Positions 1-64,000 of a stretch of DNA of 64,000 nucleotides are shown here, in pieces. The stretch covers positions 1,026,001 through 1,090,000 of the forward strand of contig WPIO01000094.1 in the NCBI GenBank assembly GCA_009760855.2. The letters run 5' to 3'. Each line of letters opens with the position of its first letter. The stretch's first letter is position 1. A model generated the notes under the pieces. It ran no database searches and was not told the DNA's origin. It saw nothing but the letters and a program-made list of their open reading frames with translations. This DNA is from Cristatella mucedo. Its lineage: Eukaryota; Bryozoa; Phylactolaemata; Cristatellidae. The position numbers were made by a program, and so were the translations under genes.

Positions 1-1009
1 GCCAACAGCTTCGTCTCGGCTCAATGACAGATCAATGCACGAAGGTGCTGAAAGCATGAAATCGTCTGGTCAGCACATGAAAGATAGAAGGTCACTTCAA
101 AGTGAGCAACGACATTGACGATGCAATGGATCAGAGCTTAATCTAAAACGACGCGAGAGGATAGGATCGACTAGACAAAAACGACTCGAACGAACGCGCT
201 GCAAATGCAATCGGGTTGTATGCTATTGGGACAAATCAACAGAATACGAATGACACTAGATCAACCAGCAGGTGTGCCTCAATGACCTCATTATTCCAGG
301 AGAGAGTGCAAGGACTGACTGACATGCACACAGCTTTGTTAGGAGACTCCGAGGCAGGGGGGTATGCTTGTATGTTTACGTATGCTGGTGTATATATGCT
401 GGGACAATATCAAACTTCAATATGCACACGCAATAATGGCAAGTGACATGAACTATGTGCCTCTACTAAGCCTTACCAAATAGGTCCCCAGGATTTTACG
501 AGGGTTGCATAGGCTTAGCAGTCGCGGCAATAGCTATGAAGCTCAGCAGATAATCCATAGTAATTGTCTACACAGTCAGCTACACTTATGGCTTAAAACT
601 GGAGAAAGGAGAACTTCGAATGGTTAGCAAATAATAAAAATGCCAGCCCATGGCAAGAAGGATTTCCTAAAAGCTGCAGACATCGCCCAATAAGTATGCT
701 CTCTGGCTGCCAACCATAGCAGCAGTAGTGGCTGCAGTTTGGCACATCATTTGCAATACAAATTCACTAATTTATGCAGTACTTGGGAATTTGGCTCGTG
801 CACATTAGGTCATCACGGCATTAATAGCCAGCAATTCTTTGCACATCTAGCTTTCCTTTTCCCACTTCATATATCCTTGTTATTTTTGTGAGGAATTGCC
901 ACAATTGTGTGCCAGCAAGCATGACCACTACTGCTACCACCCAAGCCACACCTAATGATTATCACAGGCCAGTCGGATGAGGCATAGATTCAAGCTGGTC
1001 AATCAGACT
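1..1009. other. no gene seen (inside PDCD11 intron or beyond)
   Basis: AT-rich non-repetitive sequence. Short open frames here (for example 216-446, plus) have no recognisable features. The expected seventh PDCD11 exon was sought on the minus strand and not found. Confidence 0.5.
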
Positions 1010-1430
1010 CTATCAGGAACTAGCATTCAGCAAATTTCAGGCAAAGCATTCCAGAGCATAACAGTCCGAAGGGACATAGGAATAACGCCCAACGTCTTGA
1101 TGCTTGAACTGATGCGGCTAAGAACTGCTATTCTGTTTGCTGTAAGGATCTGATGAACCTGGTTGGCTACTAATGTGCAATGCCTGGAAGGCAGGAGCAC
1201 GAAATTTATAGATCAGTGTTTTTAAACTTAATTTCCTGCATGCACTAGCGAGCATCCTCGGGCGACTCACAGCATGGTGCAGACCGTTACGTAACTTCTT
1301 CGTAATTCCCCTGATGTCTTCAATGTGACTGTTCCTTAACTGCCCTTAGATATGCAATTCAACAGAACCTGCTTAGCATAGGGTGAGATGTCGCCATTAG
1401 TCAATACCTACCGTCGGGCCTTCTTTTGCT
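1010..1430 (-). mobile_element. decayed non-LTR retrotransposon remnant
   Basis: Read on the minus strand, this gives a PMSLRTVMLWNALPEIC-like stretch preceded by basic, Arg/Lys-rich sequence. That is the typical C-terminal end of LINE reverse-transcriptase ORFs (RxxRLWNSLP). It is too diverged to place in family A or B. Confidence 0.4.
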
Positions 1431-1879
1431 GATCAGTGAGAAACTCCAAGCATTCTGTTCGCCCTATAAACTACATGGCTATCAAGCCTAAGACCCGTGA
1501 GTTTAAAGCACTGCTTAGCACTCGTAGCAGTAGTAGCTCACTCGCCGTGCCTCAGGATGTTGTGAAAAGTCGAACGTCGGCCATTACTAAGGTTCCATTT
1601 ACATTCGTAGATGGGGCTTCTGCAGGGCAGGCTACATGCAAGCTACTCAATCGGCGCGAGGCAGTTACTAACTAAACAACCTATTAAATTCCGGTTGTCA
1701 AACGTCTGCTCAATAAAACCAAGGGGTTACTTATCCCTGATCAGGCTGTTCGGGAGAAGCTAGAAGCTTTTCCGATAACCAAAATGTGGATGACGCCTTG
1801 CTCTGGTGGCTGTAGATCTGAGACAACTCTACCACATTCTCTTTCTTTCAGTCCATGCGATCAGTCCATTCAGACCATG

Positions 1880-2012
1880 CAGGAGAGTAGTTGTCGTTTC
1901 GTAAGAATTTGTGGAAGCATGTTCCACAGTCTAAGACCTGCAGAGCTAGCTTCTGTCGCCAAAGGTCTTTAAAGGGAAAAAAAGAACAGCTAATTTATTG
2001 TCCTCATCAAAG
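1880..2012 (-). mobile_element. LINE family A fragment
   Basis: About 130 bp similar to the segment at 28741-28870 and 38755-38885: the region encoding RSFSSAGPRLWNSLP of the family A ORF, on the minus strand. It directly abuts a plus-strand family A copy. Confidence 0.7.
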
Positions 2013-4060
2013 ACCATGCCTCTCACAGCTGTAATCTATCAACCTCCTTCTGACTGTCTACCTTTTTTTGGCGGAGTTTTCATAGTTCCTCACTAAAGTA
2101 TCTGTGTGTGATAGGCCATTATTGATTGCAAGAAACTTCAACGATCATGTTGACAGCCACAGCAATTGCAAGAAACATCAACAATCATGTTGACAACCCT
2201 AGCAAAAGCCGGGTCTGTTCATTTCTTGACTGTCTGGAGAACGGTTTTGTGCAACACGTTAATAATATCCCTCATATCGGTGGCCATATCCTGTATCTAG
2301 TTATCACTGAGGATTCCTATCTCACTGACCTTGATATTTGCTACTGACCATGTCGGATCATTGCTTAGCCTCGTTTACTGTTCCTGTTCTGTTGTACGTG
2401 CACGGTAACATCGAGTTTGTCTAGAGACTCCCTTGAAAAACATTGACCCGAGACACTGTTGAAATCTGTTTGTGGGGCGGGTCTTCTTGATCTTCTCCCA
2501 AACTCGATCAACAGCCTCGATACATACCCTGATGCAGCGAACATGAACTTTAGCAATGCTCCTGGACGAGCATGCCCCCATACATTCTGCCCGACAAGTT
2601 TTCTGTCGGGATTCAAGCAACACCATTCCACCGAAACTGCTCTCCTCATGTAAACAACGACATCCTATGCAGCAGCGATGACAGGAGTGTCACTGATCTA
2701 CTGCTGCTAGATTTATCAGCTGCCTTCGACACAACTGATCATGACATTCTACTTGAATAATTAAAAACAACGATCGGTCGATGCACTCACGTAATTCAAA
2801 TCGTGCTTACTCGATCATGTTCAATAGTCGTCATGGGGGGGGGGGGTCAGGTCGCATCCACCAAACCAGTCACCTGTGGTGTCCCTGCAAGGATCCATAT
2901 CGATCCTTGGCTGTTCTACATTTTTACTCAATCTCTGGGAAACGTGACTGGGGCCCATGCATAGGCCATCACTTATGTTGACGATATTTAGATGAACTTT
3001 TTTATTTAAACCTTCGAAATCTGCTGCAGAGATTAATAAACTGAACGCTTGCCTTTAAGTCATTCGATCCTGGATGGCTACCAGTTTCCTTAAACTTATC
3101 GACGATAAAACAGCTACTCATAAGATACTCGAAGCCTGTGGCTAGACTACAATACTTCGATCTCTAATACAGGATGCTGTGCCACCCTGTACTACGAACT
3201 TCGGTGTCGTCTTTGACAGCTTTGACAGTCTAAATTTTGCAAGTTCGTTACGAAGACTGCTTCCACAGTTTGCCAGCATGTCTCATCTCTATTTAAGATT
3301 AGGAACGGTCTTCCACGTTGGCTTGCAAACAATTTAACTAGCTATTAAGTTTTGTCTTGGGTACATTATTGTAATTAGCTTGTTGTTGGGCTTTGGTAGC
3401 CCAAAGCAACTAGGCTACTGCCGTTCGCAATGAATACGGCTGCAAGGCTAGTTTACAAATCAGAGAGGTTTGACAATGTCTCTCATATGCTAGAGAAACT
3501 TCCGGTTGATCAATAGAGACATAGTAACGTTTAATTGATGATCGAGGACATGGGCTTGAGCTCCGAGGAATATGTGAAGCACCTGAATACAGATTAAGTG
3601 ATCTTAGGGTTATGTACAATAAATTATACTTTTTTTTTTTACGCTGACCCACACGGCGTGGCTTCTTTACACCAAGCTGGACTGCTGAACCAGTTTCAAC
3701 CTCCTCGTGCCGTCAGGTCATCTATGGAATATAAATTAGCTGTTTCATTCCTCTGCTTAAAGACACACTGTTGCTCTGTAGGTTCTAGACTGTGAAAATT
3801 CATTTCCACTATTCTTATGCAACGACATCTACTCTCCTGCTGCTGACTGTGGCACATCCTTTCTTTCGTCCTGAGCTGCTACATCCATACTACTAACTAC
3901 CTCAACTGCTCTCCTGACTCAGCTATGCTTCTCGCTTTGAATTTATTGTGTGAGGTGAATTGTGTTGGCTACCAAATTCGTACCGAAAACAGCTTAGGCA
4001 TTGAATGTGCTAGTGAAAACCTTCTTGAGTAACACCCACTTAGTCACCATGGCTTTGCAG
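2013..4060 (+). mobile_element. LINE family A, long degenerate copy (EN + RT)
   Basis: The most complete family A copy (CR1/L2 superfamily). In order it shows endonuclease remnants (AVIYQPPSD near 2030; HVDNPSK, FLDCLENGFVQHV, GGHILYLVITEDS at 2180-2320; the SDH catalytic triplet at 2353-2361). Reverse-transcriptase remnants follow ([19 protein letters not shown] at 2700-2757; YVDD near 2972), then the RT C-terminus and 3' end to about 4060. Many stops and frameshifts make it dead. An ORF-less G-run lies at 2836-2847. A SINE1 piece is inserted at 3533-3641. The element lies in the PDCD11 intron, antisense to the gene. Confidence 0.8.
3533..3641 (+). mobile_element. SINE1, 5'-truncated, nested in LINE family A
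   Basis: Begins inside the tRNA-like head (gatcgaggacatgggcttgag), continues through the shared tail (gtgaagcacctgaatacagattaag) and ends in a T-run. LINE family A sequence stops just before it and resumes right after it (acgctgaccca), so the SINE is the younger insertion. Confidence 0.7.
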
Positions 4061-4363
4061 AAATACAGACAGGTCTGGGGAAGCTTGCCACAGGATATAG
4101 GCACTTCCCTCCATTCGGGGGGGAGGGGGGCAATCGTCCCCCTGCCCCCCCCGACCACCAGCCTTTGCTAAGCTATTCGAAGTGCCCAGAGAAATGCGGT
4201 CGATATAGGGTGCCACAAATTTACTTTACTATTACTATTATTATGGGCACTACCAAGCATGTGACCACAGGCAGGCCACGGCAGCTAAGCCGTGGGATAA
4301 AAGTGGTTGTTGCCTCCCCTGCCCACATTCCCTGCTGTGAGGCAGAGGAAGCAGCACACGTAC

Positions 4364-4517
4364 CTCGGCCTTCGCAATGCTGCTAGCCCTGGCGGTGACT
4401 GTCACAACTCGGTTTTCGCCACTGACCAGCCCGAGTAAATCGGACGACTTCACTGCTACGCGTACGATCTCTCCCACCAAGTACGATGCCTCTGGAATTA
4501 GATCAACAGATGCTTCA
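4364..4517 (-). CDS. PDCD11: PDCD11/RRP5 homologue, coding exon 6
   Basis: Residues 246-297: one base completing a codon, then 51 codons, ending in phase 0. The acceptor is gttttgagcag and the donor is GAG|gtacgt. It encodes YLVGEIVRVAVKSS, then GENRVVTVTARAS. This matches the KVGQxLxCxVExV ... VVSLSVGHS segment that closes the second S1 repeat in PDCD11, and the distance from the preceding AFL motif is within one residue of the vertebrate protein. Divergence is higher here than in exons 3-5. No further exon was found to the left, so about five sixths of a typical protein of about 1,870 residues is missing from the window. Confidence 0.7.
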
Positions 4518-4937
4518 CTGCTCAAAACAAATTATGAAAAGCTTGCGAATGCACTCGTGATTATACACAGACGAAACATATAAAACATGACTCCACGATG
4601 GAGCCAGCGGATGGTCTGCTGATTGTGCTAAGGCTAAGAATAAGTACTTAAGGCTTGCAGCTGATAGCTTGGCCTCGTGCAACATCCCGGTTGGTTGGCT
4701 GCACAATGCGATTGCTACCATAAGCCGGTACAAGCCACCGAGGCTCCTCTTCTGCTATAGAAACGAGAGGCAGCTAAATCGGTCGATCCTTACTACATAC
4801 GCTCAACAGAATCTCGAACACCTGTCCGTTCACAGTTGTAAATATAATACACTAATTTTAGCATGCTTTCCCTGGGCATCGCTTCATGACACAGTCTCGG
4901 CTGGCATGCAGAGAGTATCTACTGCGGTGGCAAATAG

Positions 4938-5045
4938 TAATAATAATAATAATAATAATACACTTGATAAAGCACCCTCAGAGAACTCAATCTCTCTCTA
5001 GGCGCTTTGCATTTGCTGGAAAGGGAAACGCAATTGAATGGTGAT
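4938..5045 (-). mobile_element. LINE family B 3' tail
   Basis: Minus-strand copy of the conserved family B end: (ATT)n, then the tail containing ctcagagaactcaatctc, and the ttgctggaaagggaaacgc segment. Only the 3' terminus is present. Confidence 0.75.
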
Positions 5046-5617
5046 AGCGTAGTCAGTGGTGGAGCTAGGGGCAGGCAAGGGAGAATTATTCCCATTGCCA
5101 GAACAGGGGGTGAGGAATGCGGCAAGGAGACCTGGGCTGCAGCGCTCTCATCGGGCCGGGCAGGAGCTGAGGCAGCTTGGGTAGGGATATGGGCATGGGT
5201 TTTTATAGGTCCCCTTTATTCAAAAACCTGCGACATTCAAGATTCCATTCAATGAGCAACCGCTGCATGGAAAATAGGTGCCCTCTTCGCACATGGCTTT
5301 CACATGACGACCAAACCAGCTCCTTTCGTCCAAGCCTTACTCGAAACCTCGACTTGCTTAATCCCCCCATTGGAACCCAGCACTTACGAATTTTGCACTT
5401 AGACAGCTGCCAACTTCATGCAGCTTAACGGTGATAAGATGTATTAGGTATTTTCAAATATATTATTTCAAATTATAATTACAAATTATAAACATTAAAA
5501 TGTTCAAGCTAGTAGTTTTCAGAAGCGTATCGCCACGACTATGAAGTCGGCCTACTTTCGGCTGAGTAAACATGCCCAAAAACGGGCCTGCTTAGACAAA
5601 AAGTACAACAGCTAACT
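5046..5617. other. intronic sequence, nothing recognised
   Basis: Between PDCD11 exons 5 and 6. No repeat or exon identified; AT-rich around 5440-5510. Confidence 0.4.
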
Positions 5618-5705
5618 AGTCAGCTATGCTTCTCACTTTCTCTTTCTTTTTGCGTTGAGAAAGTCGATAGCTACCAAATGTGTACCAAAAGCTGCTCAGG
5701 CTTTG
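5618..5705 (+). mobile_element. LINE family A 3' fragment
   Basis: Matches the family A 3' region (tcagctatgcttctcacttt ... gctaccaaatgtgtaccaaaa), as also seen near 3920 and 39885. Confidence 0.65.
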
Positions 5706-5787
5706 GGGGAGGCAATATAAACCTCTCCAGTGTCACACCCTCATAGCATCTCTGCCTTTGTGGGGCTGAGGATGGTGGTACGTTAAA

Positions 5788-7110
5788 TAATAATAATAAT
5801 AATAATAATAGATTAGATACAGCAACCTCAGAGAACTCAAACTCTTTCCAGGCACTAGACATTTGCTGCAAAGAAAGCATGACCGAATGGTTAGAGGTAG
5901 CATGCTCAATAAACATCCAGAATACCATGGCTAGGGGTGACATGCAAAGGGTCAGAATGCAAGTATGGTTAGTGGCAGCATGCACAGTGTTAGCGCCCAT
6001 AGGCACATGTGGGTCGAATCACAAGAGACCCACTAAATACTGTGATAAACGGATGCATTTTAGGTTCTTTTTAAATGTGGTCAAGTCGGGGGATGTCGGG
6101 ACGAAAGTCGGGAGTGAGCTCCAAGCTTCAGGAGCATAAAAACTAAAGGCACGGTCTTACAAGGATTTAGAGTTTAGCGTGAGCTGTAGGTAAATAGATT
6201 CCGAAAAGTAGGTGGTACGATGCTTAGCCTGGTGGGGGAGAACATTTGATAGGTAGGCTGGAGCCAAAGAATGAAGGAATCTAAAAGTGAGTGACAAAAC
6301 CTTGAAGTCGATCCGTTGCTTGACTGGGAGCCAGTGCTAGTCGGCAAGAAGTGGTATAGTGTGGCAACGGCTACGCTCACGACAGACTAGCCTAGCTGCA
6401 GAGTTTTGCAGCAGCTGTAAGGGCCTGATTGCACAGGCCGGTAGATCATCAAGCAGTGAGTTACAAAAGTCCAGACAGGATGACACAAATGCATGGACCA
6501 ATTTAGATGTGGTATCTCTGTCTAAACAAGCTCGAATTTGAGCAATGTTATGTAATGTATCTCCGTCTGTAACTCCACAAAGCCATAGAGCTGAAAGTAG
6601 GTACACTTGACTGCGGACCTGATGTGGTCGTCTAATGAAGGTCACTTTGGAACATGACACCTAGATTTCGTGCAGATTCAACAGGAGATATGCTGGCAGA
6701 GCCGATTTTGAGCATTAGCCTTTCCAATTTATGAATCACACTTGGTTTGCCTAACTAACTAGTAAGTTGGTTTTTATCATTCAATTTAAGAAAGTTTGCT
6801 GCTATCCATGTGGGGATGTAATCAATATATGCAGCAAGGGAGTTGAGAGAATTTGATGTGCTCGAGGGCCGGGAGGGATAAAAGCAAAGGTACAACCAAG
6901 TGTCATCCGCATAGAAGTGAAAGCCGAGATTGTGCCTGAAAAGCACATTGGCAAAAGAACAGTATAAACCGTGAAAAGTAACGGACCTAGCACGGAGCCC
7001 TAAGGTACCTCATATTTCAGAGGTTCCTCAGGTGGGTCGTTGTCCATTCACATTAATACTCTGGATTCTCCCACTGAGATAGGACCATATACCATTACAT
7101 GTCCAAGGCA
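5788..7110 (-). mobile_element. LINE family B, 5'-truncated copy
   Basis: A minus-strand copy from the (ATT)n tail (5788) through the 3' UTR with its GCATGC-rich repeats, up to RT motifs near 6990. On the minus strand HFYADDTWLYLCFYPS (the YADD catalytic box) and LDFCNSLLDDLPACAIRPL are readable. Frameshifts and stops make it inactive. It lies in the PDCD11 intron between exons 5 and 6, in sense with the gene, and carries a tiny family A insertion near 6550-6588. Confidence 0.8.
6550..6588 (-). mobile_element. ultra-short LINE family A 3' end nested in family B
   Basis: About 35-40 bases (atgtatctccgtctgtaact then ccacaaagccatag) equal to the last bases of family A interrupt the family B sequence, which is continuous in the copy at 56040. 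This looks like extreme 5' truncation during target-primed reverse transcription. Confidence 0.65.
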
Positions 7111-8056
7111 AAACAAATATGTACAACCAAAAGATTAGTAACTCTGTGGTTGAAGAACAGTAAATAATCTTACAAATTGATTACAAAGCTGAATTCAGGA
7201 CATAAAAGGTCAGAACATTGACATTTGAAGCTTATAAGTGTGGCCTCATCTTACTGTTTTCGTCAGGCTTGTAAAGGACTATATTCATCTTCCTAAGACA
7301 GAATGAAAGAGGTTTTGAGAGACTACCTTGTCTATCACAAATCGCTGAGGCCATGATATTCCTAAGCAAAAAGCCATTTTGTACTTGAGTGTGAAAAAGC
7401 TCAGACCGTTGTCATGGTGTTAGTTCTATCGAATCTACAACAGTGAGGTCAAATACACATGTGGCACGGAGGCAGAAAGTAAATACATTTAAACCAGAAT
7501 TTCACGAATGAAGATAAGTTGGTAAATGCAAGCCTTGAAATACTGAGCCTAATCATTCGAAATCGAACCGTAATAACTTGGCTATTGATCTAGAAACTCG
7601 ACTACCTATTAATCACACTCATTTACTCAAATACTACTCAAAATGCTGCATGCATGCATGAAGTAACGCATATTTATGATTGAACGATCGGCACAAATCC
7701 TCAAGAAACTGCCTTCATAGGATGGCCAGCCTTCAAATGGGAAGTTCGTCATGAGTAAGAACTTGCTCCGTTAGTCATAGAGACCAAGTGACAGGCCACG
7801 AGCATCTTATAAGGAGATTTCTTGGTAGTTGGATGCTTATGACTAAACTTGTAAGGATGCCACTTTCAACTTATTTGTATAAGGTCGCCATCGGCAACAA
7901 AAGCTAAATTTAGCTAAGCAGAAGAGAAGAAGACGGGCATATTTATGTGCATGTGAGCGAACACAGATAAACCAGGTAAGATAAAAAGAAAATGCACCCC
8001 AGCACGGTGAATACGGGGAGGCTGATACAAAACCAAAATAGAGCGAATTAAGTCAC
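7111..8056. other. PDCD11 intron sequence, nothing recognised
   Basis: AT-rich; no repeat family or exon seen on either strand. Confidence 0.5.
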
Positions 8057-8160
8057 GTACTGTTCAGCTTGTTCCTGGCAAGAAATGCAGTCACACCAGA
8101 AATACCCAGATCCACAGTATAGCCATGGTCTTCTTCACTGCTGATGGCACCATACAGGAC
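8057..8160 (-). CDS. PDCD11: PDCD11/RRP5 homologue, coding exon 5: second S1 repeat
   Basis: Residues 212-245 plus two bases. It encodes VLYGAISSEEDHGYTVDLG then SGVTAFLARNKL. The SSxEDHGYxVDxG core followed by AFL is highly characteristic of the second S1 repeat of PDCD11. The acceptor is cgattggcag, with a poor pyrimidine tract. I chose the donor TAC|gtgact over the alternative ACA|gtacgt four bases earlier because only the former gives phase 2, which exon 6 needs. The exon is too short for most ORF callers and was found by splice-aware reading. Confidence 0.85.
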
Positions 8161-8686
8161 CTGCCAATCGATACGGTACCCGCTCACATCAATTGTGAAT
8201 GCAAGATCAAGTAAAAAACTGGTAAACGTAAGTCAGTATGGTACGATAGCCAGCTCGACAGTGAACAGCATAAATATCTTTCGGCTAGCTCTGCGCTCCT
8301 CGGCTGCCGTGTCCTGCCATAGCAGCAATGCTAGCAAAGCCTAATGCCAGCCTGATTTATTATGTAGCTTCTACGAACAAACTTGCTCTAGATAAAATGC
8401 CAAAAACACAAGGCCGAAAAGAAAGAAGGCCTGTCTATTGATCATTATGGAATAATAATATTATCAACCGAGTTGTCAGCATGATCTAAATAGTGCTCCA
8501 ACCCCTAAAAATCTCGAAAGCTAACTCGAATGCAGAATGTCTGGTCGTCCTTGATAGTGTAACCTACACACCACCGTATCTGAAGCAAAGCAATTTCCAA
8601 GTCGTATACATGAGAACTTGCAGTAGAAAATGCACAGCAGCCACAATAAAGCAAGATGCATCTACATTCACTTAAAGAGTCCTTTG

Positions 8687-8760
8687 ATAATAATAATAAT
8701 AATACATTTGATAAAGCACCATCAGAGAACTCAATCTCTTTCTAGGTGTTTTACATTTGA
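8687..8760 (-). mobile_element. LINE family B 3' tail
   Basis: (ATT)n plus the tail (atttgataaagcaccatcag ... aggtgttttacatttg), minus strand; only about 75 bp, in the PDCD11 intron. Confidence 0.7.
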
Positions 8761-9354
8761 TAGTCTGGCAATTAATAATTTCCAAACACCTCCACCCCGA
8801 TTTCCTTCTAGTGATGGCAGAATTGGAGCAAATTTCAATACCTTTAGCAACAATGATCATGCGTTTAACAATCAAACGAATGGATACACGATGAAAGTGA
8901 CCGAAAATAAGAAAATAGTAGGGACTCGGGCTGTGAAGTGACATGGATAAATAAAGCATGACAGCACACAGAAATAGCATGCCAGTAAGACCGTATAGCG
9001 ATAGAGGTAGCCATCCAGGGAATTAATCAGCTTGTAGCAGAGCCCCTAGATTGTGTGAATTCATAGTTTGTGTGTTCAGACTGCTTCTGACATGCCAAGG
9101 TGTCCAAACGGTACATCATTGGTGTTTATTACACGTGGCTGTGCAATAAAACTGAACCTGTACAAAGGATTATGTTTCTACTTACGAGGAAGGCATCTGG
9201 CAGCTGCTAAAGGCCCTTACTCAGACACCGACCAGGTTTGAAATGTCAGGCTTGGCTATGAAACCGTTGGTTAGTGACTGGTATGCACAGTCTAGGCACA
9301 CAAAGCAAAACTCACTCGGACCCAGCTAATACTTCACAGAACATATGTGTTTCT

Positions 9355-10200
9355 ATTTCGCTTTAAATATCGTCTAGTCAGGGGACGTCGTGACGTCAGT
9401 CGGAAGAGAGTTCTGGGCTAGGGAGAGCAAGTGCTAAAGGTATGGTCTCGTGAGGATCTGAGGTTACTTAGAGGCACAGCTAAACGACTTGAGTCAGAAA
9501 AGCTGGTAGTAAGCTGCCTGGCCTGATTAGGAAGTAGTTCAAAAATGTATTATTAATAATAATAATAATCACTTGACAAAGTGCTCTCAGAGAACTCAAT
9601 TTCTTTCTAGTCGCTTTACATTTGCAGGGAAGGGGAATGCGATTGAATGGTTAGTAATATCATGCTTGATAAACAACATGAATAACATGGTTAGGGGTGA
9701 CATGCACAGGGTCAGCATGTAGGTGTGGTTAGTGGCAGTATGCACAGTGTCAGCATGCATAAGCACATAAATAACAAACCACAGAGACCCAATAAATGCT
9801 CTCATAAGTAGGTGCGTTTTTAGGTTCTTTTAAAATATGGTCAACATGACACTTAGATTTCGTACAGACTCAATAGGAGATATGCTGGCATGCCGATTTT
9901 GAGCGTTAGCCTTTCTATAGTAAGAGGACGGAGCCTAATAGAGAGTGACAAGCCCTTGCTGTCGATATGCTGCTTGATTGGGATCCAGTGTAGGTTGGCA
10001 AGAAATGGTGTAATGTGGCACCTGCAATGTTAACGACAGACAGGCCTGTCTTCACCTCAGTTAATTGCAATCGCCTTATTGCACTTGTCAAAAATCCTGT
10101 AAGTTGCGGCTATAGACGTGGAGATGCATTGCAAATGCATGGACCAACTTAGTCGTGGCATTTCTTTCTTAGCAGGTCCGAACTTTTGCAGTGTGACATA
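9355..10200 (-). mobile_element. two nested or adjacent LINE family B fragments
   Basis: 9355-9545 matches the RT C-terminal part of family B (tcaggggacgtcgtgacgtca ...). It is followed by a fresh (ATT)n tail and 3' UTR (9552-9840), then by further family B coding remnants to about 10200. The order is best explained by one copy inserting into another. All is degenerate. Confidence 0.65.
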
Positions 10201-10589
10201 GCAAAAGTAGGCCCCGAAGTGCTAATGTGGGTTTATTGTTCTCTTAAGGTGCAATATAAATGACCTATTATTATTATAATTAATATTATTACCATCATCA
10301 ATCATACTTTTCAGTGGTAGCAGGTAACTGTGGTTTTTAGCACAAACACCAAAGCAGGAGCTTCATAATTGGGAAGCTGAGAGTGAGCCTTCACTTTTGC
10401 CTGACCGTAAAAAATTCTTTAGGATATACTTATGACATCTTAGCTAGCCTGCTAAAAGGTAAGAGTATAGTTTTCTAAACAATCGGTTCATGTATAAGTC
10501 GGCTAACATTGCCGGGAAACACCAGAGGAGGAACACATGGACAGAAAATGAGGTCCATTGTAAATAAATAAATACTAGCTGACTTAACA

Positions 10590-10679
10590 ACATGTTTTGT
10601 ATAATAATAATGCAATTGATAAAGCGCCCTCAGAGAAATCAATCTCTTTCTAGGCGCTTTACATTTGCTGCAAAGGGAG
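10590..10679 (-). mobile_element. LINE family B-type 3' tail joined to SINE2
   Basis: Tail (taataataatgcaattgata ... ttacatttgctgcaaaggga) directly joined to the 3' side of a SINE2 body at 10680. It is either a chimeric SINE or a SINE/LINE junction; see findings. Confidence 0.65.
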
Positions 10680-10823
10680 TGTATAGCGATAGAAGAGCCT
10701 TAACGGCTATCACTGCCGCTTGCAGTGGCAATAAAGGACAGCCCACAGCAGGATTCGAAACCACGACCTCGGGATCGAGGTCATGAAAGCAACCGTCTTA
10801 CCCAGTGTGCCATTATGGCTCAC
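10680..10823 (-). mobile_element. SINE2 (tRNA-derived)
   Basis: Minus-strand copy. It starts ggtgagccataatggcacac (A-box-like), has a B-box-like ggtttcgaatcc, then the SINE2 body (tgccactgcaagcggcagtg; gttaaggctcttctatcgc). Confidence 0.75.
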
Positions 10824-10903
10824 CAGAGTGTGCCTCTCAAATACTTTTGCCTGTAAGTACATGCATGCAATGGGCAATACAAAGAGCAGCTTTTGCTACT
10901 TAC

Positions 10904-11059
10904 GGTACCACTTTTTAGTGACATCACGGTCAGGTATTGATTCACATCTCGAGGGTTGAGCGTTAACTTAATTCGCCCTCCCAGCGCAGTCGGTGTCGAA
11001 ATAACTTTACAAGCAAAGACAGAGCCCAGCGTGAACATGTCCTCCAGTGGATGAGGCTC
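10904..11059 (-). CDS. PDCD11: PDCD11/RRP5 homologue, coding exon 4
   Basis: Residues 160-211 (52 codons). It encodes EDMFTLGSVFACKVIST, then GGRIKLTLNPRDVNQYL and SLKSG. The LSLNPKxVN-type motif followed by LKxG is the end of one S1 repeat and the start of the next in vertebrate PDCD11, with the same spacing. The acceptor ctctattctttcag is strong and the donor is ACC|gtaagt, phase 0 on both sides. Joining exons 3, 4 and 5 gives an alignment to the vertebrate protein without a length change in the LKSGTVLYG region, which supports these exact boundaries. Confidence 0.88.
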
Positions 11060-12404
<1,345 letters not shown>

Positions 12405-12592
12405 GAGAGAACGAGAGATGAGAGCACTAGAGTGATGCAGGGGCAGGTTGTCCAAGGTATCAAGAGATTCACGCAATCCGAAGGAAAAGCGACACTGATA
12501 GAGCCCACAACTGACCAGATTGAGCAGACAGAAGTGTTGTAGCAAACCTAGTCGTAGCAGCTGCCTTTCAGCAGCTGCTGGTCCTCGCTCAC

Positions 12593-12796
12593 CGTAATAG
12601 CGGCCACATTGCCTTGACCAGCTGCCTCGGCGGCTGCACCAGCTGCCTCGGTGTACCGCTGTAGTACAGCCTTGTAGCCATCTGAGATGTCGGCAATCGA
12701 CACGTAGCCGGTAAGATTGTTCGGCAAGCCCATTACAAGGCCATAGTCATTAACCTTCTTTACACAGCCAAGTACTAGCAGCCCATCAGCAATCCG
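12593..12796 (-). CDS. PDCD11: PDCD11/RRP5 homologue, coding exon 3: first S1 repeat
   Basis: Residues 92-159. This is the most recognisable part of the gene: GLLVLGCVKKVNDYGLV followed by GLPNNLTGYVSIADISDGY. It is the start of the first S1 (OB-fold) repeat of PDCD11/RRP5, whose vertebrate version reads G-x-x-ILGCVKEVN ... LPNGLQGFV ... IxDAY at the same spacing. It is followed by an alanine/glycine-rich insertion (residues 149-162 region, AAGAAAEAAG). The acceptor is ttgtgtttgcag and the donor is ACG|gtgagc; both are phase 0. The frame runs on for 14 codons past the donor to a stop, but the next exon matches the family only if the donor is used. A 142-bp (GA)n tract lies 190 bp further into the downstream intron. 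Confidence 0.88.
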
Positions 12797-13173
12797 CTGC
12801 AAACACAAAATTTCAAGTACTTCTGTTAGTCTTCACATGCAGGCACAGAGTACAACACAACAATCGCTGGTCACTTAACTCTAGTATACTTGGTACCGTC
12901 AAGATAAATGTTCAGTCAAAGTACATAGAAAATAAGGAAGTCAATCCTGCTCCCTTGTAAAATAAGCATACATTCCCTTACTACACGGTGTACAGTGTAT
13001 GACTTTAAAGACTATTATAGTTAATACACAGCACACGTTAAAGTTAAATTCTTGCATCCATGATAAGTGGTTCTCGTGAAGCGAATAATAGCCAAGAGTA
13101 GTTAGGCACATCATTCCAGACATCATTTCAGATAAAAACTACAGTAGGCGTTATAAAGGCGATAAAGCCCTTT

Positions 13174-13300
13174 CGCTGCTTTGGCCTAGTGGTTAAGGTG
13201 CTCGAGGTCATGGGCTCGAGCACCGAGGTATATGTGAAGCACCTGAAAAGAGATTAAGCTCTCTTGTGGCGTTATACAAATGAATAATATTTTTTTTATT
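13174..13300 (+). mobile_element. SINE1 (tRNA Ser/Leu-like), with LINE-B-type tail
   Basis: A-box ttggcctagtggttaagg, B-box gggctcgagcaccg, then the shared tail gaagcacctgaaaagagatt and gttatacaaatgaataat, ending in T-rich sequence. Confidence 0.85.
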
Positions 13301-14499
13301 ATTTATTTATCACAAGGCTTAGAAAGAAAAAGTCAAAACATTACCGTACCAAGCATAAACTTATCTGCAGACGGTAGGCTCCACGGTACAAAAAACTGCC
13401 CCTCGCAATTAGAGCCAATACATACAACTGAGAAGGGTTCTAGTTCAATGATCAACTAGTGTGTTAAACTTTTTTTTTTTTTTTTACAACAGATCAAACA
13501 AGCTGCCAACAAATTTCTCCGGCAACTCTGTGGCCAACTAGCACCTAATAGATGCTGTTCATGGAATCGTCAAAAACGTGAAGAATACTTTTTTTTTAGA
13601 AGATGCTCCACTTTGAATATTCATAGATTTCGTTCCCTTAACAAATTTAATGTAACGTATATCGTCTACAATTCCACAAAGACAAATTAGGTGTTTTGGT
13701 GGAGGTTTGATTTGGTTGAGGCAAGCACGGCATGACAAGGCAACCAGGAATGGCAACTCAAAAAAAGTGTTACTATTATTACTTGCTTATATCTGGGAAA
13801 AGACAACTCAAACTCTGGAAAGAAGTATGCCCGCTCTGGCAGTTCTTTCTTTAGATAGCCAAAACGTGATGAAAAAATACAATTCAAAATAAATTGCATA
13901 ATTTTATGATCGAAATGAAGTTAATTGCTATAAGTGCAACAGTATTGCTCTAATTTTTCCACATCCATTGCTATACAAGTTTAGAGCTCTCAGTTTTGGT
14001 AGTTTTTACTTAAGGCTTTTTCAATGTAATTTAATTTTCAACAGGAAGTGCATTTTGCAAAATTCAAATTTACATACATTCGAGCTATTTTCTCACTGGT
14101 CATCGCCGGCAAGCAAATAAGCAGCAACTATCGTTTACGAGATTTATGAAAGTATGGACATACATTAAAATAAGAGTAATTTTTAATTATATTTTCACAT
14201 TTAACAGTAAATGCATTCTCTAATTCATATTTTAATAAGCAAATTGTGCAGGCACACTTCACACTGGTCAGACTTGCCTAACGAATCAGATGTGATATCC
14301 GTTATGAGTTACTTAGGTGCATTCCAAAAGATCGGTTATCAAAAGAGCCATTGACTTTCTACATATGGTGATAAATAAGGTTGGTTGCCAGGTAGGCGGA
14401 CAAATCCAAGAGATTCAGCCGGTGTCTCCTTTGTTAAATGAGCTGCTATGGCCCTAGGTAGATCAATGGATACAAAGCAAAATCACTACTCTGACGGAC
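13301..14499. other. PDCD11 intron sequence, nothing recognised
   Basis: AT-rich with T-runs near 13470 and 13585; no gene or repeat family seen. Confidence 0.45.
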
Positions 14500-14998
14500 A
14501 AGGCCTGCCATGGCTTGGCTCCTTCATATGCATACGAAAGGCTGCATCAGCTTCAGCCTCCTGGAATCCCCAGTTCGTCTTTGAACAAAAACATAGCAGT
14601 TCAATTCCTTTGCCTATAGACTGTTAGAAACAGAAAATTTTGCTCGGCAGGTCCTAGAATGGAAACTCACTTTCACAATTCGTATGCAACAACATAAATT
14701 CTCCTGCCGCCGACAGCAGCTCAGCATGATACCACTCATCATTCAATCGCGTTTCCCTTTGCAGCAAATGCAAAGTATTTAGAAAGAGATTGAGTTCTCT
14801 GAGGGTGCTTTATCAAGTGTATTATTATTATCCTTCCAGACGTCCACTTCTATTCAACTCACATCCTCGACTCCCCCCCCCCCCATCTCTGCTATGCCTC
14901 TCTTTTTGCGGTGCGAGATAAAAGTCGGTTGGTTAGCATATGCAAATCAAACACAGCCAAGGCATTTATGTGCTAGGCAAAACTCACCAGCATAGCTC
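14500..14998 (+). mobile_element. LINE family A fragment, split by a family B insertion
   Basis: 14500-14725 encodes a degenerate KARHGLAPSYL ... LWNSLP region of family A. Its 3' part resumes at about 14834 (catcctcgactcccc ... gctatgcctctctttttgc). Confidence 0.75.
14726..14833 (+). mobile_element. LINE family B 3' end nested in family A
   Basis: Tail segment (atgataccactcatcattca, ttgcagcaaatgcaaag, gattgagttctctgagggtg, then (ATT)n) placed inside the family A copy. Confidence 0.75.
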
Positions 14999-15225
14999 TG
15001 CGAAAATACAGACATAGATAAATTAAATCTCTCTTTTTGAGCTCCACTTGTTCGAATCTGAGTTCTGAATGTTCTCTTGCTGGCACATTAATGGAAGCGA
15101 GAAAAGTGCTGTAGCTAAGGCTCTCAACTCATTAAAGGACATGGACCATTCACCACAAAGAGCAACTGTATAGCCGTGCCACCGAGCCTCTAGCTCTAGC
15201 CACTGCTGCCTATGAATAACAACCC

Positions 15226-15226
<1 letters not shown>

Positions 15227-15292
<66 letters not shown>
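15227..15292. repeat. (CT)n microsatellite
   Basis: Perfect CT repeat of about 33 units in the PDCD11 intron. Confidence 0.97.
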
Positions 15293-15293
<1 letters not shown>

Positions 15294-15686
15294 AAAGAGA
15301 CCTCTCGAGAGGAATTCATGCTCTGCCATTGCCAAATTATTTGCCGCATAACCTGCTACAACCCTTTTTGAGGTTAGGCTATCAAAACACAGGCCGGCTT
15401 TCATGTGAAGGTATTTGACTTCAGTAGACAATAGGATCACTCGCCGGGTCTTGCTTGCTGGCCTGTTCACAGCTGCCCTCGTGAGACTACCTCTGCTGAT
15501 GCTGCACAAGGCTCCATATAGAATTTTGGCAAAGCACCCTTACAGTTCGAGATTTTTTCGATTGCTGCATTTAACAGGCCATGCTCACAAATATCCTTCA
15601 TTGATAAGCACAACATGCAGGTCTGCCCCAAGCGGTGATGCTACACAACAGGGAAGATGGACGTTTTGCGAATGTGCAACACTTAC

Positions 15687-15839
15687 CCTAGTTGTAAGAG
15701 TCTCAATACTCACGGCGCCATCCTGGACCGTGGCACTGGCTCGCTGCTTCTTCTTGCTTTGCTGCTTAGCGCTTTTGGACTTGGGCAGCACTTTCGGCAG
15801 TTTCTTCTTTAGCTTTCTATCCACAGTCACCACTGAAGT
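15687..15839 (-). CDS. PDCD11: PDCD11/RRP5 homologue, coding exon 2
   Basis: Residues 41-91 (51 codons, phase 0 at both ends). The acceptor is strong (cgtttcttcttcag before ACTTCAGTG) and the donor is AGG|gtaagt. It encodes a basic linker (VDRKLKKKLPK, then SKSAKQQSKKKQR) followed by SIETLTTR. That is the position and character of the lysine-rich, nuclear-localisation-like linker before the first S1 repeat in PDCD11. A long (CA)n microsatellite begins only about 55 bp upstream of the acceptor. The exon is low complexity, so its identity rests on its place between exons 1 and 3, matching phase and splice sites. Confidence 0.72.
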
Positions 15840-15892
15840 CTGAAGAAGAAACGACTGTCTGGGCTGCTGGCCGTCATAGGTACACATAGAGC

Positions 15893-17104
<1,212 letters not shown>

Positions 17105-17302
17105 GCGATAATAATAATAATAATAACTTTGATATAGCCCCCTAAGAGAATTCAATATCTTTCTAGGCACTTTACATTTGCTGTGAAGCAAGCACGATCG
17201 AATGGTTAGTGGTAGCATGCTCAATAAACAACAAGAATAACATGGTTAGTGGTGACATGCACAGGGTCAGCATGCAAGTATGGTTAGTGGTAGCATGAGT
17301 TA
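17105..17302 (-). mobile_element. LINE family B 3' end
   Basis: (ATT)n, tail, and the GCATGC-bearing 3' UTR (ggtagcatgctcaataaaca; atggttagtggtgacatgca), minus strand, in PDCD11 intron 1. Confidence 0.8.
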
Positions 17303-19287
17303 GCACAACCACCATAGCTTCCTGGCTCTCCCCGCCCCCGACCATATGCAAGAGAAGACGAACTCTCGGCTTTGGAGGAAGGCAGCATCAAGTTATTACA
17401 GGAGACCAACGCTCGATATTACAAGGGATCTTGCAACCAAATCTGAACCAGGACGGCCCTACTGGACAATGATGTGAGTGGAACGTCGACAAAGACAAGC
17501 AGTGGGGATGGGACTCATTCAGTTGTGACAGCACACGTCCTGTCAGCATTGGCTTGCTTAGCTGCTCCGGCTCAACTATAAGATAAGATACAAGATAATA
17601 CTTGATACTAATATAAGATACTAATAATATAAATAAATATAAATATAAATAAACAATACTAATATAAGATAATACTTGACAAGAATGCAGCTTTGTGAGT
17701 ACACTCTATGAGAGGGTACACGGCCAGTACCCCAGTTCAAAATTAACAATTTAACAATTTTCGAAAATAACCACGCGTTAGAGCACTACCCATAAGCACT
17801 AAAAAGGTATCACGCCCACCCCACCTCCAGAGTCAACACAAAGTCTGTGCCACGCTTACTAGCAGGTGAAAAGCAGAAAGAACAGCATGATTTGGGGAAT
17901 TCCTACCGACATGCAAGGCAAATCCTGAACCAACAGCCAAATATTGGCAACCTAAGTCAGCCAGCACTAAGGTCAGCTTTTGAATTTACCTCCAGCATGT
18001 AGTTGTTTAAAAAAGAATTTCAACGAAACCAGCAGCAGTCGTTCAGCCAAAAGCAAAGCTAGAAGTGACTGCTTCTCCAGCACTGGCATTACAAGTATAA
18101 TATAGAAGGTTCAACACATTGGTATCACTAAAATTGAACCACTATTTACTTTTCAATTGAAATGGATGAGCTGGTAGCCCGATAGCCTCTGCTTTCTTAG
18201 GTTTATGCTGTTCAATTCCTCAGCTCAATGCACTACAAACTGCTTTCTTTCTATCGCTAAATATAACACTCGAGGAGCATTCGTCTATAAGGATCCAGTG
18301 GCCAATCTAGCCACTTTCACTGTTATACACTTTTAGTTAAATTGAGTCCAGATGTACTGGCAAGATGCACTCTCATACGTACGATTATTCGAGTTGCTAG
18401 ATCACAGCAAACTAATTTCGGCCCATTCGAGTAATGCTGTCCTGTGGCAGTGATCGATGGACGTCGGCAGCAGCCAGCGATAACTGCATACACGCTAGAG
18501 CCTCAATGTTTTGGAGATATGGCAAGGACAGTCTGCACAAGCTAAGAAGACCCTGAAAAGAATTGGCCTCCGAAGAGGTGAATAAAGATGGCAGAAAACT
18601 TCGACGATTGCCATGGCCACTGCCAAGCAGCTACGTAAGGCTGAGACATTAATAAATCAGTAATGTCAAAAACGACAGGGATTATGTTCAGACGACGGAA
18701 GTCCGACGAACGTCTTTTTGACTGCACCAGCACCGACAGGCACGAAACTGACGGCCACGAGTCCTGCGGATCGATCCTGATATTGTCCTATCTCGAAACC
18801 TTCGCAAAAGACCGCAGCCTAGGTGCGATCGCACCTAGCTCTACGATCCAACGCCTCTTTGCCAGCACCTGATGCAGAGTCGATCTAGAGTTCCGCGCAG
18901 CTGGGCACCGTCCCCGACTCCCAAACCCGGGTATGATTCGCTGTTAGCCCCTCACCCGCCACCGACACGAAGAGGCACGCGCTAAGCATCGCCGCGACGT
19001 CTACTTCACAATTCGGTGCGGAACACTCGGCGAGCAGCAACAACGACACGTGCGGCGAGAGAAAACCACGCGCCAGCTTCCCGACGGCCAGCAGGAGAAT
19101 GCTTAGGTCTTAAGGTCGCCGCGAAACACTCGAGAGCTACACCACCGCAGCATATTTTAAAAGAACAGTTACGACGCAAAACTGCCCTAACGCCGCCTGG
19201 CGTAGCGAGTAGCGGGTGCGGCGCTCGTCCAGCTGAGGAGTGCCGCGCCGCCGGAGCAGCAGCAGCGCCGCGCCGTCGAGTTCGTAC
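17303..19287. other. PDCD11 intron 1, promoter-proximal part
   Basis: Contains an AT-rich ATAAGATA/ATATAAATA repeat patch (17578-17680) and a perfect 20-bp palindrome at 18819-18838. GC content rises from about 18880 towards the promoter. No other exon seen. Confidence 0.45.
18819..18838. repeat. 20-bp perfect palindrome
   Basis: CTAGGTGCGATCGCACCTAG, self-complementary over its whole length, about 570 bp inside PDCD11 intron 1 from the start codon. Its GCGATCGC core recurs in the divergent promoter at 19676-19683. Confidence 0.9.
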
Positions 19288-19407
19288 CCCGAACAAATCC
19301 TCCGCCGCGTCTTCGGCTCTGGCCTTTTTCGCTTTCGGTACATCCGAGCCATCGCCTCCCGAACGCTTTATAGGGTTGCCTCTCGGAAAGTAATCCTCGC
19401 TAGCCAT
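19288..19407 (-). CDS. PDCD11: PDCD11/RRP5 homologue, coding exon 1 (start codon)
   Basis: First coding exon, residues 1-40. RRP5/PDCD11 is a nucleolar protein made of many S1 RNA-binding repeats plus C-terminal HAT/TPR repeats. It works in the small-subunit processome and in pre-rRNA cleavages leading to 18S and 5.8S rRNA. The exon opens MASEDYFPRGNPIKR, which resembles the short FPRG-containing N-terminus of animal PDCD11. A lysine-rich stretch (KAKKAR, residues 25-30) follows, then EDLF, matching an acidic NLF segment in vertebrates. I end it at GGG|gtacga because that leaves phase 0, which the next exon needs. The frame stays open to 19006, but beyond the donor it becomes arginine/alanine-rich and is probably intron. 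The ATG faces the ATP5MK start 431 bp away. Confidence 0.8.
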
Positions 19408-19838
19408 GGCTCTCTAGGGACGTCTGCGGTGCCGCTCGCTACAACACCAGCACCAGCGTGGCCAGTCGACCTTCAACTTGACGTTGTGCACCAGCAAGAA
19501 GCACTTGGTGAGCTAAATTTAGAAAGCGATGCCAGCTAACCAAACTTAAAATGGCTTATAGTATTTTATATAAAATATATAATATTTGAAGAGATCTATG
19601 TTATTAGAGACCCTGAAGCTACTAGCTTTCTTGTTAGTGCTTTCTAGGTGTACGCCTGTGTCCGCTGCGTTGCTGCGATCGCTCCGTAAGTTTGTTTGTC
19701 TGCGTTAGTGTCTCTTCCTCTCGTTCTTTTTCTTGCTCTCTCCCTCTCTTAAACACATAATCTTCTTTGCAAATTTGCAGTTGCCGTACGTCAGTGGTGG
19801 TTTGATTCTCCATTTATTTTGGCGTGCAGTTTTAGAAC
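19408..19838. promoter_or_regulatory. putative bidirectional promoter PDCD11 / ATP5MK
   Basis: These 431 bp separate the divergent start codons and must hold both 5' UTRs and the core promoter(s). The PDCD11 side is fairly GC-rich; the middle (19550-19590) is AT-rich with a TATAAAATATATAA-like run. A palindromic GCGATCGC is at 19676-19683. A pyrimidine-rich stretch with TTTCTAG near 19640 could be a transcription start. CTCC|gtaagt at 19686 and ttttggcgtgcag at 19829 could be the donor and acceptor of a small 5' UTR intron in ATP5MK. Start sites are inferred, not shown. Confidence 0.6.
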
Positions 19839-19925
19839 ATGGCCGGTCACGCCGACGAGTCGCAGTATAAATTCACTGGCTGGCAGAAGAACTTCAACAC
19901 ATACACCAAGAAAGGCAGATTTAAC
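19839..19925 (+). CDS. ATP5MK: ATP5MK (DAPIT/USMG5) homologue, coding exon 1
   Basis: Residues 1-29 of a 64-residue protein. ATP5MK (DAPIT, USMG5, subunit k) is a single-pass inner-membrane subunit of mitochondrial ATP synthase that helps hold the dimer or tetramer together. The exon reads MAGHADESQYKFTGWQKNFN and then TYTKKGRFN. It matches the family signature QYxFTGxxKYFNSYTxxGRxN in order and spacing. The exon ends in phase 0 at AAC|gtaagt, a near-perfect donor. The ATG is the first after a plausible 3' splice site (gcgtgcag) and has an AACATGG context. Confidence 0.9.
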
Positions 19926-21742
19926 GTAAGTCTCTCGTCTCCTGCTGCTCTTCCGTATAGGCGACCAGATACGAACAACTGTCTACTTTACGAAGCTGTG
20001 CTAAATCCGTTGCCGCTAGCCTAGCCGGTAAACCTGGCCGACGTCCGGTTTTACCCGGTCCTGCCTGGGGGGGGGGGGGTGGACGCTGTCGTTGTTTGCT
20101 CTGCTTTGCTTGCTCAGCACGTGGCTCTGCCCTGTGGAGAGACTGGGAGTATTTGTCGATTGTCAAGGGCCTGAGCTGTGCAATCCGCTGCTGTGCGATG
20201 CCCACGATTACGAGCTGAACTTGGACAATTAACCGTGAGTTATGAGTGACTACCAGGCCAGTGTCTAAGGCATGAGACTGACTGCCGTCGCTCTCGGGGA
20301 GCAACGCTCAGCTGGGTGTGGATGGCTCTTTGCGTAATAATGCAGCCGGTCGGGTGAGCTATCAACAGTCACTGTACTTGCCATTGTTACTGTGGTGTGA
20401 CAAATACCATAGGGCTCGTGAATTAGCCACGTTTCTGATGGAGTACATTCATTGGCAGACAGACGGCCTTTTACTTGTCTGCCGATTGTGATGCTTAATT
20501 TTGATCGTGATGCTGATATTCTTGCCACGAGCCTGGGCTCAGTGGTCAGGTACTGTTGAAGCTGTAATAGACAAGGACTGGGATCATCCTCCCTCGTAGT
20601 GAGATCTCTCTCCCTCCCGAGCTCTTTTGTGAACCACTATTAGCTTGCCTGCAAACAGATGGCTACAGGGATGGTTTGGTTTGCCTGAGCTTACATTTAC
20701 CGGACGTCTACACTTCAAACAAGGCCTCTCAGCTGTACACGTCCTTGAAATTCGATGATGGGAATTTTCTTTCCGGTCGTGTTCCATTCTTGTGTGCACG
20801 TGTAAATGAGAGCATGTCGGTGAATAGAGTGTGGATTGATCTTGGCTTGCTTGCTTTGTTTGCACCTATCTGGTATTGCTGGTGACAAGTGCAACTGCCC
20901 TCGTGATCGTGCTGTAAGAAAATGTCAATTATTCCCTGCCATGTCCTGTATTTTTGCTAGCATAGCTGCCGAGTTTATCGAGCTGCTGCTGCTGCTGCTG
21001 CATGATCTGCTGCTTCGACGCTGTTCTGCCTGTCGATGTGCCACGCCAAACCAGCTGTATCCTAGCCAAGGCTAGACCGGCATATGCTTGCGTGTTAGCT
21101 TCTTTGCTTAAGATTGCTCTCTATGGTGTCTTGCTGCTGCTGCCTTTCCTTGCTTGACCTCGTTTTGTCAAGTTCGTGCGTGTGAGTATTGTGCAGGTAG
21201 TGCCCACGAGTGTGTTCTGCAGACATGCATTGTCAGTGGGCCCAAGGATGGCTTTCAGTGCCAATTTGAAGCACCGAACTCCTCGAGGCTGCTCTGTAGA
21301 GCGATAGCTAGGTCGGGCGGTAGAAACCATAGCATTGAGTATGGCCAGTGTGTCTACTCAGGTCACTACCGGGGTCGTACAAGAGTGCCTTCCCTGCTCT
21401 ACACGAGCTGGGTTCGGTACTGTCCACTCCCTCTTCGCTTTCTGTTGACAGCTCGTTTGCTGTTACGTTCTTGGTCACGGTGTTCATCATCTGCTGTAGT
21501 GTCGGTAGCAGCTTCTACCGACTGCTATCCCCCCCTCCCGCCACCGCCTCCGGCTGGCACTGCTGGTATAGGAGATGGTGCTGGCTGGCTGCTGGACTGC
21601 GATTGCTGGAGCTCCAGGCCCCAAGCAGCCTGTTGGTCACGTGCAATATGGCCTGCCCATGCTTTATGTGTCACGCCTTTTCTCCTGTGTCATTAAGCAG
21701 GCGAGCGATTGTCGTCAAGTAAGTCGTGCTTCATCTTTTCAG
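19926..21742 (+). other. ATP5MK intron
   Basis: 1,817-bp intron with gtaagt and cttttcag ends. It has a G-run at 20067-20079 and a short CTG run at 20983-21001. The several 60-180-codon open frames have no conserved features, and no second exon is needed to complete the protein. Confidence 0.7.
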
Positions 21743-21850
21743 ATCGTGGCCAGCACTGTAGGCTTCTCGTTTCTGACGTACATGTGGCTGACAAGAGGGT
21801 CAAAGAGCAAGAGTATTGCTGCTCCTGCCTCGACCGGCAGCCATCATTGA
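21743..21850 (+). CDS. ATP5MK: ATP5MK (DAPIT/USMG5) homologue, coding exon 2 and stop
   Basis: Residues 30-64 and the TGA. The acceptor ttcatcttttcag is strong and phase 0, matching exon 1. The peptide IVASTVGFSFLTYMWLTRGS, then KSKS and a short tail ending GSHH, is one hydrophobic membrane segment followed by a basic cluster. That is the layout of ATP5MK (small residues, hydrophobic helix, LRSKK-type basic end). The joined protein of 64 residues is close to the usual length of about 58. The intron is 1,817 bp. No canonical AATAAA was seen soon after the stop; the 3' UTR end is undefined. Confidence 0.88.
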   Translation: MVASTVGFSFLTYMWLTRGSKSKSIAAPASTGSHH

Positions 21851-22639
21851 CCTGGAGGCTTCAGTTCAGTGGCTTACAGTGGCCACTGTCGACACAAGAG
21901 TGCTGCCGGAACACCCATCGTTCTACTTGCATTTGGCTAACCAGCTAGTAATGCTGTGGTGTTAGTCGCACGTGTGATGTGATTCCCTGAATAGATAACT
22001 AATAATGTAAGGTGTTAAGACTTGTCTATCTAGTTTTGTGCTATCAGCACAGTAGTTTGCCAGCTATCGAAACTGCCTACTGTAAGCCATAGCTTGAATT
22101 TAATGTTCATGTACTAAGGCTACCAGTAATCAATGCTGCTGCTCTGGATTGCCTAGCAAGATAGCCGAATGCTGTTTACAAACGAATCAGCCACTTGTTG
22201 GTCTTTACTGGTGTACCGGTCTGGTATTACTCAGCAACTGTTAAGACAAGAGTGCGCCAGCCAAGACTTCATACCCAGTTGTCCCCACAGACATAATTAA
22301 GTCATCACCTGGGGTTCAGTTCAGTGCTTCTCAAGCTGATATTTAAAAAAAAGCAAATGTATGTGTACAATGTGGTGCGGTCTGTCGGAAGTTTAAGCAC
22401 CTGGTGGCCATACTTGCCACAAAGTTTGAGGCTTTCGGTTGTAAAATATCACACTGCGTTAAGGATAAATTACTTGGCATTGACACAGCCATGGTGATCT
22501 TGAATGTCATGAAAATCAAGAATGTCATGTAATTAATTACTTAATCATGGGCTAATGGAAAGAGGCACCACAATGATTTCTAATCACCCACTGCATGCCG
22601 GCTGGTGTGGGAGCTAGGATTTTCCCTAGCTTCAGTTTT
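21851..22639. other. downstream of ATP5MK; 3' UTR and intergenic
   Basis: Should contain the ATP5MK 3' UTR end, but no canonical AATAAA was identified. Nothing else recognised. Confidence 0.4.
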
Positions 22640-23960
22640 GTACCAGCCCCAAAGCCTCTGATTGCACAGGCCGTTAGACCAGCAAGAAGTGAGTTAGCAG
22701 AAGTCAAGACTGGATGACACAAATGCATGAACCAATTTAGATGGGGTATTCCTGTCTAAACAAGCCCGAATTTGAGCTATGTTATGTAGCTGAATGTAGG
22801 CAGTAGGCATTGTGGAGCTGATGTGGTCTAACGAAAGGTCACTTTGGAACAGGACACCTAGATTGTGTGCAGATTAAACCGAACATAAGCCGGCAGGGCC
22901 GATTTTGAGTCAGGTTTTTCAATTTCTGTATCACACTCGATTTGCCCATAACTAGGAAGTTGGTTTTATCGCCACTCGATTCCAGAAAGTTTGCAGTCAT
23001 CCATGTGGGGATGTCATCAATACATAACACCATGGGAGTTGAGAAAATTCGAGGTGCTCTAAGGCTGAGAGAGATCAAAGCAAAGGTGCCACTGAGTGTC
23101 ATCTACATAGAAGTGAAAGCCTAGATTGTCTCTGGCAATCACACCTGTTAGAGGGAGAGTATAAACCGTAAAATGAACAGGACGAAGGACTGATTCCTGA
23201 GGTACCCCATATTTCACAGGCTCCTCACATTATCTTTGTACATCCATACAAATAGTCGGCAGTCACCAGCTGAGATAGGACCTGAGCCACTGCGAAGCAG
23301 GGCCAGTGATGCCCAGGCGAGATGAGAGGCCTTCAAGAACTACTTGGTGATCAAAAGCTGCCGAAAAATAGAAAAAAGTAAAAATATAATTCATTTGTAT
23401 AGCGCCCCAAGAGAACTAAATCTCTATTCAGGCGCTTCACATATTATGCCTCGGGGCTCGAGCCCACGACCTCAGCCAGACCTTAGTCGGGGCGAGCACC
23501 TTAACCGCTGGACCAACCCAGCTCGGCAATAGAGCAAAACGAGAAGAGACCAGACCTAAATTTGTATTCCTAAGTAGGTCGTTACACACCCGAAGCAATG
23601 CCGACTCTGTGGAGTGATGAGCTCTAAAACCAGACTGGAACTTACTGGCATGGTTTGAAGTTGCAATATAGGAATTAAGCTGGTCTGCTACGACTCACTC
23701 CAGTATCCTCGATAGGAACTGTTGAAATGAGACTTGGTGGAAGTTGCTCAAGTTCTCTCCTGTCTAGTGTTGCTTTCTTGAGTAGTGGCATGAAAACAGC
23801 CCTTTTGAAAAGTGCTGGGACATAGCCTGAGGTTAATGACATATTAGTGATGTTAGTTATGCATGGCAGCAGCAGATCAATGTAGAAGTAGGACAGTGGG
23901 AATAGGGTCAGAGGGCTAGTTGTCTTCTTTGATTTGGAAATGAGCTTCAAACGAGGTCGT
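22640..23960 (-). mobile_element. LINE family B, partial copy with nested SINE1
   Basis: Minus strand. RT remnants include NFLVMGKSSVIQKL (near 22910-22960) and the pre-RT region LTSGYVPALFKRAVFMPLLKK (23780-23850). Frames are broken. Interrupted at 23379-23526 by SINE1. Confidence 0.75.
23379..23526 (-). mobile_element. SINE1 nested in LINE family B
   Basis: Minus strand, full-length looking: A-box (tggtccagcggttaaggtgc on the minus strand), B-box (gggctcgagcccc), shared tail (gcgcctgaatagagatttag; cgctatacaaatgaattata). AATAG-containing sequence on both sides may be a target duplication. Confidence 0.85.
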
Positions 23961-24559
23961 TAAGCTGCAATAATCTTGTGGCATGAAATAAGAACGTTTC
24001 GCTCTGATGGAACGTATCGCTGTTGATGCAGCTGACCCTCAGCAAAGCTTGGTAGCATGTACACGTGCACCGGAGGACAGGCTATTATCCCCTCGACTGT
24101 AATTATGCCCTGCTATAATGAAGTCACCTTCTAGTCACGTGGCTGCTGCTGGGCTAGCGCCAAAACTATGACCGTGTAACAAAACCGCATGCACCAGCAA
24201 TCGCAGGGAAACTAAACAGTTAACCTACTAGTGAACCCTACGTACATCAGGACTACTAGGGGATGCAGAGTAACAGTGATTCAAGCATTCGCGAACGCCG
24301 CAGGTTTGTCCTTGGCCGCAGCTATATTTGTTTGAGACCAGTGGAGGTGTCTTGGGATGACAGTCCGCTATCGTCAACGAGCGACTGATTAAAAGGAGCC
24401 AGCCTCACGCATACACATGAATTGCTTTTTAGATCGCTTCAGCTGCTCAAGCCTAGGGGACCCATTGAACAACATACCACTCCGTAGCGAGGAATAAACG
24501 GCCACGCTGGCCGTGCTGTACAGAAGAATCAGACATCATTAAATGGTTAACAATTTGCT
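23961..24559. other. nothing recognised
   Basis: No gene or repeat family identified. Confidence 0.35.
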
Positions 24560-25265
24560 GGTCAACTATGAGAGGTCTCACTCCCCAGATATCACCGGAT
24601 CAGCCCTTGAAGTTTTCAGCCTTCTTCTCAGAAAACTGTGCACATTTGTGCCTCCATAAAGTCGCATCAACTGAAGCAATTGCTGATTCGCAACCTGTGA
24701 CCTTCCTGAAGAGATCTCCCGAGGTTTCTGAATGCGGTGTGCTTAACTTAATACGGTCTAGTAAAAAGAGCTTGTCTCTTGAAGATTATATACCACGTGT
24801 ATTATATACGCACATATATATACATATATATATACACACGGTCTTCACTGGCAGAGAAACTAAGCTTAGCCGTTCACTGAGATTTTTAACGCTTGTCTGG
24901 AAATGGGTGGATGTAAGAAAGTCCTTCAAATCGGCCATCCCTAGACCGATGCTTAAAAAGCTTGGATTAGTTACAGAGGTCCTAGCAAACTATCGTTCAG
25001 TTTCCGTTATTCTTTTTCAGTCAAAAAAATTCTGAAAAATAGTCGGTAATCAGCTGGCAGAAAAAGTTGAAAACAATGAAACTTCAGAAAAACTTCAATC
25101 GAGATTGAGGCGGCGGCACTTCACCGAAACTGACCTCCTCCTTGCAACGAATGACATCCATCCTATGCAGCAACAATGACTGGAAAGTAACTGCCCAAGC
25201 AAACTGTGATATATGTTAGCTGCCTTCGACATTATTGATCACGATGTCCTACTTGAACGATTGGA
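24560..25265 (+). mobile_element. LINE family A, pre-RT/RT fragment
   Basis: Broken frames give SFKSAIPRPMLKKLGL, LANYRSVSVI (the LLKKPxLD...NYRPVSNL pre-RT motif) near 24910-25010 and AAFDIIDHDVLLE at 25205-25260. An AT/CA patch lies at 24800-24840. Confidence 0.7.
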
Positions 25266-28200
25266 TTTACATTAGTTATTCAATACAAGATCCTTATACA
25301 TCCACGCTCCGTCACAGGCGATTATTACTTTTCCTGCTTGTGTGTGAAATTGCTTCATCAATGAAAAAAGTCCGCATCCGCTTCCCACTCGCAGCTAGGC
25401 AGCAATTCGCAGAGCACAGCAGTCGCCCTCGCCTGAGAGCAGCCGAAGAGCAGCCGTTTCGTTTCGGGCGACGATTGGCTTGCTTGTTCCTTAGCTGAAC
25501 ATTCATTGGCTGACTCTTTCAGAACGTAGTTAAGTTGCATCACATCTGAAGAGCAGGAGTCGTGAAATTCATTGGCTCACGCCTCTGCTGTGCTGATTGG
25601 CTTGCCCCTGCTTCGCGGCTGTAACCCTTGGGTATTGGCCGGCGTGCGGTAGGGAGTGTACAGAGTGGACGCATTGCAATCAAGAACTCGATTGCCCAAT
25701 TCGAGTAAGCTTGGAAGTATCTCTTCAAATATTTTCGCAAAGCTGTTCGAAAAACCAGCGCGTTATGGATCCCTTTATTCAAAACGACTACAAGGATCTT
25801 TCACTCAATCGGAATACGATACAGAGCCATAGTTATGTATTACATCGGACACTTAAAAAAAAAGATATCAGCTCCTGTCCTGTGACTCCTGGCGCTGACA
25901 CCATCAATGTTAAATCATAACTAGGCAAACCAGTTAGACCAAAATCATAGCAGCAGTAAATCGCAACAGGAGTTTGCACGGTAGCATTTATAACGCCCAG
26001 CAAATTAAGTCTTGTGCCTTTTAAGGCCAATATCCAACGGGGCCAGAAATAAAGTGCTGCAGGACCAGGTTCGTGGGTTCGGGTCCTGCACTTAACAACA
26101 TTTTATTGCCACTGGCTGCCTCCTACTCCTTCTGACCGTGACCTACGACGAAATAATTATGTCCTACTTTCAACCGATGAGCGTCCGCTTTTGTAATGAA
26201 TAAGCCCCAACATTATAAAGGGCTGGAGTTTTTGCTACTTTCGAATCTTGTGCCCTAAATAGAATCCTGGCTCTCCAAGTGCCTTCCCGTCCGCGTATGA
26301 CACTAGATGTCTCATTGACAGGATGCCTTATAAATTAACTGCAGTACATTCTTTTGTAGGGACTCGTGGGCGCGCGATGGCGGCTCGACAACGAACGAAG
26401 CCCCCGCAAGCGAGCTGCGGTACTGACGACAACGGCTGTATTGTATCGTACGCAGGCCAACGCGAGAGAGCGACGTACGTACGGATGTAGCGGTAGTAGC
26501 CGTCGCGTAAGCAGCTCCGGAGCGTCAGTAGAGCAGACGGTAAGAGAAAAGGGAGAGAGACAGAGAGTGGACAGCGTCCGTACAGGCTGGTAGACAACCA
26601 AGAGGTTCCTCGCTGCAAGACTAGCGGGTCGCTCGGCCACAGCTGACCCGTTGCAATTAAATCTAGCTTAGTCGGCCGTTACTCTCCAACTGCAGCGCCT
26701 AATGAGACGGAGTGGTCAGAGTCCGGCTGGGGCGGAACAGCTTTGTGGGCGCGGCCACGCCCGCACTTGACTTGTGCAATCTTTACTACCCTAAAGTTTT
26801 AGCTTCCTAGTTGCCTCAGAATTACTGCCAGAGCACTAGCGATTAGCCAATCACCTGTGTCAGTTACATTAGATAATAAGTGTCTGCAGGTATCGAAATA
26901 ACTCGGCCTTCACGGTAACAAAACTCGCCGCAAAAAATATGTGCAAATGCTTCTAAATGATGCTCAATTGCAAGTAATGCCTCTTGCACTGCTTAAGATG
27001 AGCCTTGATTCCGACGGCTTGAAAAGTATTTTTTCGGAAATATGCACTTTGCTGTGACTGCCGCTTCGGGATTTGCATGATTTCCGAAGGTAGCTTTTTA
27101 GACCACTGAATTTTGGCAGAGCAAGCTGCAACCCCAGGTTACAGGTGCCCAATTCCGCAATCAGCGCGTGCCTTAATTGAGCTAATATGAAAAACCAATG
27201 TTTAAATAAAAGGCTCCTCAATTCATAAAGTACGCCAGAATTTGACTTGAGCATGTCATTACAAATTGAAAGCTGTGGCTTTTTAAGCCCTATGATGACA
27301 GCTGCATCGAAAAGTAGCCTCAAAGCTGACCCCTTAACTCTTAATGCCTTTAGCACAGGAGACCAGAGGTGCCGCAGGCTTCGGGACCGCTTCCCACTCT
27401 AGGCGAAATTCTCAGGCTCGCATCGGACGGCGTAGACTAGTTGCTCAGCACTTGTAAAAATAGTCGCAAACAGAAACTATACACTCGCACAAAGCGATTA
27501 CCAAAGGTCAAATGCAATTGGCGAATAAACTGCAGTCTTCACCAACAAGAGCAGCGCGTGCAATAGACGCTGGTCGTTAGTGATGTATGTCGAAAGCTTG
27601 GCGAACGTTCCTGCTCCTTGGAAGTGCTCCATCTAAAGAGCAGTAGGTGCTGCGTCAAAGCTCGTAGGTGTGCCGATATTCGCGCATATGATGCCATCTA
27701 TCGAGAGCACCAGTGCCTTAATAACGAGTCCGCGTCGTTGGAGTTAGGCAGTTCGATGTACGCCATAGCCAAAGACGGCCGCGAATGCACAGCGCTGCCG
27801 GTACAGATTGTTCACAGGTCGACCAATAAAGTACAACTCACTGATGATCTCTTTATGAAATTGAAAGAAGTGTAACAGCATTCATTTGCAAGCCTTTGCT
27901 AGCTCGAGATAAACCGATTACGTCAAGGGCACACAGGACTGAGTGTTGTTAGAAATAGCCAAAAGAAACGCTGAAAGGCGAAGTCTGCCGCACGCTTGTG
28001 TTTCTGCATGCATTACTTTTACTCCTTAACGTGCACTTTGGAATATAGCTACGTGCGGCTTTTTCGAAGTTACGGTTATTATATACGCTATCGATCTTCA
28101 TTTGGCTCCGAATTTCTCTACTGCTTCGTTTCGCGCAATTTAGAAATTTTTAGTTGGAAAGTTTTTTAATTCAAACAGTGCAGCAAGGGTTTCTTGCAAT

Positions 28201-28485
28201 TTTACGGCGCCAGGATTGGGGACGACAGCACAATTTTTCTTGTAGCAGTGCCTTATGGGAAATTGTGATCGGAATGAAGAAAAGGCCGGGTTACAAACCA
28301 CGTCCGGTATATGATTTGGCTCATAATATAAGTACTGTCTGCACTGGGAGATGCACCCGTTCTCCTTCTCTTGATTCGTCTGAGCTACTTGCCGGACATT
28401 CTTGATTCACGCGCCTGGACATCCGGCGGGGGCAAACGCGAACGCGTTTATTTAAGGGTGATAGCAGAACGATAATGGACATTCA
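25266..28485. other. no gene recognised
   Basis: Unique-looking sequence. 26340-26760 is relatively CpG-rich. Open frames of 101 codons (26335-26640, minus), 130 codons (26964-27356, minus) and 85 codons (27618-27875, plus) have no recognised motif, splice partners or family. A small inverted repeat (agtgctgcaggacc / ggtcctgcact) lies at 26052-26093. Confidence 0.35.
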
Positions 28486-29990
28486 TTATGTAATGTAATG
28501 TATCTCCGTCAGTAACTCCACAAAGTCATAAAGACCATGTGGGTGTTACCCAGGAGAGTTTTGTATAGCCCACTCACAGCCTAAGCGGCTTTCGGTACGC
28601 ATTCGGTAGCCAACAGACTTCGTCTCACGCAACAAAGAGAAAGTGGGAAGCATAGCAGAGTCAGGAGAGCAGTTGAGGTAGTGAGTAGCATAGAAGTAGC
28701 AGTTCAGGACCGCTGAAAAAGATGAGCCATAGTCGGCAGTTGGAGAGTAGTTGTCGTTGCGTAAGAATTGTGGAAGCGAGTTCCGCAGTCTAGGATCTGC
28801 AGAGCTAAAGCTTCTGTCGCCAACTGTCTTTAAGCGGAGGAAAGGGACAGCTCATTTATTGTCCACACAGGACCTGAGGGCGTGAGTAGGCTGAAACTGA
28901 TGTAGCAGTTCAGCTAGGTACGAAGGAGCCAAGCCGTGGCGGGCCTTGTGGGTCAGCGTAAGAAGTTCGCTCTGTATCCTTTGCTCAACCGGCAACCATC
29001 CTAGCTCTTTCAGCAGAGGTGACACGTGCTCAAACCGCTGGGACTTGAAGACCAGCCTTGCAGCCATATTCATAGTCCACTGTAGTGGCATAATAGCTTT
29101 CTTCGGCAGCCCAGCCATAAGGGAATTACAATAATCAAGCCGAGACAGAACTAAAGAGCTAGTTAAATTTTTTACAAGCCACTGTGGGGAGACAGCTTCT
29201 AATCTTGGATAGGGATCGGATGTGATGGCTAGCTGTAGAGGCAGTCTTCTGAATGAAGCTTTTGAAATTGAGGCAGCTGTCGAACACGACACCTGGATTA
29301 CGAGCACGTGGTGAAGGTCGCACAATAGCATCACCTATTAGAGCAGCAAAGCCTTTTAGTCCAGCCACACGCTTAGGGTGTCCTATGAGCAGCAGTTCGG
29401 TTTTATCGTCATTCAATTTCAGGAAGTTTTCCGACATCCAGGATCGAATATCGGCAAGGCAAGCATTCAGTTTCTCAGTTGCTGCAGCAGATTCCGACGG
29501 TTTAAATGACAAATACAACTGAGCATCGTCAGCATAGAAGTGGTATGCTATTCCATGGGCCTTAATCACTTTTCCCAGAGGTTGTGTATAAATGGAGAAC
29601 AGCAAGGGACCGAGTACAGACCCTTGAGGGACTCCACAGGTGACCCTTCTCATGTCTGAGACCTGACCCCCACACTACACGGATTGAACACGATCAGACA
29701 AGTATGATTTAAACCACGCCGGTGCTTCGTCTGCCAGACCGATCGTTGTCCTCAATCGTTCAAGCAGAACTTCGTGATCAATGGTGTCGAAGGCAGCAGA
29801 CAGATCTAGCAGAGCTAGGGCAGTGACATTCCCGTCGTCGTTGCCACGTAGAATGTCATTGTTAACACGGAGGAGAGCATTCATTAGCTTACCGAGTACA
29901 ACGCTCGTAAGGAGGCGGCAGAGAGAACGAGCGCGGCGGACGTCAGGGGAGTGAACACAAGGCACACTGCAGAATAGGCGATACATCGGA
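28486..29990 (-). mobile_element. LINE family A, youngest long copy (RT domain)
   Basis: Minus strand, 3' end at 28486 with (TAATG)n-like tail. Three long open pieces cover [22 protein letters not shown], then [20 protein letters not shown] and [13 protein letters not shown] (catalytic YADD), then the RT C-terminus (DYCNSLMAGLPKKAIMPLQ ... KARHGLAPSYLAELL). A TAG at about 29672 and a frameshift near 29160-29330 break the ORF, and the 5' half with the endonuclease is missing. Very similar to 38505-39416. Confidence 0.88.
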
Positions 29991-30002
29991 GGTAGAACCT
30001 GA

Positions 30003-30165
30003 AAAAAATATTAGCTAATTTAATAGCCTCATTTGGTATAGTTGCAGAAGAGCCGTCCTATCGGCTAAGTCCATCGCTCGCAGTTGGCTGGCACTGAAAG
30101 ATCGCCCACAGCGAGATTCGAGTCCATGACCTCGGTCATGAAGATCGAGCACCTAGAGAATAGAC
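30003..30165 (-). mobile_element. SINE2 copy
   Basis: Minus strand: ttagctaatttaatagcctc at the 3' side, gatcgcccacagcgagattc with a B-box-like gactcgaatct, and gaccgaggtcatgg. It abuts the 5' end of the family A copy. Confidence 0.65.
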
Positions 30166-30800
30166 CGCTCAGTCGACACGAATCGGCGCCTGCCGAGGGC
30201 AGCATCTAGTAGCAAAGATCGGCAGCTCTAGCGATTCCCAATCTGAACATCTCTGAAGCTGAATCTGTAGCTGATCTAGCCAATCTGATAAGCTTATCTA
30301 TTTTTCTGAATGCTCGTCAAAAGGTAAAGGCGAGAGACCATTAGTTTAATTTCGCTCACCTATAGCCATTTGCAGGAGGCCGTTGCAGTGCGGTGGCTCG
30401 GGAACTAGTCCAGTTTGCCGTTTCGCCGGAGGCACGCCAGTGCTGCTTATTAGATAGAGTCACGTGTCAGCCCGCAGGGCCGTTGGCCTTCGGAGTGCAA
30501 TGCTAGGCAGAGGTCTCTCATTGGATGCCTCTCAAACTGACGGCGCTCTGCCTCTGTGCAGGCGCTCGCTGACTATCTCGCAGTATTTTAATGATAAAGC
30601 AGGACGAGTGCTGCTGCTGCACGTGTTCTGGCCATCCAGACGCGATCGTGAGCTTGTCCGTGGCAACTCTACTGCCTATCCTGGTGACACGTTATAGTTT
30701 GGGTAAGATGAATCCAGTTCTTATTTAGTTTCACTCTGAAGTTCTCTGATTTCTCATTTTTTCCCCAGGTACCAATATCAACAGCTACTAAAATGTTACC
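30166..30800. other. nothing recognised
   Basis: No gene or repeat family identified. A 77-codon plus-strand frame at 30464-30697 has no recognised features. Confidence 0.35.
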
Positions 30801-30804
30801 TTGA

Positions 30805-31120
30805 TCTATCCTCTGCTCACTCTTCTCCACTCCTTCCCTTCCTTCCTTTCCCCCCTCTTCTCCCCTCCTTCCTCTGCGCTCCTCTTACCCCCTCCTTTTC
30901 CTCTCCTACCCTCTTCTCTTAGCACGCTCTCCTGCTCTCGTCTCTCCTGCTCCTCCTCCACCTATGCTCTCTCGCACCTTCCATCTTCCCCTTTCTTCTC
31001 CCGCTCTCCCTTCGGCACACACGTCGACTCATCGGTCTCGCTCTCTCTCCTCTGCACGCTTTCCCTGCCCCTCTCTCCGACCCTCCTCTCGCCTGCTGTC
31101 CCATCTCCTCTCCTCCTCCA
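30805..31120. repeat. polypyrimidine (C/T-rich) tract
   Basis: Over 300 bp of imperfect C/T-rich sequence. The apparent Ser/Leu/Pro open frames are low complexity. Confidence 0.85.
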
Positions 31121-31381
31121 CTCTGACTGCAGAGGTCGTTCTGGTAGGTAGGCGATGGCTGGTTGGCCAGGCAGAGAGAGCTGCGCTGTGGTGGACTGGC
31201 GTTGGACCGCTCCGCAGCACTGCCTAGGCTTTCATATGACGGCTCCTGCTGGCCTTCAGCTGCCTGCCCTGCACTGCGGCTGTGAACCTTCGGTGACTGG
31301 TGGAGCCTGAGTGCTTAGCTGTGGCTCAATCGTGAGCCCCAGCTACTTCTCAATCAGAGGGCTCACTGAGGCAACATGATG

Positions 31382-31436
31382 TTGCTACGTCGAGGCTGCT
31401 GCTACATCGAGGCTGTTGCTACATCGAGGCACTTTG
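31382..31436. repeat. short tandem repeat, about 18 bp x 3
   Basis: Three tandem units of gctacatcgaggctgctg type, with minor changes. Confidence 0.8.
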
Positions 31437-31552
31437 GCAAAGTCCAGGCCGGTTTAGAGGTCGTTGCCCCTGTGAGCTTGCTGGGCGGTTCAGTGCTCCA
31501 GCTGCCTCGTGAGGCCGGAGTCTCGCTCCAGTCGAGACCTTGCACTCTAGAC

Positions 31553-31702
31553 AAAAATCTAGCTGATTTAGCAGCCTCTTTTGTATACCGACAGAAGTGC
31601 CTTGACGCCTCACACTATTACCCACCACAGAATTCAAATCCACGACCTCAGGACCGATGTAGTGAAAAGCAACCACCTTACCTGGTGTGCCATCACGGCT
31701 CA
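31553..31702 (-). mobile_element. SINE2 copy
   Basis: Minus strand: gagccgtgatggcacaccag (A-box side), gtgggttcgaattctg-type B-box reading on the minus strand (31640-31660), and the aaaagaggctgctaaatcag 3' end. Confidence 0.75.
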
Positions 31703-32500
31703 ATGCACTCTGCTCCAATCGTGCTTTTTTCAATAGATATATGAGGCACCGACTTCCCCATTGACGCTACGATCGCCTCGCTCGCCAGGTTAATTCATAT
31801 TCGCTAAGTCGTTGTTCCTGTTTAAGCCGAGTTAAGCTCTGGGAGCCGAGGGAGGCGTGGCATTGGCAGCACGAGCGATTCAGCCTGCCCAAGCAGCTCG
31901 CTCGGCAGTAACTATATTCAGTGCTTAAAGCCAGCTTTTGTCTTCCGTGCCGACAGCTCTCTTTAAGCTTAACCATTTGAATGCCTTCCTTGATGAGTAG
32001 CCCTCTTGATGAAGTGTGGGCACTCTTGAGTAGTGATTAAGACATCGAGCTCTATATGTCGGGATTTCAACATTGCTTCTCGGGCAGTGGCAGCCTGAGT
32101 GTTAAAAGCATCAAGCTCGCCATCAAAATGGACTTTCAAGCACTCGATACTCTTGTCGAGTCAAATAAATAGCTAGCTAAGTAAACAACCCGGTAAATAC
32201 TGCAGGCTCGTGTTATATCATTGCTACAATCTGCTCTCTTTTAGGCAGAATTTTCCTTACTACTTGGAGTGGGTTATTAGCTTTCGATGTTTGCAACTGC
32301 CACCTTCCACCATGTGAACTCATTATAGACAACGTGTTCTGGAGTCTGCCTCTGTTGAGTGGGTTTTATGCATTGGCTATCGTATGGTCAGCTGTTTGGG
32401 AATGTGCATTACAAAGCTCTTTAGCTTAATGCTGGCTGCCACTCAATTGCTCGAGGAGGCTCGATTCATTTCAAGAGCCAGATCGTGCAATGGTTAAACA
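31703..32500. other. nothing recognised
   Basis: No gene or repeat family identified. Confidence 0.35.
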
Positions 32501-32636
32501 GATAATTCATTTGTGTAGCACCCTAAGAAAAGTTGATCGCTATCCACGGGGCTTCACATATGTCACAGGCGTTGAGCCCACGACCTAGTTCGTAAAGCGT
32601 AAGCAGCAACTTAACCCTGAGCCGCCGCGACTCATC
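32501..32636 (-). mobile_element. SINE1 copy, diverged
   Basis: Minus strand: tail (tgctacacaaatgaattatc; cttttcttagggtgc) and a degenerate tRNA-like head. Confidence 0.65.
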
Positions 32637-32789
32637 GGCAGCATCTGTGCTGCTTAGCGGGCGCCCAGAGGTTATCTGTGAAGCTCTAGCTATCTCTTTG
32701 CGTAGACACTTACACGTACAGACGTCTATGCATACACCGAGCGACATCAAAGTGTAGCAGCAAAGGGGATGGAACGCAGAGTTCAAAAG

Positions 32790-32818
32790 CTGGAGCTGCT
32801 GCTGCTTTGCTGCCGCTT

Positions 32819-32853
<35 letters not shown>

Positions 32854-33480
32854 CAGCAGCTCCTGCTACTCATGATGGTGCTCATGTTGCTGCTGTTCCT
32901 GCTGCTCTGCTGCAGCTCGTTGGAGCTGCTCTATCTGCTACTGTTCTATCTGCTGCTGCTGCTCATGTTGCTGCTGTTCTGCTGCTGCTGCTGCTCCTCC
33001 TACTGCTCCTGCTGCTGCTGCTTGGTTGCTGCAACTCTGCCGATGTTTCTCTGCTTCTGCTGCAATGCTGCTTCAACGTTACAGCTCTGAGGCTGCTGCT
33101 CTACTGCAATGTCTCTGCTTTTGCTGCTCTCTGCAGCAGCTGCTGTCATTTAGTGCTGCTCTACCTGCTGCTCAGCTGCTGCTGCAGCTGCTGCATCTCT
33201 GCTGCTGTTCCTGCAGCTCTAATGCATCTCTGTTGCTCTGCTGCTGTTGCAATGCTGCCACTCAGCTGCTGCTGCTTCGCCCCCTTCTTTTGCTCGTCCT
33301 GCTGCTTGGTTACTGCTGCTTGGTTGCTGCCGCTTGGTTGCTGCCGCTCTGCGGCTTTTGCTCTGGTTCTGCTGCTGCTGCTGCTCTACACCAGCAGCAG
33401 GTGCTGCTGCTGCAATGCTGCTTATCTGCGGAAGCTCTGCTGCTGCTACTCTGCTGCCTATGCAGTGGTCTCTCAACGTA
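32790..33480. repeat. imperfect CTG/CAG-rich minisatellite block
   Basis: About 690 bp made mostly of CTG/TGC units with interspersed CTT and CTC. It creates open frames up to 246 codons of poly-Leu, Ala or Cys on the plus strand. The solo LTR lies immediately after it. Confidence 0.9.
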
Positions 33481-33495
33481 TACAAAGAAAGACTT

Positions 33496-34250
33496 TGCAT
33501 CCATACTAGGTTCGGTTGGCTTGGACAGGACAGCTGTAATGTGGTAAGGGTCACCTGCTGGGCCGGAGTCTGACCTATGGCATGGCCGGATGTGCAGTGA
33601 GAAGAGGTCACCGAGGCTCTTGGGTAGGAGAAGTTGGCCAAGTAAGTCGTGGTGTTGGAGGCTTCCGGTCATGCCGAATTATGCACCTGGATGGTTGCAG
33701 GCGTACTCCGGCGATACGGCCACACACGCAGGACAACGAGTGCCCAAGGCCCGAGCAGAGCTGGATAGCATGCTTGCTGTTGAGACTTGCAACTTGTATA
33801 TTCCACGTTCCCCGTGTAGCGTGTTCGTGGCCCCCATGAGTTGGTGTGTTTCAGCAAAAACTCTCGACTGTGGTGGACGTCGACTCCGATTAGCCAAGCA
33901 GTTACTCAGCTAGCCGGATCTTTTACGGCGTACGCTCGTACTGTTGGAATGGAGTCGGTACAACGGCAGGACTTCGGAAGCCGACTGACCAACTAACACA
34001 TTTGCTCGCACTTGCTGCATCGTCTTGTGCCCCCATAGTGTACTTCGTATAGGACCCTCTCTGTAGACTTATTGAGTCCCCATGCTGTTGTTGGCGCATG
34101 CGATATTATAAAGAGGTCAAACCGGACGGCCGCTCGTTTTACCCTAGCTCAGCGGCATGGCAAGAGGCATCGTGGCCGGAGTATGGCGGGGGGGGGGGGG
34201 GGGGGAGGGCTTGGCAAAAAATAGCCTCTGACCCCTGGAACTCGGCTGCA
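33496..34250 (+). mobile_element. solo LTR, copy 1 (755 bp)
   Basis: Begins TGCATCC and ends GGCTGCA (TG...CA). It is flanked by a perfect 4-bp target duplication ACTT (33492-33495 and 34251-34254). It is collinear with 42521-43261 over its whole length. A TATA-like tattataaagagg at about 34104 follows gttggcgcatgc; a run of about 20 G lies at 34187-34206. Plus orientation is assumed from this TATA element. No internal gag/pol is present, so it is a product of LTR-LTR recombination. Probably Ty3/Gypsy- or BEL-type. Confidence 0.82.
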
Positions 34251-34254
34251 ACTT

Positions 34255-35384
34255 TTTATTTTAACTTGCAGAGCTGCAGCACCTCGCATGCAAGTGTGTG
34301 CCTAGTCCGATAGCTTCCATGCCATATTAACAACTTCCGGTGCAGAGCCTGCCTCCAGGCTTGCAGTGCTCGTCATGGCCAGGCTTCCGGCTGAATAGCT
34401 ATGCCTTGGTTGGTCAATAGACTATTCACATCCTTCTACTCGCATGCATTTATCGCTCAACACCTGTCAAATCTTTGAGCAAGCTGAAGCCTGAAGGCTC
34501 GCCTGCCTGCCTGCATGCATGCAAAAATCAGAAATGACAGCTGCAGCTCCCTCTCTAGAGCTGCCTAGCTCGTCCCGAGCCCCGACAGCTGCACGTATTG
34601 CTTCCGGTGCTAAAATGGACGCTGCTGATGAAGTATTCCTGACGCCATTGCCTCCATCGCCAAACGACTGCTCAGTGTTCGTGGTGCATTCTGCCTCAAC
34701 TTTCTAGCTGCAGGCTGCAGCTGCGAGCTGTACTTGCCTTGCTGCTGCTTCTGGCTTCAAGTTTGCATGCTTGCAGTAGCTGAATACAATTTATTGCATC
34801 AATATGCAACAATTAATTATGATAGAAATCCAACAATAAATCTCTAGCATTTAAAACGACAAAGTCAGTCCTTACCTCGGTCACGCGCCAAGATGCTGCA
34901 CTTCTCAAACAGCAAGATGGCACTGTGTTGTCTTACATAACTGAACTACTGCGACTCTGCAAAGAGAGTCCACAGGCAGTGAGTGGCTCGTAGCATTTGA
35001 GCTTGCTTTTCTAATTTGATCGGCCAATTATGTGCAGAGTTTTTTATTTTCTCGAGTAGCTAAGTCGTATTTTCCTTCCTTGAGAATCCATTTCAGGTGA
35101 TGATAGTTTATGGGTAGCTTGTATATATGAATATCGCATGTATAATGCATGCATTTTGTGTAACTTTTACACATGTCACCTTGCACTCAGCATGATAGCA
35201 TAATACTTTACAGAAGGAATTACAGCTATGCTTGATCGGTGGGTAAGTAAGCTGACACCTATTGAGTAGCTGCTCAGTTTGTGACTCCTTGCCTTCCTTG
35301 CACCACGCCTTCCACATGCATTCACACTACTATGACGGCTTTCTTAAGCACATAAGCAGTGTTAGTGTCATAAATAATTCCTTA
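34255..35384. other. nothing firm recognised
   Basis: Apart from the exon-like 34876-34956 no gene or repeat is evident. Confidence 0.35.
34876..34956 (-). other. candidate internal exon, unassigned
   Basis: A strong acceptor (ctgtggactctctttgcag) and a strong donor (GAG|gtaagg) bracket 81 bases. No frame is open across all 81 bases. If a second AG ten bases in is used, the frame reads FSYVRQHSAILLFEKCSILARDR, which looks protein-like but was not recognised. It could also be a noncoding exon or chance splice sites. No partner exon was found. Confidence 0.25.
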
Positions 35385-35585
35385 AAGTTATTTTAAATGT
35401 GGTCAAGTCAGGGGATGTCGTGAAGCAAGTCGGAAGTGAATTGCAGGCTTTGCGAGTATACGAACTAAAAGCACGGTCTCCAAAGGATTTGAGGTTTGTA
35501 CGAGGTATTGGTAAACTTTTGAATACTGAAAAGCCGGTGGTGCGATGCTTGGCCTGGTGGGGGATCCGATCTGATAAGGTACTCG
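35385..35585 (-). mobile_element. LINE family B fragment
   Basis: Minus-strand RT C-terminal region (aaatgtggtcaagtcagggg ... atttgaggtttgtacgag). No tail. Confidence 0.75.
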
Positions 35586-35934
35586 ACTTATGTGCATACG
35601 GTTAACTTCGGGGAACGCAAACAGCCCTCGGGTCTGCTTTTGCCGACTCTACGGTTACTTCATGCAACCGTCATGGAGGTTTTTACTTTCATGGTGGTGG
35701 CTAGTGAGCTTGCCACGTCCAATGTGCGATTGTCAAGTCGCGATTGAAAATACGGTTACACAAGTTGAAGCTACACAGGTCCTAGGTTGAGACAATCAAT
35801 CAGTACAAAAAGGATTACTAATCTATAGAGTTAGACTAGTCAAGAAATCTCCATGGCAGTCTAAACTTTCGGCACTTCACGACACTGGTTAAGGCTGGCT
35901 TCCCATCCAAAGCCGGCTTTAAGCACACAATCAG

Positions 35935-36015
35935 CAACTGTAAAGTGCCGAGAATGAGATTAAGTTCTCCGAGGGCGATATATCAAATGTATAATTATTC
36001 TTATCATCATTATTA
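35935..36015 (+). mobile_element. LINE family B-type 3' tail
   Basis: gtaaagtgccgagaatgaga, ttctccgagggcg, followed by an AT-rich end; diverged. Confidence 0.6.
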
Positions 36016-37014
36016 TCCAACTTCACATAGCTCTCGATATTTCATTACGATAGAACGTCCAACACTTCTACAGCGAAACCCTTTAAAGTTGTAAACCAAA
36101 AAGAATGCCTCTTTAACCTCAGACTAGTGACATGAGGACGCAACGTATGCAAATTGGTTACGATAAGTCTTTCACTTTACCGCACCATCATATGTAGGTA
36201 TTGTGAGACGGAGTGCTGCCGTGAAGCCATTCACTCGGCAATGGTCCAGAGAATTACGAGCTTTAATAACACAACCAACAGAACATATCAGAGACGGACA
36301 AAGTATAAGCAAAAACCACCCACGTTCAATATATAGTAGTCCTGAATGATTACTATTGGCTGAGCAAGCCAACATGCATACAAATCATAACATCATGTCT
36401 TCTCTTAAACAGCATGCTATGAACAGCCGTAGTAGATGTGGCCTTGAAAGGTTCAATTTTGTTACGGACACGTGATATTCAGCCAATCATCAGTGGCCTG
36501 GTGCTCCAAAATCTATAGTCACGAGTCACATGGGCTGCGCTGCAGGTCATTGCGAGATCGCTCCGTGCGGTACAGTCATACTGGAAGCTAAGCGGATTCA
36601 GCCAACACGTAAAGCTAGTTCGGCTCTTTCGCCAGATGCCGGCCACTGAAAAGAAAACTACCCTTCCGAAGCCCTGGCTATCGGCGAATGGTTATTTAAT
36701 CGTCGCCAGCAATGGCTGAGCCATTTTCTGATATTTTGAGATTGTGGGAAAAGCTGCCTGAAAAAGGATTACCCAAATCACTTGGCAAAAATATCCTTCC
36801 AATGGTTGGTTTTTTGAGAGTTGCTATTACCCAAACCGGCTTCCTCACCTCCCACCCGGTTAGCCTTAGGCCTGGTTTCGCGATCAGCTGCAAACCATTC
36901 CATAATGTCCACTGCAATTTGGAGTGACAGACGCCAAGGCTCTTCTGATGGCACGCTAATAAAGCTTTAGAATACGACGGCACTTGCTTTATTTATACTA
37001 AGAGTACGGCACGT
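36016..37014. other. no gene recognised
   Basis: Open frames at 36712-36927 (plus, MAEPFSDILRLWEKLPEKG...) and 36696-36983 (minus) overlap. Neither has a recognised family or splice partners. Confidence 0.3.
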
Positions 37015-37085
37015 TACTAGTAACCTTTAGAGAACTAAATCTCTGTCTCGGCACTTTGCATATGTTTGAAAGGAAGCATGTCAAC
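37015..37085 (-). mobile_element. LINE family B-type tail remnant
   Basis: agagaactaaatctctgtct followed by ggcactttgcatatgtttga; only the tail core is recognisable. Confidence 0.5.
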
Positions 37086-37794
37086 TACTTAGGAGTAGGC
37101 ACGTATCCTAACGCACGACTGTAGAACTCGGAGAACTAAAATTAAAAGAATCCAGACGTCAGGTCCGTGACGCACAGGGTCATCGACGAACCGAGTAACA
37201 GCTTAACTGGTCTATTTAGGGCCACGTCACATGCTTCTACACAATACTGGGTAACGAATTCCAATATCTGTGCTCTCGAATAATAGTGGGGTGTCTTTTT
37301 CTTTTCCCTTATGCTTAAAATAAAAAAAATTTCGACACCGTTCATAAAAAAATGTTGAATCCGACGTTACACAAAGGATATTTTGAAATTCTCCAGTTTT
37401 ACTGTTTGGCTCGACAGGTTAGTCCGGGGAGGGGCGTTCGGTCCCCATATATATTGCACAAGTTCGACCGCTACCTGTATTATTGAGGCATAGGCAGACA
37501 TCGCACTCAAAGCACAGTATTAGGAGCAGAAATATATAATTAAATTTGCCTTTAGCTGAAATTTTAGCTCACTGTATTGCAGCACAAGAGGATACTGAAT
37601 ATCCACATTGTCTCAACTGGATTTCAAGAGGTTGTTTACACCCGCCAAATGCGTCGCGTGTGAACTTTTGTGCTCCTTTTCTGCTAAAATAAAGTGCGTC
37701 AGGAAAGCGTCTGTTAGGATGTGCGAGACTCACAATGCATACTTCGGCAATGCCTGTCAGGATTACGTTCTGATCAACAATTCTTTTCAAATGC
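37086..37794. other. no gene recognised
   Basis: A 154-codon plus-strand frame (37608-38072) starts here; its first part is cysteine-containing, and it then runs through the repeat tail into GC-rich sequence, so it is not a convincing gene. Confidence 0.3.
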
Positions 37795-37855
37795 GAAGGA
37801 ATAATAGTAATAACAACAATGCACTTGATAAAGCGCCCTCAGAGAAGCAAGTGCT
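37795..37855 (-). mobile_element. LINE family B 3' tail
   Basis: aataatagtaataacaaca, then gcacttgataaagcgccctc; cut off at the edge of the GC-rich island. Confidence 0.65.
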
Positions 37856-38504
37856 CCAGCGGGCGGCTTGTGCGACGGTCAAGCGCGGTGTGACGTCCGC
37901 TCCCTCGCAGCTGGCTCCAGCCGCCGCCGCTGCGCTCTGCGCTCGGCGGCGGCGGAGGCGCCCGCTAGCGCCGCCGCCGCCGCAGAGCGCGCGCGCCCTG
38001 AGCGCGGTGCCGCCGGCGGCGGCGAGCACCCGACGGCCGGCCGCCGTGGCATTTGACACGTCGGCCGCTTGACCGCCCGCCTCCTGCCCGCCCGCACCCC
38101 TCTCAGCGTCGCCGCTGTGCTCGTGCTCGAACGACTCCGGCGTCAGCGTCGAGCGATAGTTTCGCCCGCCTCCGAGGCGACCTTCGCCGCAGTTCTTCGT
38201 CGCTAGCGCTTGCCTGTCAGCGATGCCGGATCGAGTCTCAGTCGCGCGCGCAGGCGCCGACCGGAAAGGGCTGCGTCCTGTGCACCGTCCGCGGGCGGCC
38301 ATTCGTGACGAGCGCCGCCGGTCGGTCGGTCGGTCCTACCTTCGACTCGGTCGCGATAATGTGGCGCCTCGCTCGGACGCTCGGCAGTCGCAGGACGCCG
38401 CTCTCAGAGAGGAAGAAAGCTCGTCCGATGCCCGACGGCCATGCGCCGCATCACGTGGGCTCAGCGCGGCGTCCCATTGGTCGCACCTCCTCAGGGCGTG
38501 CATG
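37856..38504. other. GC-rich, CpG-dense island
   Basis: About 650 bp of very high GC with many CpGs, in sharp contrast to its flanks. Several open frames exist on both strands (171 codons on the minus strand, 158 and 119 on the plus), as expected from GC-rich sequence. None has a recognised domain. It could be a CpG-island promoter or first exon, or simply GC-rich repeat. It continues after the LINE copies at 39417-39587 and 40050-40440. Confidence 0.5.
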
Positions 38505-39416
38505 CCATGTCATGCATCTCCGTCAGTAACTCCACAAAGTCATAAAGACCATGTGGGTGTTACCCAGGAGAGTTTTGTATAGCCCACTCACAGCCTAAGC
38601 GGCTTTCGGTACGCATTCGGTAGCCAACAGACTTCGTCTCACGCAACAAAGAGAAAGTGGGAAGCATAGCAGAGTCAGGAGAGCAGTTGAGGTAGTGAGT
38701 AGCATAGAAGTAGCAGTTCAGGACCGCTGAAAAAGATGTGCCATAGTCGGCAGTCGGAGAGTAGATGTCGTTGCGTAAGAATTGTGGAAGCGAGTTCCAC
38801 AGTCGAGGACCTGCAGAGCTAAAGCTTCTGTCACCAACTGTCTTTAAGCGGAGGAAAGGGACAGCTAATTTATTGTCCACACAAGACCTGAGGGCGTGAG
38901 CAGGCAGAAACTGATGTAGCAGTTCAGCTAGGTACGAAGGAGCCAAGCCGTGGCGGGCCTTGTGGGTCAGCGTGAGAACTTTGCTCTGTATCCTTTGCTC
39001 AACCGGCAACCATCCTAGCTCTTTCAGCAGAGGTGACACGTGCTCAAACCGCCGGGACTTGAAGACCAGCCTTGCAGCCATATTCATAGTCCGCTGTAGT
39101 GGCATAATAGCTTTCTTTGGTAGCCCAGCCAAAAGGGAATTACAATAATCAAGCCGAGACAGAACTAAAGACCTAGTTAAATTTTTTACAAGCCACTGTG
39201 GGGAGACAGCTTCTAATCTTGGATAGGGATCGGATGTGATGGCTAGCTGTAGAGGCAGTCTTCTGAATGAAGCTTTTGAAATTGAGGCAGCTGTCGAACA
39301 CGACACCTAGATTACGAGCACGTGGTGAAGGTCGCACAATAGCATCACCTATTAGAACAGCAAAGCCTTTTAATCCAGCCACACGCTTGGGGTGTCCTAT
39401 GAGAAGCAGTTCAGTG
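38505..39416 (-). mobile_element. LINE family A, young 3' copy with open RT C-terminus
   Basis: Minus strand. A 248-codon open frame (38560-39306) covers the RT C-terminus intact: LDYCNSLLAGLPKKAIMPLQ, KARHGLAPSYLAELL, RLWNSLPQFLRND. The catalytic YADD region is absent because the copy stops at 39416 inside the LLLIGHP region. It is nearly identical to 28500-29400. Confidence 0.88.
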
Positions 39417-39587
39417 TATCACCAGCCCCGTGCCGCGGCGGGGCGGGCTCTGAGCGGGCGGCGCGGCCGCGGCCGGAAGGCGCGCACGCGGGGGCGAGCG
39501 GCGGCTGCAGCTAGCGAACTGGATAAATTGAAACGAGCATACTCGCTACTGGGTAACCGTGCAGTTGCCGCGGCCGCCGGCTGTCGT
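39417..39587. other. GC-rich spacer between inverted LINE copies
   Basis: About 170 bp, compositionally like 37856-38504. It is probably part of the same island, split by LINE insertions. Confidence 0.45.
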
Positions 39588-40050
39588 CCACAAGGCCCGC
39601 CACGGCTTGGCTCCTTCGTACCTAGCTGAACTGCTACATCAGTTTCAGCCTGCTCGCGCCCTCAGGTCCTGTGTGGACAATAAATTAGCTGTCCCTTTCC
39701 TCTGCTTAAAGACAGTTGGTGACAGAAGCTTTAGCTCTGCAGGTCCTCGACTGTGGAACTCGCTTCCATAATTCCTACGCAACGACAACTACTCTCCGAC
39801 TGCCGACTATGGCACATCTTTTTCAGCGGTCCTGAACTGCTACTTCTATGCTACTCACTACCTCAACTGCTCTCCTGACTCTGCTATGCTTCCCACTTTC
39901 TCTTTGTTGCGTGAGACGAAGTCTGTTGGCTACCGAATGCGTACCGAAAGCCGCTTATGCTGTGAGTGGGCTATACAAAACTCTCCTGCGTAACACCCAC
40001 ATGGTCTTTATGACTTTGTGGAGTTACTGACGGAGATACATTACAACTAA
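39588..40050 (+). mobile_element. LINE family A 3' end, inverted relative to the neighbour
   Basis: Starts at ccacaaggcccgccacgg and runs to the 3' terminus (gttactgacggagatacatt). It is near-identical to the reverse complement of 38505-38967. Confidence 0.85.
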
Positions 40051-40440
40051 TATGACAACGGGACCTAGACGACAGCAGCAGCAGCAGCGTCCTTCCTAGC
40101 CGCCGCAGCCCTACCACAGGTTCCTGCGTCGAAGCAGCAGGCGAGCGTGGAAAAGGCACGGGCTTGTGCGGCGAAGCGCGCAATGTCTGCCGCTACTGCA
40201 ATCGCTGCTACTAGCGGCGGCCGGCGGAGGCGGCGGCAATGGCCGGATCGGCACACGAAGGGCAGCCCAACGCCCCCTCCCTCCAAGGTCGGAAAGAAAG
40301 AACGAACCGCCCGCCCCGGTAGGCGGTCGGCTTGCCGCGCGAGAAATACTTTAATTTCGGATGCATTTCAGTTCGGAGATGGCAGCAAGAGGGCGGCCGC
40401 TCGCCATCGCATAGTGTGCCCTGCTACCAACTAACGAATT
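40051..40440. other. GC-rich segment with CAG run
   Basis: Short (CAG)n at about 40073-40088, then GC-rich, CpG-containing sequence. A 95-codon plus-strand frame ending at 40434 is Arg/Ala-rich and unrecognised. Confidence 0.35.
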
Positions 40441-41930
40441 GAGCGAGCCGTAATGCTCGAACGAGCGAGCCGCAATCTTCGCACACTTTAGCGATTGAAC
40501 GCCAGAGGGCGCTAGCATGGGCTTCTTTGGACACTCCCTTCGCTAGGCTGCAGTGGTAAATCTCTAGCAGCAGCTGGCACCTAGGAGATGCGGCGCGACT
40601 CACGTTCGGATTCGCGCGAGCCCCGATGCGCGTCAATATCCTTCTTGGGCGCAAGCTCCGCTACTCCTACCAAGGTCAAGGCGCCTAGGGAAGGGCATAC
40701 AAACTCAGGCAGGCCTCAATGGCATGCCTAGGCACTTTGCGCCTGCCTCTAACAGCGACCTTGCGCTCTAAGGTGCAGCCGGACGCTGAGTTTTCTCACG
40801 ATTGGGCACCGCGAGAGAGATCAAGGTGGCGGCGAGACGCTTTCGCTTTGCGACAGCACATGGTTGTGGGTCCAAGTACCGAATTGGGAAATCCTGAAGC
40901 GTTAGCGATAGCTTTTAGGTATTCGCTGACGCTATTAAATTGAGGCAGATACATTAGCTGACGTTTAATTGTAATTTAGTCCGTCGGATTGATTCCGGCT
41001 GTGCCATAACCCAACCGGATGTGACCGGCTCTTCGCCGGCATGAACGCCATAAGCACGATACCCCGTCCCGAAGAGGTTTCAATTAAAAATAAATTACTG
41101 AATTTAGAACAGTCTTTACATAGTTCAATGAAAATTTTAAAATAACCAAGAAGATTACAACGACTTTCTTCAGGCGAAAATCCAACTTAGCGAACTTAGA
41201 GATGGAAATCTGTCAAGCTTGAAATGCTCGTATGCACTCGCTGTGGCTATAAAGTGATTTCGAAATTACTTGGGGTTTGCGTTGTTATGTGCTATTGGAG
41301 CTACGCGGTAGAGCGATGGCCTAGCCTGTGTGCAAATGAGGCGCGGGGCCCAGCGAAGCGCGACGAATTGCCGAAAGTGTGCATCCACAGCGCGGCCCCT
41401 TCCTCGGCTGAGCTTGGCCTCTTAGATCCTCGGACTGATAGCCGGAATGGTTAGAAATAAATCCGAAAAATATATAGCGTTTCAAATTGAGTCGCCCCGG
41501 AAGAAGACGACGCTGTGGCCACCCGGAGCCGTACTCGGATGAAGAACCGGCCGATCTCGCACAGCGATTCCTTATACGCACAGCGATTCTTTCTAGGCAT
41601 GGCGAGCCGCGGAGGCGTAGGCAGAATCGAAGCACAGCGGCGACCTAATGGCGGCGATCGGATAAAGGACGGCCGGTGACCGTCAGGTTGAATCTGCAAC
41701 GATCGGCCCGTGTGACGAGTAGAGTCAAGGGAACGCTGGACGTGACGAGGAATCAGGTTACAGGCATTGCCGACCTACTTCCGGGCACCGTCTGTAGCGG
41801 TGCTTAGCTTGGTCGGCAGAGCCGGAAGCTACCGTTGGGCTGTAGCCGCGTGAACCGAGTAAGCAAATGAGGCTATTAAATCAGCTAAAATGTTTTGGCT
41901 GAGCCACTAGACCAGCAGCTTACTTTCAAT
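40441..41930. other. no gene recognised
   Basis: Mixed composition, several 60-104-codon frames on both strands without recognised motifs. A SINE2-like 3' fragment (aggctattaaatcagctaaa) is at about 41870-41895. Confidence 0.3.
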
Positions 41931-42062
41931 GCTGCGCGGTTTGGTCCAGCGGTTAATGTGCTTGCCCCGACCAACATCTGGCTGAGGTCGCGGGCTCGAG
42001 CCCCGAGGCATACGTGAAGCACCTGAACAGAGATCAGTTCTTTTGGGGCGCAACACAAACGA
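41931..42062 (+). mobile_element. SINE1 copy
   Basis: Plus strand: gctgcgcggtttggtccagc and ggttaatgtgctt (A-box side), gggctcgagccccgaggc (B-box), gaagcacctgaacagagatc tail. Confidence 0.85.
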
Positions 42063-42516
42063 CTTACCGGTAACAGTATCTTGTCTGTCGTGCACTTATT
42101 GATCTAGCAAGCCGTATCTCACAAGTCTTCACCAAAAGCGTCTACTTGACAGAAGCGGAGGTTTGCAGGTTTCTAGCAGCAGCCATGGCATTCAGCAATC
42201 CCTACGGCACACTGAGCACCCCGCTAGGCTACCGACCTGCTCAAAGCCTCGCACGTAACTTCTGCCTCCCCAACTCCCGCCTGGTGAGAGGCATATATAG
42301 CACAACTCAGCTCAACTGACTGACAACAACTTCAGCTTTTAGGCAGCCTTAGTATAGATTATTTTTACATAACCGGTACTCAGCCGATGAAGTTTAGCAA
42401 GCTCGAAAAAATAAATATCTTGGTGAAACGTTGGCAAGCTAAAACTGATATATTATGACGGATGAACAGTGGTTTGAAGTCCCTGAATTCGAACGGCTAG
42501 GAACCAATTGAGTAAT
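42063..42516. other. nothing recognised
   Basis: No gene or repeat family identified. Confidence 0.35.
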
Positions 42517-42520
42517 AGTT

Positions 42521-43261
42521 TGTATCCAGGCTGGGTTCGGTTGTCAGGGACCGGACGGCTATAGTGAGGGTTAAGGTCATCGGTTAGACCAGGGTCGGAC
42601 CCTACGGCATGGCCGGATGTATGCTGTGACATGAGGTCACCGGGGCTCTTGGGTACGGAAAGTTGGCCGAGTAAGTCGTGGTGTTGGAAGCTCCCGGTCT
42701 CGCCGAGTTATGCACCTGGATTCGTGCAGGCGTGCTCCGGCGATGCTGCCACGCACGCAAGGGAACGAGTACCCAAGGCCCGAGCGGAGCTGGATAGCTC
42801 GTTCGTTGTTGACTTGTTTTTATTCCGCTTTCCCCGTGTAGCGTGTTCGTTACCCCACCCCCGTGTGTTGGCGTCTTTCGGTGGAAGCTTACGACTGTGG
42901 TAGTTGTCGACTCAGACTAGCCAGCAGTTACTCAGCCAGCCGGGTTTTGGACGGCGTACGCTCGTACTGTTGGACTCGGAGTCGGTACAGCGACAGGACT
43001 GCAGAAGCCGACTGACCCCAACTAACACGTTTGTTCGCGCTTGCTGCGTCGTCTTGCGCCCCCGTAGTGTATTGTGTATAGGACCCTCCATGTAGACCTG
43101 TTTAGTTCCCCCGTTGTTGTTGGCGCATGCGTTATTATAAAGAGGTTTAACCTGACGGCCGCTCGTCTTACCCTAGCTCGGCGGCATGGCGAGCGGCAGC
43201 GTGGCCGGAGGATGGCGGGGTTTGGCGGGAATTAGCCTCTGACCCCTGGAACCCGGTTACA
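42521..43261 (+). mobile_element. solo LTR, copy 2 (741 bp)
   Basis: Begins TGTATCC and ends GGTTACA, giving TGTA...TACA short inverted ends. It is flanked by a perfect 4-bp duplication AGTT (42517-42520 and 43262-43265). Collinear with copy 1 throughout; it lacks the long G-run. TATA-like ttattataaagagg is at about 43132. No internal retroelement coding region. Confidence 0.83.
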
Positions 43262-43265
43262 AGTT

Positions 43266-44104
43266 TATGGCCATGGTAGCATAAGAGCCGAGCCTCTTAA
43301 AAGGAAGGCGGCTTCGATCTCTGAGTTGGCCTTGGCATTTGAGCTGATTTTAGCTCGTCCCTTTCAGCCGTAAAAGATGTGTTGCATGTCACGGCCGCTG
43401 TTGATCGCCTGTAAACTCAATTGGTGTCGAATAGACTTTGCTAAGCTATGGACACGAACTTCTTATAATATGTTAAGAGCACTCTTCGCCGCTGTGGTAT
43501 TTGGCTGATGTTGGCATACGTGTTTGCATTGGTGCTGCACCTGCAAATCCGTAGCTGTGGTTACAAGGCTCAGAGCTTCGCCTGCATTAACCGCGCGCTC
43601 AGCGGAATCAGCAAGTTTGCAAGCTCTTGGCTTGTGACTCAGTTCTCTCAGAGCGAGTAATCCGTGCTGATCGTACTTCACTATCCACCTCATTGGTTTG
43701 AGTACACGGGTCGTGAACAGCGAGCACGGACCGAGTTCGAGTACTCGCAAAAGAGCCAGCTGTCACCCCACTAGAAATGGGAAATACAAGACAGCCAGTT
43801 TCAACCCTGTATTTTTCCCAATTCAAGTGAAGTGGTAGCCGATACTTCTGCCTCTTTATAAACGAGGTGATCGTTGCAGCTAACCCCTTTTTTACTTTGG
43901 ACCTCCTTGTGGAACAGTCGGCGATAGAATCGGCGGATTATGGCAGAAGACTCGTAGCTGTCGTCTTGAGCTAGTCTCATTGCTTGCGATTTCATTGATA
44001 AATGACTAACCCAAAAGATGGATTTCTATAGTTGCGAGTTTGGGTTGCGTACAGAATGTGATACTGTGTCGGTTTTAATGATGAAGTTCTTGCTCGCTAT
44101 GCCG
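43266..44104. other. no gene recognised
   Basis: Two adjoining minus-strand frames (43608-43826 and 43801-43995) overlap by a few codons. Neither was recognised. Confidence 0.3.
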
Positions 44105-44880
<776 letters not shown>

Positions 44881-44969
44881 AATTGAAAAAGCTCGCGAAA
44901 ACCGAACAGTGTCATGAGTGAGCTGACTGAAACTGCCATGTTTTTAATGGCTAACTGGAAGCATTCCAT

Positions 44970-45660
44970 AATTCTGCAACTCACTGCTTGCTGGCCTACC
45001 GACATGTGCAAGCAGGCTATTACAGCTGTGCAAAACTCCGCAGCTAGGTTTGACTGTCGTGAGCGTCGCAGTTGCCACATCACACCACTTCTCGCTGACC
45101 TACACTGGCTACCAGTCGAGCAACGGATCGACGTCAAGGTTTTGTCGCTCACTTTTAGGTCACTTCATTCTTTGGCTCCAGCCTATCTCTCAGATATACT
45201 CCCCCACCAGGCCAAGCATCGTACCACCCGCTTTTCGGAATCCACCAGTTTACAAATACCTCGTACAAACCTCAGATCCTTTGTAGACCGTGCATTTAGT
45301 TCGTATGCTCCCAAAGCCTGGAACTCCCTCTCGACTTGCGTCTGACCATCCCCTGACTTGACCACATTTAAAAAGAACTTAAAACACACAACTATTTAGG
45401 ACAGCCTTTAGTGTGTCTCCGTGATTCGTCCTTCATGTGCTTATGCATGCTGACACTGTGCATGCTGCCACTAACCACACTTGCATGCTGACCCTGTGCA
45501 TGTCACCCATAACCATGTTAACAGTGTTATTCATGTTGGTTATCAAGCATGATATTACTCACCATTCAATCGCGTTTCTCTTTGCAGCAAATGTAAAGCA
45601 CATTGAAAGAGATTGCATTATCTGAGGGCGCTTTATCAAGTGCATTAATATTAATGTGAT
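44970..45660 (+). mobile_element. LINE family B, 5'-truncated copy
   Basis: Plus strand. A mostly open 143-codon frame (44914-45345) holds the RT C-terminus: ITPLLADLHWLPVEQRIDVK, SLHSLAPAYLSDIL, SYAPKAWNSL. The 3' UTR with GCATGC repeats and the conserved tail follow, ending at about 45650. Confidence 0.85.
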
Positions 45661-46829
45661 TAATTCACTGTCATTCCCTAATGCACGTACCACTGCACAG
45701 CACTGCCCGCTGTCTGGGCCACAGTCTGCCTTGCAGAGTAAACAAGGCTTCCTCTTGCTCCACAGCCGCCGGGCACTCCTGAAGTAAGACAGTCCATCGT
45801 CATGTCGTTAATAGTCGGTTGCTCAAAGCCACTCATGCAGGACTGGCCAGAAGTGGATGCAGCAGCTGCTCATACGACAGCCAGGCAGATGAAGGAGTTA
45901 GCTTTCAAGCTATCGACTGCACGTGACCCCATATAAGTCGTCCGACTCTTATAAGTCAGGTGACTCCTACAAGTCTGGCTGAGCTGATATATAAAAAGCC
46001 AGAGAATCACACGCAAGAAATTGGGTACTTGCCAGCTATGCACATGAAAATCTTTCTCTACGGCGAAAGATGCAGGCACCGTCTAGAGGTTTGTCCGAAG
46101 CTTTAATAGCTCTTGGGCTTACTATTAGACTATAGCAAGCTACTCATCACAGGCAATTTCGTCAGCCAAATGAGGAGAATCCAAGTCATTTTTCGTGCAA
46201 GTGGCCGTGTGTCAAACGAACACCCTTTCTTGAAACTCTTGTTGGGCTATGCTGACCCAAAGAAAAGCTCCCGGCTGCTTCGAGGAGACTATGCTTTAAA
46301 AGTGTTTCGAACCTGAGTCTTGCTTACACAAGTGGAATGAAAAAAGGATGCTACCTGCAGATGGCCCAGTGCAGCATCAGTTGCTTCTACATGGGCAGCT
46401 GATGCTTTGCAGCTTAATTCTACAAACTTGGAAATCGTTTAGAAAGCAGCCACATGCTTAAACTATGAACGGGCATCCACCTAGCACGATGGCTGATAGC
46501 TATGGGGATAGTTTAATCCTAAGCAAGCCTCCCTGCACCAAACTACACGAACATGCTGTTCTATGAGTTCGAGGAGTGCCTTACAGTCGCCTTACAGTCG
46601 CCTTACAGTTGGGTCTGATGCCAGTGCCTTACAGTTGGGTCTGATGAGGGGTCAAAGTTCAAAGCTCAAAGACGAAGCGATGAAAGAGACGACCGAACAA
46701 CAACAGCAATCCGAGGCAGCAAGTACGGTTCGTCAGCATAATATGACTACTCGATAGTACGGTTTCACTTATAGAACATACAAGGGCCAAACATCACGAG
46801 CTTGTTCGCTTTAAAATAAAATAAAATAG
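45661..46829. other. no gene recognised
   Basis: Contains a small tandem repeat at 46576-46648 (units of gccttacagt(c/t)g and ttgggtctgatg). No exon or transposon identified. Confidence 0.35.
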
Positions 46830-46970
46830 ATATAATTCATTTGTACAGCGCTCCAAGAGAACTTAATCTCTATTCAGGCGCTTCACATATGCCTCGGGGC
46901 TTGAGCACGCGACCTTAGCCAGACCTTTGTCGGGTTGAGCACCTTAACAGCTGGACCAAACCAGCTCGGC
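46830..46970 (-). mobile_element. SINE1 copy
   Basis: Minus strand: tail (gcgctgtacaaatgaattat; gcgcctgaatagagattaag) and head (ggtccagctgttaaggtgc), preceded by an A-rich stretch. Confidence 0.85.
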
Positions 46971-47644
46971 TAGAGACGTCATTATGGAGCCCGAACACAT
47001 ATTTCAAGATAAGCTCTGCTATAAGAAGTAGACATGCTCAAAGCACAACTGCCCAGATTGTTGGGAAACAGCACTGTGGTCAAGCCTCCTTGAGGAATGA
47101 CCAGTGCAACTAGTAATATCAGGTGGAACTAGATGAAGAGATTGCCAGCTCTTGAGCTAGTTGCTCCGGCTCTTTTACAAGTTGCACGGAAATTTGTCCT
47201 CTTGAACGGCCTCACCAAGGATGTGTCTTGAGAGATCCTGCATGCCACAACACTAACAACTGGCAATACCTCTACTCGTCACCTCTGACCCTTGCTGCTG
47301 CTCGTCCTCATTCTCGGCCATATACTTTGAGCTATATCGACTTACTTTGCATGCAAGCAGAAAGCAGCCAGTTTCTGACTGTGGCTGCCACCAAATACTA
47401 AATCGCTAGATTATTTTGAATTCTTACTCTAATTAAACATTACTTAATTGTTCACTGCCTTTCAAAATTCTGCCATTTCATGCATGCTACTAACACGTCG
47501 AATACTGGACATTTTCTATCACACCTACAGACTGTCTAGCTGAAATAGAAGCAGACAAGACTAGCTCGCCGAGGTAATGCAAGTAATGAGTATGATATGA
47601 ATAATCTACAGTAATGAGTAATTGAAAGCATCCTACATTTTAAA
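46971..47644. other. nothing recognised
   Basis: No gene or repeat family identified. Confidence 0.35.
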
Positions 47645-48375
47645 AGCTTCATTTAGAAGAAGACTGCTTCTACAGCTAGCCATCACGTCCAATCCCTATC
47701 TAAGATTAGGAGCTGTCTTCCACATTGGCTTGCAAAACATTTAACTAGCTCCTTAGTTCTGTCTCGGCTTGATTATTGTAATTCCCTTCTGGCTGAGCTA
47801 CCAAAAAAAGTCACCAGGGCATTGCAGCTGGCTATGAATATGGCTGCAAAGCTGGTCTTAAAGTCCCAAGGGTTTGAGCACATGTCTCTTTTGCTAAAAG
47901 AGCCAGGATGGATGCCGGCTGATCAACGGAAACAGAGTAAAGGGCCGCCACGGCTTGGCTCCTTCATAACTAGCTGAACTGCTGCACCAGTTTCAGCCTC
48001 TTCGTGCCCTCAGGTCCTGTATTGACGATAAATTAGCTGCTTTATTCTTCCTCTTAAAGACTGTTGGCGACAGAAGCTTTAGCTCTGCAGGTTCCAGACT
48101 GTTAATCTTGCTTCCACAATTCTCATGCATAAACCATTCTCCTGCTGCCGACTATGGCCAATCCTTTTCAGTGGTCCTGAGCTGCTACTTCCATGCTACT
48201 CACTACGTCAACTGCTCTCCTGACTGCTATGCTTCCCACTCTCTCTTTTTGCGTGAGACAAAGCCTGTTGGCTACTGAATGCATATCGAAAGCCGCTTAG
48301 GCTGTGAGTGCGCTATACAAAACTCACGTATAACATCCACGAAGTCTTTGTGGCTTTGCGGAGTTACAGACGGAG
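47645..48375 (+). mobile_element. LINE family A, 5'-truncated copy
   Basis: Plus strand from the [16 protein letters not shown] region through LDYCNSLLAELPKK and LWNSLP remnants to the 3' end gttacagacggagatacat. Frameshifted. Confidence 0.82.
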
Positions 48376-48384
48376 ATACATACA

Positions 48385-48414
<30 letters not shown>
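48376..48414. repeat. (ATAC)n tail of LINE family A
   Basis: Nine to ten ATAC units directly after the family A 3' terminus, an expanded form of the element's short A/T-rich tail. Confidence 0.9.
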
Positions 48415-48415
<1 letters not shown>

Positions 48416-48479
48416 GATTATTCGACGTGGCAACAGCTCGTGGAAGTTTTCTTGTAGGTCGCTTCTTTCTGTGCTCATT

Positions 48480-48590
48480 CTAGTTTCATTCACCGATTTC
48501 ATTCACCATTTGACCATTTCATTCGACCATTCACCATTTCATTCGACCATTTCATTCACCGATCTCATTCTAGTTTCAGATCGTTTCAGG
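48480..48590. repeat. minisatellite (ttcattcaccat / ttcattcgaccat)
   Basis: About seven imperfect units of 12-15 bp in tandem. Confidence 0.85.
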
Positions 48591-48829
48591 TATCCACTAT
48601 GACTGTAGTGCAACTTAAAAAGCGGTGATCTGGCTCTAGCCAGGTACGCTGACCCACAAGGCCCGCCACGGCTTTGCTCCTTCATACATAGCAGAGCCTC
48701 TCTGACTAAGCCCACTGTAAGTTATCGCAATGAGAACCAGATGTACTATGGTTTACCACAGCATTACAATAGCTAGTTCTGCTGAGCGGAAGCTGGAATG
48801 ACTACGCGTGTGGGCTTTAAGCAGGAGAT

Positions 48830-49060
48830 TTTTCAGAGCACACTCACAGCCTCAGCTAGCATTCGGCTGACAGGCTTCATGTCACACGACAAAGAGAAGG
48901 TACGAAGCATAGCAGAGTCCGGAGAGCAGTTGAGGTAGTGAGTAGTACGGAAGAAGCAGCTCAAGACGGCTGGAAATAATGTGCTATAGTCGGCAGAAGG
49001 AAAGAAGGTCACATCACTTAAGAACAGTGGAAGAGAATTAGTCTCGCTCAGCCTGAGTCA
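48830..49060 (-). mobile_element. LINE family A 3' fragment, diverged
   Basis: Minus strand; cacactcacagcctcagcta ... gacaaagagaaggtacgaagc ... gtagtcggcagaagg. No tail. Confidence 0.65.
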
Positions 49061-49209
49061 AGAAAGTCGATCTAAAACGTTTGGCTGTTTCACACAACTG
49101 GTCTAGGAAACTGTGCTGCAACCTGCTTGCTTTCGTGTGATTTTGTTAATTTTAATCGCTTACACACCGAATGAATATTGTTGTGCCTGTCAAGCCTGGA
49201 TACCATGTC

Positions 49210-49354
49210 ACTAATGTGATTATGTCTTTGATGAGCTGCTGAAAAAAGTCATTACGACTGAATAATACGGCTCGTGTTTAATATTCTAATAGTGTGGCAA
49301 ATCTAGTAAATACAATCCCAGGGGGTCAGCCAGATGTCTCATTTACGAAAGGAG
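49210..49354 (+). repeat. left arm of a 145-bp near-perfect inverted repeat
   Basis: Matches the reverse complement of 50091-50235 with two mismatches by eye. The arm resembles a diverged family A segment (gagctgctgaaaaaagtcat region), so it derives from LINE sequence. Confidence 0.88.
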
Positions 49355-49369
49355 TGTTTTTGCGAGCTT

Positions 49370-49648
49370 TTTTCATTTCTGTCTACCCCTCTCTCTATCC
49401 TTTTCTCTCTCGCTCTTATTCTCTTCTATACGTCCTCTTCTGTCTCGTTAATCTCACCGTTAGATTTCCTAATTGCTCTCCTCCCCACATCTCTCTCTCT
49501 CTCTTCTCTCTCTCCTTCTCTCTCTCTATCTTTTTCCATTTCCTCTCTCATCTCTCTCTCCTCACTCTTTCTACTCTCTTTCTTCCTCTCTCCCCATCTC
49601 TACATCTTTCTCTCCGTCGCTGTCTCCCCTTCTCTCACTGTCTCTCAG

Positions 49649-49694
<46 letters not shown>

Positions 49695-49885
49695 CCTCTC
49701 TCGCCCCTCTCTTTCTTTCTCCACCTCTTTCTTTCTCTCATCTCTTTTCTCTCTTCCCCTCTCCCTTTCCCTCTCCCTTCCCCTCTCTCTTCCCCTCTCC
49801 CTTCCCCTCTCTCTCCTGTCTCTCTACTCTTTACTCTCTTCCCTGTCTCACTTCTCTGCCTTTCTTCTCTCTCTTTGTGAATTTG
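49370..49885. repeat. long polypyrimidine (CT-rich) block
   Basis: About 515 bp, nearly pure C/T on the plus strand with a perfect (CT)n core at 49651-49692. Opens with tgtttttgcgagcttttttc, the inverse of the border of the purine block at 44880. Confidence 0.92.
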
Positions 49886-50090
49886 CCGGGAGGTAGAAAA
49901 GGTAGGTAAATGGCTCGGTAGTTTATGGCGGCTTTCACATTGAGCGGCTAGTCAGGCTTATAGTTAAGGGTTAAGGCAGGGCGATTGATGACTGATTGAC
50001 AATCGGCAATGTCAGCTGATGTATTGCGAGCCTCGTAAGTCCTGTAAGAGTTCGGCTCTGTATCCGTTTATCAACCGTGAGCCATCAAAG

Positions 50091-50235
50091 CTCCTTTCGT
50101 GAATGAGACATCTGGCTGACCCCCTGGGATTGTATTTACTAGATTTGCCACACTATTAGAATATTAAACACGAGCCGTATTATTCAGTCGTAATGACTTT
50201 TTTCAGCAGCTCATCAAAGACGTAATCACATTAGT
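50091..50235 (-). repeat. right arm of the 145-bp inverted repeat
   Basis: See left arm. Sequence just to its left (50035-50090) continues as LINE family A in minus orientation; the left arm instead breaks into the polypyrimidine block. Confidence 0.88.
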
Positions 50236-50905
50236 TCAGCCTTAACAGAACCGGGAAGCTACATACATTTCTAGCAAGCTACTAATCGTAGGAAACAGTC
50301 CCTTAAACATAAAAAGAGATAGAACTTGATCTGAACTCGAGAGAGAATAACGTCGCCAGCTGGCAAATATTTAGTGTACATGCATTTATTTTCCCGCAAG
50401 GACATTGGCGTCAGCCAAATAGTCGTCGAGCAAGTTTACAGCCTAGACACGAGGGTCATTATTACGACTCTGTCATTACACGATCGACATCGAGCTGACA
50501 GAGGCGAAGCAGCTTCAGAGTAAAAAGTATGCACAGAACAAGTGTAAGTGTCTCCTCAATCGTATGTACCAGCTACTCTGGTCTCTTTGGAAATAACAAG
50601 GTACGCACAAAACAAAGACTGGAATAGCAACCTCATCATTACGCATACTACAAGCATGTTGCCCGTATACAATGTCGAGCTATTTTGGCTGAGCAGAGCA
50701 GAGTGAACATGGACTTGCAACACCTAGAACATTCTCAATAGTCGGATGTGTAAACATTGCTCCCTAACAGTTGCACAAAAGTAGATACAGTAACCTTAAT
50801 TAGTTTCATGATCCGTGGTCCCTTTGCCAGCACTTGCACGGTTTGCTGTATGAAGTCACGTGTAGACTAGCTTTCAGCGGCAGGTTGTACACCAAAGGTT
50901 GCACA
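50236..50905. other. probable 3' UTR / downstream of the kinase-like gene
   Basis: A minus-strand AATAAA lies at about 50388-50393, some 515 bp past the stop. No transposon seen. Confidence 0.4.
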
Positions 50906-51661
50906 TCAAAAGAATTGGCTTATGTCTACAACTACTGGCTCGTCGTCTGCTTCAACTTCGTTGAAGCCGTCTTGTGCACATTGGACATATCCGTATGAAG
51001 AGCTAGCCGAATCAACTTCGTTATGGTTTGCCGACGTTTGTTTGTCGCCTACGTAGCAGTAGTCGTCCAGTGGCTTGCTGGTCTTCGGACACCGACATTC
51101 CGACGACGCCGACCTTTCTCCAGAACTCCCTCGCCTGTTCCTGCTGCACGTTGAGCAAAGGTTGGCCGGACCGGATGTTGGCAGAGCTGCTGCCAAAGCC
51201 GCCACAGCTTCAGCAGCAGCAAAGCTGTCGGTCTCTCGGCATGAGGTCGTCTGCTCCCGCAAAGAGATCTCGTGACTTCCAAGGCGGTCCGGTGACTTGG
51301 GGAATACAGCCGCTGCAGTAACATACTTGCCAAAACTATACCCGAAATCGGCATCGCCAGCTGCTTCACATCTGTCAGGAAGGGACATGTTTATTGGCCA
51401 GAAGTAAGAGCCAACGGTGCTGTCATGCTGGTAGCCAGCATTGCTGACGCCGGGCTCGGCTCTCTCGTCTTCAGCTGCTGACGGAGCAATTTCTTGTCCA
51501 TCCTCGTCCGGAAGCAATGAGCTACGCATAGGAGAGTGTTCGTTTTTCAGAAAGCCAGGCTCTTCGGTGTCCTTCTCTGTGCCACTCTGGGAGACGCCAC
51601 GTGACCTGTTGCTCGACAAGCCACTGTCGTGGCTAGCGTTGCTCGGAGCCGGAGAGAGCTG
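50906..51661 (-). CDS. terminal exon: cytoplasmic serine-rich tail of the same gene
   Basis: 251 codons plus stop in one open frame after a good acceptor (ttttttgctacgtttag before CAGCTCTCT), phase 0, joining directly to the exon at 52715-52819. The frame is acidic and rich in Ser, Glu and Ala, with no membrane segment. Near its start is DSGLSS, which fits the DSGxxS phosphodegron bound by the SCF beta-TrCP ubiquitin ligase. Several tyrosines lie in acidic or SH2-like contexts (DDYCYVGD, SSYGYVQC). Length and composition fit a regulated receptor tail. Codon use is balanced and unlike the simple-repeat ORFs nearby. A possible polyadenylation signal (AATAAA on the minus strand) lies near 50390. 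No family was recognised for the tail itself. Confidence 0.65.
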   Translation of the reverse strand, partial: QLSPAPSNASHDSGLSSNRSRGVSQSGTEKDTEEPGFLKNEHSPMRSSLLPDEDGQEIAPSAAEDERAEPGVSNAGYQHDSTVGSYFWPINMSLPDRCEAAGDADFGYSFGKYVTAAAVFPKSPDRLGSHEISLREQTTSCRETDSFAAAEAVAALAAALPTSGPANLCSTCSRNRRGSSGERSASSECRCPKTSKPLDDYCYVGDKQTSANHNEVDSASSSYGYVQCAQDGFNEVEADDEPVVVDISQFF

Positions 51662-52714
<1,053 letters not shown>

Positions 52715-52819
52715 CTCGCTGGTCGTGGTCTCTGTAAAGTCGGTGTAGGCATTGACGGTCATCATTGGTAGGTACTCAGTGGGCTTCTCCAGTTCCTGCA
52801 GGTGGAAGCACAGCTGCGA
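52715..52819 (-). CDS. penultimate exon of a probable receptor tyrosine kinase
   Basis: 35 codons, phase 0 both sides; acceptor atccgcctgcag, donor GAG|gtaagc. It encodes SQLCFHLQELEKPTEYLPMM and then a threonine-rich stretch. The opening SQLxxxLxxLE pattern is what follows the conserved RPxF at the end of a tyrosine-kinase domain (helix I; compare FGFR F-x-QLVEDLD... followed by an EYLDL tyrosine). The tyrosine sits in YLPM, a YxxM motif that binds PI3-kinase p85 SH2 domains when phosphorylated. The exon carrying RPxF and the catalytic motifs (HRDLAARN, DFG) was not found upstream in the window. The kinase call is therefore an inference from a short tail segment; the exon itself is well supported by splice sites and phase. 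Confidence 0.5.
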
Positions 52820-53039
52820 CTGCAGGCGGATTGAACATGCAACGGTCGTAGTGCGAAAAGTATACCCTGGCAAGGCTCTTTCACTCAGCCTGTGCTCGAC
52901 CTAGAGTTTGAGCACAGGCTGCAGAGTTAGCCGATTTTGAGTTGAAATAAAATGCCAGCGATTGTTCTTAAATATCTTCCTAAGAAGGCGATTTTCGTAT
53001 GTAGTTGATACGAGTTATACTTAAGTTAAGGTTGTGGAC

Positions 53040-53217
53040 AAAAAAATCCTAGCTGATTAAACAGCCTCTTTTTGTATAGCGACAGAAGAGCCTTTACGGC
53101 TATCACCACCGCTTGCAGTAGCGATAAAAGATCGCCCACTGCAGGAATCGAACCCACGACCTCGGGACCAAGGTCGTGAAAGCAACCACCTTACCTAGTG
53201 TGCCATCACGGCTCACC
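53040..53217 (-). mobile_element. SINE2, best copy
   Basis: Minus strand, full-length looking: ggtgagccgtgatggcacac, A-box tggcacactagg, B-box ggttcgattcc (consensus GGTTCGANNCC), body (ttatcgctactgcaagcggt), and 3' end aaaaagaggctgtttaatca, agctaggatt, T-run. Confidence 0.88.
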
Positions 53218-53539
53218 AAGGCACAGACTGAGCAGCATGCTCTGAGCAGTCAGCTGCATGGGCGAGCTTTTTACTCTGGAGCTGCTCTGAGAGCTGAGCG
53301 CTGAGCAGAGCTGAGCAGTGAACGATCAACTGTGTGCCGATATGAGCCTAGATTCTGACCGCCCTTTACAATACCTATAAAATCACACCTATACAATGAT
53401 ACCTACTCAGAGGTACCTTCACAGCAATGCTAATACTAGACAATACCCGTACCAGAAAATCACAGACGATACAACAGTTTATACTCACCCTATTGCTAAT
53501 CTAACTGCCGAGCACAATTAAGGCATCTGCTTCTATGCA
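53218..53539. other. GAGCAGCT-type short repeats
   Basis: 53225-53335 contains overlapping gagcag/gagctg repeats. Nothing else recognised. Confidence 0.5.
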
Positions 53540-53790
53540 GCATTTACTGGGTCACTGTGATTCGACCTTTACGTGTTTAAGTATGGTGACACCGTGCATG
53601 CTGCCTCTAGCCGTACTGTCGTGCTGACCCTGTGCAAGTCACCCTAACCATTTTATTCTTGTTGGTTATTGAGCGTGCTACCACCAACCATTAGATCGTG
53701 CTTCCTTTGCAGCAAATGTAGAGCGCATAAAAAGAGATTGAGTTCTCTGAGGGTGCTAGATCAAATGCTTCATTGTTATTTGAACCAAGG
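53540..53790 (+). mobile_element. LINE family B 3' end
   Basis: Plus strand 3' UTR and tail (gtcactgtgattcgaccttt ... gattgagttctctgagggtg). Confidence 0.75.
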
Positions 53791-54094
53791 GTGACTCAGA
53801 AATTGCAAACCTTAACGCTCAAAGTTGGACTCCCATCCTCCTCAAATCCTCCCATCTTCCCTCCCATCCCAATCCCTCCCATCCTCAAAGATGGACCAAT
53901 CCCATCTCCTGCCGCATCTGAAAGAAATCCTGTTCAAAAGTGACCTTAAAGCATACGACCCCATGAGGTCCACCGTCAAGCCTGCCTACTTTCTTCTCTT
54001 TGCATAAGTTGCTAAAATGTGGCCTGCTTAGACAAGGATAGCACATCCAAATGGGTCCATTAATATGTGACATCCTGCCCAGACCTTTGTAACT

Positions 54095-54295
54095 CACTGT
54101 GTGTGGATTAACCTGCCTTGATAATCAGGCACTTACAGTCCTTGCAAAACTCTACAGCTAGGCTTTTATTTGGTCAGCATTGCCATTGCCACACGACAGC
54201 ACTTCTAGCAGATCTGCATTGGCTCCCAATTAACCAGTGCATCGATCCCAATGTTCTCTCACTTACTTTCACTTACTCGGAAATACCTTTATAGC
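54095..54295 (+). mobile_element. LINE family B RT fragment
   Basis: Plus strand: LQNSTARLLFGQHCHCHTTALLADLHWLP-like reading in broken frames (tgcaaaactctacagctagg ... ttggctcccaattaacc). Confidence 0.6.
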
Positions 54296-54430
54296 AATTT
54301 GCCCAGGCGCCGGAATAATTTCTTTTTGACAAAATAAAATCTAAGTAAAAACAAGAAATTTACAGTAGTTGTGCTATTAGTGAGCCACACCCTCTGTGCA
54401 TGGCCAAGTTGCCTCTGGAGCATTGATGCA

Positions 54431-54475
54431 TCATCATGTGACATCATGTGACATCATGTGACATCATGTGACAGC
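54431..54475. repeat. 11-bp tandem repeat (catcatgtgac) x 4
   Basis: Four near-perfect tandem units. Confidence 0.9.
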
Positions 54476-54963
54476 AAGTGCTCGAGCATCTGATGTAAAA
54501 CACCAACAGCTGGTTTCGTCTAGAGATCAGTTGCATAAATCCATTCGCATTAAGGCGTACAAAACTAGATCCACTTCGATCACAGCAAATTTCTGGTGGT
54601 TATTAAAGCCATTTCGAGTAATGCTGCAAGGTCAGGGTATTCTTGCAAGTGCTATTAATGGTAGATCGGCTGCAAGCATTCAAATCAAATTCTTCAATCG
54701 GTTGCTGGAAATCGCAGTTGGGTCGGTCAAAATGGTTTAGTTTATACGAATCGTATGGATCGTGTGTAAGTTAGTAAGGCTGCAATGACCCCAGATTTCT
54801 GTGGTCGTGGATCCAAGACTAAACTACGATGTGAATTATCTTTCTTCCTTTCTAGTGCTAAGATATCCATTTGGGACATGCAGAAGCCTACAATTCCGAC
54901 TAAATTTATAGCGAAACCCTCTTATGCATGTACTAAAAATAACATTACAAATACATACAATTA

Positions 54964-55095
<132 letters not shown>

Positions 55096-55120
55096 CGTTT
55101 GCATATTTAACTCATTTGCT

Positions 55121-55250
55121 TCTCTGGTTTGGCCGAGTGGTTAAGGAGCTCACCGCGACCAAGGTTTGAAGAAGGTCGTAGGCTCGAACCCCGTGGCATT
55201 TATGAAGTGCCTGGATAGAGATTGAGTTCTCTTAGGGCGCTATGCAAATT
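55121..55250 (+). mobile_element. SINE1 copy with the clearest tRNA head
   Basis: Plus strand: tggccgagtggttaagg is an exact A-box of the Ser/Leu tRNA type; ggctcgaaccc is the B-box; tail gaagtgcctggatagagatt, gagttctcttagggcgc, tatgcaaatt. The extended middle (accgcgaccaaggtttgaag) resembles a tRNA variable region. Confidence 0.88.
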
Positions 55251-55304
55251 AGCTGTATTTACATCTGTACAGTACCATCAGAGAAATTATAATACTAATA
55301 ATAA

Positions 55305-56545
55305 ACACATAGAACACTCGATAAAGCAGCCTCAGAGAACCCAATCCCTGTCTAGGCTCTTTAGATTTGCTGCAAAGGAAGCATGATTGAATTGTTAGTA
55401 GTAGCATGCTCAATAAATAACAAGAATAACGTGGCTTGGGGTGACATGCACATGGTCAGAATGCAAGTGTGGTTAGTGGCAGCACGCGACAGTTTCAGCA
55501 AGCATAAGCATATACAAGATGAATCACAGGGACCCACTAAATACAGTCATAAATAGGTACGTTTTTAATTTCTTTTTAATTGCGGTCAAGCCAGCTGATG
55601 TTTTGACGGAAGTCGGGAGTGAGTTCCAAGCTTCGAGAGCATAGGAATTAAAGACACTGTCTAAAAAGGATTTGAGGTTTGTACGAGGTATAGGTAAACA
55701 GTTGGATTCCGAAAAGCGAGAGGTACGGTGCTTAACCAGGTGGGGCAGTAGATCTGATACGTGGGCTGGAGCCAAAGAATTAAAGGACCTGAAAGTGAGT
55801 GAAAATACCTTGAAGCCGAGGCGTTGCTTGACTGATGGCCAGTGCAGGTCGGCGATAAGTAGTGTGACGTGGCAACTGCAAAGCTCACGACAGACAACCC
55901 TAGCTACAGAGCTTTGCAACACCTCTAAGTGTCTCGTTGCACAGGCCGGTACACCAACAAGCAGTGAGCTACTGAAGTCAAGACGGGAAGTTACAAATGC
56001 ATGGACCAACTGTGGTATCCCTGTCTAAAAATTCCCGAGCTTTAGCAATGTTTTGCGGCTGAATGTAGGCAGACTTGATTGCGGAGCTGATGCTGTCGTC
56101 TAACGAAAGGTCAATTTCAGAACGTAACAACTAGATTTTGTGCAGATTCAACACGAGATTTGCTGGCAGAACCGATTTTGAGCGTTAGCCTTTCCAATTT
56201 CTGAATCACACTTGGCGTGCCCATAACTAGCAAGTTGGTTTTATATTTATTCAATTTAAGAAAATGTGCTGCCCCCATGTGCAGATGTCATCAATGCATG
56301 CAGCAAGGGAGTTGAAAGAATTCGATGTGCGCGAAGGCTGTGAGGGATCAAAGCAAAGGTACAACTGAGTGTCATCTCCACAGGAAGCCTAGATTGTGCT
56401 TGGCAATCATATCGGCATGAAGAGCGTAAACTGGTGAAAAGAACAGGACAAAGCACGGAGCGCTGAGGTACGGCATATTTCAGAGGTTTATCGTATAACC
56501 TTTGTCCATTTGCATCAATACTGTGTAATCTCCCATTGAGATAGG
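55305..56545 (-). mobile_element. LINE family B, long 5'-truncated copy
   Basis: Minus strand. A 161-codon open frame (55524-56009) covers LDFSSSLLVGVPACATRHLE, SFNSLAPAHVSDLLPHL and SYALEAWNSLPTSV. RT palm remnants extend to about 56540. Tail (55305-55370) lacks a clean (ATT)n. Includes the region that is uninterrupted relative to 6550-6588. Confidence 0.85.
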
Positions 56546-56710
56546 ACTTAATCTGTTTCTAGGCACTTTACAAGTGCTGTAGAGAAACATGAACACACGG
56601 TTGGTGGTAAAATGCACAACAACAAGCAAAACAAGATTAGGGTGACCTGCACAGTATCATCATGTAAATTGGTTAGTGACAGCACGCACAGTGTCAGCAC
56701 GCTTTGCATT
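56546..56710 (-). mobile_element. LINE family B 3' UTR fragment
   Basis: aatctgtttctaggcacttt ... atggttggtggtaaaatgcac ... gtcagcacgc, minus strand; directly adjacent to the preceding copy. Confidence 0.6.
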
Positions 56711-57004
56711 CCGAAAAAATCTGCAGATCACTCGATCGTGACGATATTGGAGGAAAGGATAAGCAAAGACTAGTAGCTTCTACACCGAACATACGGTTTC
56801 CTCGTGAAAGGAAAGGATCTCATGCAGCTTTCCAAGCTAAGGCGAGGATCTAGTAATGGGCTTCCATTGGCAAGGTAACAATCTAGCTTCGGGCTTCCGT
56901 GGTTGGACAATTAGGCATCGCGTTACCGACTTTCCATTAGCCACGTAATTATCTGACCACGGATTTCTGCAGGCAACTTATTAATGTGGCTTTGAGTTTT
57001 TGGA

Positions 57005-57165
57005 ACGGCTGATTTAACAGCCTTATTCGCACAGTGAAAGATGAGCCTTAACGGTTATCACCACCACTTGCAGTGGACAATAATGGACTGTCCAGTTCAA
57101 GACTCGAACCCGCGACCTGGGTAGTGAAGAGAGAGCGATTCGCCTCCTGAGCTAAGAAGCAGAGG
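57005..57165 (-). mobile_element. SINE2 copy, diverged
   Basis: Minus strand: B-box cgggttcgagtcttg, body (attgtccactgcaagtggtg; gttaaggctcatctttc), 3' end aataaggctgttaaatcagc. Confidence 0.7.
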
Positions 57166-57352
57166 CTTTTCGCAGGCAACTTAATAATCTGGCTAGATGT
57201 TTCCGTTAGCAAGTTTCCGAGCGGTCTGTACTGGCAAGGCGAGAGTCTGGCTGCGACTTTTCACGGATTCAACGGTAAGGATTGTCTATACGTTTAATTG
57301 TTTTGTCAGCTGAGGATATGAGAACTAACGACTCTTTGCTACTCTTTACCTC

Positions 57353-57424
57353 GCCACTCAGAGTCGTCTCTGTGCTGTACATCTGGCGAAGGGTAGGAAC
57401 CTTGTAGATTGTTCCTAGTTTCAT
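57353..57424 (-). other. candidate exon or coding remnant
   Basis: Part of a 142-codon open frame (57269-57697) whose other half is a low-complexity tandem repeat. The non-repeat part contains MKLGTIYKVPTLRQMYS and ends at GAG|gtaaag, a fair donor. A pyrimidine-rich ttggattttttag could be an acceptor, but in a different frame. Lying 4.5 kb upstream of the kinase-like exons on the same strand, it could belong to that gene. No family was recognised. Confidence 0.22.
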
Positions 57425-57547
57425 GTTGGGTTTCAGTTTCCTAAAAAATCCAACAATCATGAGCTCATATTTTAGGCTCGTGCACGTATGCAAAAGCTGC
57501 TCGGGACCGATGCAGTGTTTGCAGCCTACCTGAGAGGCTGCAGACTC

Positions 57548-57690
57548 TGGCAAGACATAAGAAAAGAGATAAGACGAAACATAAGACAAGACATGAGACA
57601 AGGTATAAGACAAGACACGAGACAAGACATTGGACAAGAGATAAGACGAAGCATAAGACAAGACATAAGACAAGGTATATGACTTGACAT
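57548..57690. repeat. minisatellite (ataagacaagac-type)
   Basis: About 10-12 imperfect units of 10-15 bp (gacataagacaag / gagataagacgaa). Open in several frames, so it inflates ORFs. Confidence 0.88.
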
Positions 57691-59084
57691 AGAACATGAT
57701 ACATATGGCTCTCCAGCCCCTGAAGTGGGCTCAGAGAGACAGACTGCAGAGGTCAGTGAACAAGGTAAGCTGGATCTGCTTTTGCTCATAGCCTTTCACC
57801 ATGGCTTTTTTTTGGCGTGACGCTCTCATATGTTAATGAAATTTCTTTGTTAAAGCTGAACCCCTAATGGCAAACTGTGAGAAATAGAAGTTAGCAAAAC
57901 TCACAACTGCTAGCAGAATATAGAATTTCTGTTTGCAGCAACGTTGCCTCAGGTGTGCTGTTACATGTTACACTTGTTATCGCTTAACGCCGCTTAAATC
58001 ATCACTGCACACGAGCCATATGGGTTGGAACGCGCATGCAAAGGAGTGAGCCGATTGAGACTTTTTATTAGTGTAATGAAGCAAACGTATGATTACACCA
58101 ATGTAGATAAAATGTTGAGACTGACAAGCTGACTGGAAATTTGTTCCTACATGCAAATCTAGTTCGGCTCATTGAGGGAGCTTTCTCGGCAAGCACTAAT
58201 GCATGTCGTCTCATTCAGCATGCTCAAGTCCGATGAGCTTGCAAAGAGCCGTTGGCGAATGACATTGAAAGCCACGCGACGGCCGAGCCCAGTATCCAAA
58301 AACTAGCTTGTTCCTCTGGAGACGAAAGGCAATAGCCTCTACCTGAGGAGAATTCAGCAGGCAGAACAGGTAAGATGTTTACCGAATTTCACATTCTCTG
58401 GCACTCGGGTCTGCAGCACGGGTAATGGCTCCCGTGTGGCTTCCAACAGTTTGCCAATGACAGCTGAATTGTCTGTGCGGTCTTACGGTATCAAGTGCTC
58501 ACAGTCACTCACAAATTTAACAACGGCGACAAATGTGGTATCCAGGCAGCACGCAAGATAAATGCAGCCTTTGCATAACACTGCAAAATGTTGAGTTTCG
58601 ATCGGAGATGCCCCTTAGCAGCATCTGGTCCTCCGTTTAAAGCATGCGATGTTAGCAAACGATGAAGCACTCTTTCCTCAGCTCAGTCTCGTGCTTTGCA
58701 TTACTTGAACTCCTATGATCCAATACATATACTATACATACAGAATAGACGTATACAATGCGACTTCATGACGGGAAGCCAGAAGCATACTAGTCCTTTA
58801 TCTTGGAATGTTTTAAGGGTTACACGGAGATTAATCGGGCGCTATCATGACTGCTCCAGAAGCAGTGGGGAGATTGCGATACAGGGGTGTCTCAGCCAAC
58901 GAGTATCATATCGGCAGCTCAGCAAAACTTGAGGACAATGCTGCACTCCCTTCATGCCGAAGCAGACCTGCGTGTGCATGAAATTCAGGTAAGATATCGC
59001 CAGTGCAAGCTATGGTTCATGCGTTGGCTTTCTGACGAGCCTCTGAGGGCCGGACTAGCCGGACTAGCCTGTCTCTCCAGGCTC
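57691..59084. other. unique sequence with coding-like remnant
   Basis: No repeat family seen; holds the block at 58270-58580. Confidence 0.35.
58270..58580 (-). pseudogene. coding-like remnant with in-frame stop
   Basis: On the minus strand a run of protein-like sequence (CLDTTFVAVVKFVSDCEHLIP, stop, then DRTDNSAVIGKLLEATREPL and VLQTRVPENVKF) is interrupted by one TAA. It is flanked by splice-like sites: ttttgcag before the first block, F|gtgagt inside, G|gtaaac at the end, and a strong ctgaattctcctcag opening a further block with VEAIAFRLQRNKLVFGYW. It may be two or three small exons or a decayed coding region. The family was not recognised. Confidence 0.25.
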
Positions 59085-59325
59085 CCCCATCTGTCACCTT
59101 GTGCTTATGCGTGCTGACACTGTGCTTGCTGCCACTAACCACATTTGCTTGCTGACCCTGTGCATGTCACCCCTAACCATATTATTCATTTTGTTTGTTT
59201 TTCAAGCATGATTTTACTTCCCATTCAATTGCATTTCACTTTGCAGCAAATGTAAAGTGCCTAGAAAGAGATTAAGTTCTCTGAGGGTGCTAGATCAAGT
59301 GCATTATTATTATTATTATCATTAC
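59085..59325 (+). mobile_element. LINE family B 3' end
   Basis: Plus strand 3' UTR (gcgtgctgacactgtgcttg ...), tail (gcctagaaagagattaagtt) and (ATT)n at 59303-59320. Confidence 0.82.
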
Positions 59326-59734
59326 CTACTCCACCGTCGTGCAGCGAGATTGGAAGGCCTCCTTCACCAGCGAAGGAGGTCGGAAGACCGTCACCCCTTA
59401 GATAAAGAGATACAATGAGTCAATGGGCGTCTAGTACCGGTCGCTGGGCGAAAATGCATATAGGGTGTTCAAGCCGGGTTGCATATGAGGCGTTTCTTTA
59501 GCCAGCTAGCGCAGACTGGCTGTATGCAAAGTGGCTACTACAAGGAGGCTCCTTTAAAATGAACAAGCACTGCTGGAGCTTCGGTGCTCTACGACAGCCA
59601 ATCATACCCCACGCACGCGCCCACACACAATCAAAAAAAGCAATATGAACACTCACCTTCACTAAAAGCACCGACGCACACATACCCATACACACCAGAC
59701 CACCTACCCATGCACATGAGGGTAGTAGTATATT
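59326..59734. other. nothing recognised
   Basis: No gene or repeat family identified. Confidence 0.35.
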
Positions 59735-60680
59735 AGGGCTTCGTTCTAGGTCTGGTTCTTTTCACGGTCTATACTCTCCCTCTTGCTGATGTGATTGCCA
59801 AGCATAATCTAGGCTTTCACTTCCATGCGGATTACACCCAGTTGTACCTTTGCCTTGATCCCCCAGCCTTCGAGCACCTCAAATTCTTTCAACTCACTTG
59901 CTGCATGCATTGATGATATCGGCACATGGAGGCAGCACATTTTCTTAAATTGAATACAGATAAAACTAGCTCACTAGTTATGGGCAAACCCAGTGTGATT
60001 CAGAAATTGGAAGGGCTGACACTCAAAATTGGCTCTGTCAGCATATCTCCTGTTGAATCAGCTCGAAATATAGGTGTCATGTTCCAAAGTGACCGATCGA
60101 TAGGGCGACCACATCAGCTACACAGTCAAGTCTGCATTCTTTCAGCTACATAATATTGCTAAAATTCGGGCTCATTTAGATAAGGATACCATGTCCAAGT
60201 TGGTCGATGCATTTGTGACATCCCGTCTTGAGTTGTGTAACTCACTGGTTGCTGGCCTACCGGCATGTGCAATCAGGCGATTAAGGCTGGTTTAAGACTC
60301 AAAAAGCTAGGCTTGTCTGTCGTGAGTATCGCAGCTGCTACATCACACCAGTTCTCGCCGACCTGCACTGGCTACCAGTCAAACAACGGATCGACTTCAA
60401 GATTTTGTCACTCACTTTTAAATCACTTCATTTTTTGGCTCCAGCCTATCTCTCAGATCTACTCGCTCACCAGGCCAAGCATAGTACCACCTGCTTTTTG
60501 GAATCCAACAGTTTTTACCAATACCTGGTACAAAGCTCAAATCTTTTGGATGCCGTGCATTTAGTTCGCATGTTCCCAAAGCCTGGAACTCTCTCTAGAC
60601 TTGTGTCAGAGCATCCCCTGACTTGACCACATTTAAAAAGAACTTAAACGACATACCTATTTAGGACTGCATTTAATTAT
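59735..60680 (+). mobile_element. LINE family B copy, plus strand
   Basis: Plus strand. From the YADD region (FHFHADYTQLYLCLDPP-like, 59815-59860) through FLKLNTDKTSSLVMGKPSVI (59940-60005) and the C-terminus to about 60665. Frameshifted. Confidence 0.82.
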
Positions 60681-61250
60681 AATTATAATAATAATGTACT
60701 TGATAAAGCGCCCTCAGAGAACTTAATCTCTTTCTAGGCACTTTACATTTGCTCCAAAGGGAAATGCGATTGAATGGTAAGAAAAATCATGCTTGAAAAA
60801 CAAACAAAATGAATAACATGGTTAGGGCTGACATGCACATGGTCAGCATGCAAATGTGGTTAGTGGCAGCATGCACAGTGTCAGCACCCATAAGCACGTG
60901 AAGGACGAATCACAGGGACCCATTAAATGCTGTCCTAAATAGGTGTGTTTTTAAGTTCCTTTTAAATGTGGTCAGGTCAGGGGATGTTATGACGCAGGTC
61001 GGGAGGGAGTTCCAGGCTGTGGGAGCATACGAACTAAATGTATGGTCTCCAAAGGATTTGAGGTTTGTACGAGGTATTTCTAGACTGTTGGATTCCGAAA
61101 AGCAGGTGGTACGATGCTTGGCCTGATGGGGGAGTATGTCGGAGAGATAGGCTGGAGCCATAGAATGAAGGGACCTAAAAGTGAGCGACAAAACCTTAAA
61201 GTCATTCCGTTGCTTGACTGGTAGCCAGTGCAGGTCGGCGAGGAGTGATT
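60681..61250 (-). mobile_element. LINE family B copy, minus strand, tail-to-tail with the previous
   Basis: (ATT)n at about 60681, conserved tail, 3' UTR, and a 93-codon open frame (60910-61191: SLTFRSLHSMAPAYLSDILP, SYAPTAWNSLPTCV). Confidence 0.85.
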
Positions 61251-61505
61251 TAGTGGGTCACTGTGATTCGTCCTTCATGTGTTTATGCATGCTGACACTG
61301 TGCATGCTGCCACTAACCACATTTGCATGCTGACCCTGTGCATGTCACCCCTAACCACGTTATTCAAGTTGTTTATCAAGCATGATATTACTCACAATTC
61401 AATTACGTTTGTTTTTGCAGCAAATGTAAAGCGCCTAGAGAGAGATTGAGTTCTCTGAGGGTGCTTTATCAATTGCATTATTAGTATTATTATTATTACT
61501 ATTAG
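61251..61505 (+). mobile_element. LINE family B 3' end, plus strand
   Basis: 3' UTR and tail (gcgcctagagagagattgag), then (ATT)n-like end. Head-adjacent to the minus-strand copy. Confidence 0.82.
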
Positions 61506-62889
61506 TAATACACACCTTCAAACTATTGGGCAAATTTGCCTAGAGTGCAGCCGATAAGCTTAATTCAATAGCATGGTGTTGTCGTGGGGTTTTAGATTTA
61601 ACCAGACCAACATGTTAAATACTTGCAGCTGTACATATATAAATGAACATATTGATTTAAAAAATATATAGTTAAAACTTTCAGAATATAAAGTAAATAG
61701 GTAGGCCTTGGCAAATTGAGTTCTCGGCTTGGTCAATACCAGGACTTCATGTAGGTGGGCACGTCGATCACGATTGGAAGACTCTGGCAGAGATTAAGTA
61801 CACTGACTGAGTTCAGCTTCAAGTAGGATGACCTTTGCATTTCTTAAGTCCAAAGGTGACTCGAGAGTGCTATCTAATCTAAGAATAACGGCATACTGAA
61901 AACATAATTCGGAATAATAGATGTCTGAACTAGTTATAAAGACATCCAGGACTAAAGGTGTATCAGCTGTGATAAGGAATTTTTGAAAGCTACTTTCAGG
62001 GCAGTTGCCAGGCTGTTGGTCAAAGCAGTATGCAGCTCACACGTATGTGTCAACAATAGTTAACTGTACGCCATTCATGCTAATGCTAAGCAGCGTTCAT
62101 CTCTCGCACGGCGGCAAAACAGTACAATTAAGAAGCAAGCACTGCATTGTCTTGGGGGGGTCTTGCATGGATATGCATACCTGTATACAAAGACCATCAG
62201 AAAGCCTCCGGCTGCTGCTGTGCAGCCCACGACAATGCATATAAACTCGATTGTCCAGGCTAAGCGGTTATCTGAAACTAAAACAGCAAGAAGTTTTCTT
62301 ATACATACAATATCATTGATATGGTGCCATCAAAGAACTCAATCTCTTTATCTTAAATCTCAGTATCAATCTCAATCTCGTGCACAGGAGCACCGGCCCG
62401 CATGGGTGACTCCTGCGCAGGCACATACACATATGCACATTGAATTTCGCACCTATAGCCGTACAAAGCTAGGTACTAGCAGTCTTTGCTGCAGACGTGC
62501 ACTTATGTCTATTCCAATCTGCATTTCATGATCCCTGGCGCAAGCCGACAGGCCCGTCCCACTTCACAGTCAAAATAGTGGAAGTCAAGATGGTGGAAGT
62601 CAAGTGCATTTAAGCTCTCCATATTCGACTCTTGCCAGCTGGAAATTAGTGGTAGATCAAAGGCTCTTCAGGCGCTATACAAATGTAAATCAGCTGAAGG
62701 TTCTCTTCACCTTACCATAATTTCAATAAATGTGGATTTAACATTTAAAGAACTTTGTATAGCATCTCAGTAAGACTTGATCTCTTTATAGTCACTTGTA
62801 ATATACAGGTAAGGAAGTATTTTAATTGTTGATGGTACCACGCAACATGTAACAGCATTCACATGCACACAAAGGCCGATTCGCAACTA
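61506..62889. other. mostly unrecognised; two weak tail remnants
   Basis: Weak family B-like tails near 62320-62345 (catcaaagaactcaatctct) and 62755-62830. Otherwise no repeat or gene recognised. Confidence 0.35.
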
Positions 62890-63190
62890 AGAAGCAGATG
62901 CTGCGAAGAACAGGTGCGTTCTTCTTTCTCTTAAAACGCAGCAAAGTAAGCGGGTCATTCGGAAGTGAGTACTAGGCCATGGGAAATACATTCATGGACC
63001 GAAGGTTTAAAGGGTTTAAGGTTGGTTGCACGCCCAGCTTAGCGTCATTAGTCGAATAGCAGGTGGTATGATGCAAAGTACGACCAAAAGTACGACGGTA
63101 GTTTTTCGGCTTGGAGTTCCGGAGCCATATAATGAGAGGACCTTACAGTGAGAGACAGAGCTCAGAAGTCGACACGATGGTGGATACGTC
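62890..63190 (-). mobile_element. LINE family B fragment, strongly diverged
   Basis: Minus strand; aggtgcgttcttctttctct ... cattcggaagtgagtactagg ... gtggtatgatgc, the same order as in other copies. Confidence 0.55.
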
Positions 63191-63211
63191 AGCACAGGTT
63201 TGTGAGAATAA

Positions 63212-63535
63212 TAATATTAACAATAATAATGTACTTGATAAAACGCCCTCAGAGAACTCAATCTCTTTCTAGGCACTTTGCATTTGCTGCAAAGGGGAGA
63301 ACTGGTGAAATGAGGCAACTGTGACGTTCACGGCAGACAAGTCTAGCTTCAGACTTTCTCACTAACTGAAAGCACCTGATAGTATGGGAGTGCAGAGTTT
63401 CATGTTGTGAGTTGCTGAAGTCACGATGGTATGTCACGGATGCAATAGCCTGCTTGCCCACAATTAAGAACCGGTATAGAGTTAAAATTAGGCAGACTTG
63501 ACTAAGGAACTGACGTGTCATCTAGGAAATCGAGG
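63212..63535 (-). mobile_element. LINE family B fragment with tail
   Basis: Minus strand: (ATT)n, tail (cctagaaagagattgagttc), then an internal deletion that joins the 3' tail to RT sequence (RLVCRERHSC). Confidence 0.75.
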
Positions 63536-63804
63536 TGCACATGCAAAGCATGCCAACGATCTCTTCAATCATTCAAAAGTTTCCAGCAAAACAGACGTCA
63601 AAGGTCGAGAACATATCTGCCCCTAATGCTGCTCTGTTAATGCTGAATCCTAGATGGCAACCGCAGATTTGCGACACAGTAACTTGCTAAGAAGATCTAC
63701 GTAAGATAATTAGCCATGGCCACCTTTTTTATTGTATCTTCATCTTGAATATAAAAAGAAAACCAATTTATTTGCTGAAAAGTCGACCTGGGTCTTCACA
63801 AAAT

Positions 63805-64000
63805 AATAATAGTAATAATAACACATAAGTATAGCACGCTCCGAGAAAATAATCTCTTTCTAGTCAATTTACATAAGCTTTAAAGGAGCCGTGACCGTAT
63901 GGTCATCAGTAACATTAACCGTGTCAACACGCATAAGATGGTTAGTTGTAGTATGCTCAGTGTCAGCACCCACAATCATACAAAGGAAACAAAACAAGAG
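63805..64000 (-). mobile_element. LINE family B 3' end, runs off the window
   Basis: Minus strand: (ATT)n-like end, a diverged tail, and the 3' UTR (agatggttagttgtagtatg). Confidence 0.65.

What the first reader, a model, noticed from the sequence alone, without database searches (positions are those of the whole stretch)
4364..21850. Divergent PDCD11 / ATP5MK gene pair: ancient head-to-head microsynteny
Six phase-consistent exons give the N-terminus of PDCD11/RRP5 on the minus strand, and two give a complete ATP5MK on the plus strand, with 431 bp between start codons. As I recall, these two genes are also adjacent and divergent in human (10q24). A ribosome-biogenesis factor and an ATP-synthase assembly subunit sharing one promoter across distant animals would suggest selection on co-expression.
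Basis: partly seen in the sequence, partly recalled or inferred. Interest (0 to 1): 0.82.

Follow-up and report, generated by a model that had tools for sequence, protein, structure and literature searches.

The report
Ancient head-to-head housekeeping gene pair
In this invertebrate genome a ribosome-building gene and a mitochondrial ATP-synthase gene sit back to back only 431 bases apart, just as the same two genes do in humans; this looks like an old, inherited arrangement of a well-known kind.

Summary
Six GT-AG exons on the minus strand (4364-19407) join in frame into the N-terminus of PDCD11/RRP5; two on the plus strand (19839-21850) give a complete 64-aa ATP5MK/DAPIT; the start codons are 431 bp apart. 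PDCD11 continues beyond the window, about 90 kb in all, with collinear matches to the human C-terminus and clean controls. The ATP5MK intron falls after codon 29, where the human intron lies.

The host has an invertebrate-type mitochondrial code. The recalled human arrangement is right: a fragment of the human ATP5MK-PDCD11 promoter, chr10:103,396,330-103,396,860, enhanced both reporters (PMC9740945). Chance re-pairing is very unlikely, so the pair was probably inherited from a common bilaterian ancestor.

Not shown: that the 431 bp drive both genes in this animal, that they are co-expressed, or that co-expression is what selection kept. No other invertebrate genome could be searched. Ancient divergent pairs with bidirectional promoters are a known class; this is a new example as far as my searches reach.

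The parts
19288..19407 (-). PDCD11/RRP5 exon 1, from the ATG
   Evidence: donor GTACGA, phase 0; starts MASEDYFPRG (human, recalled: MANLEESFPRG)
15687..15839 (-). PDCD11 exon 2 (Lys-rich linker)
   Evidence: CAG acceptor, GTAAGT donor, phase 0; no tblastn match of its own
12593..12796 (-). PDCD11 exon 3 (first S1 domain)
   Evidence: tblastn to human residues 70-119, E 4.9e-9; S1_RRP5 match, also found in the genome-wide Pfam search
10904..11059 (-). PDCD11 exon 4
   Evidence: tblastn to human residues 139-196, E 0.008
8061..8160 (-). PDCD11 exon 5 (start of second S1 domain, EDHGYTVDLG)
   Evidence: tblastn to human residues 189-215, 59% identity, E 5e-4; 1wi5 match
4364..4491 (-). PDCD11 exon 6
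   Evidence: CCAG acceptor restores the frame after phase 1, GTACGT donor; no tblastn match of its own
19839..19925 (+). ATP5MK coding exon 1 (29 codons)
   Evidence: PF14960 in the genome search, 40.8 bits
21743..21850 (+). ATP5MK coding exon 2 with stop codon
   Evidence: whole protein PF14960 8.3e-14, PDB DAPIT chains
19408..19838 (.). 431-bp gap between start codons: inferred bidirectional promoter and 5' UTRs
   Evidence: no repeat-like sequence (window 32%); role inferred from the human counterpart, not measured here
19686..19829 (+). possible ATP5MK 5'-UTR intron (donor CC|GTAAGT, acceptor TGCAG|TTTTAGAACATG)
   Evidence: consensus match only; human ATP5MK has exons before the one ending at c.87 (PMC7802768)
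19548..19555 (+). YY1-like AAAATGGC in the gap
   Evidence: weak, consensus match only
19836..19843 (+). YY1-like AACATGGC over the ATP5MK start codon
   Evidence: weak, consensus match only

Best explanation
This is the orthologous PDCD11-ATP5MK divergent pair, inherited with its head-to-head order from the common ancestor of this invertebrate and vertebrates. The 431 bp between the start codons most likely work as one bidirectional promoter region with two oppositely directed start sites, serving two constantly needed genes: PDCD11 (RRP5) for rRNA processing (recalled) and ATP5MK for ATP-synthase dimers. Shown here: gene identities, order, spacing, the homologous ATP5MK intron, one ATP5MK over the family cut-off in the genome, no repeats in the gap. 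Shown in print for human: a fragment of this promoter enhances both reporters. Inferred: common inheritance (about 0.95), two-way promoter activity in this animal (about 0.8), selection for co-expression as the reason for retention (about 0.3).
For: Exons, spacing and frame. Family and PDB matches. Collinear remainder of PDCD11 up to human residue 1859, with clean controls. One ATP5MK over the cut-off, one full-length DNA match of its intron. Intron after codon 29, with no gap before it in the alignment to mammalian ATP5MK, equals the human c.87/c.88 junction (PMC7802768, passages). Human pair and both-reporter activity (PMC9740945, passages). CpG observed/expected 1.26-1.40 at 19000-19599 against 0.74 for the window. 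Gap and ATP5MK intron without repeat-like sequence, PDCD11 introns 27% repeat-like. Mitochondrial code: of the codons under the COX1 profile match, 10 of 10 ATA align with Met of PDB chain 5j4z_BN (9 of 10 in 7o37_a, 1 Leu), 8 of 8 AGR align with no Arg, 2 of 2 AAA align with Lys.
Against: No transcript or chromatin data for this animal. Only two lineages are compared (human from print, this genome from sequence). CpG enrichment peaks over PDCD11 exon 1 and intron 1; the gap itself has CpG o/e 0.91 and 44% GC, and 400-bp windows from 19400 and 19450 rank only at 77-78% of the window, so two abutting promoters fit as well. Of 19 promoter motifs, none of the NRF1, ETS, full CRE, CCAAT, GC-box, E-box or E2F patterns occurs in 19301-19900. 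At E<=1e-3 human residues 216-466, 619-760 and 822-1591 found no PDCD11 match (the low-complexity 1370-1615 set aside). TAF5 and CALHM, human neighbours by recall, gave no match, but neither did the controls, which decides nothing.
Confidence: 0.82

Rival explanations
1. Passive retention (not exclusive of common inheritance): the pair is ancestral, but nothing selects for co-expression. Two separate, abutting promoters leave no room for a breakpoint or insertion that would not damage one of two needed genes, so the order persists by default.
For: The gap is tiny and repeat-free in a repeat-rich stretch. The two products share no complex that I know of (recalled). CpG content differs between PDCD11's 5' end and the gap.
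Against: In human one 531-bp fragment of the region enhanced both reporters, so shared activity exists at least there.
Confidence: 0.45
2. Independent pairing: the two genes came to lie head to head separately in the two lineages.
For: Only two lineages are compared here.
Against: My rough estimate (about 1,000 human divergent pairs, from 'over 10% of human genes' in the abstract of PMC12672016; about 25,000 genes placed at random) gives some 0.02 such coincidences for a whole genome, and this pair has the same orientation and a short gap in both.
Confidence: 0.03
3. The gene models are wrong: a PDCD11-like S1 fragment or pseudogene beside a chance small frame.
For: Single-exon matches are short; S1_RRP5 passes its cut-off only narrowly (28.1 against 27 bits); long parts of human PDCD11 found no match at E<=1e-3.
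Against: Six in-frame exons with canonical sites; C-terminal matches of 36-58% identity in order on the same strand and no match in controls; ATP5MK has the homologous intron.
Confidence: 0.01

Closest known systems
Human ATP5MK-PDCD11 bidirectional promoter, hg38 chr10:103,396,330-103,396,860 (PMC9740945, passages)
   Same: Same two genes, same divergent order; same ATP5MK intron after codon 29.
   Different: Human activity was measured with reporters, here it is inferred. PDCD11 spans about 90 kb here, in repeat-rich sequence.
Conserved ancestral microsyntenic pairs of metazoans (Irimia et al. 2012, cited in PMC5429095 and PMC3815023; itself not held)
   Same: Two unrelated neighbours kept together across distant animals, here divergent.
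   Different: Whether this pair is in their list could not be checked; the cases described in the passages of PMC5429095 (such as Isl2-Scaper) involve enhancers inside a neighbour's introns.
Ancestral chordate bidirectional promoters (372 cases, PMC6292497, passages)
   Same: Divergent gene pairs with close start sites, enriched in housekeeping functions.
   Different: Defined by CAGE and microsynteny in chordates; I did not see the list of pairs.

Membership tests
ATP5MK / DAPIT (PF14960) | Profile match over the curated cut-off, along nearly the whole profile | tested here: met
   51.3 bits against 25, residues 1-49 on profile 1-48 of 50
ATP5MK / DAPIT (PF14960) | Intron after codon 29 as in the human gene (c.87+1) | tested here: met
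   19839-19925 is 87 nt; human site from PMC7802768; gapless alignment up to that residue
ATP5MK / DAPIT (PF14960) | Incorporated in ATP-synthase dimers | not testable with these tools
   needs biochemistry
PDCD11 / RRP5 | Tandem S1 domains at the N-terminus | tested here: met
   S1 with 2 stretches and S1_RRP5 over cut-off; Rrp5 chains 2.9e-22
PDCD11 / RRP5 | C-terminal repeats (HAT/TPR-like, recalled) following the S1 array in one gene | tested here: met
   human residues 1592-1859 matched in order on C681:963052-955831, best E 4.3e-15; outside the window; human sequence recalled
PDCD11 / RRP5 | All central S1 domains present | tested here: inconclusive
   residues 467-618 and 761-821 matched; 216-466, 619-760 and 822-1591 without a match at E<=1e-3
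Bidirectional promoter | Divergent start sites less than 1 kb apart | tested here: inconclusive
   start codons are 431 bp apart; the start sites themselves are unknown
Bidirectional promoter | One fragment drives transcription both ways | not testable with these tools
   reported for the human fragment only
Conserved ancestral microsyntenic pair | Same pair adjacent in distantly related animal lineages | tested here: inconclusive
   human and this invertebrate; its phylum is a guess, and no third lineage could be searched

The most novel reading that the evidence does not exclude
The pair is one of the few divergent pairs kept from the bilaterian (or older) ancestor because one promoter, perhaps with YY1-like elements, sets ribosome production and ATP-synthase assembly together, so that the gap is a fixed regulatory coupling of nucleolus and mitochondrion.
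Probability: 0.15. Interest if true: 0.55.

Novelty: new member of a known kind. Interest (0 to 1): 0.3.

Why it matters
It extends a promoter known in human to an invertebrate, probably a spiralian, so the same two-gene unit can be tested in two very distant animals. If deleting one element lowers both genes in both, the pair becomes a direct test of whether old divergent pairs are kept for co-expression or merely cannot be broken. As it stands it is one more example of a known class.

Tried and rejected
Other genomes: a viral-contig scan with PDCD11 exon 3 (17 pattern matches, 0 confirmed) and scans of genome contigs (123 matches, 0 confirmed) and viral contigs (122 matches, 0 confirmed) with an ATP5MK alignment found nothing, as expected for collections of viruses and prokaryotes.

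Wider synteny: TAF5 (PF04494) and CALHM (PF14798), human neighbours by recall, gave no match in the own genome, and none in the controls, so no conclusion. Pfam on 111 of the 221 non-repeat frames of 48 aa or more to the right of ATP5MK found nothing; on 86 of the 328 frames of 70 aa or more beyond the far end of PDCD11 it found six families: Ig_3, I-set, ig, zf-C2H2_12, DUF4371 and a hAT dimerisation region. Rfam and tRNA scans of the window: 0.

A second ATP5MK-like match at C550 (18.6 bits, below cut-off, E 0.85) was read and looks like chance. Four of the five S1_RRP5 places lie on C3; the one examined is bacterial pnp, and all four were set aside. Of 19 motifs scanned in 19301-19900, half-CRE, YY1 (two spellings), TATAWA and TCT matched; I followed only the YY1-like one, and its shuffle P of 0.0005 (1 of 2000) is before correction for that choice. 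The sigma-70 scan is not meaningful for an animal promoter.

Papers: Irimia 2012 is not held. Text searches (listings seen) showed me no paper that reports this pair in an invertebrate; supplements could not be opened, and lists there may hold it (PMC12672016 counts 66 human divergent pairs conserved in Drosophila and 50 in C. elegans, in its Table S3, not seen). The main texts of PMC12672016, PMC3815023, PMC11676430 and PMC5560861 hold no 'PDCD11' (passages only); PMC5727169 holds neither 'synteny' nor 'PDCD11'.
Full report
What was claimed and what is there. I rebuilt both models from the sequence. The coordinates hold: PDCD11 exons at 19288-19407, 15687-15839, 12593-12796, 10904-11059, 8061-8160 and 4364-4491, ATP5MK exons at 19839-19925 and 21743-21850, and 431 bases from 19408 to 19838. 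Exon lengths of 120, 153, 204, 156, 100 and 128 give an open frame of 287 codons; the introns of both models begin with GT and end with CAG.

Identity. The 287-aa join matches S1 (1.2e-6) and S1_RRP5 (3e-6) in Pfam, the 64-aa product matches ATP_synth_reg (8.3e-14). In the PDB the first finds two long Rrp5 chains (2.9e-22, 3.4e-20; fungal, by recall) and the RRP5-homolog S1 domain 1wi5 (2.3e-8); the second finds 6 distinct sequences up to E 1, all named DAPIT or ATP synthase subunit k (best 2.3e-7). ATP5MK has 39% and 37% identity to the two mammalian chains aligned.

Is PDCD11 whole? The window is C681:1026001-1090000 of a 572-Mb assembly in 688 contigs. I fetched 200 kb to the left and 40 kb to the right and ran tblastn with human PDCD11, whose sequence I recalled. 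Minus-strand matches run in order from human residue 70 at C681:1038823 to residue 1859 at 955831. Leaving out residues 1370-1615, which are low in complexity and match microsatellites, there are 11 matches at E<=1e-3 in 10 places: residues 70-119, 189-215, 467-507, 503-566, 565-618 (its exon is also matched by 476-531), 761-821, 1592-1652, 1652-1708, 1751-1810 and 1815-1859, with identities of 34-59%. Residues 216-466, 619-760 and 822-1591 found no match at that level; weaker ones exist. The reversed query gave 0 and ten shuffles gave 0 each. From its ATG to the last match the gene spans about 90 kb and keeps its N-terminal S1 domains and its C-terminal repeats; the middle was only partly recovered.

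Copy number. DNA of the ATP5MK intron (20500-21800) matches the genome once in full plus one 33-base piece elsewhere. PF14960 gives one match over its cut-off; a second, far weaker one looks like chance. S1_RRP5 finds 5 places: 1 is the window's exon 3, 4 lie on contig C3. The one C3 locus that I examined encodes a bacterial polyribonucleotide nucleotidyltransferase, so C3 appears to be bacterial.

A shared intron. The ATP5MK coding intron comes after codon 29 in phase 0. [quoted passage not shown] the alignment has no gap before that residue. This supports orthology apart from the protein score. Human ATP5MK thus has exons before the one ending at c.87; a candidate 5'-UTR intron is visible here at 19686-19829, on consensus alone.

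What animal? The mitochondrial contig C688 (21,008 bp) was read in full. In the part of COX1 under the profile match, 10 of 10 ATA codons align with Met of PDB chain 5j4z_BN (9 of 10 in 7o37_a, one Leu), 8 of 8 AGA/AGG codons align with no Arg (3 Ser, 3 Ala, 1 Thr, 1 Gly), and 2 of 2 AAA align with Lys. By the known codes (recalled) this points to table 5, which excludes vertebrates, echinoderms, cnidarians and most sponges; the ascidian code (AGR=Gly) is less clearly excluded by this count. The gene order holds cox3-K-A-N ... I-nad3 and nad1-nad6-cob-S-(T)-nad4L-nad4-H-nad5-F (protein genes named by my reading of the frames), blocks that I recall from chitons and other spiralians. A spiralian is my best guess; the species is not identified.

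Comparison with human. Random placement would produce about 0.02 such coincidences per genome by my rough estimate (about 1,000 human divergent pairs, after PMC12672016; about 25,000 genes), so common inheritance is by far the likelier reading.

The gap itself. CpG observed/expected is 0.74 over the window, 1.40 at 19000-19399, 1.26 at 19200-19599, 0.89 at 19400-19799 and 0.91 in the gap proper (44% GC); the windows from 19400 and 19450 rank only at 77-78% of all. The CpG-rich domain is thus centred on PDCD11's exon 1 and intron 1, not on the gap. No repeat-like sequence lies in the gap or anywhere in 18175-22623, while 32% of the window and 27% of the PDCD11 introns are repeat-like, measured only against 304 kb of this contig. 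Of 19 motifs, NRF1, ETS, full CRE, CCAAT, GC-box, E-box and E2F did not occur in 19301-19900; two YY1-like AANATGGC sites lie at 19548 and over the ATP5MK start codon (shuffle P 0.0005 before correction for the motifs tried). These facts fit a compact promoter region; none proves two-way activity, and the CpG and motif results do not favour it over two abutting promoters.

How it most likely works. One short region carries two start sites pointing apart. PDCD11 serves rRNA processing and ATP5MK serves ATP-synthase dimers; both are needed in growing cells (recalled). Whether the order persists because joint control is useful or because the gap cannot be broken without harming one promoter is undecided. 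PMC6292497 (passages) reports 372 putatively ancestral bidirectional promoters in chordates, the majority lost in vertebrates (54.5% in stem vertebrates), and PMC5429095 (passages) discusses ancient pairs kept by cis-regulation, so the class is well established.

Verdict. Real, correctly read, conserved between human and an invertebrate; ordinary in kind, new as an invertebrate example as far as my searches go, with the lists in supplements unseen. Co-expression as the selected trait is unproven.

Noticed in passing
G000:C688 (mitochondrial contig, L029-L031): The 21,008-bp mitochondrial contig carries a tandem duplication of about 2.1 kb (offset 2,115) and a 238-bp block repeated 17.6 kb apart; cox2 and nad2 lie on the strand opposite to the other protein genes that I recognised.
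   Followed up: partly
G000:C166:4375626-4376390; C83:2826-3735; C549:2641741-2642010; C299:634220-634540: COX1-like stretches on other contigs, probably nuclear copies of mitochondrial DNA; the C166 copy of 765 bp has no stop other than TGA.
   Followed up: no
G000:C3:107254-337586 (L036, L037): Contig C3 looks bacterial: L036 encodes a polyribonucleotide nucleotidyltransferase (equivalog, 702 bits), and the S1 places lie in frames of 435-785 aa; two of them, 57 kb apart, score the same. A symbiont or contaminant in the assembly.
   Followed up: partly
window:50909-51661:-: A 251-aa open frame, Ser-rich and without a second copy in 264 kb, without a Pfam match; possibly a long exon of an unrecognised gene.
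   Followed up: partly
window:6160-7009:-, 28549-30010:-, 38563-39306:-, 44887-45342:+, 47657-48275:+, 55527-56558:-, 60241-61257: Broken LINE-type reverse transcriptase pieces (motifs such as GSVLGPLLF and YADD, named by eye) repeated along the contig.
   Followed up: no
window:15894-16095, 12259-12424, 51964-52122, 54965-55092: Long dinucleotide arrays: (CA)101 in PDCD11 intron 1, (GA)82 in intron 3, (GA)79 and a perfect (TA)64.
   Followed up: no
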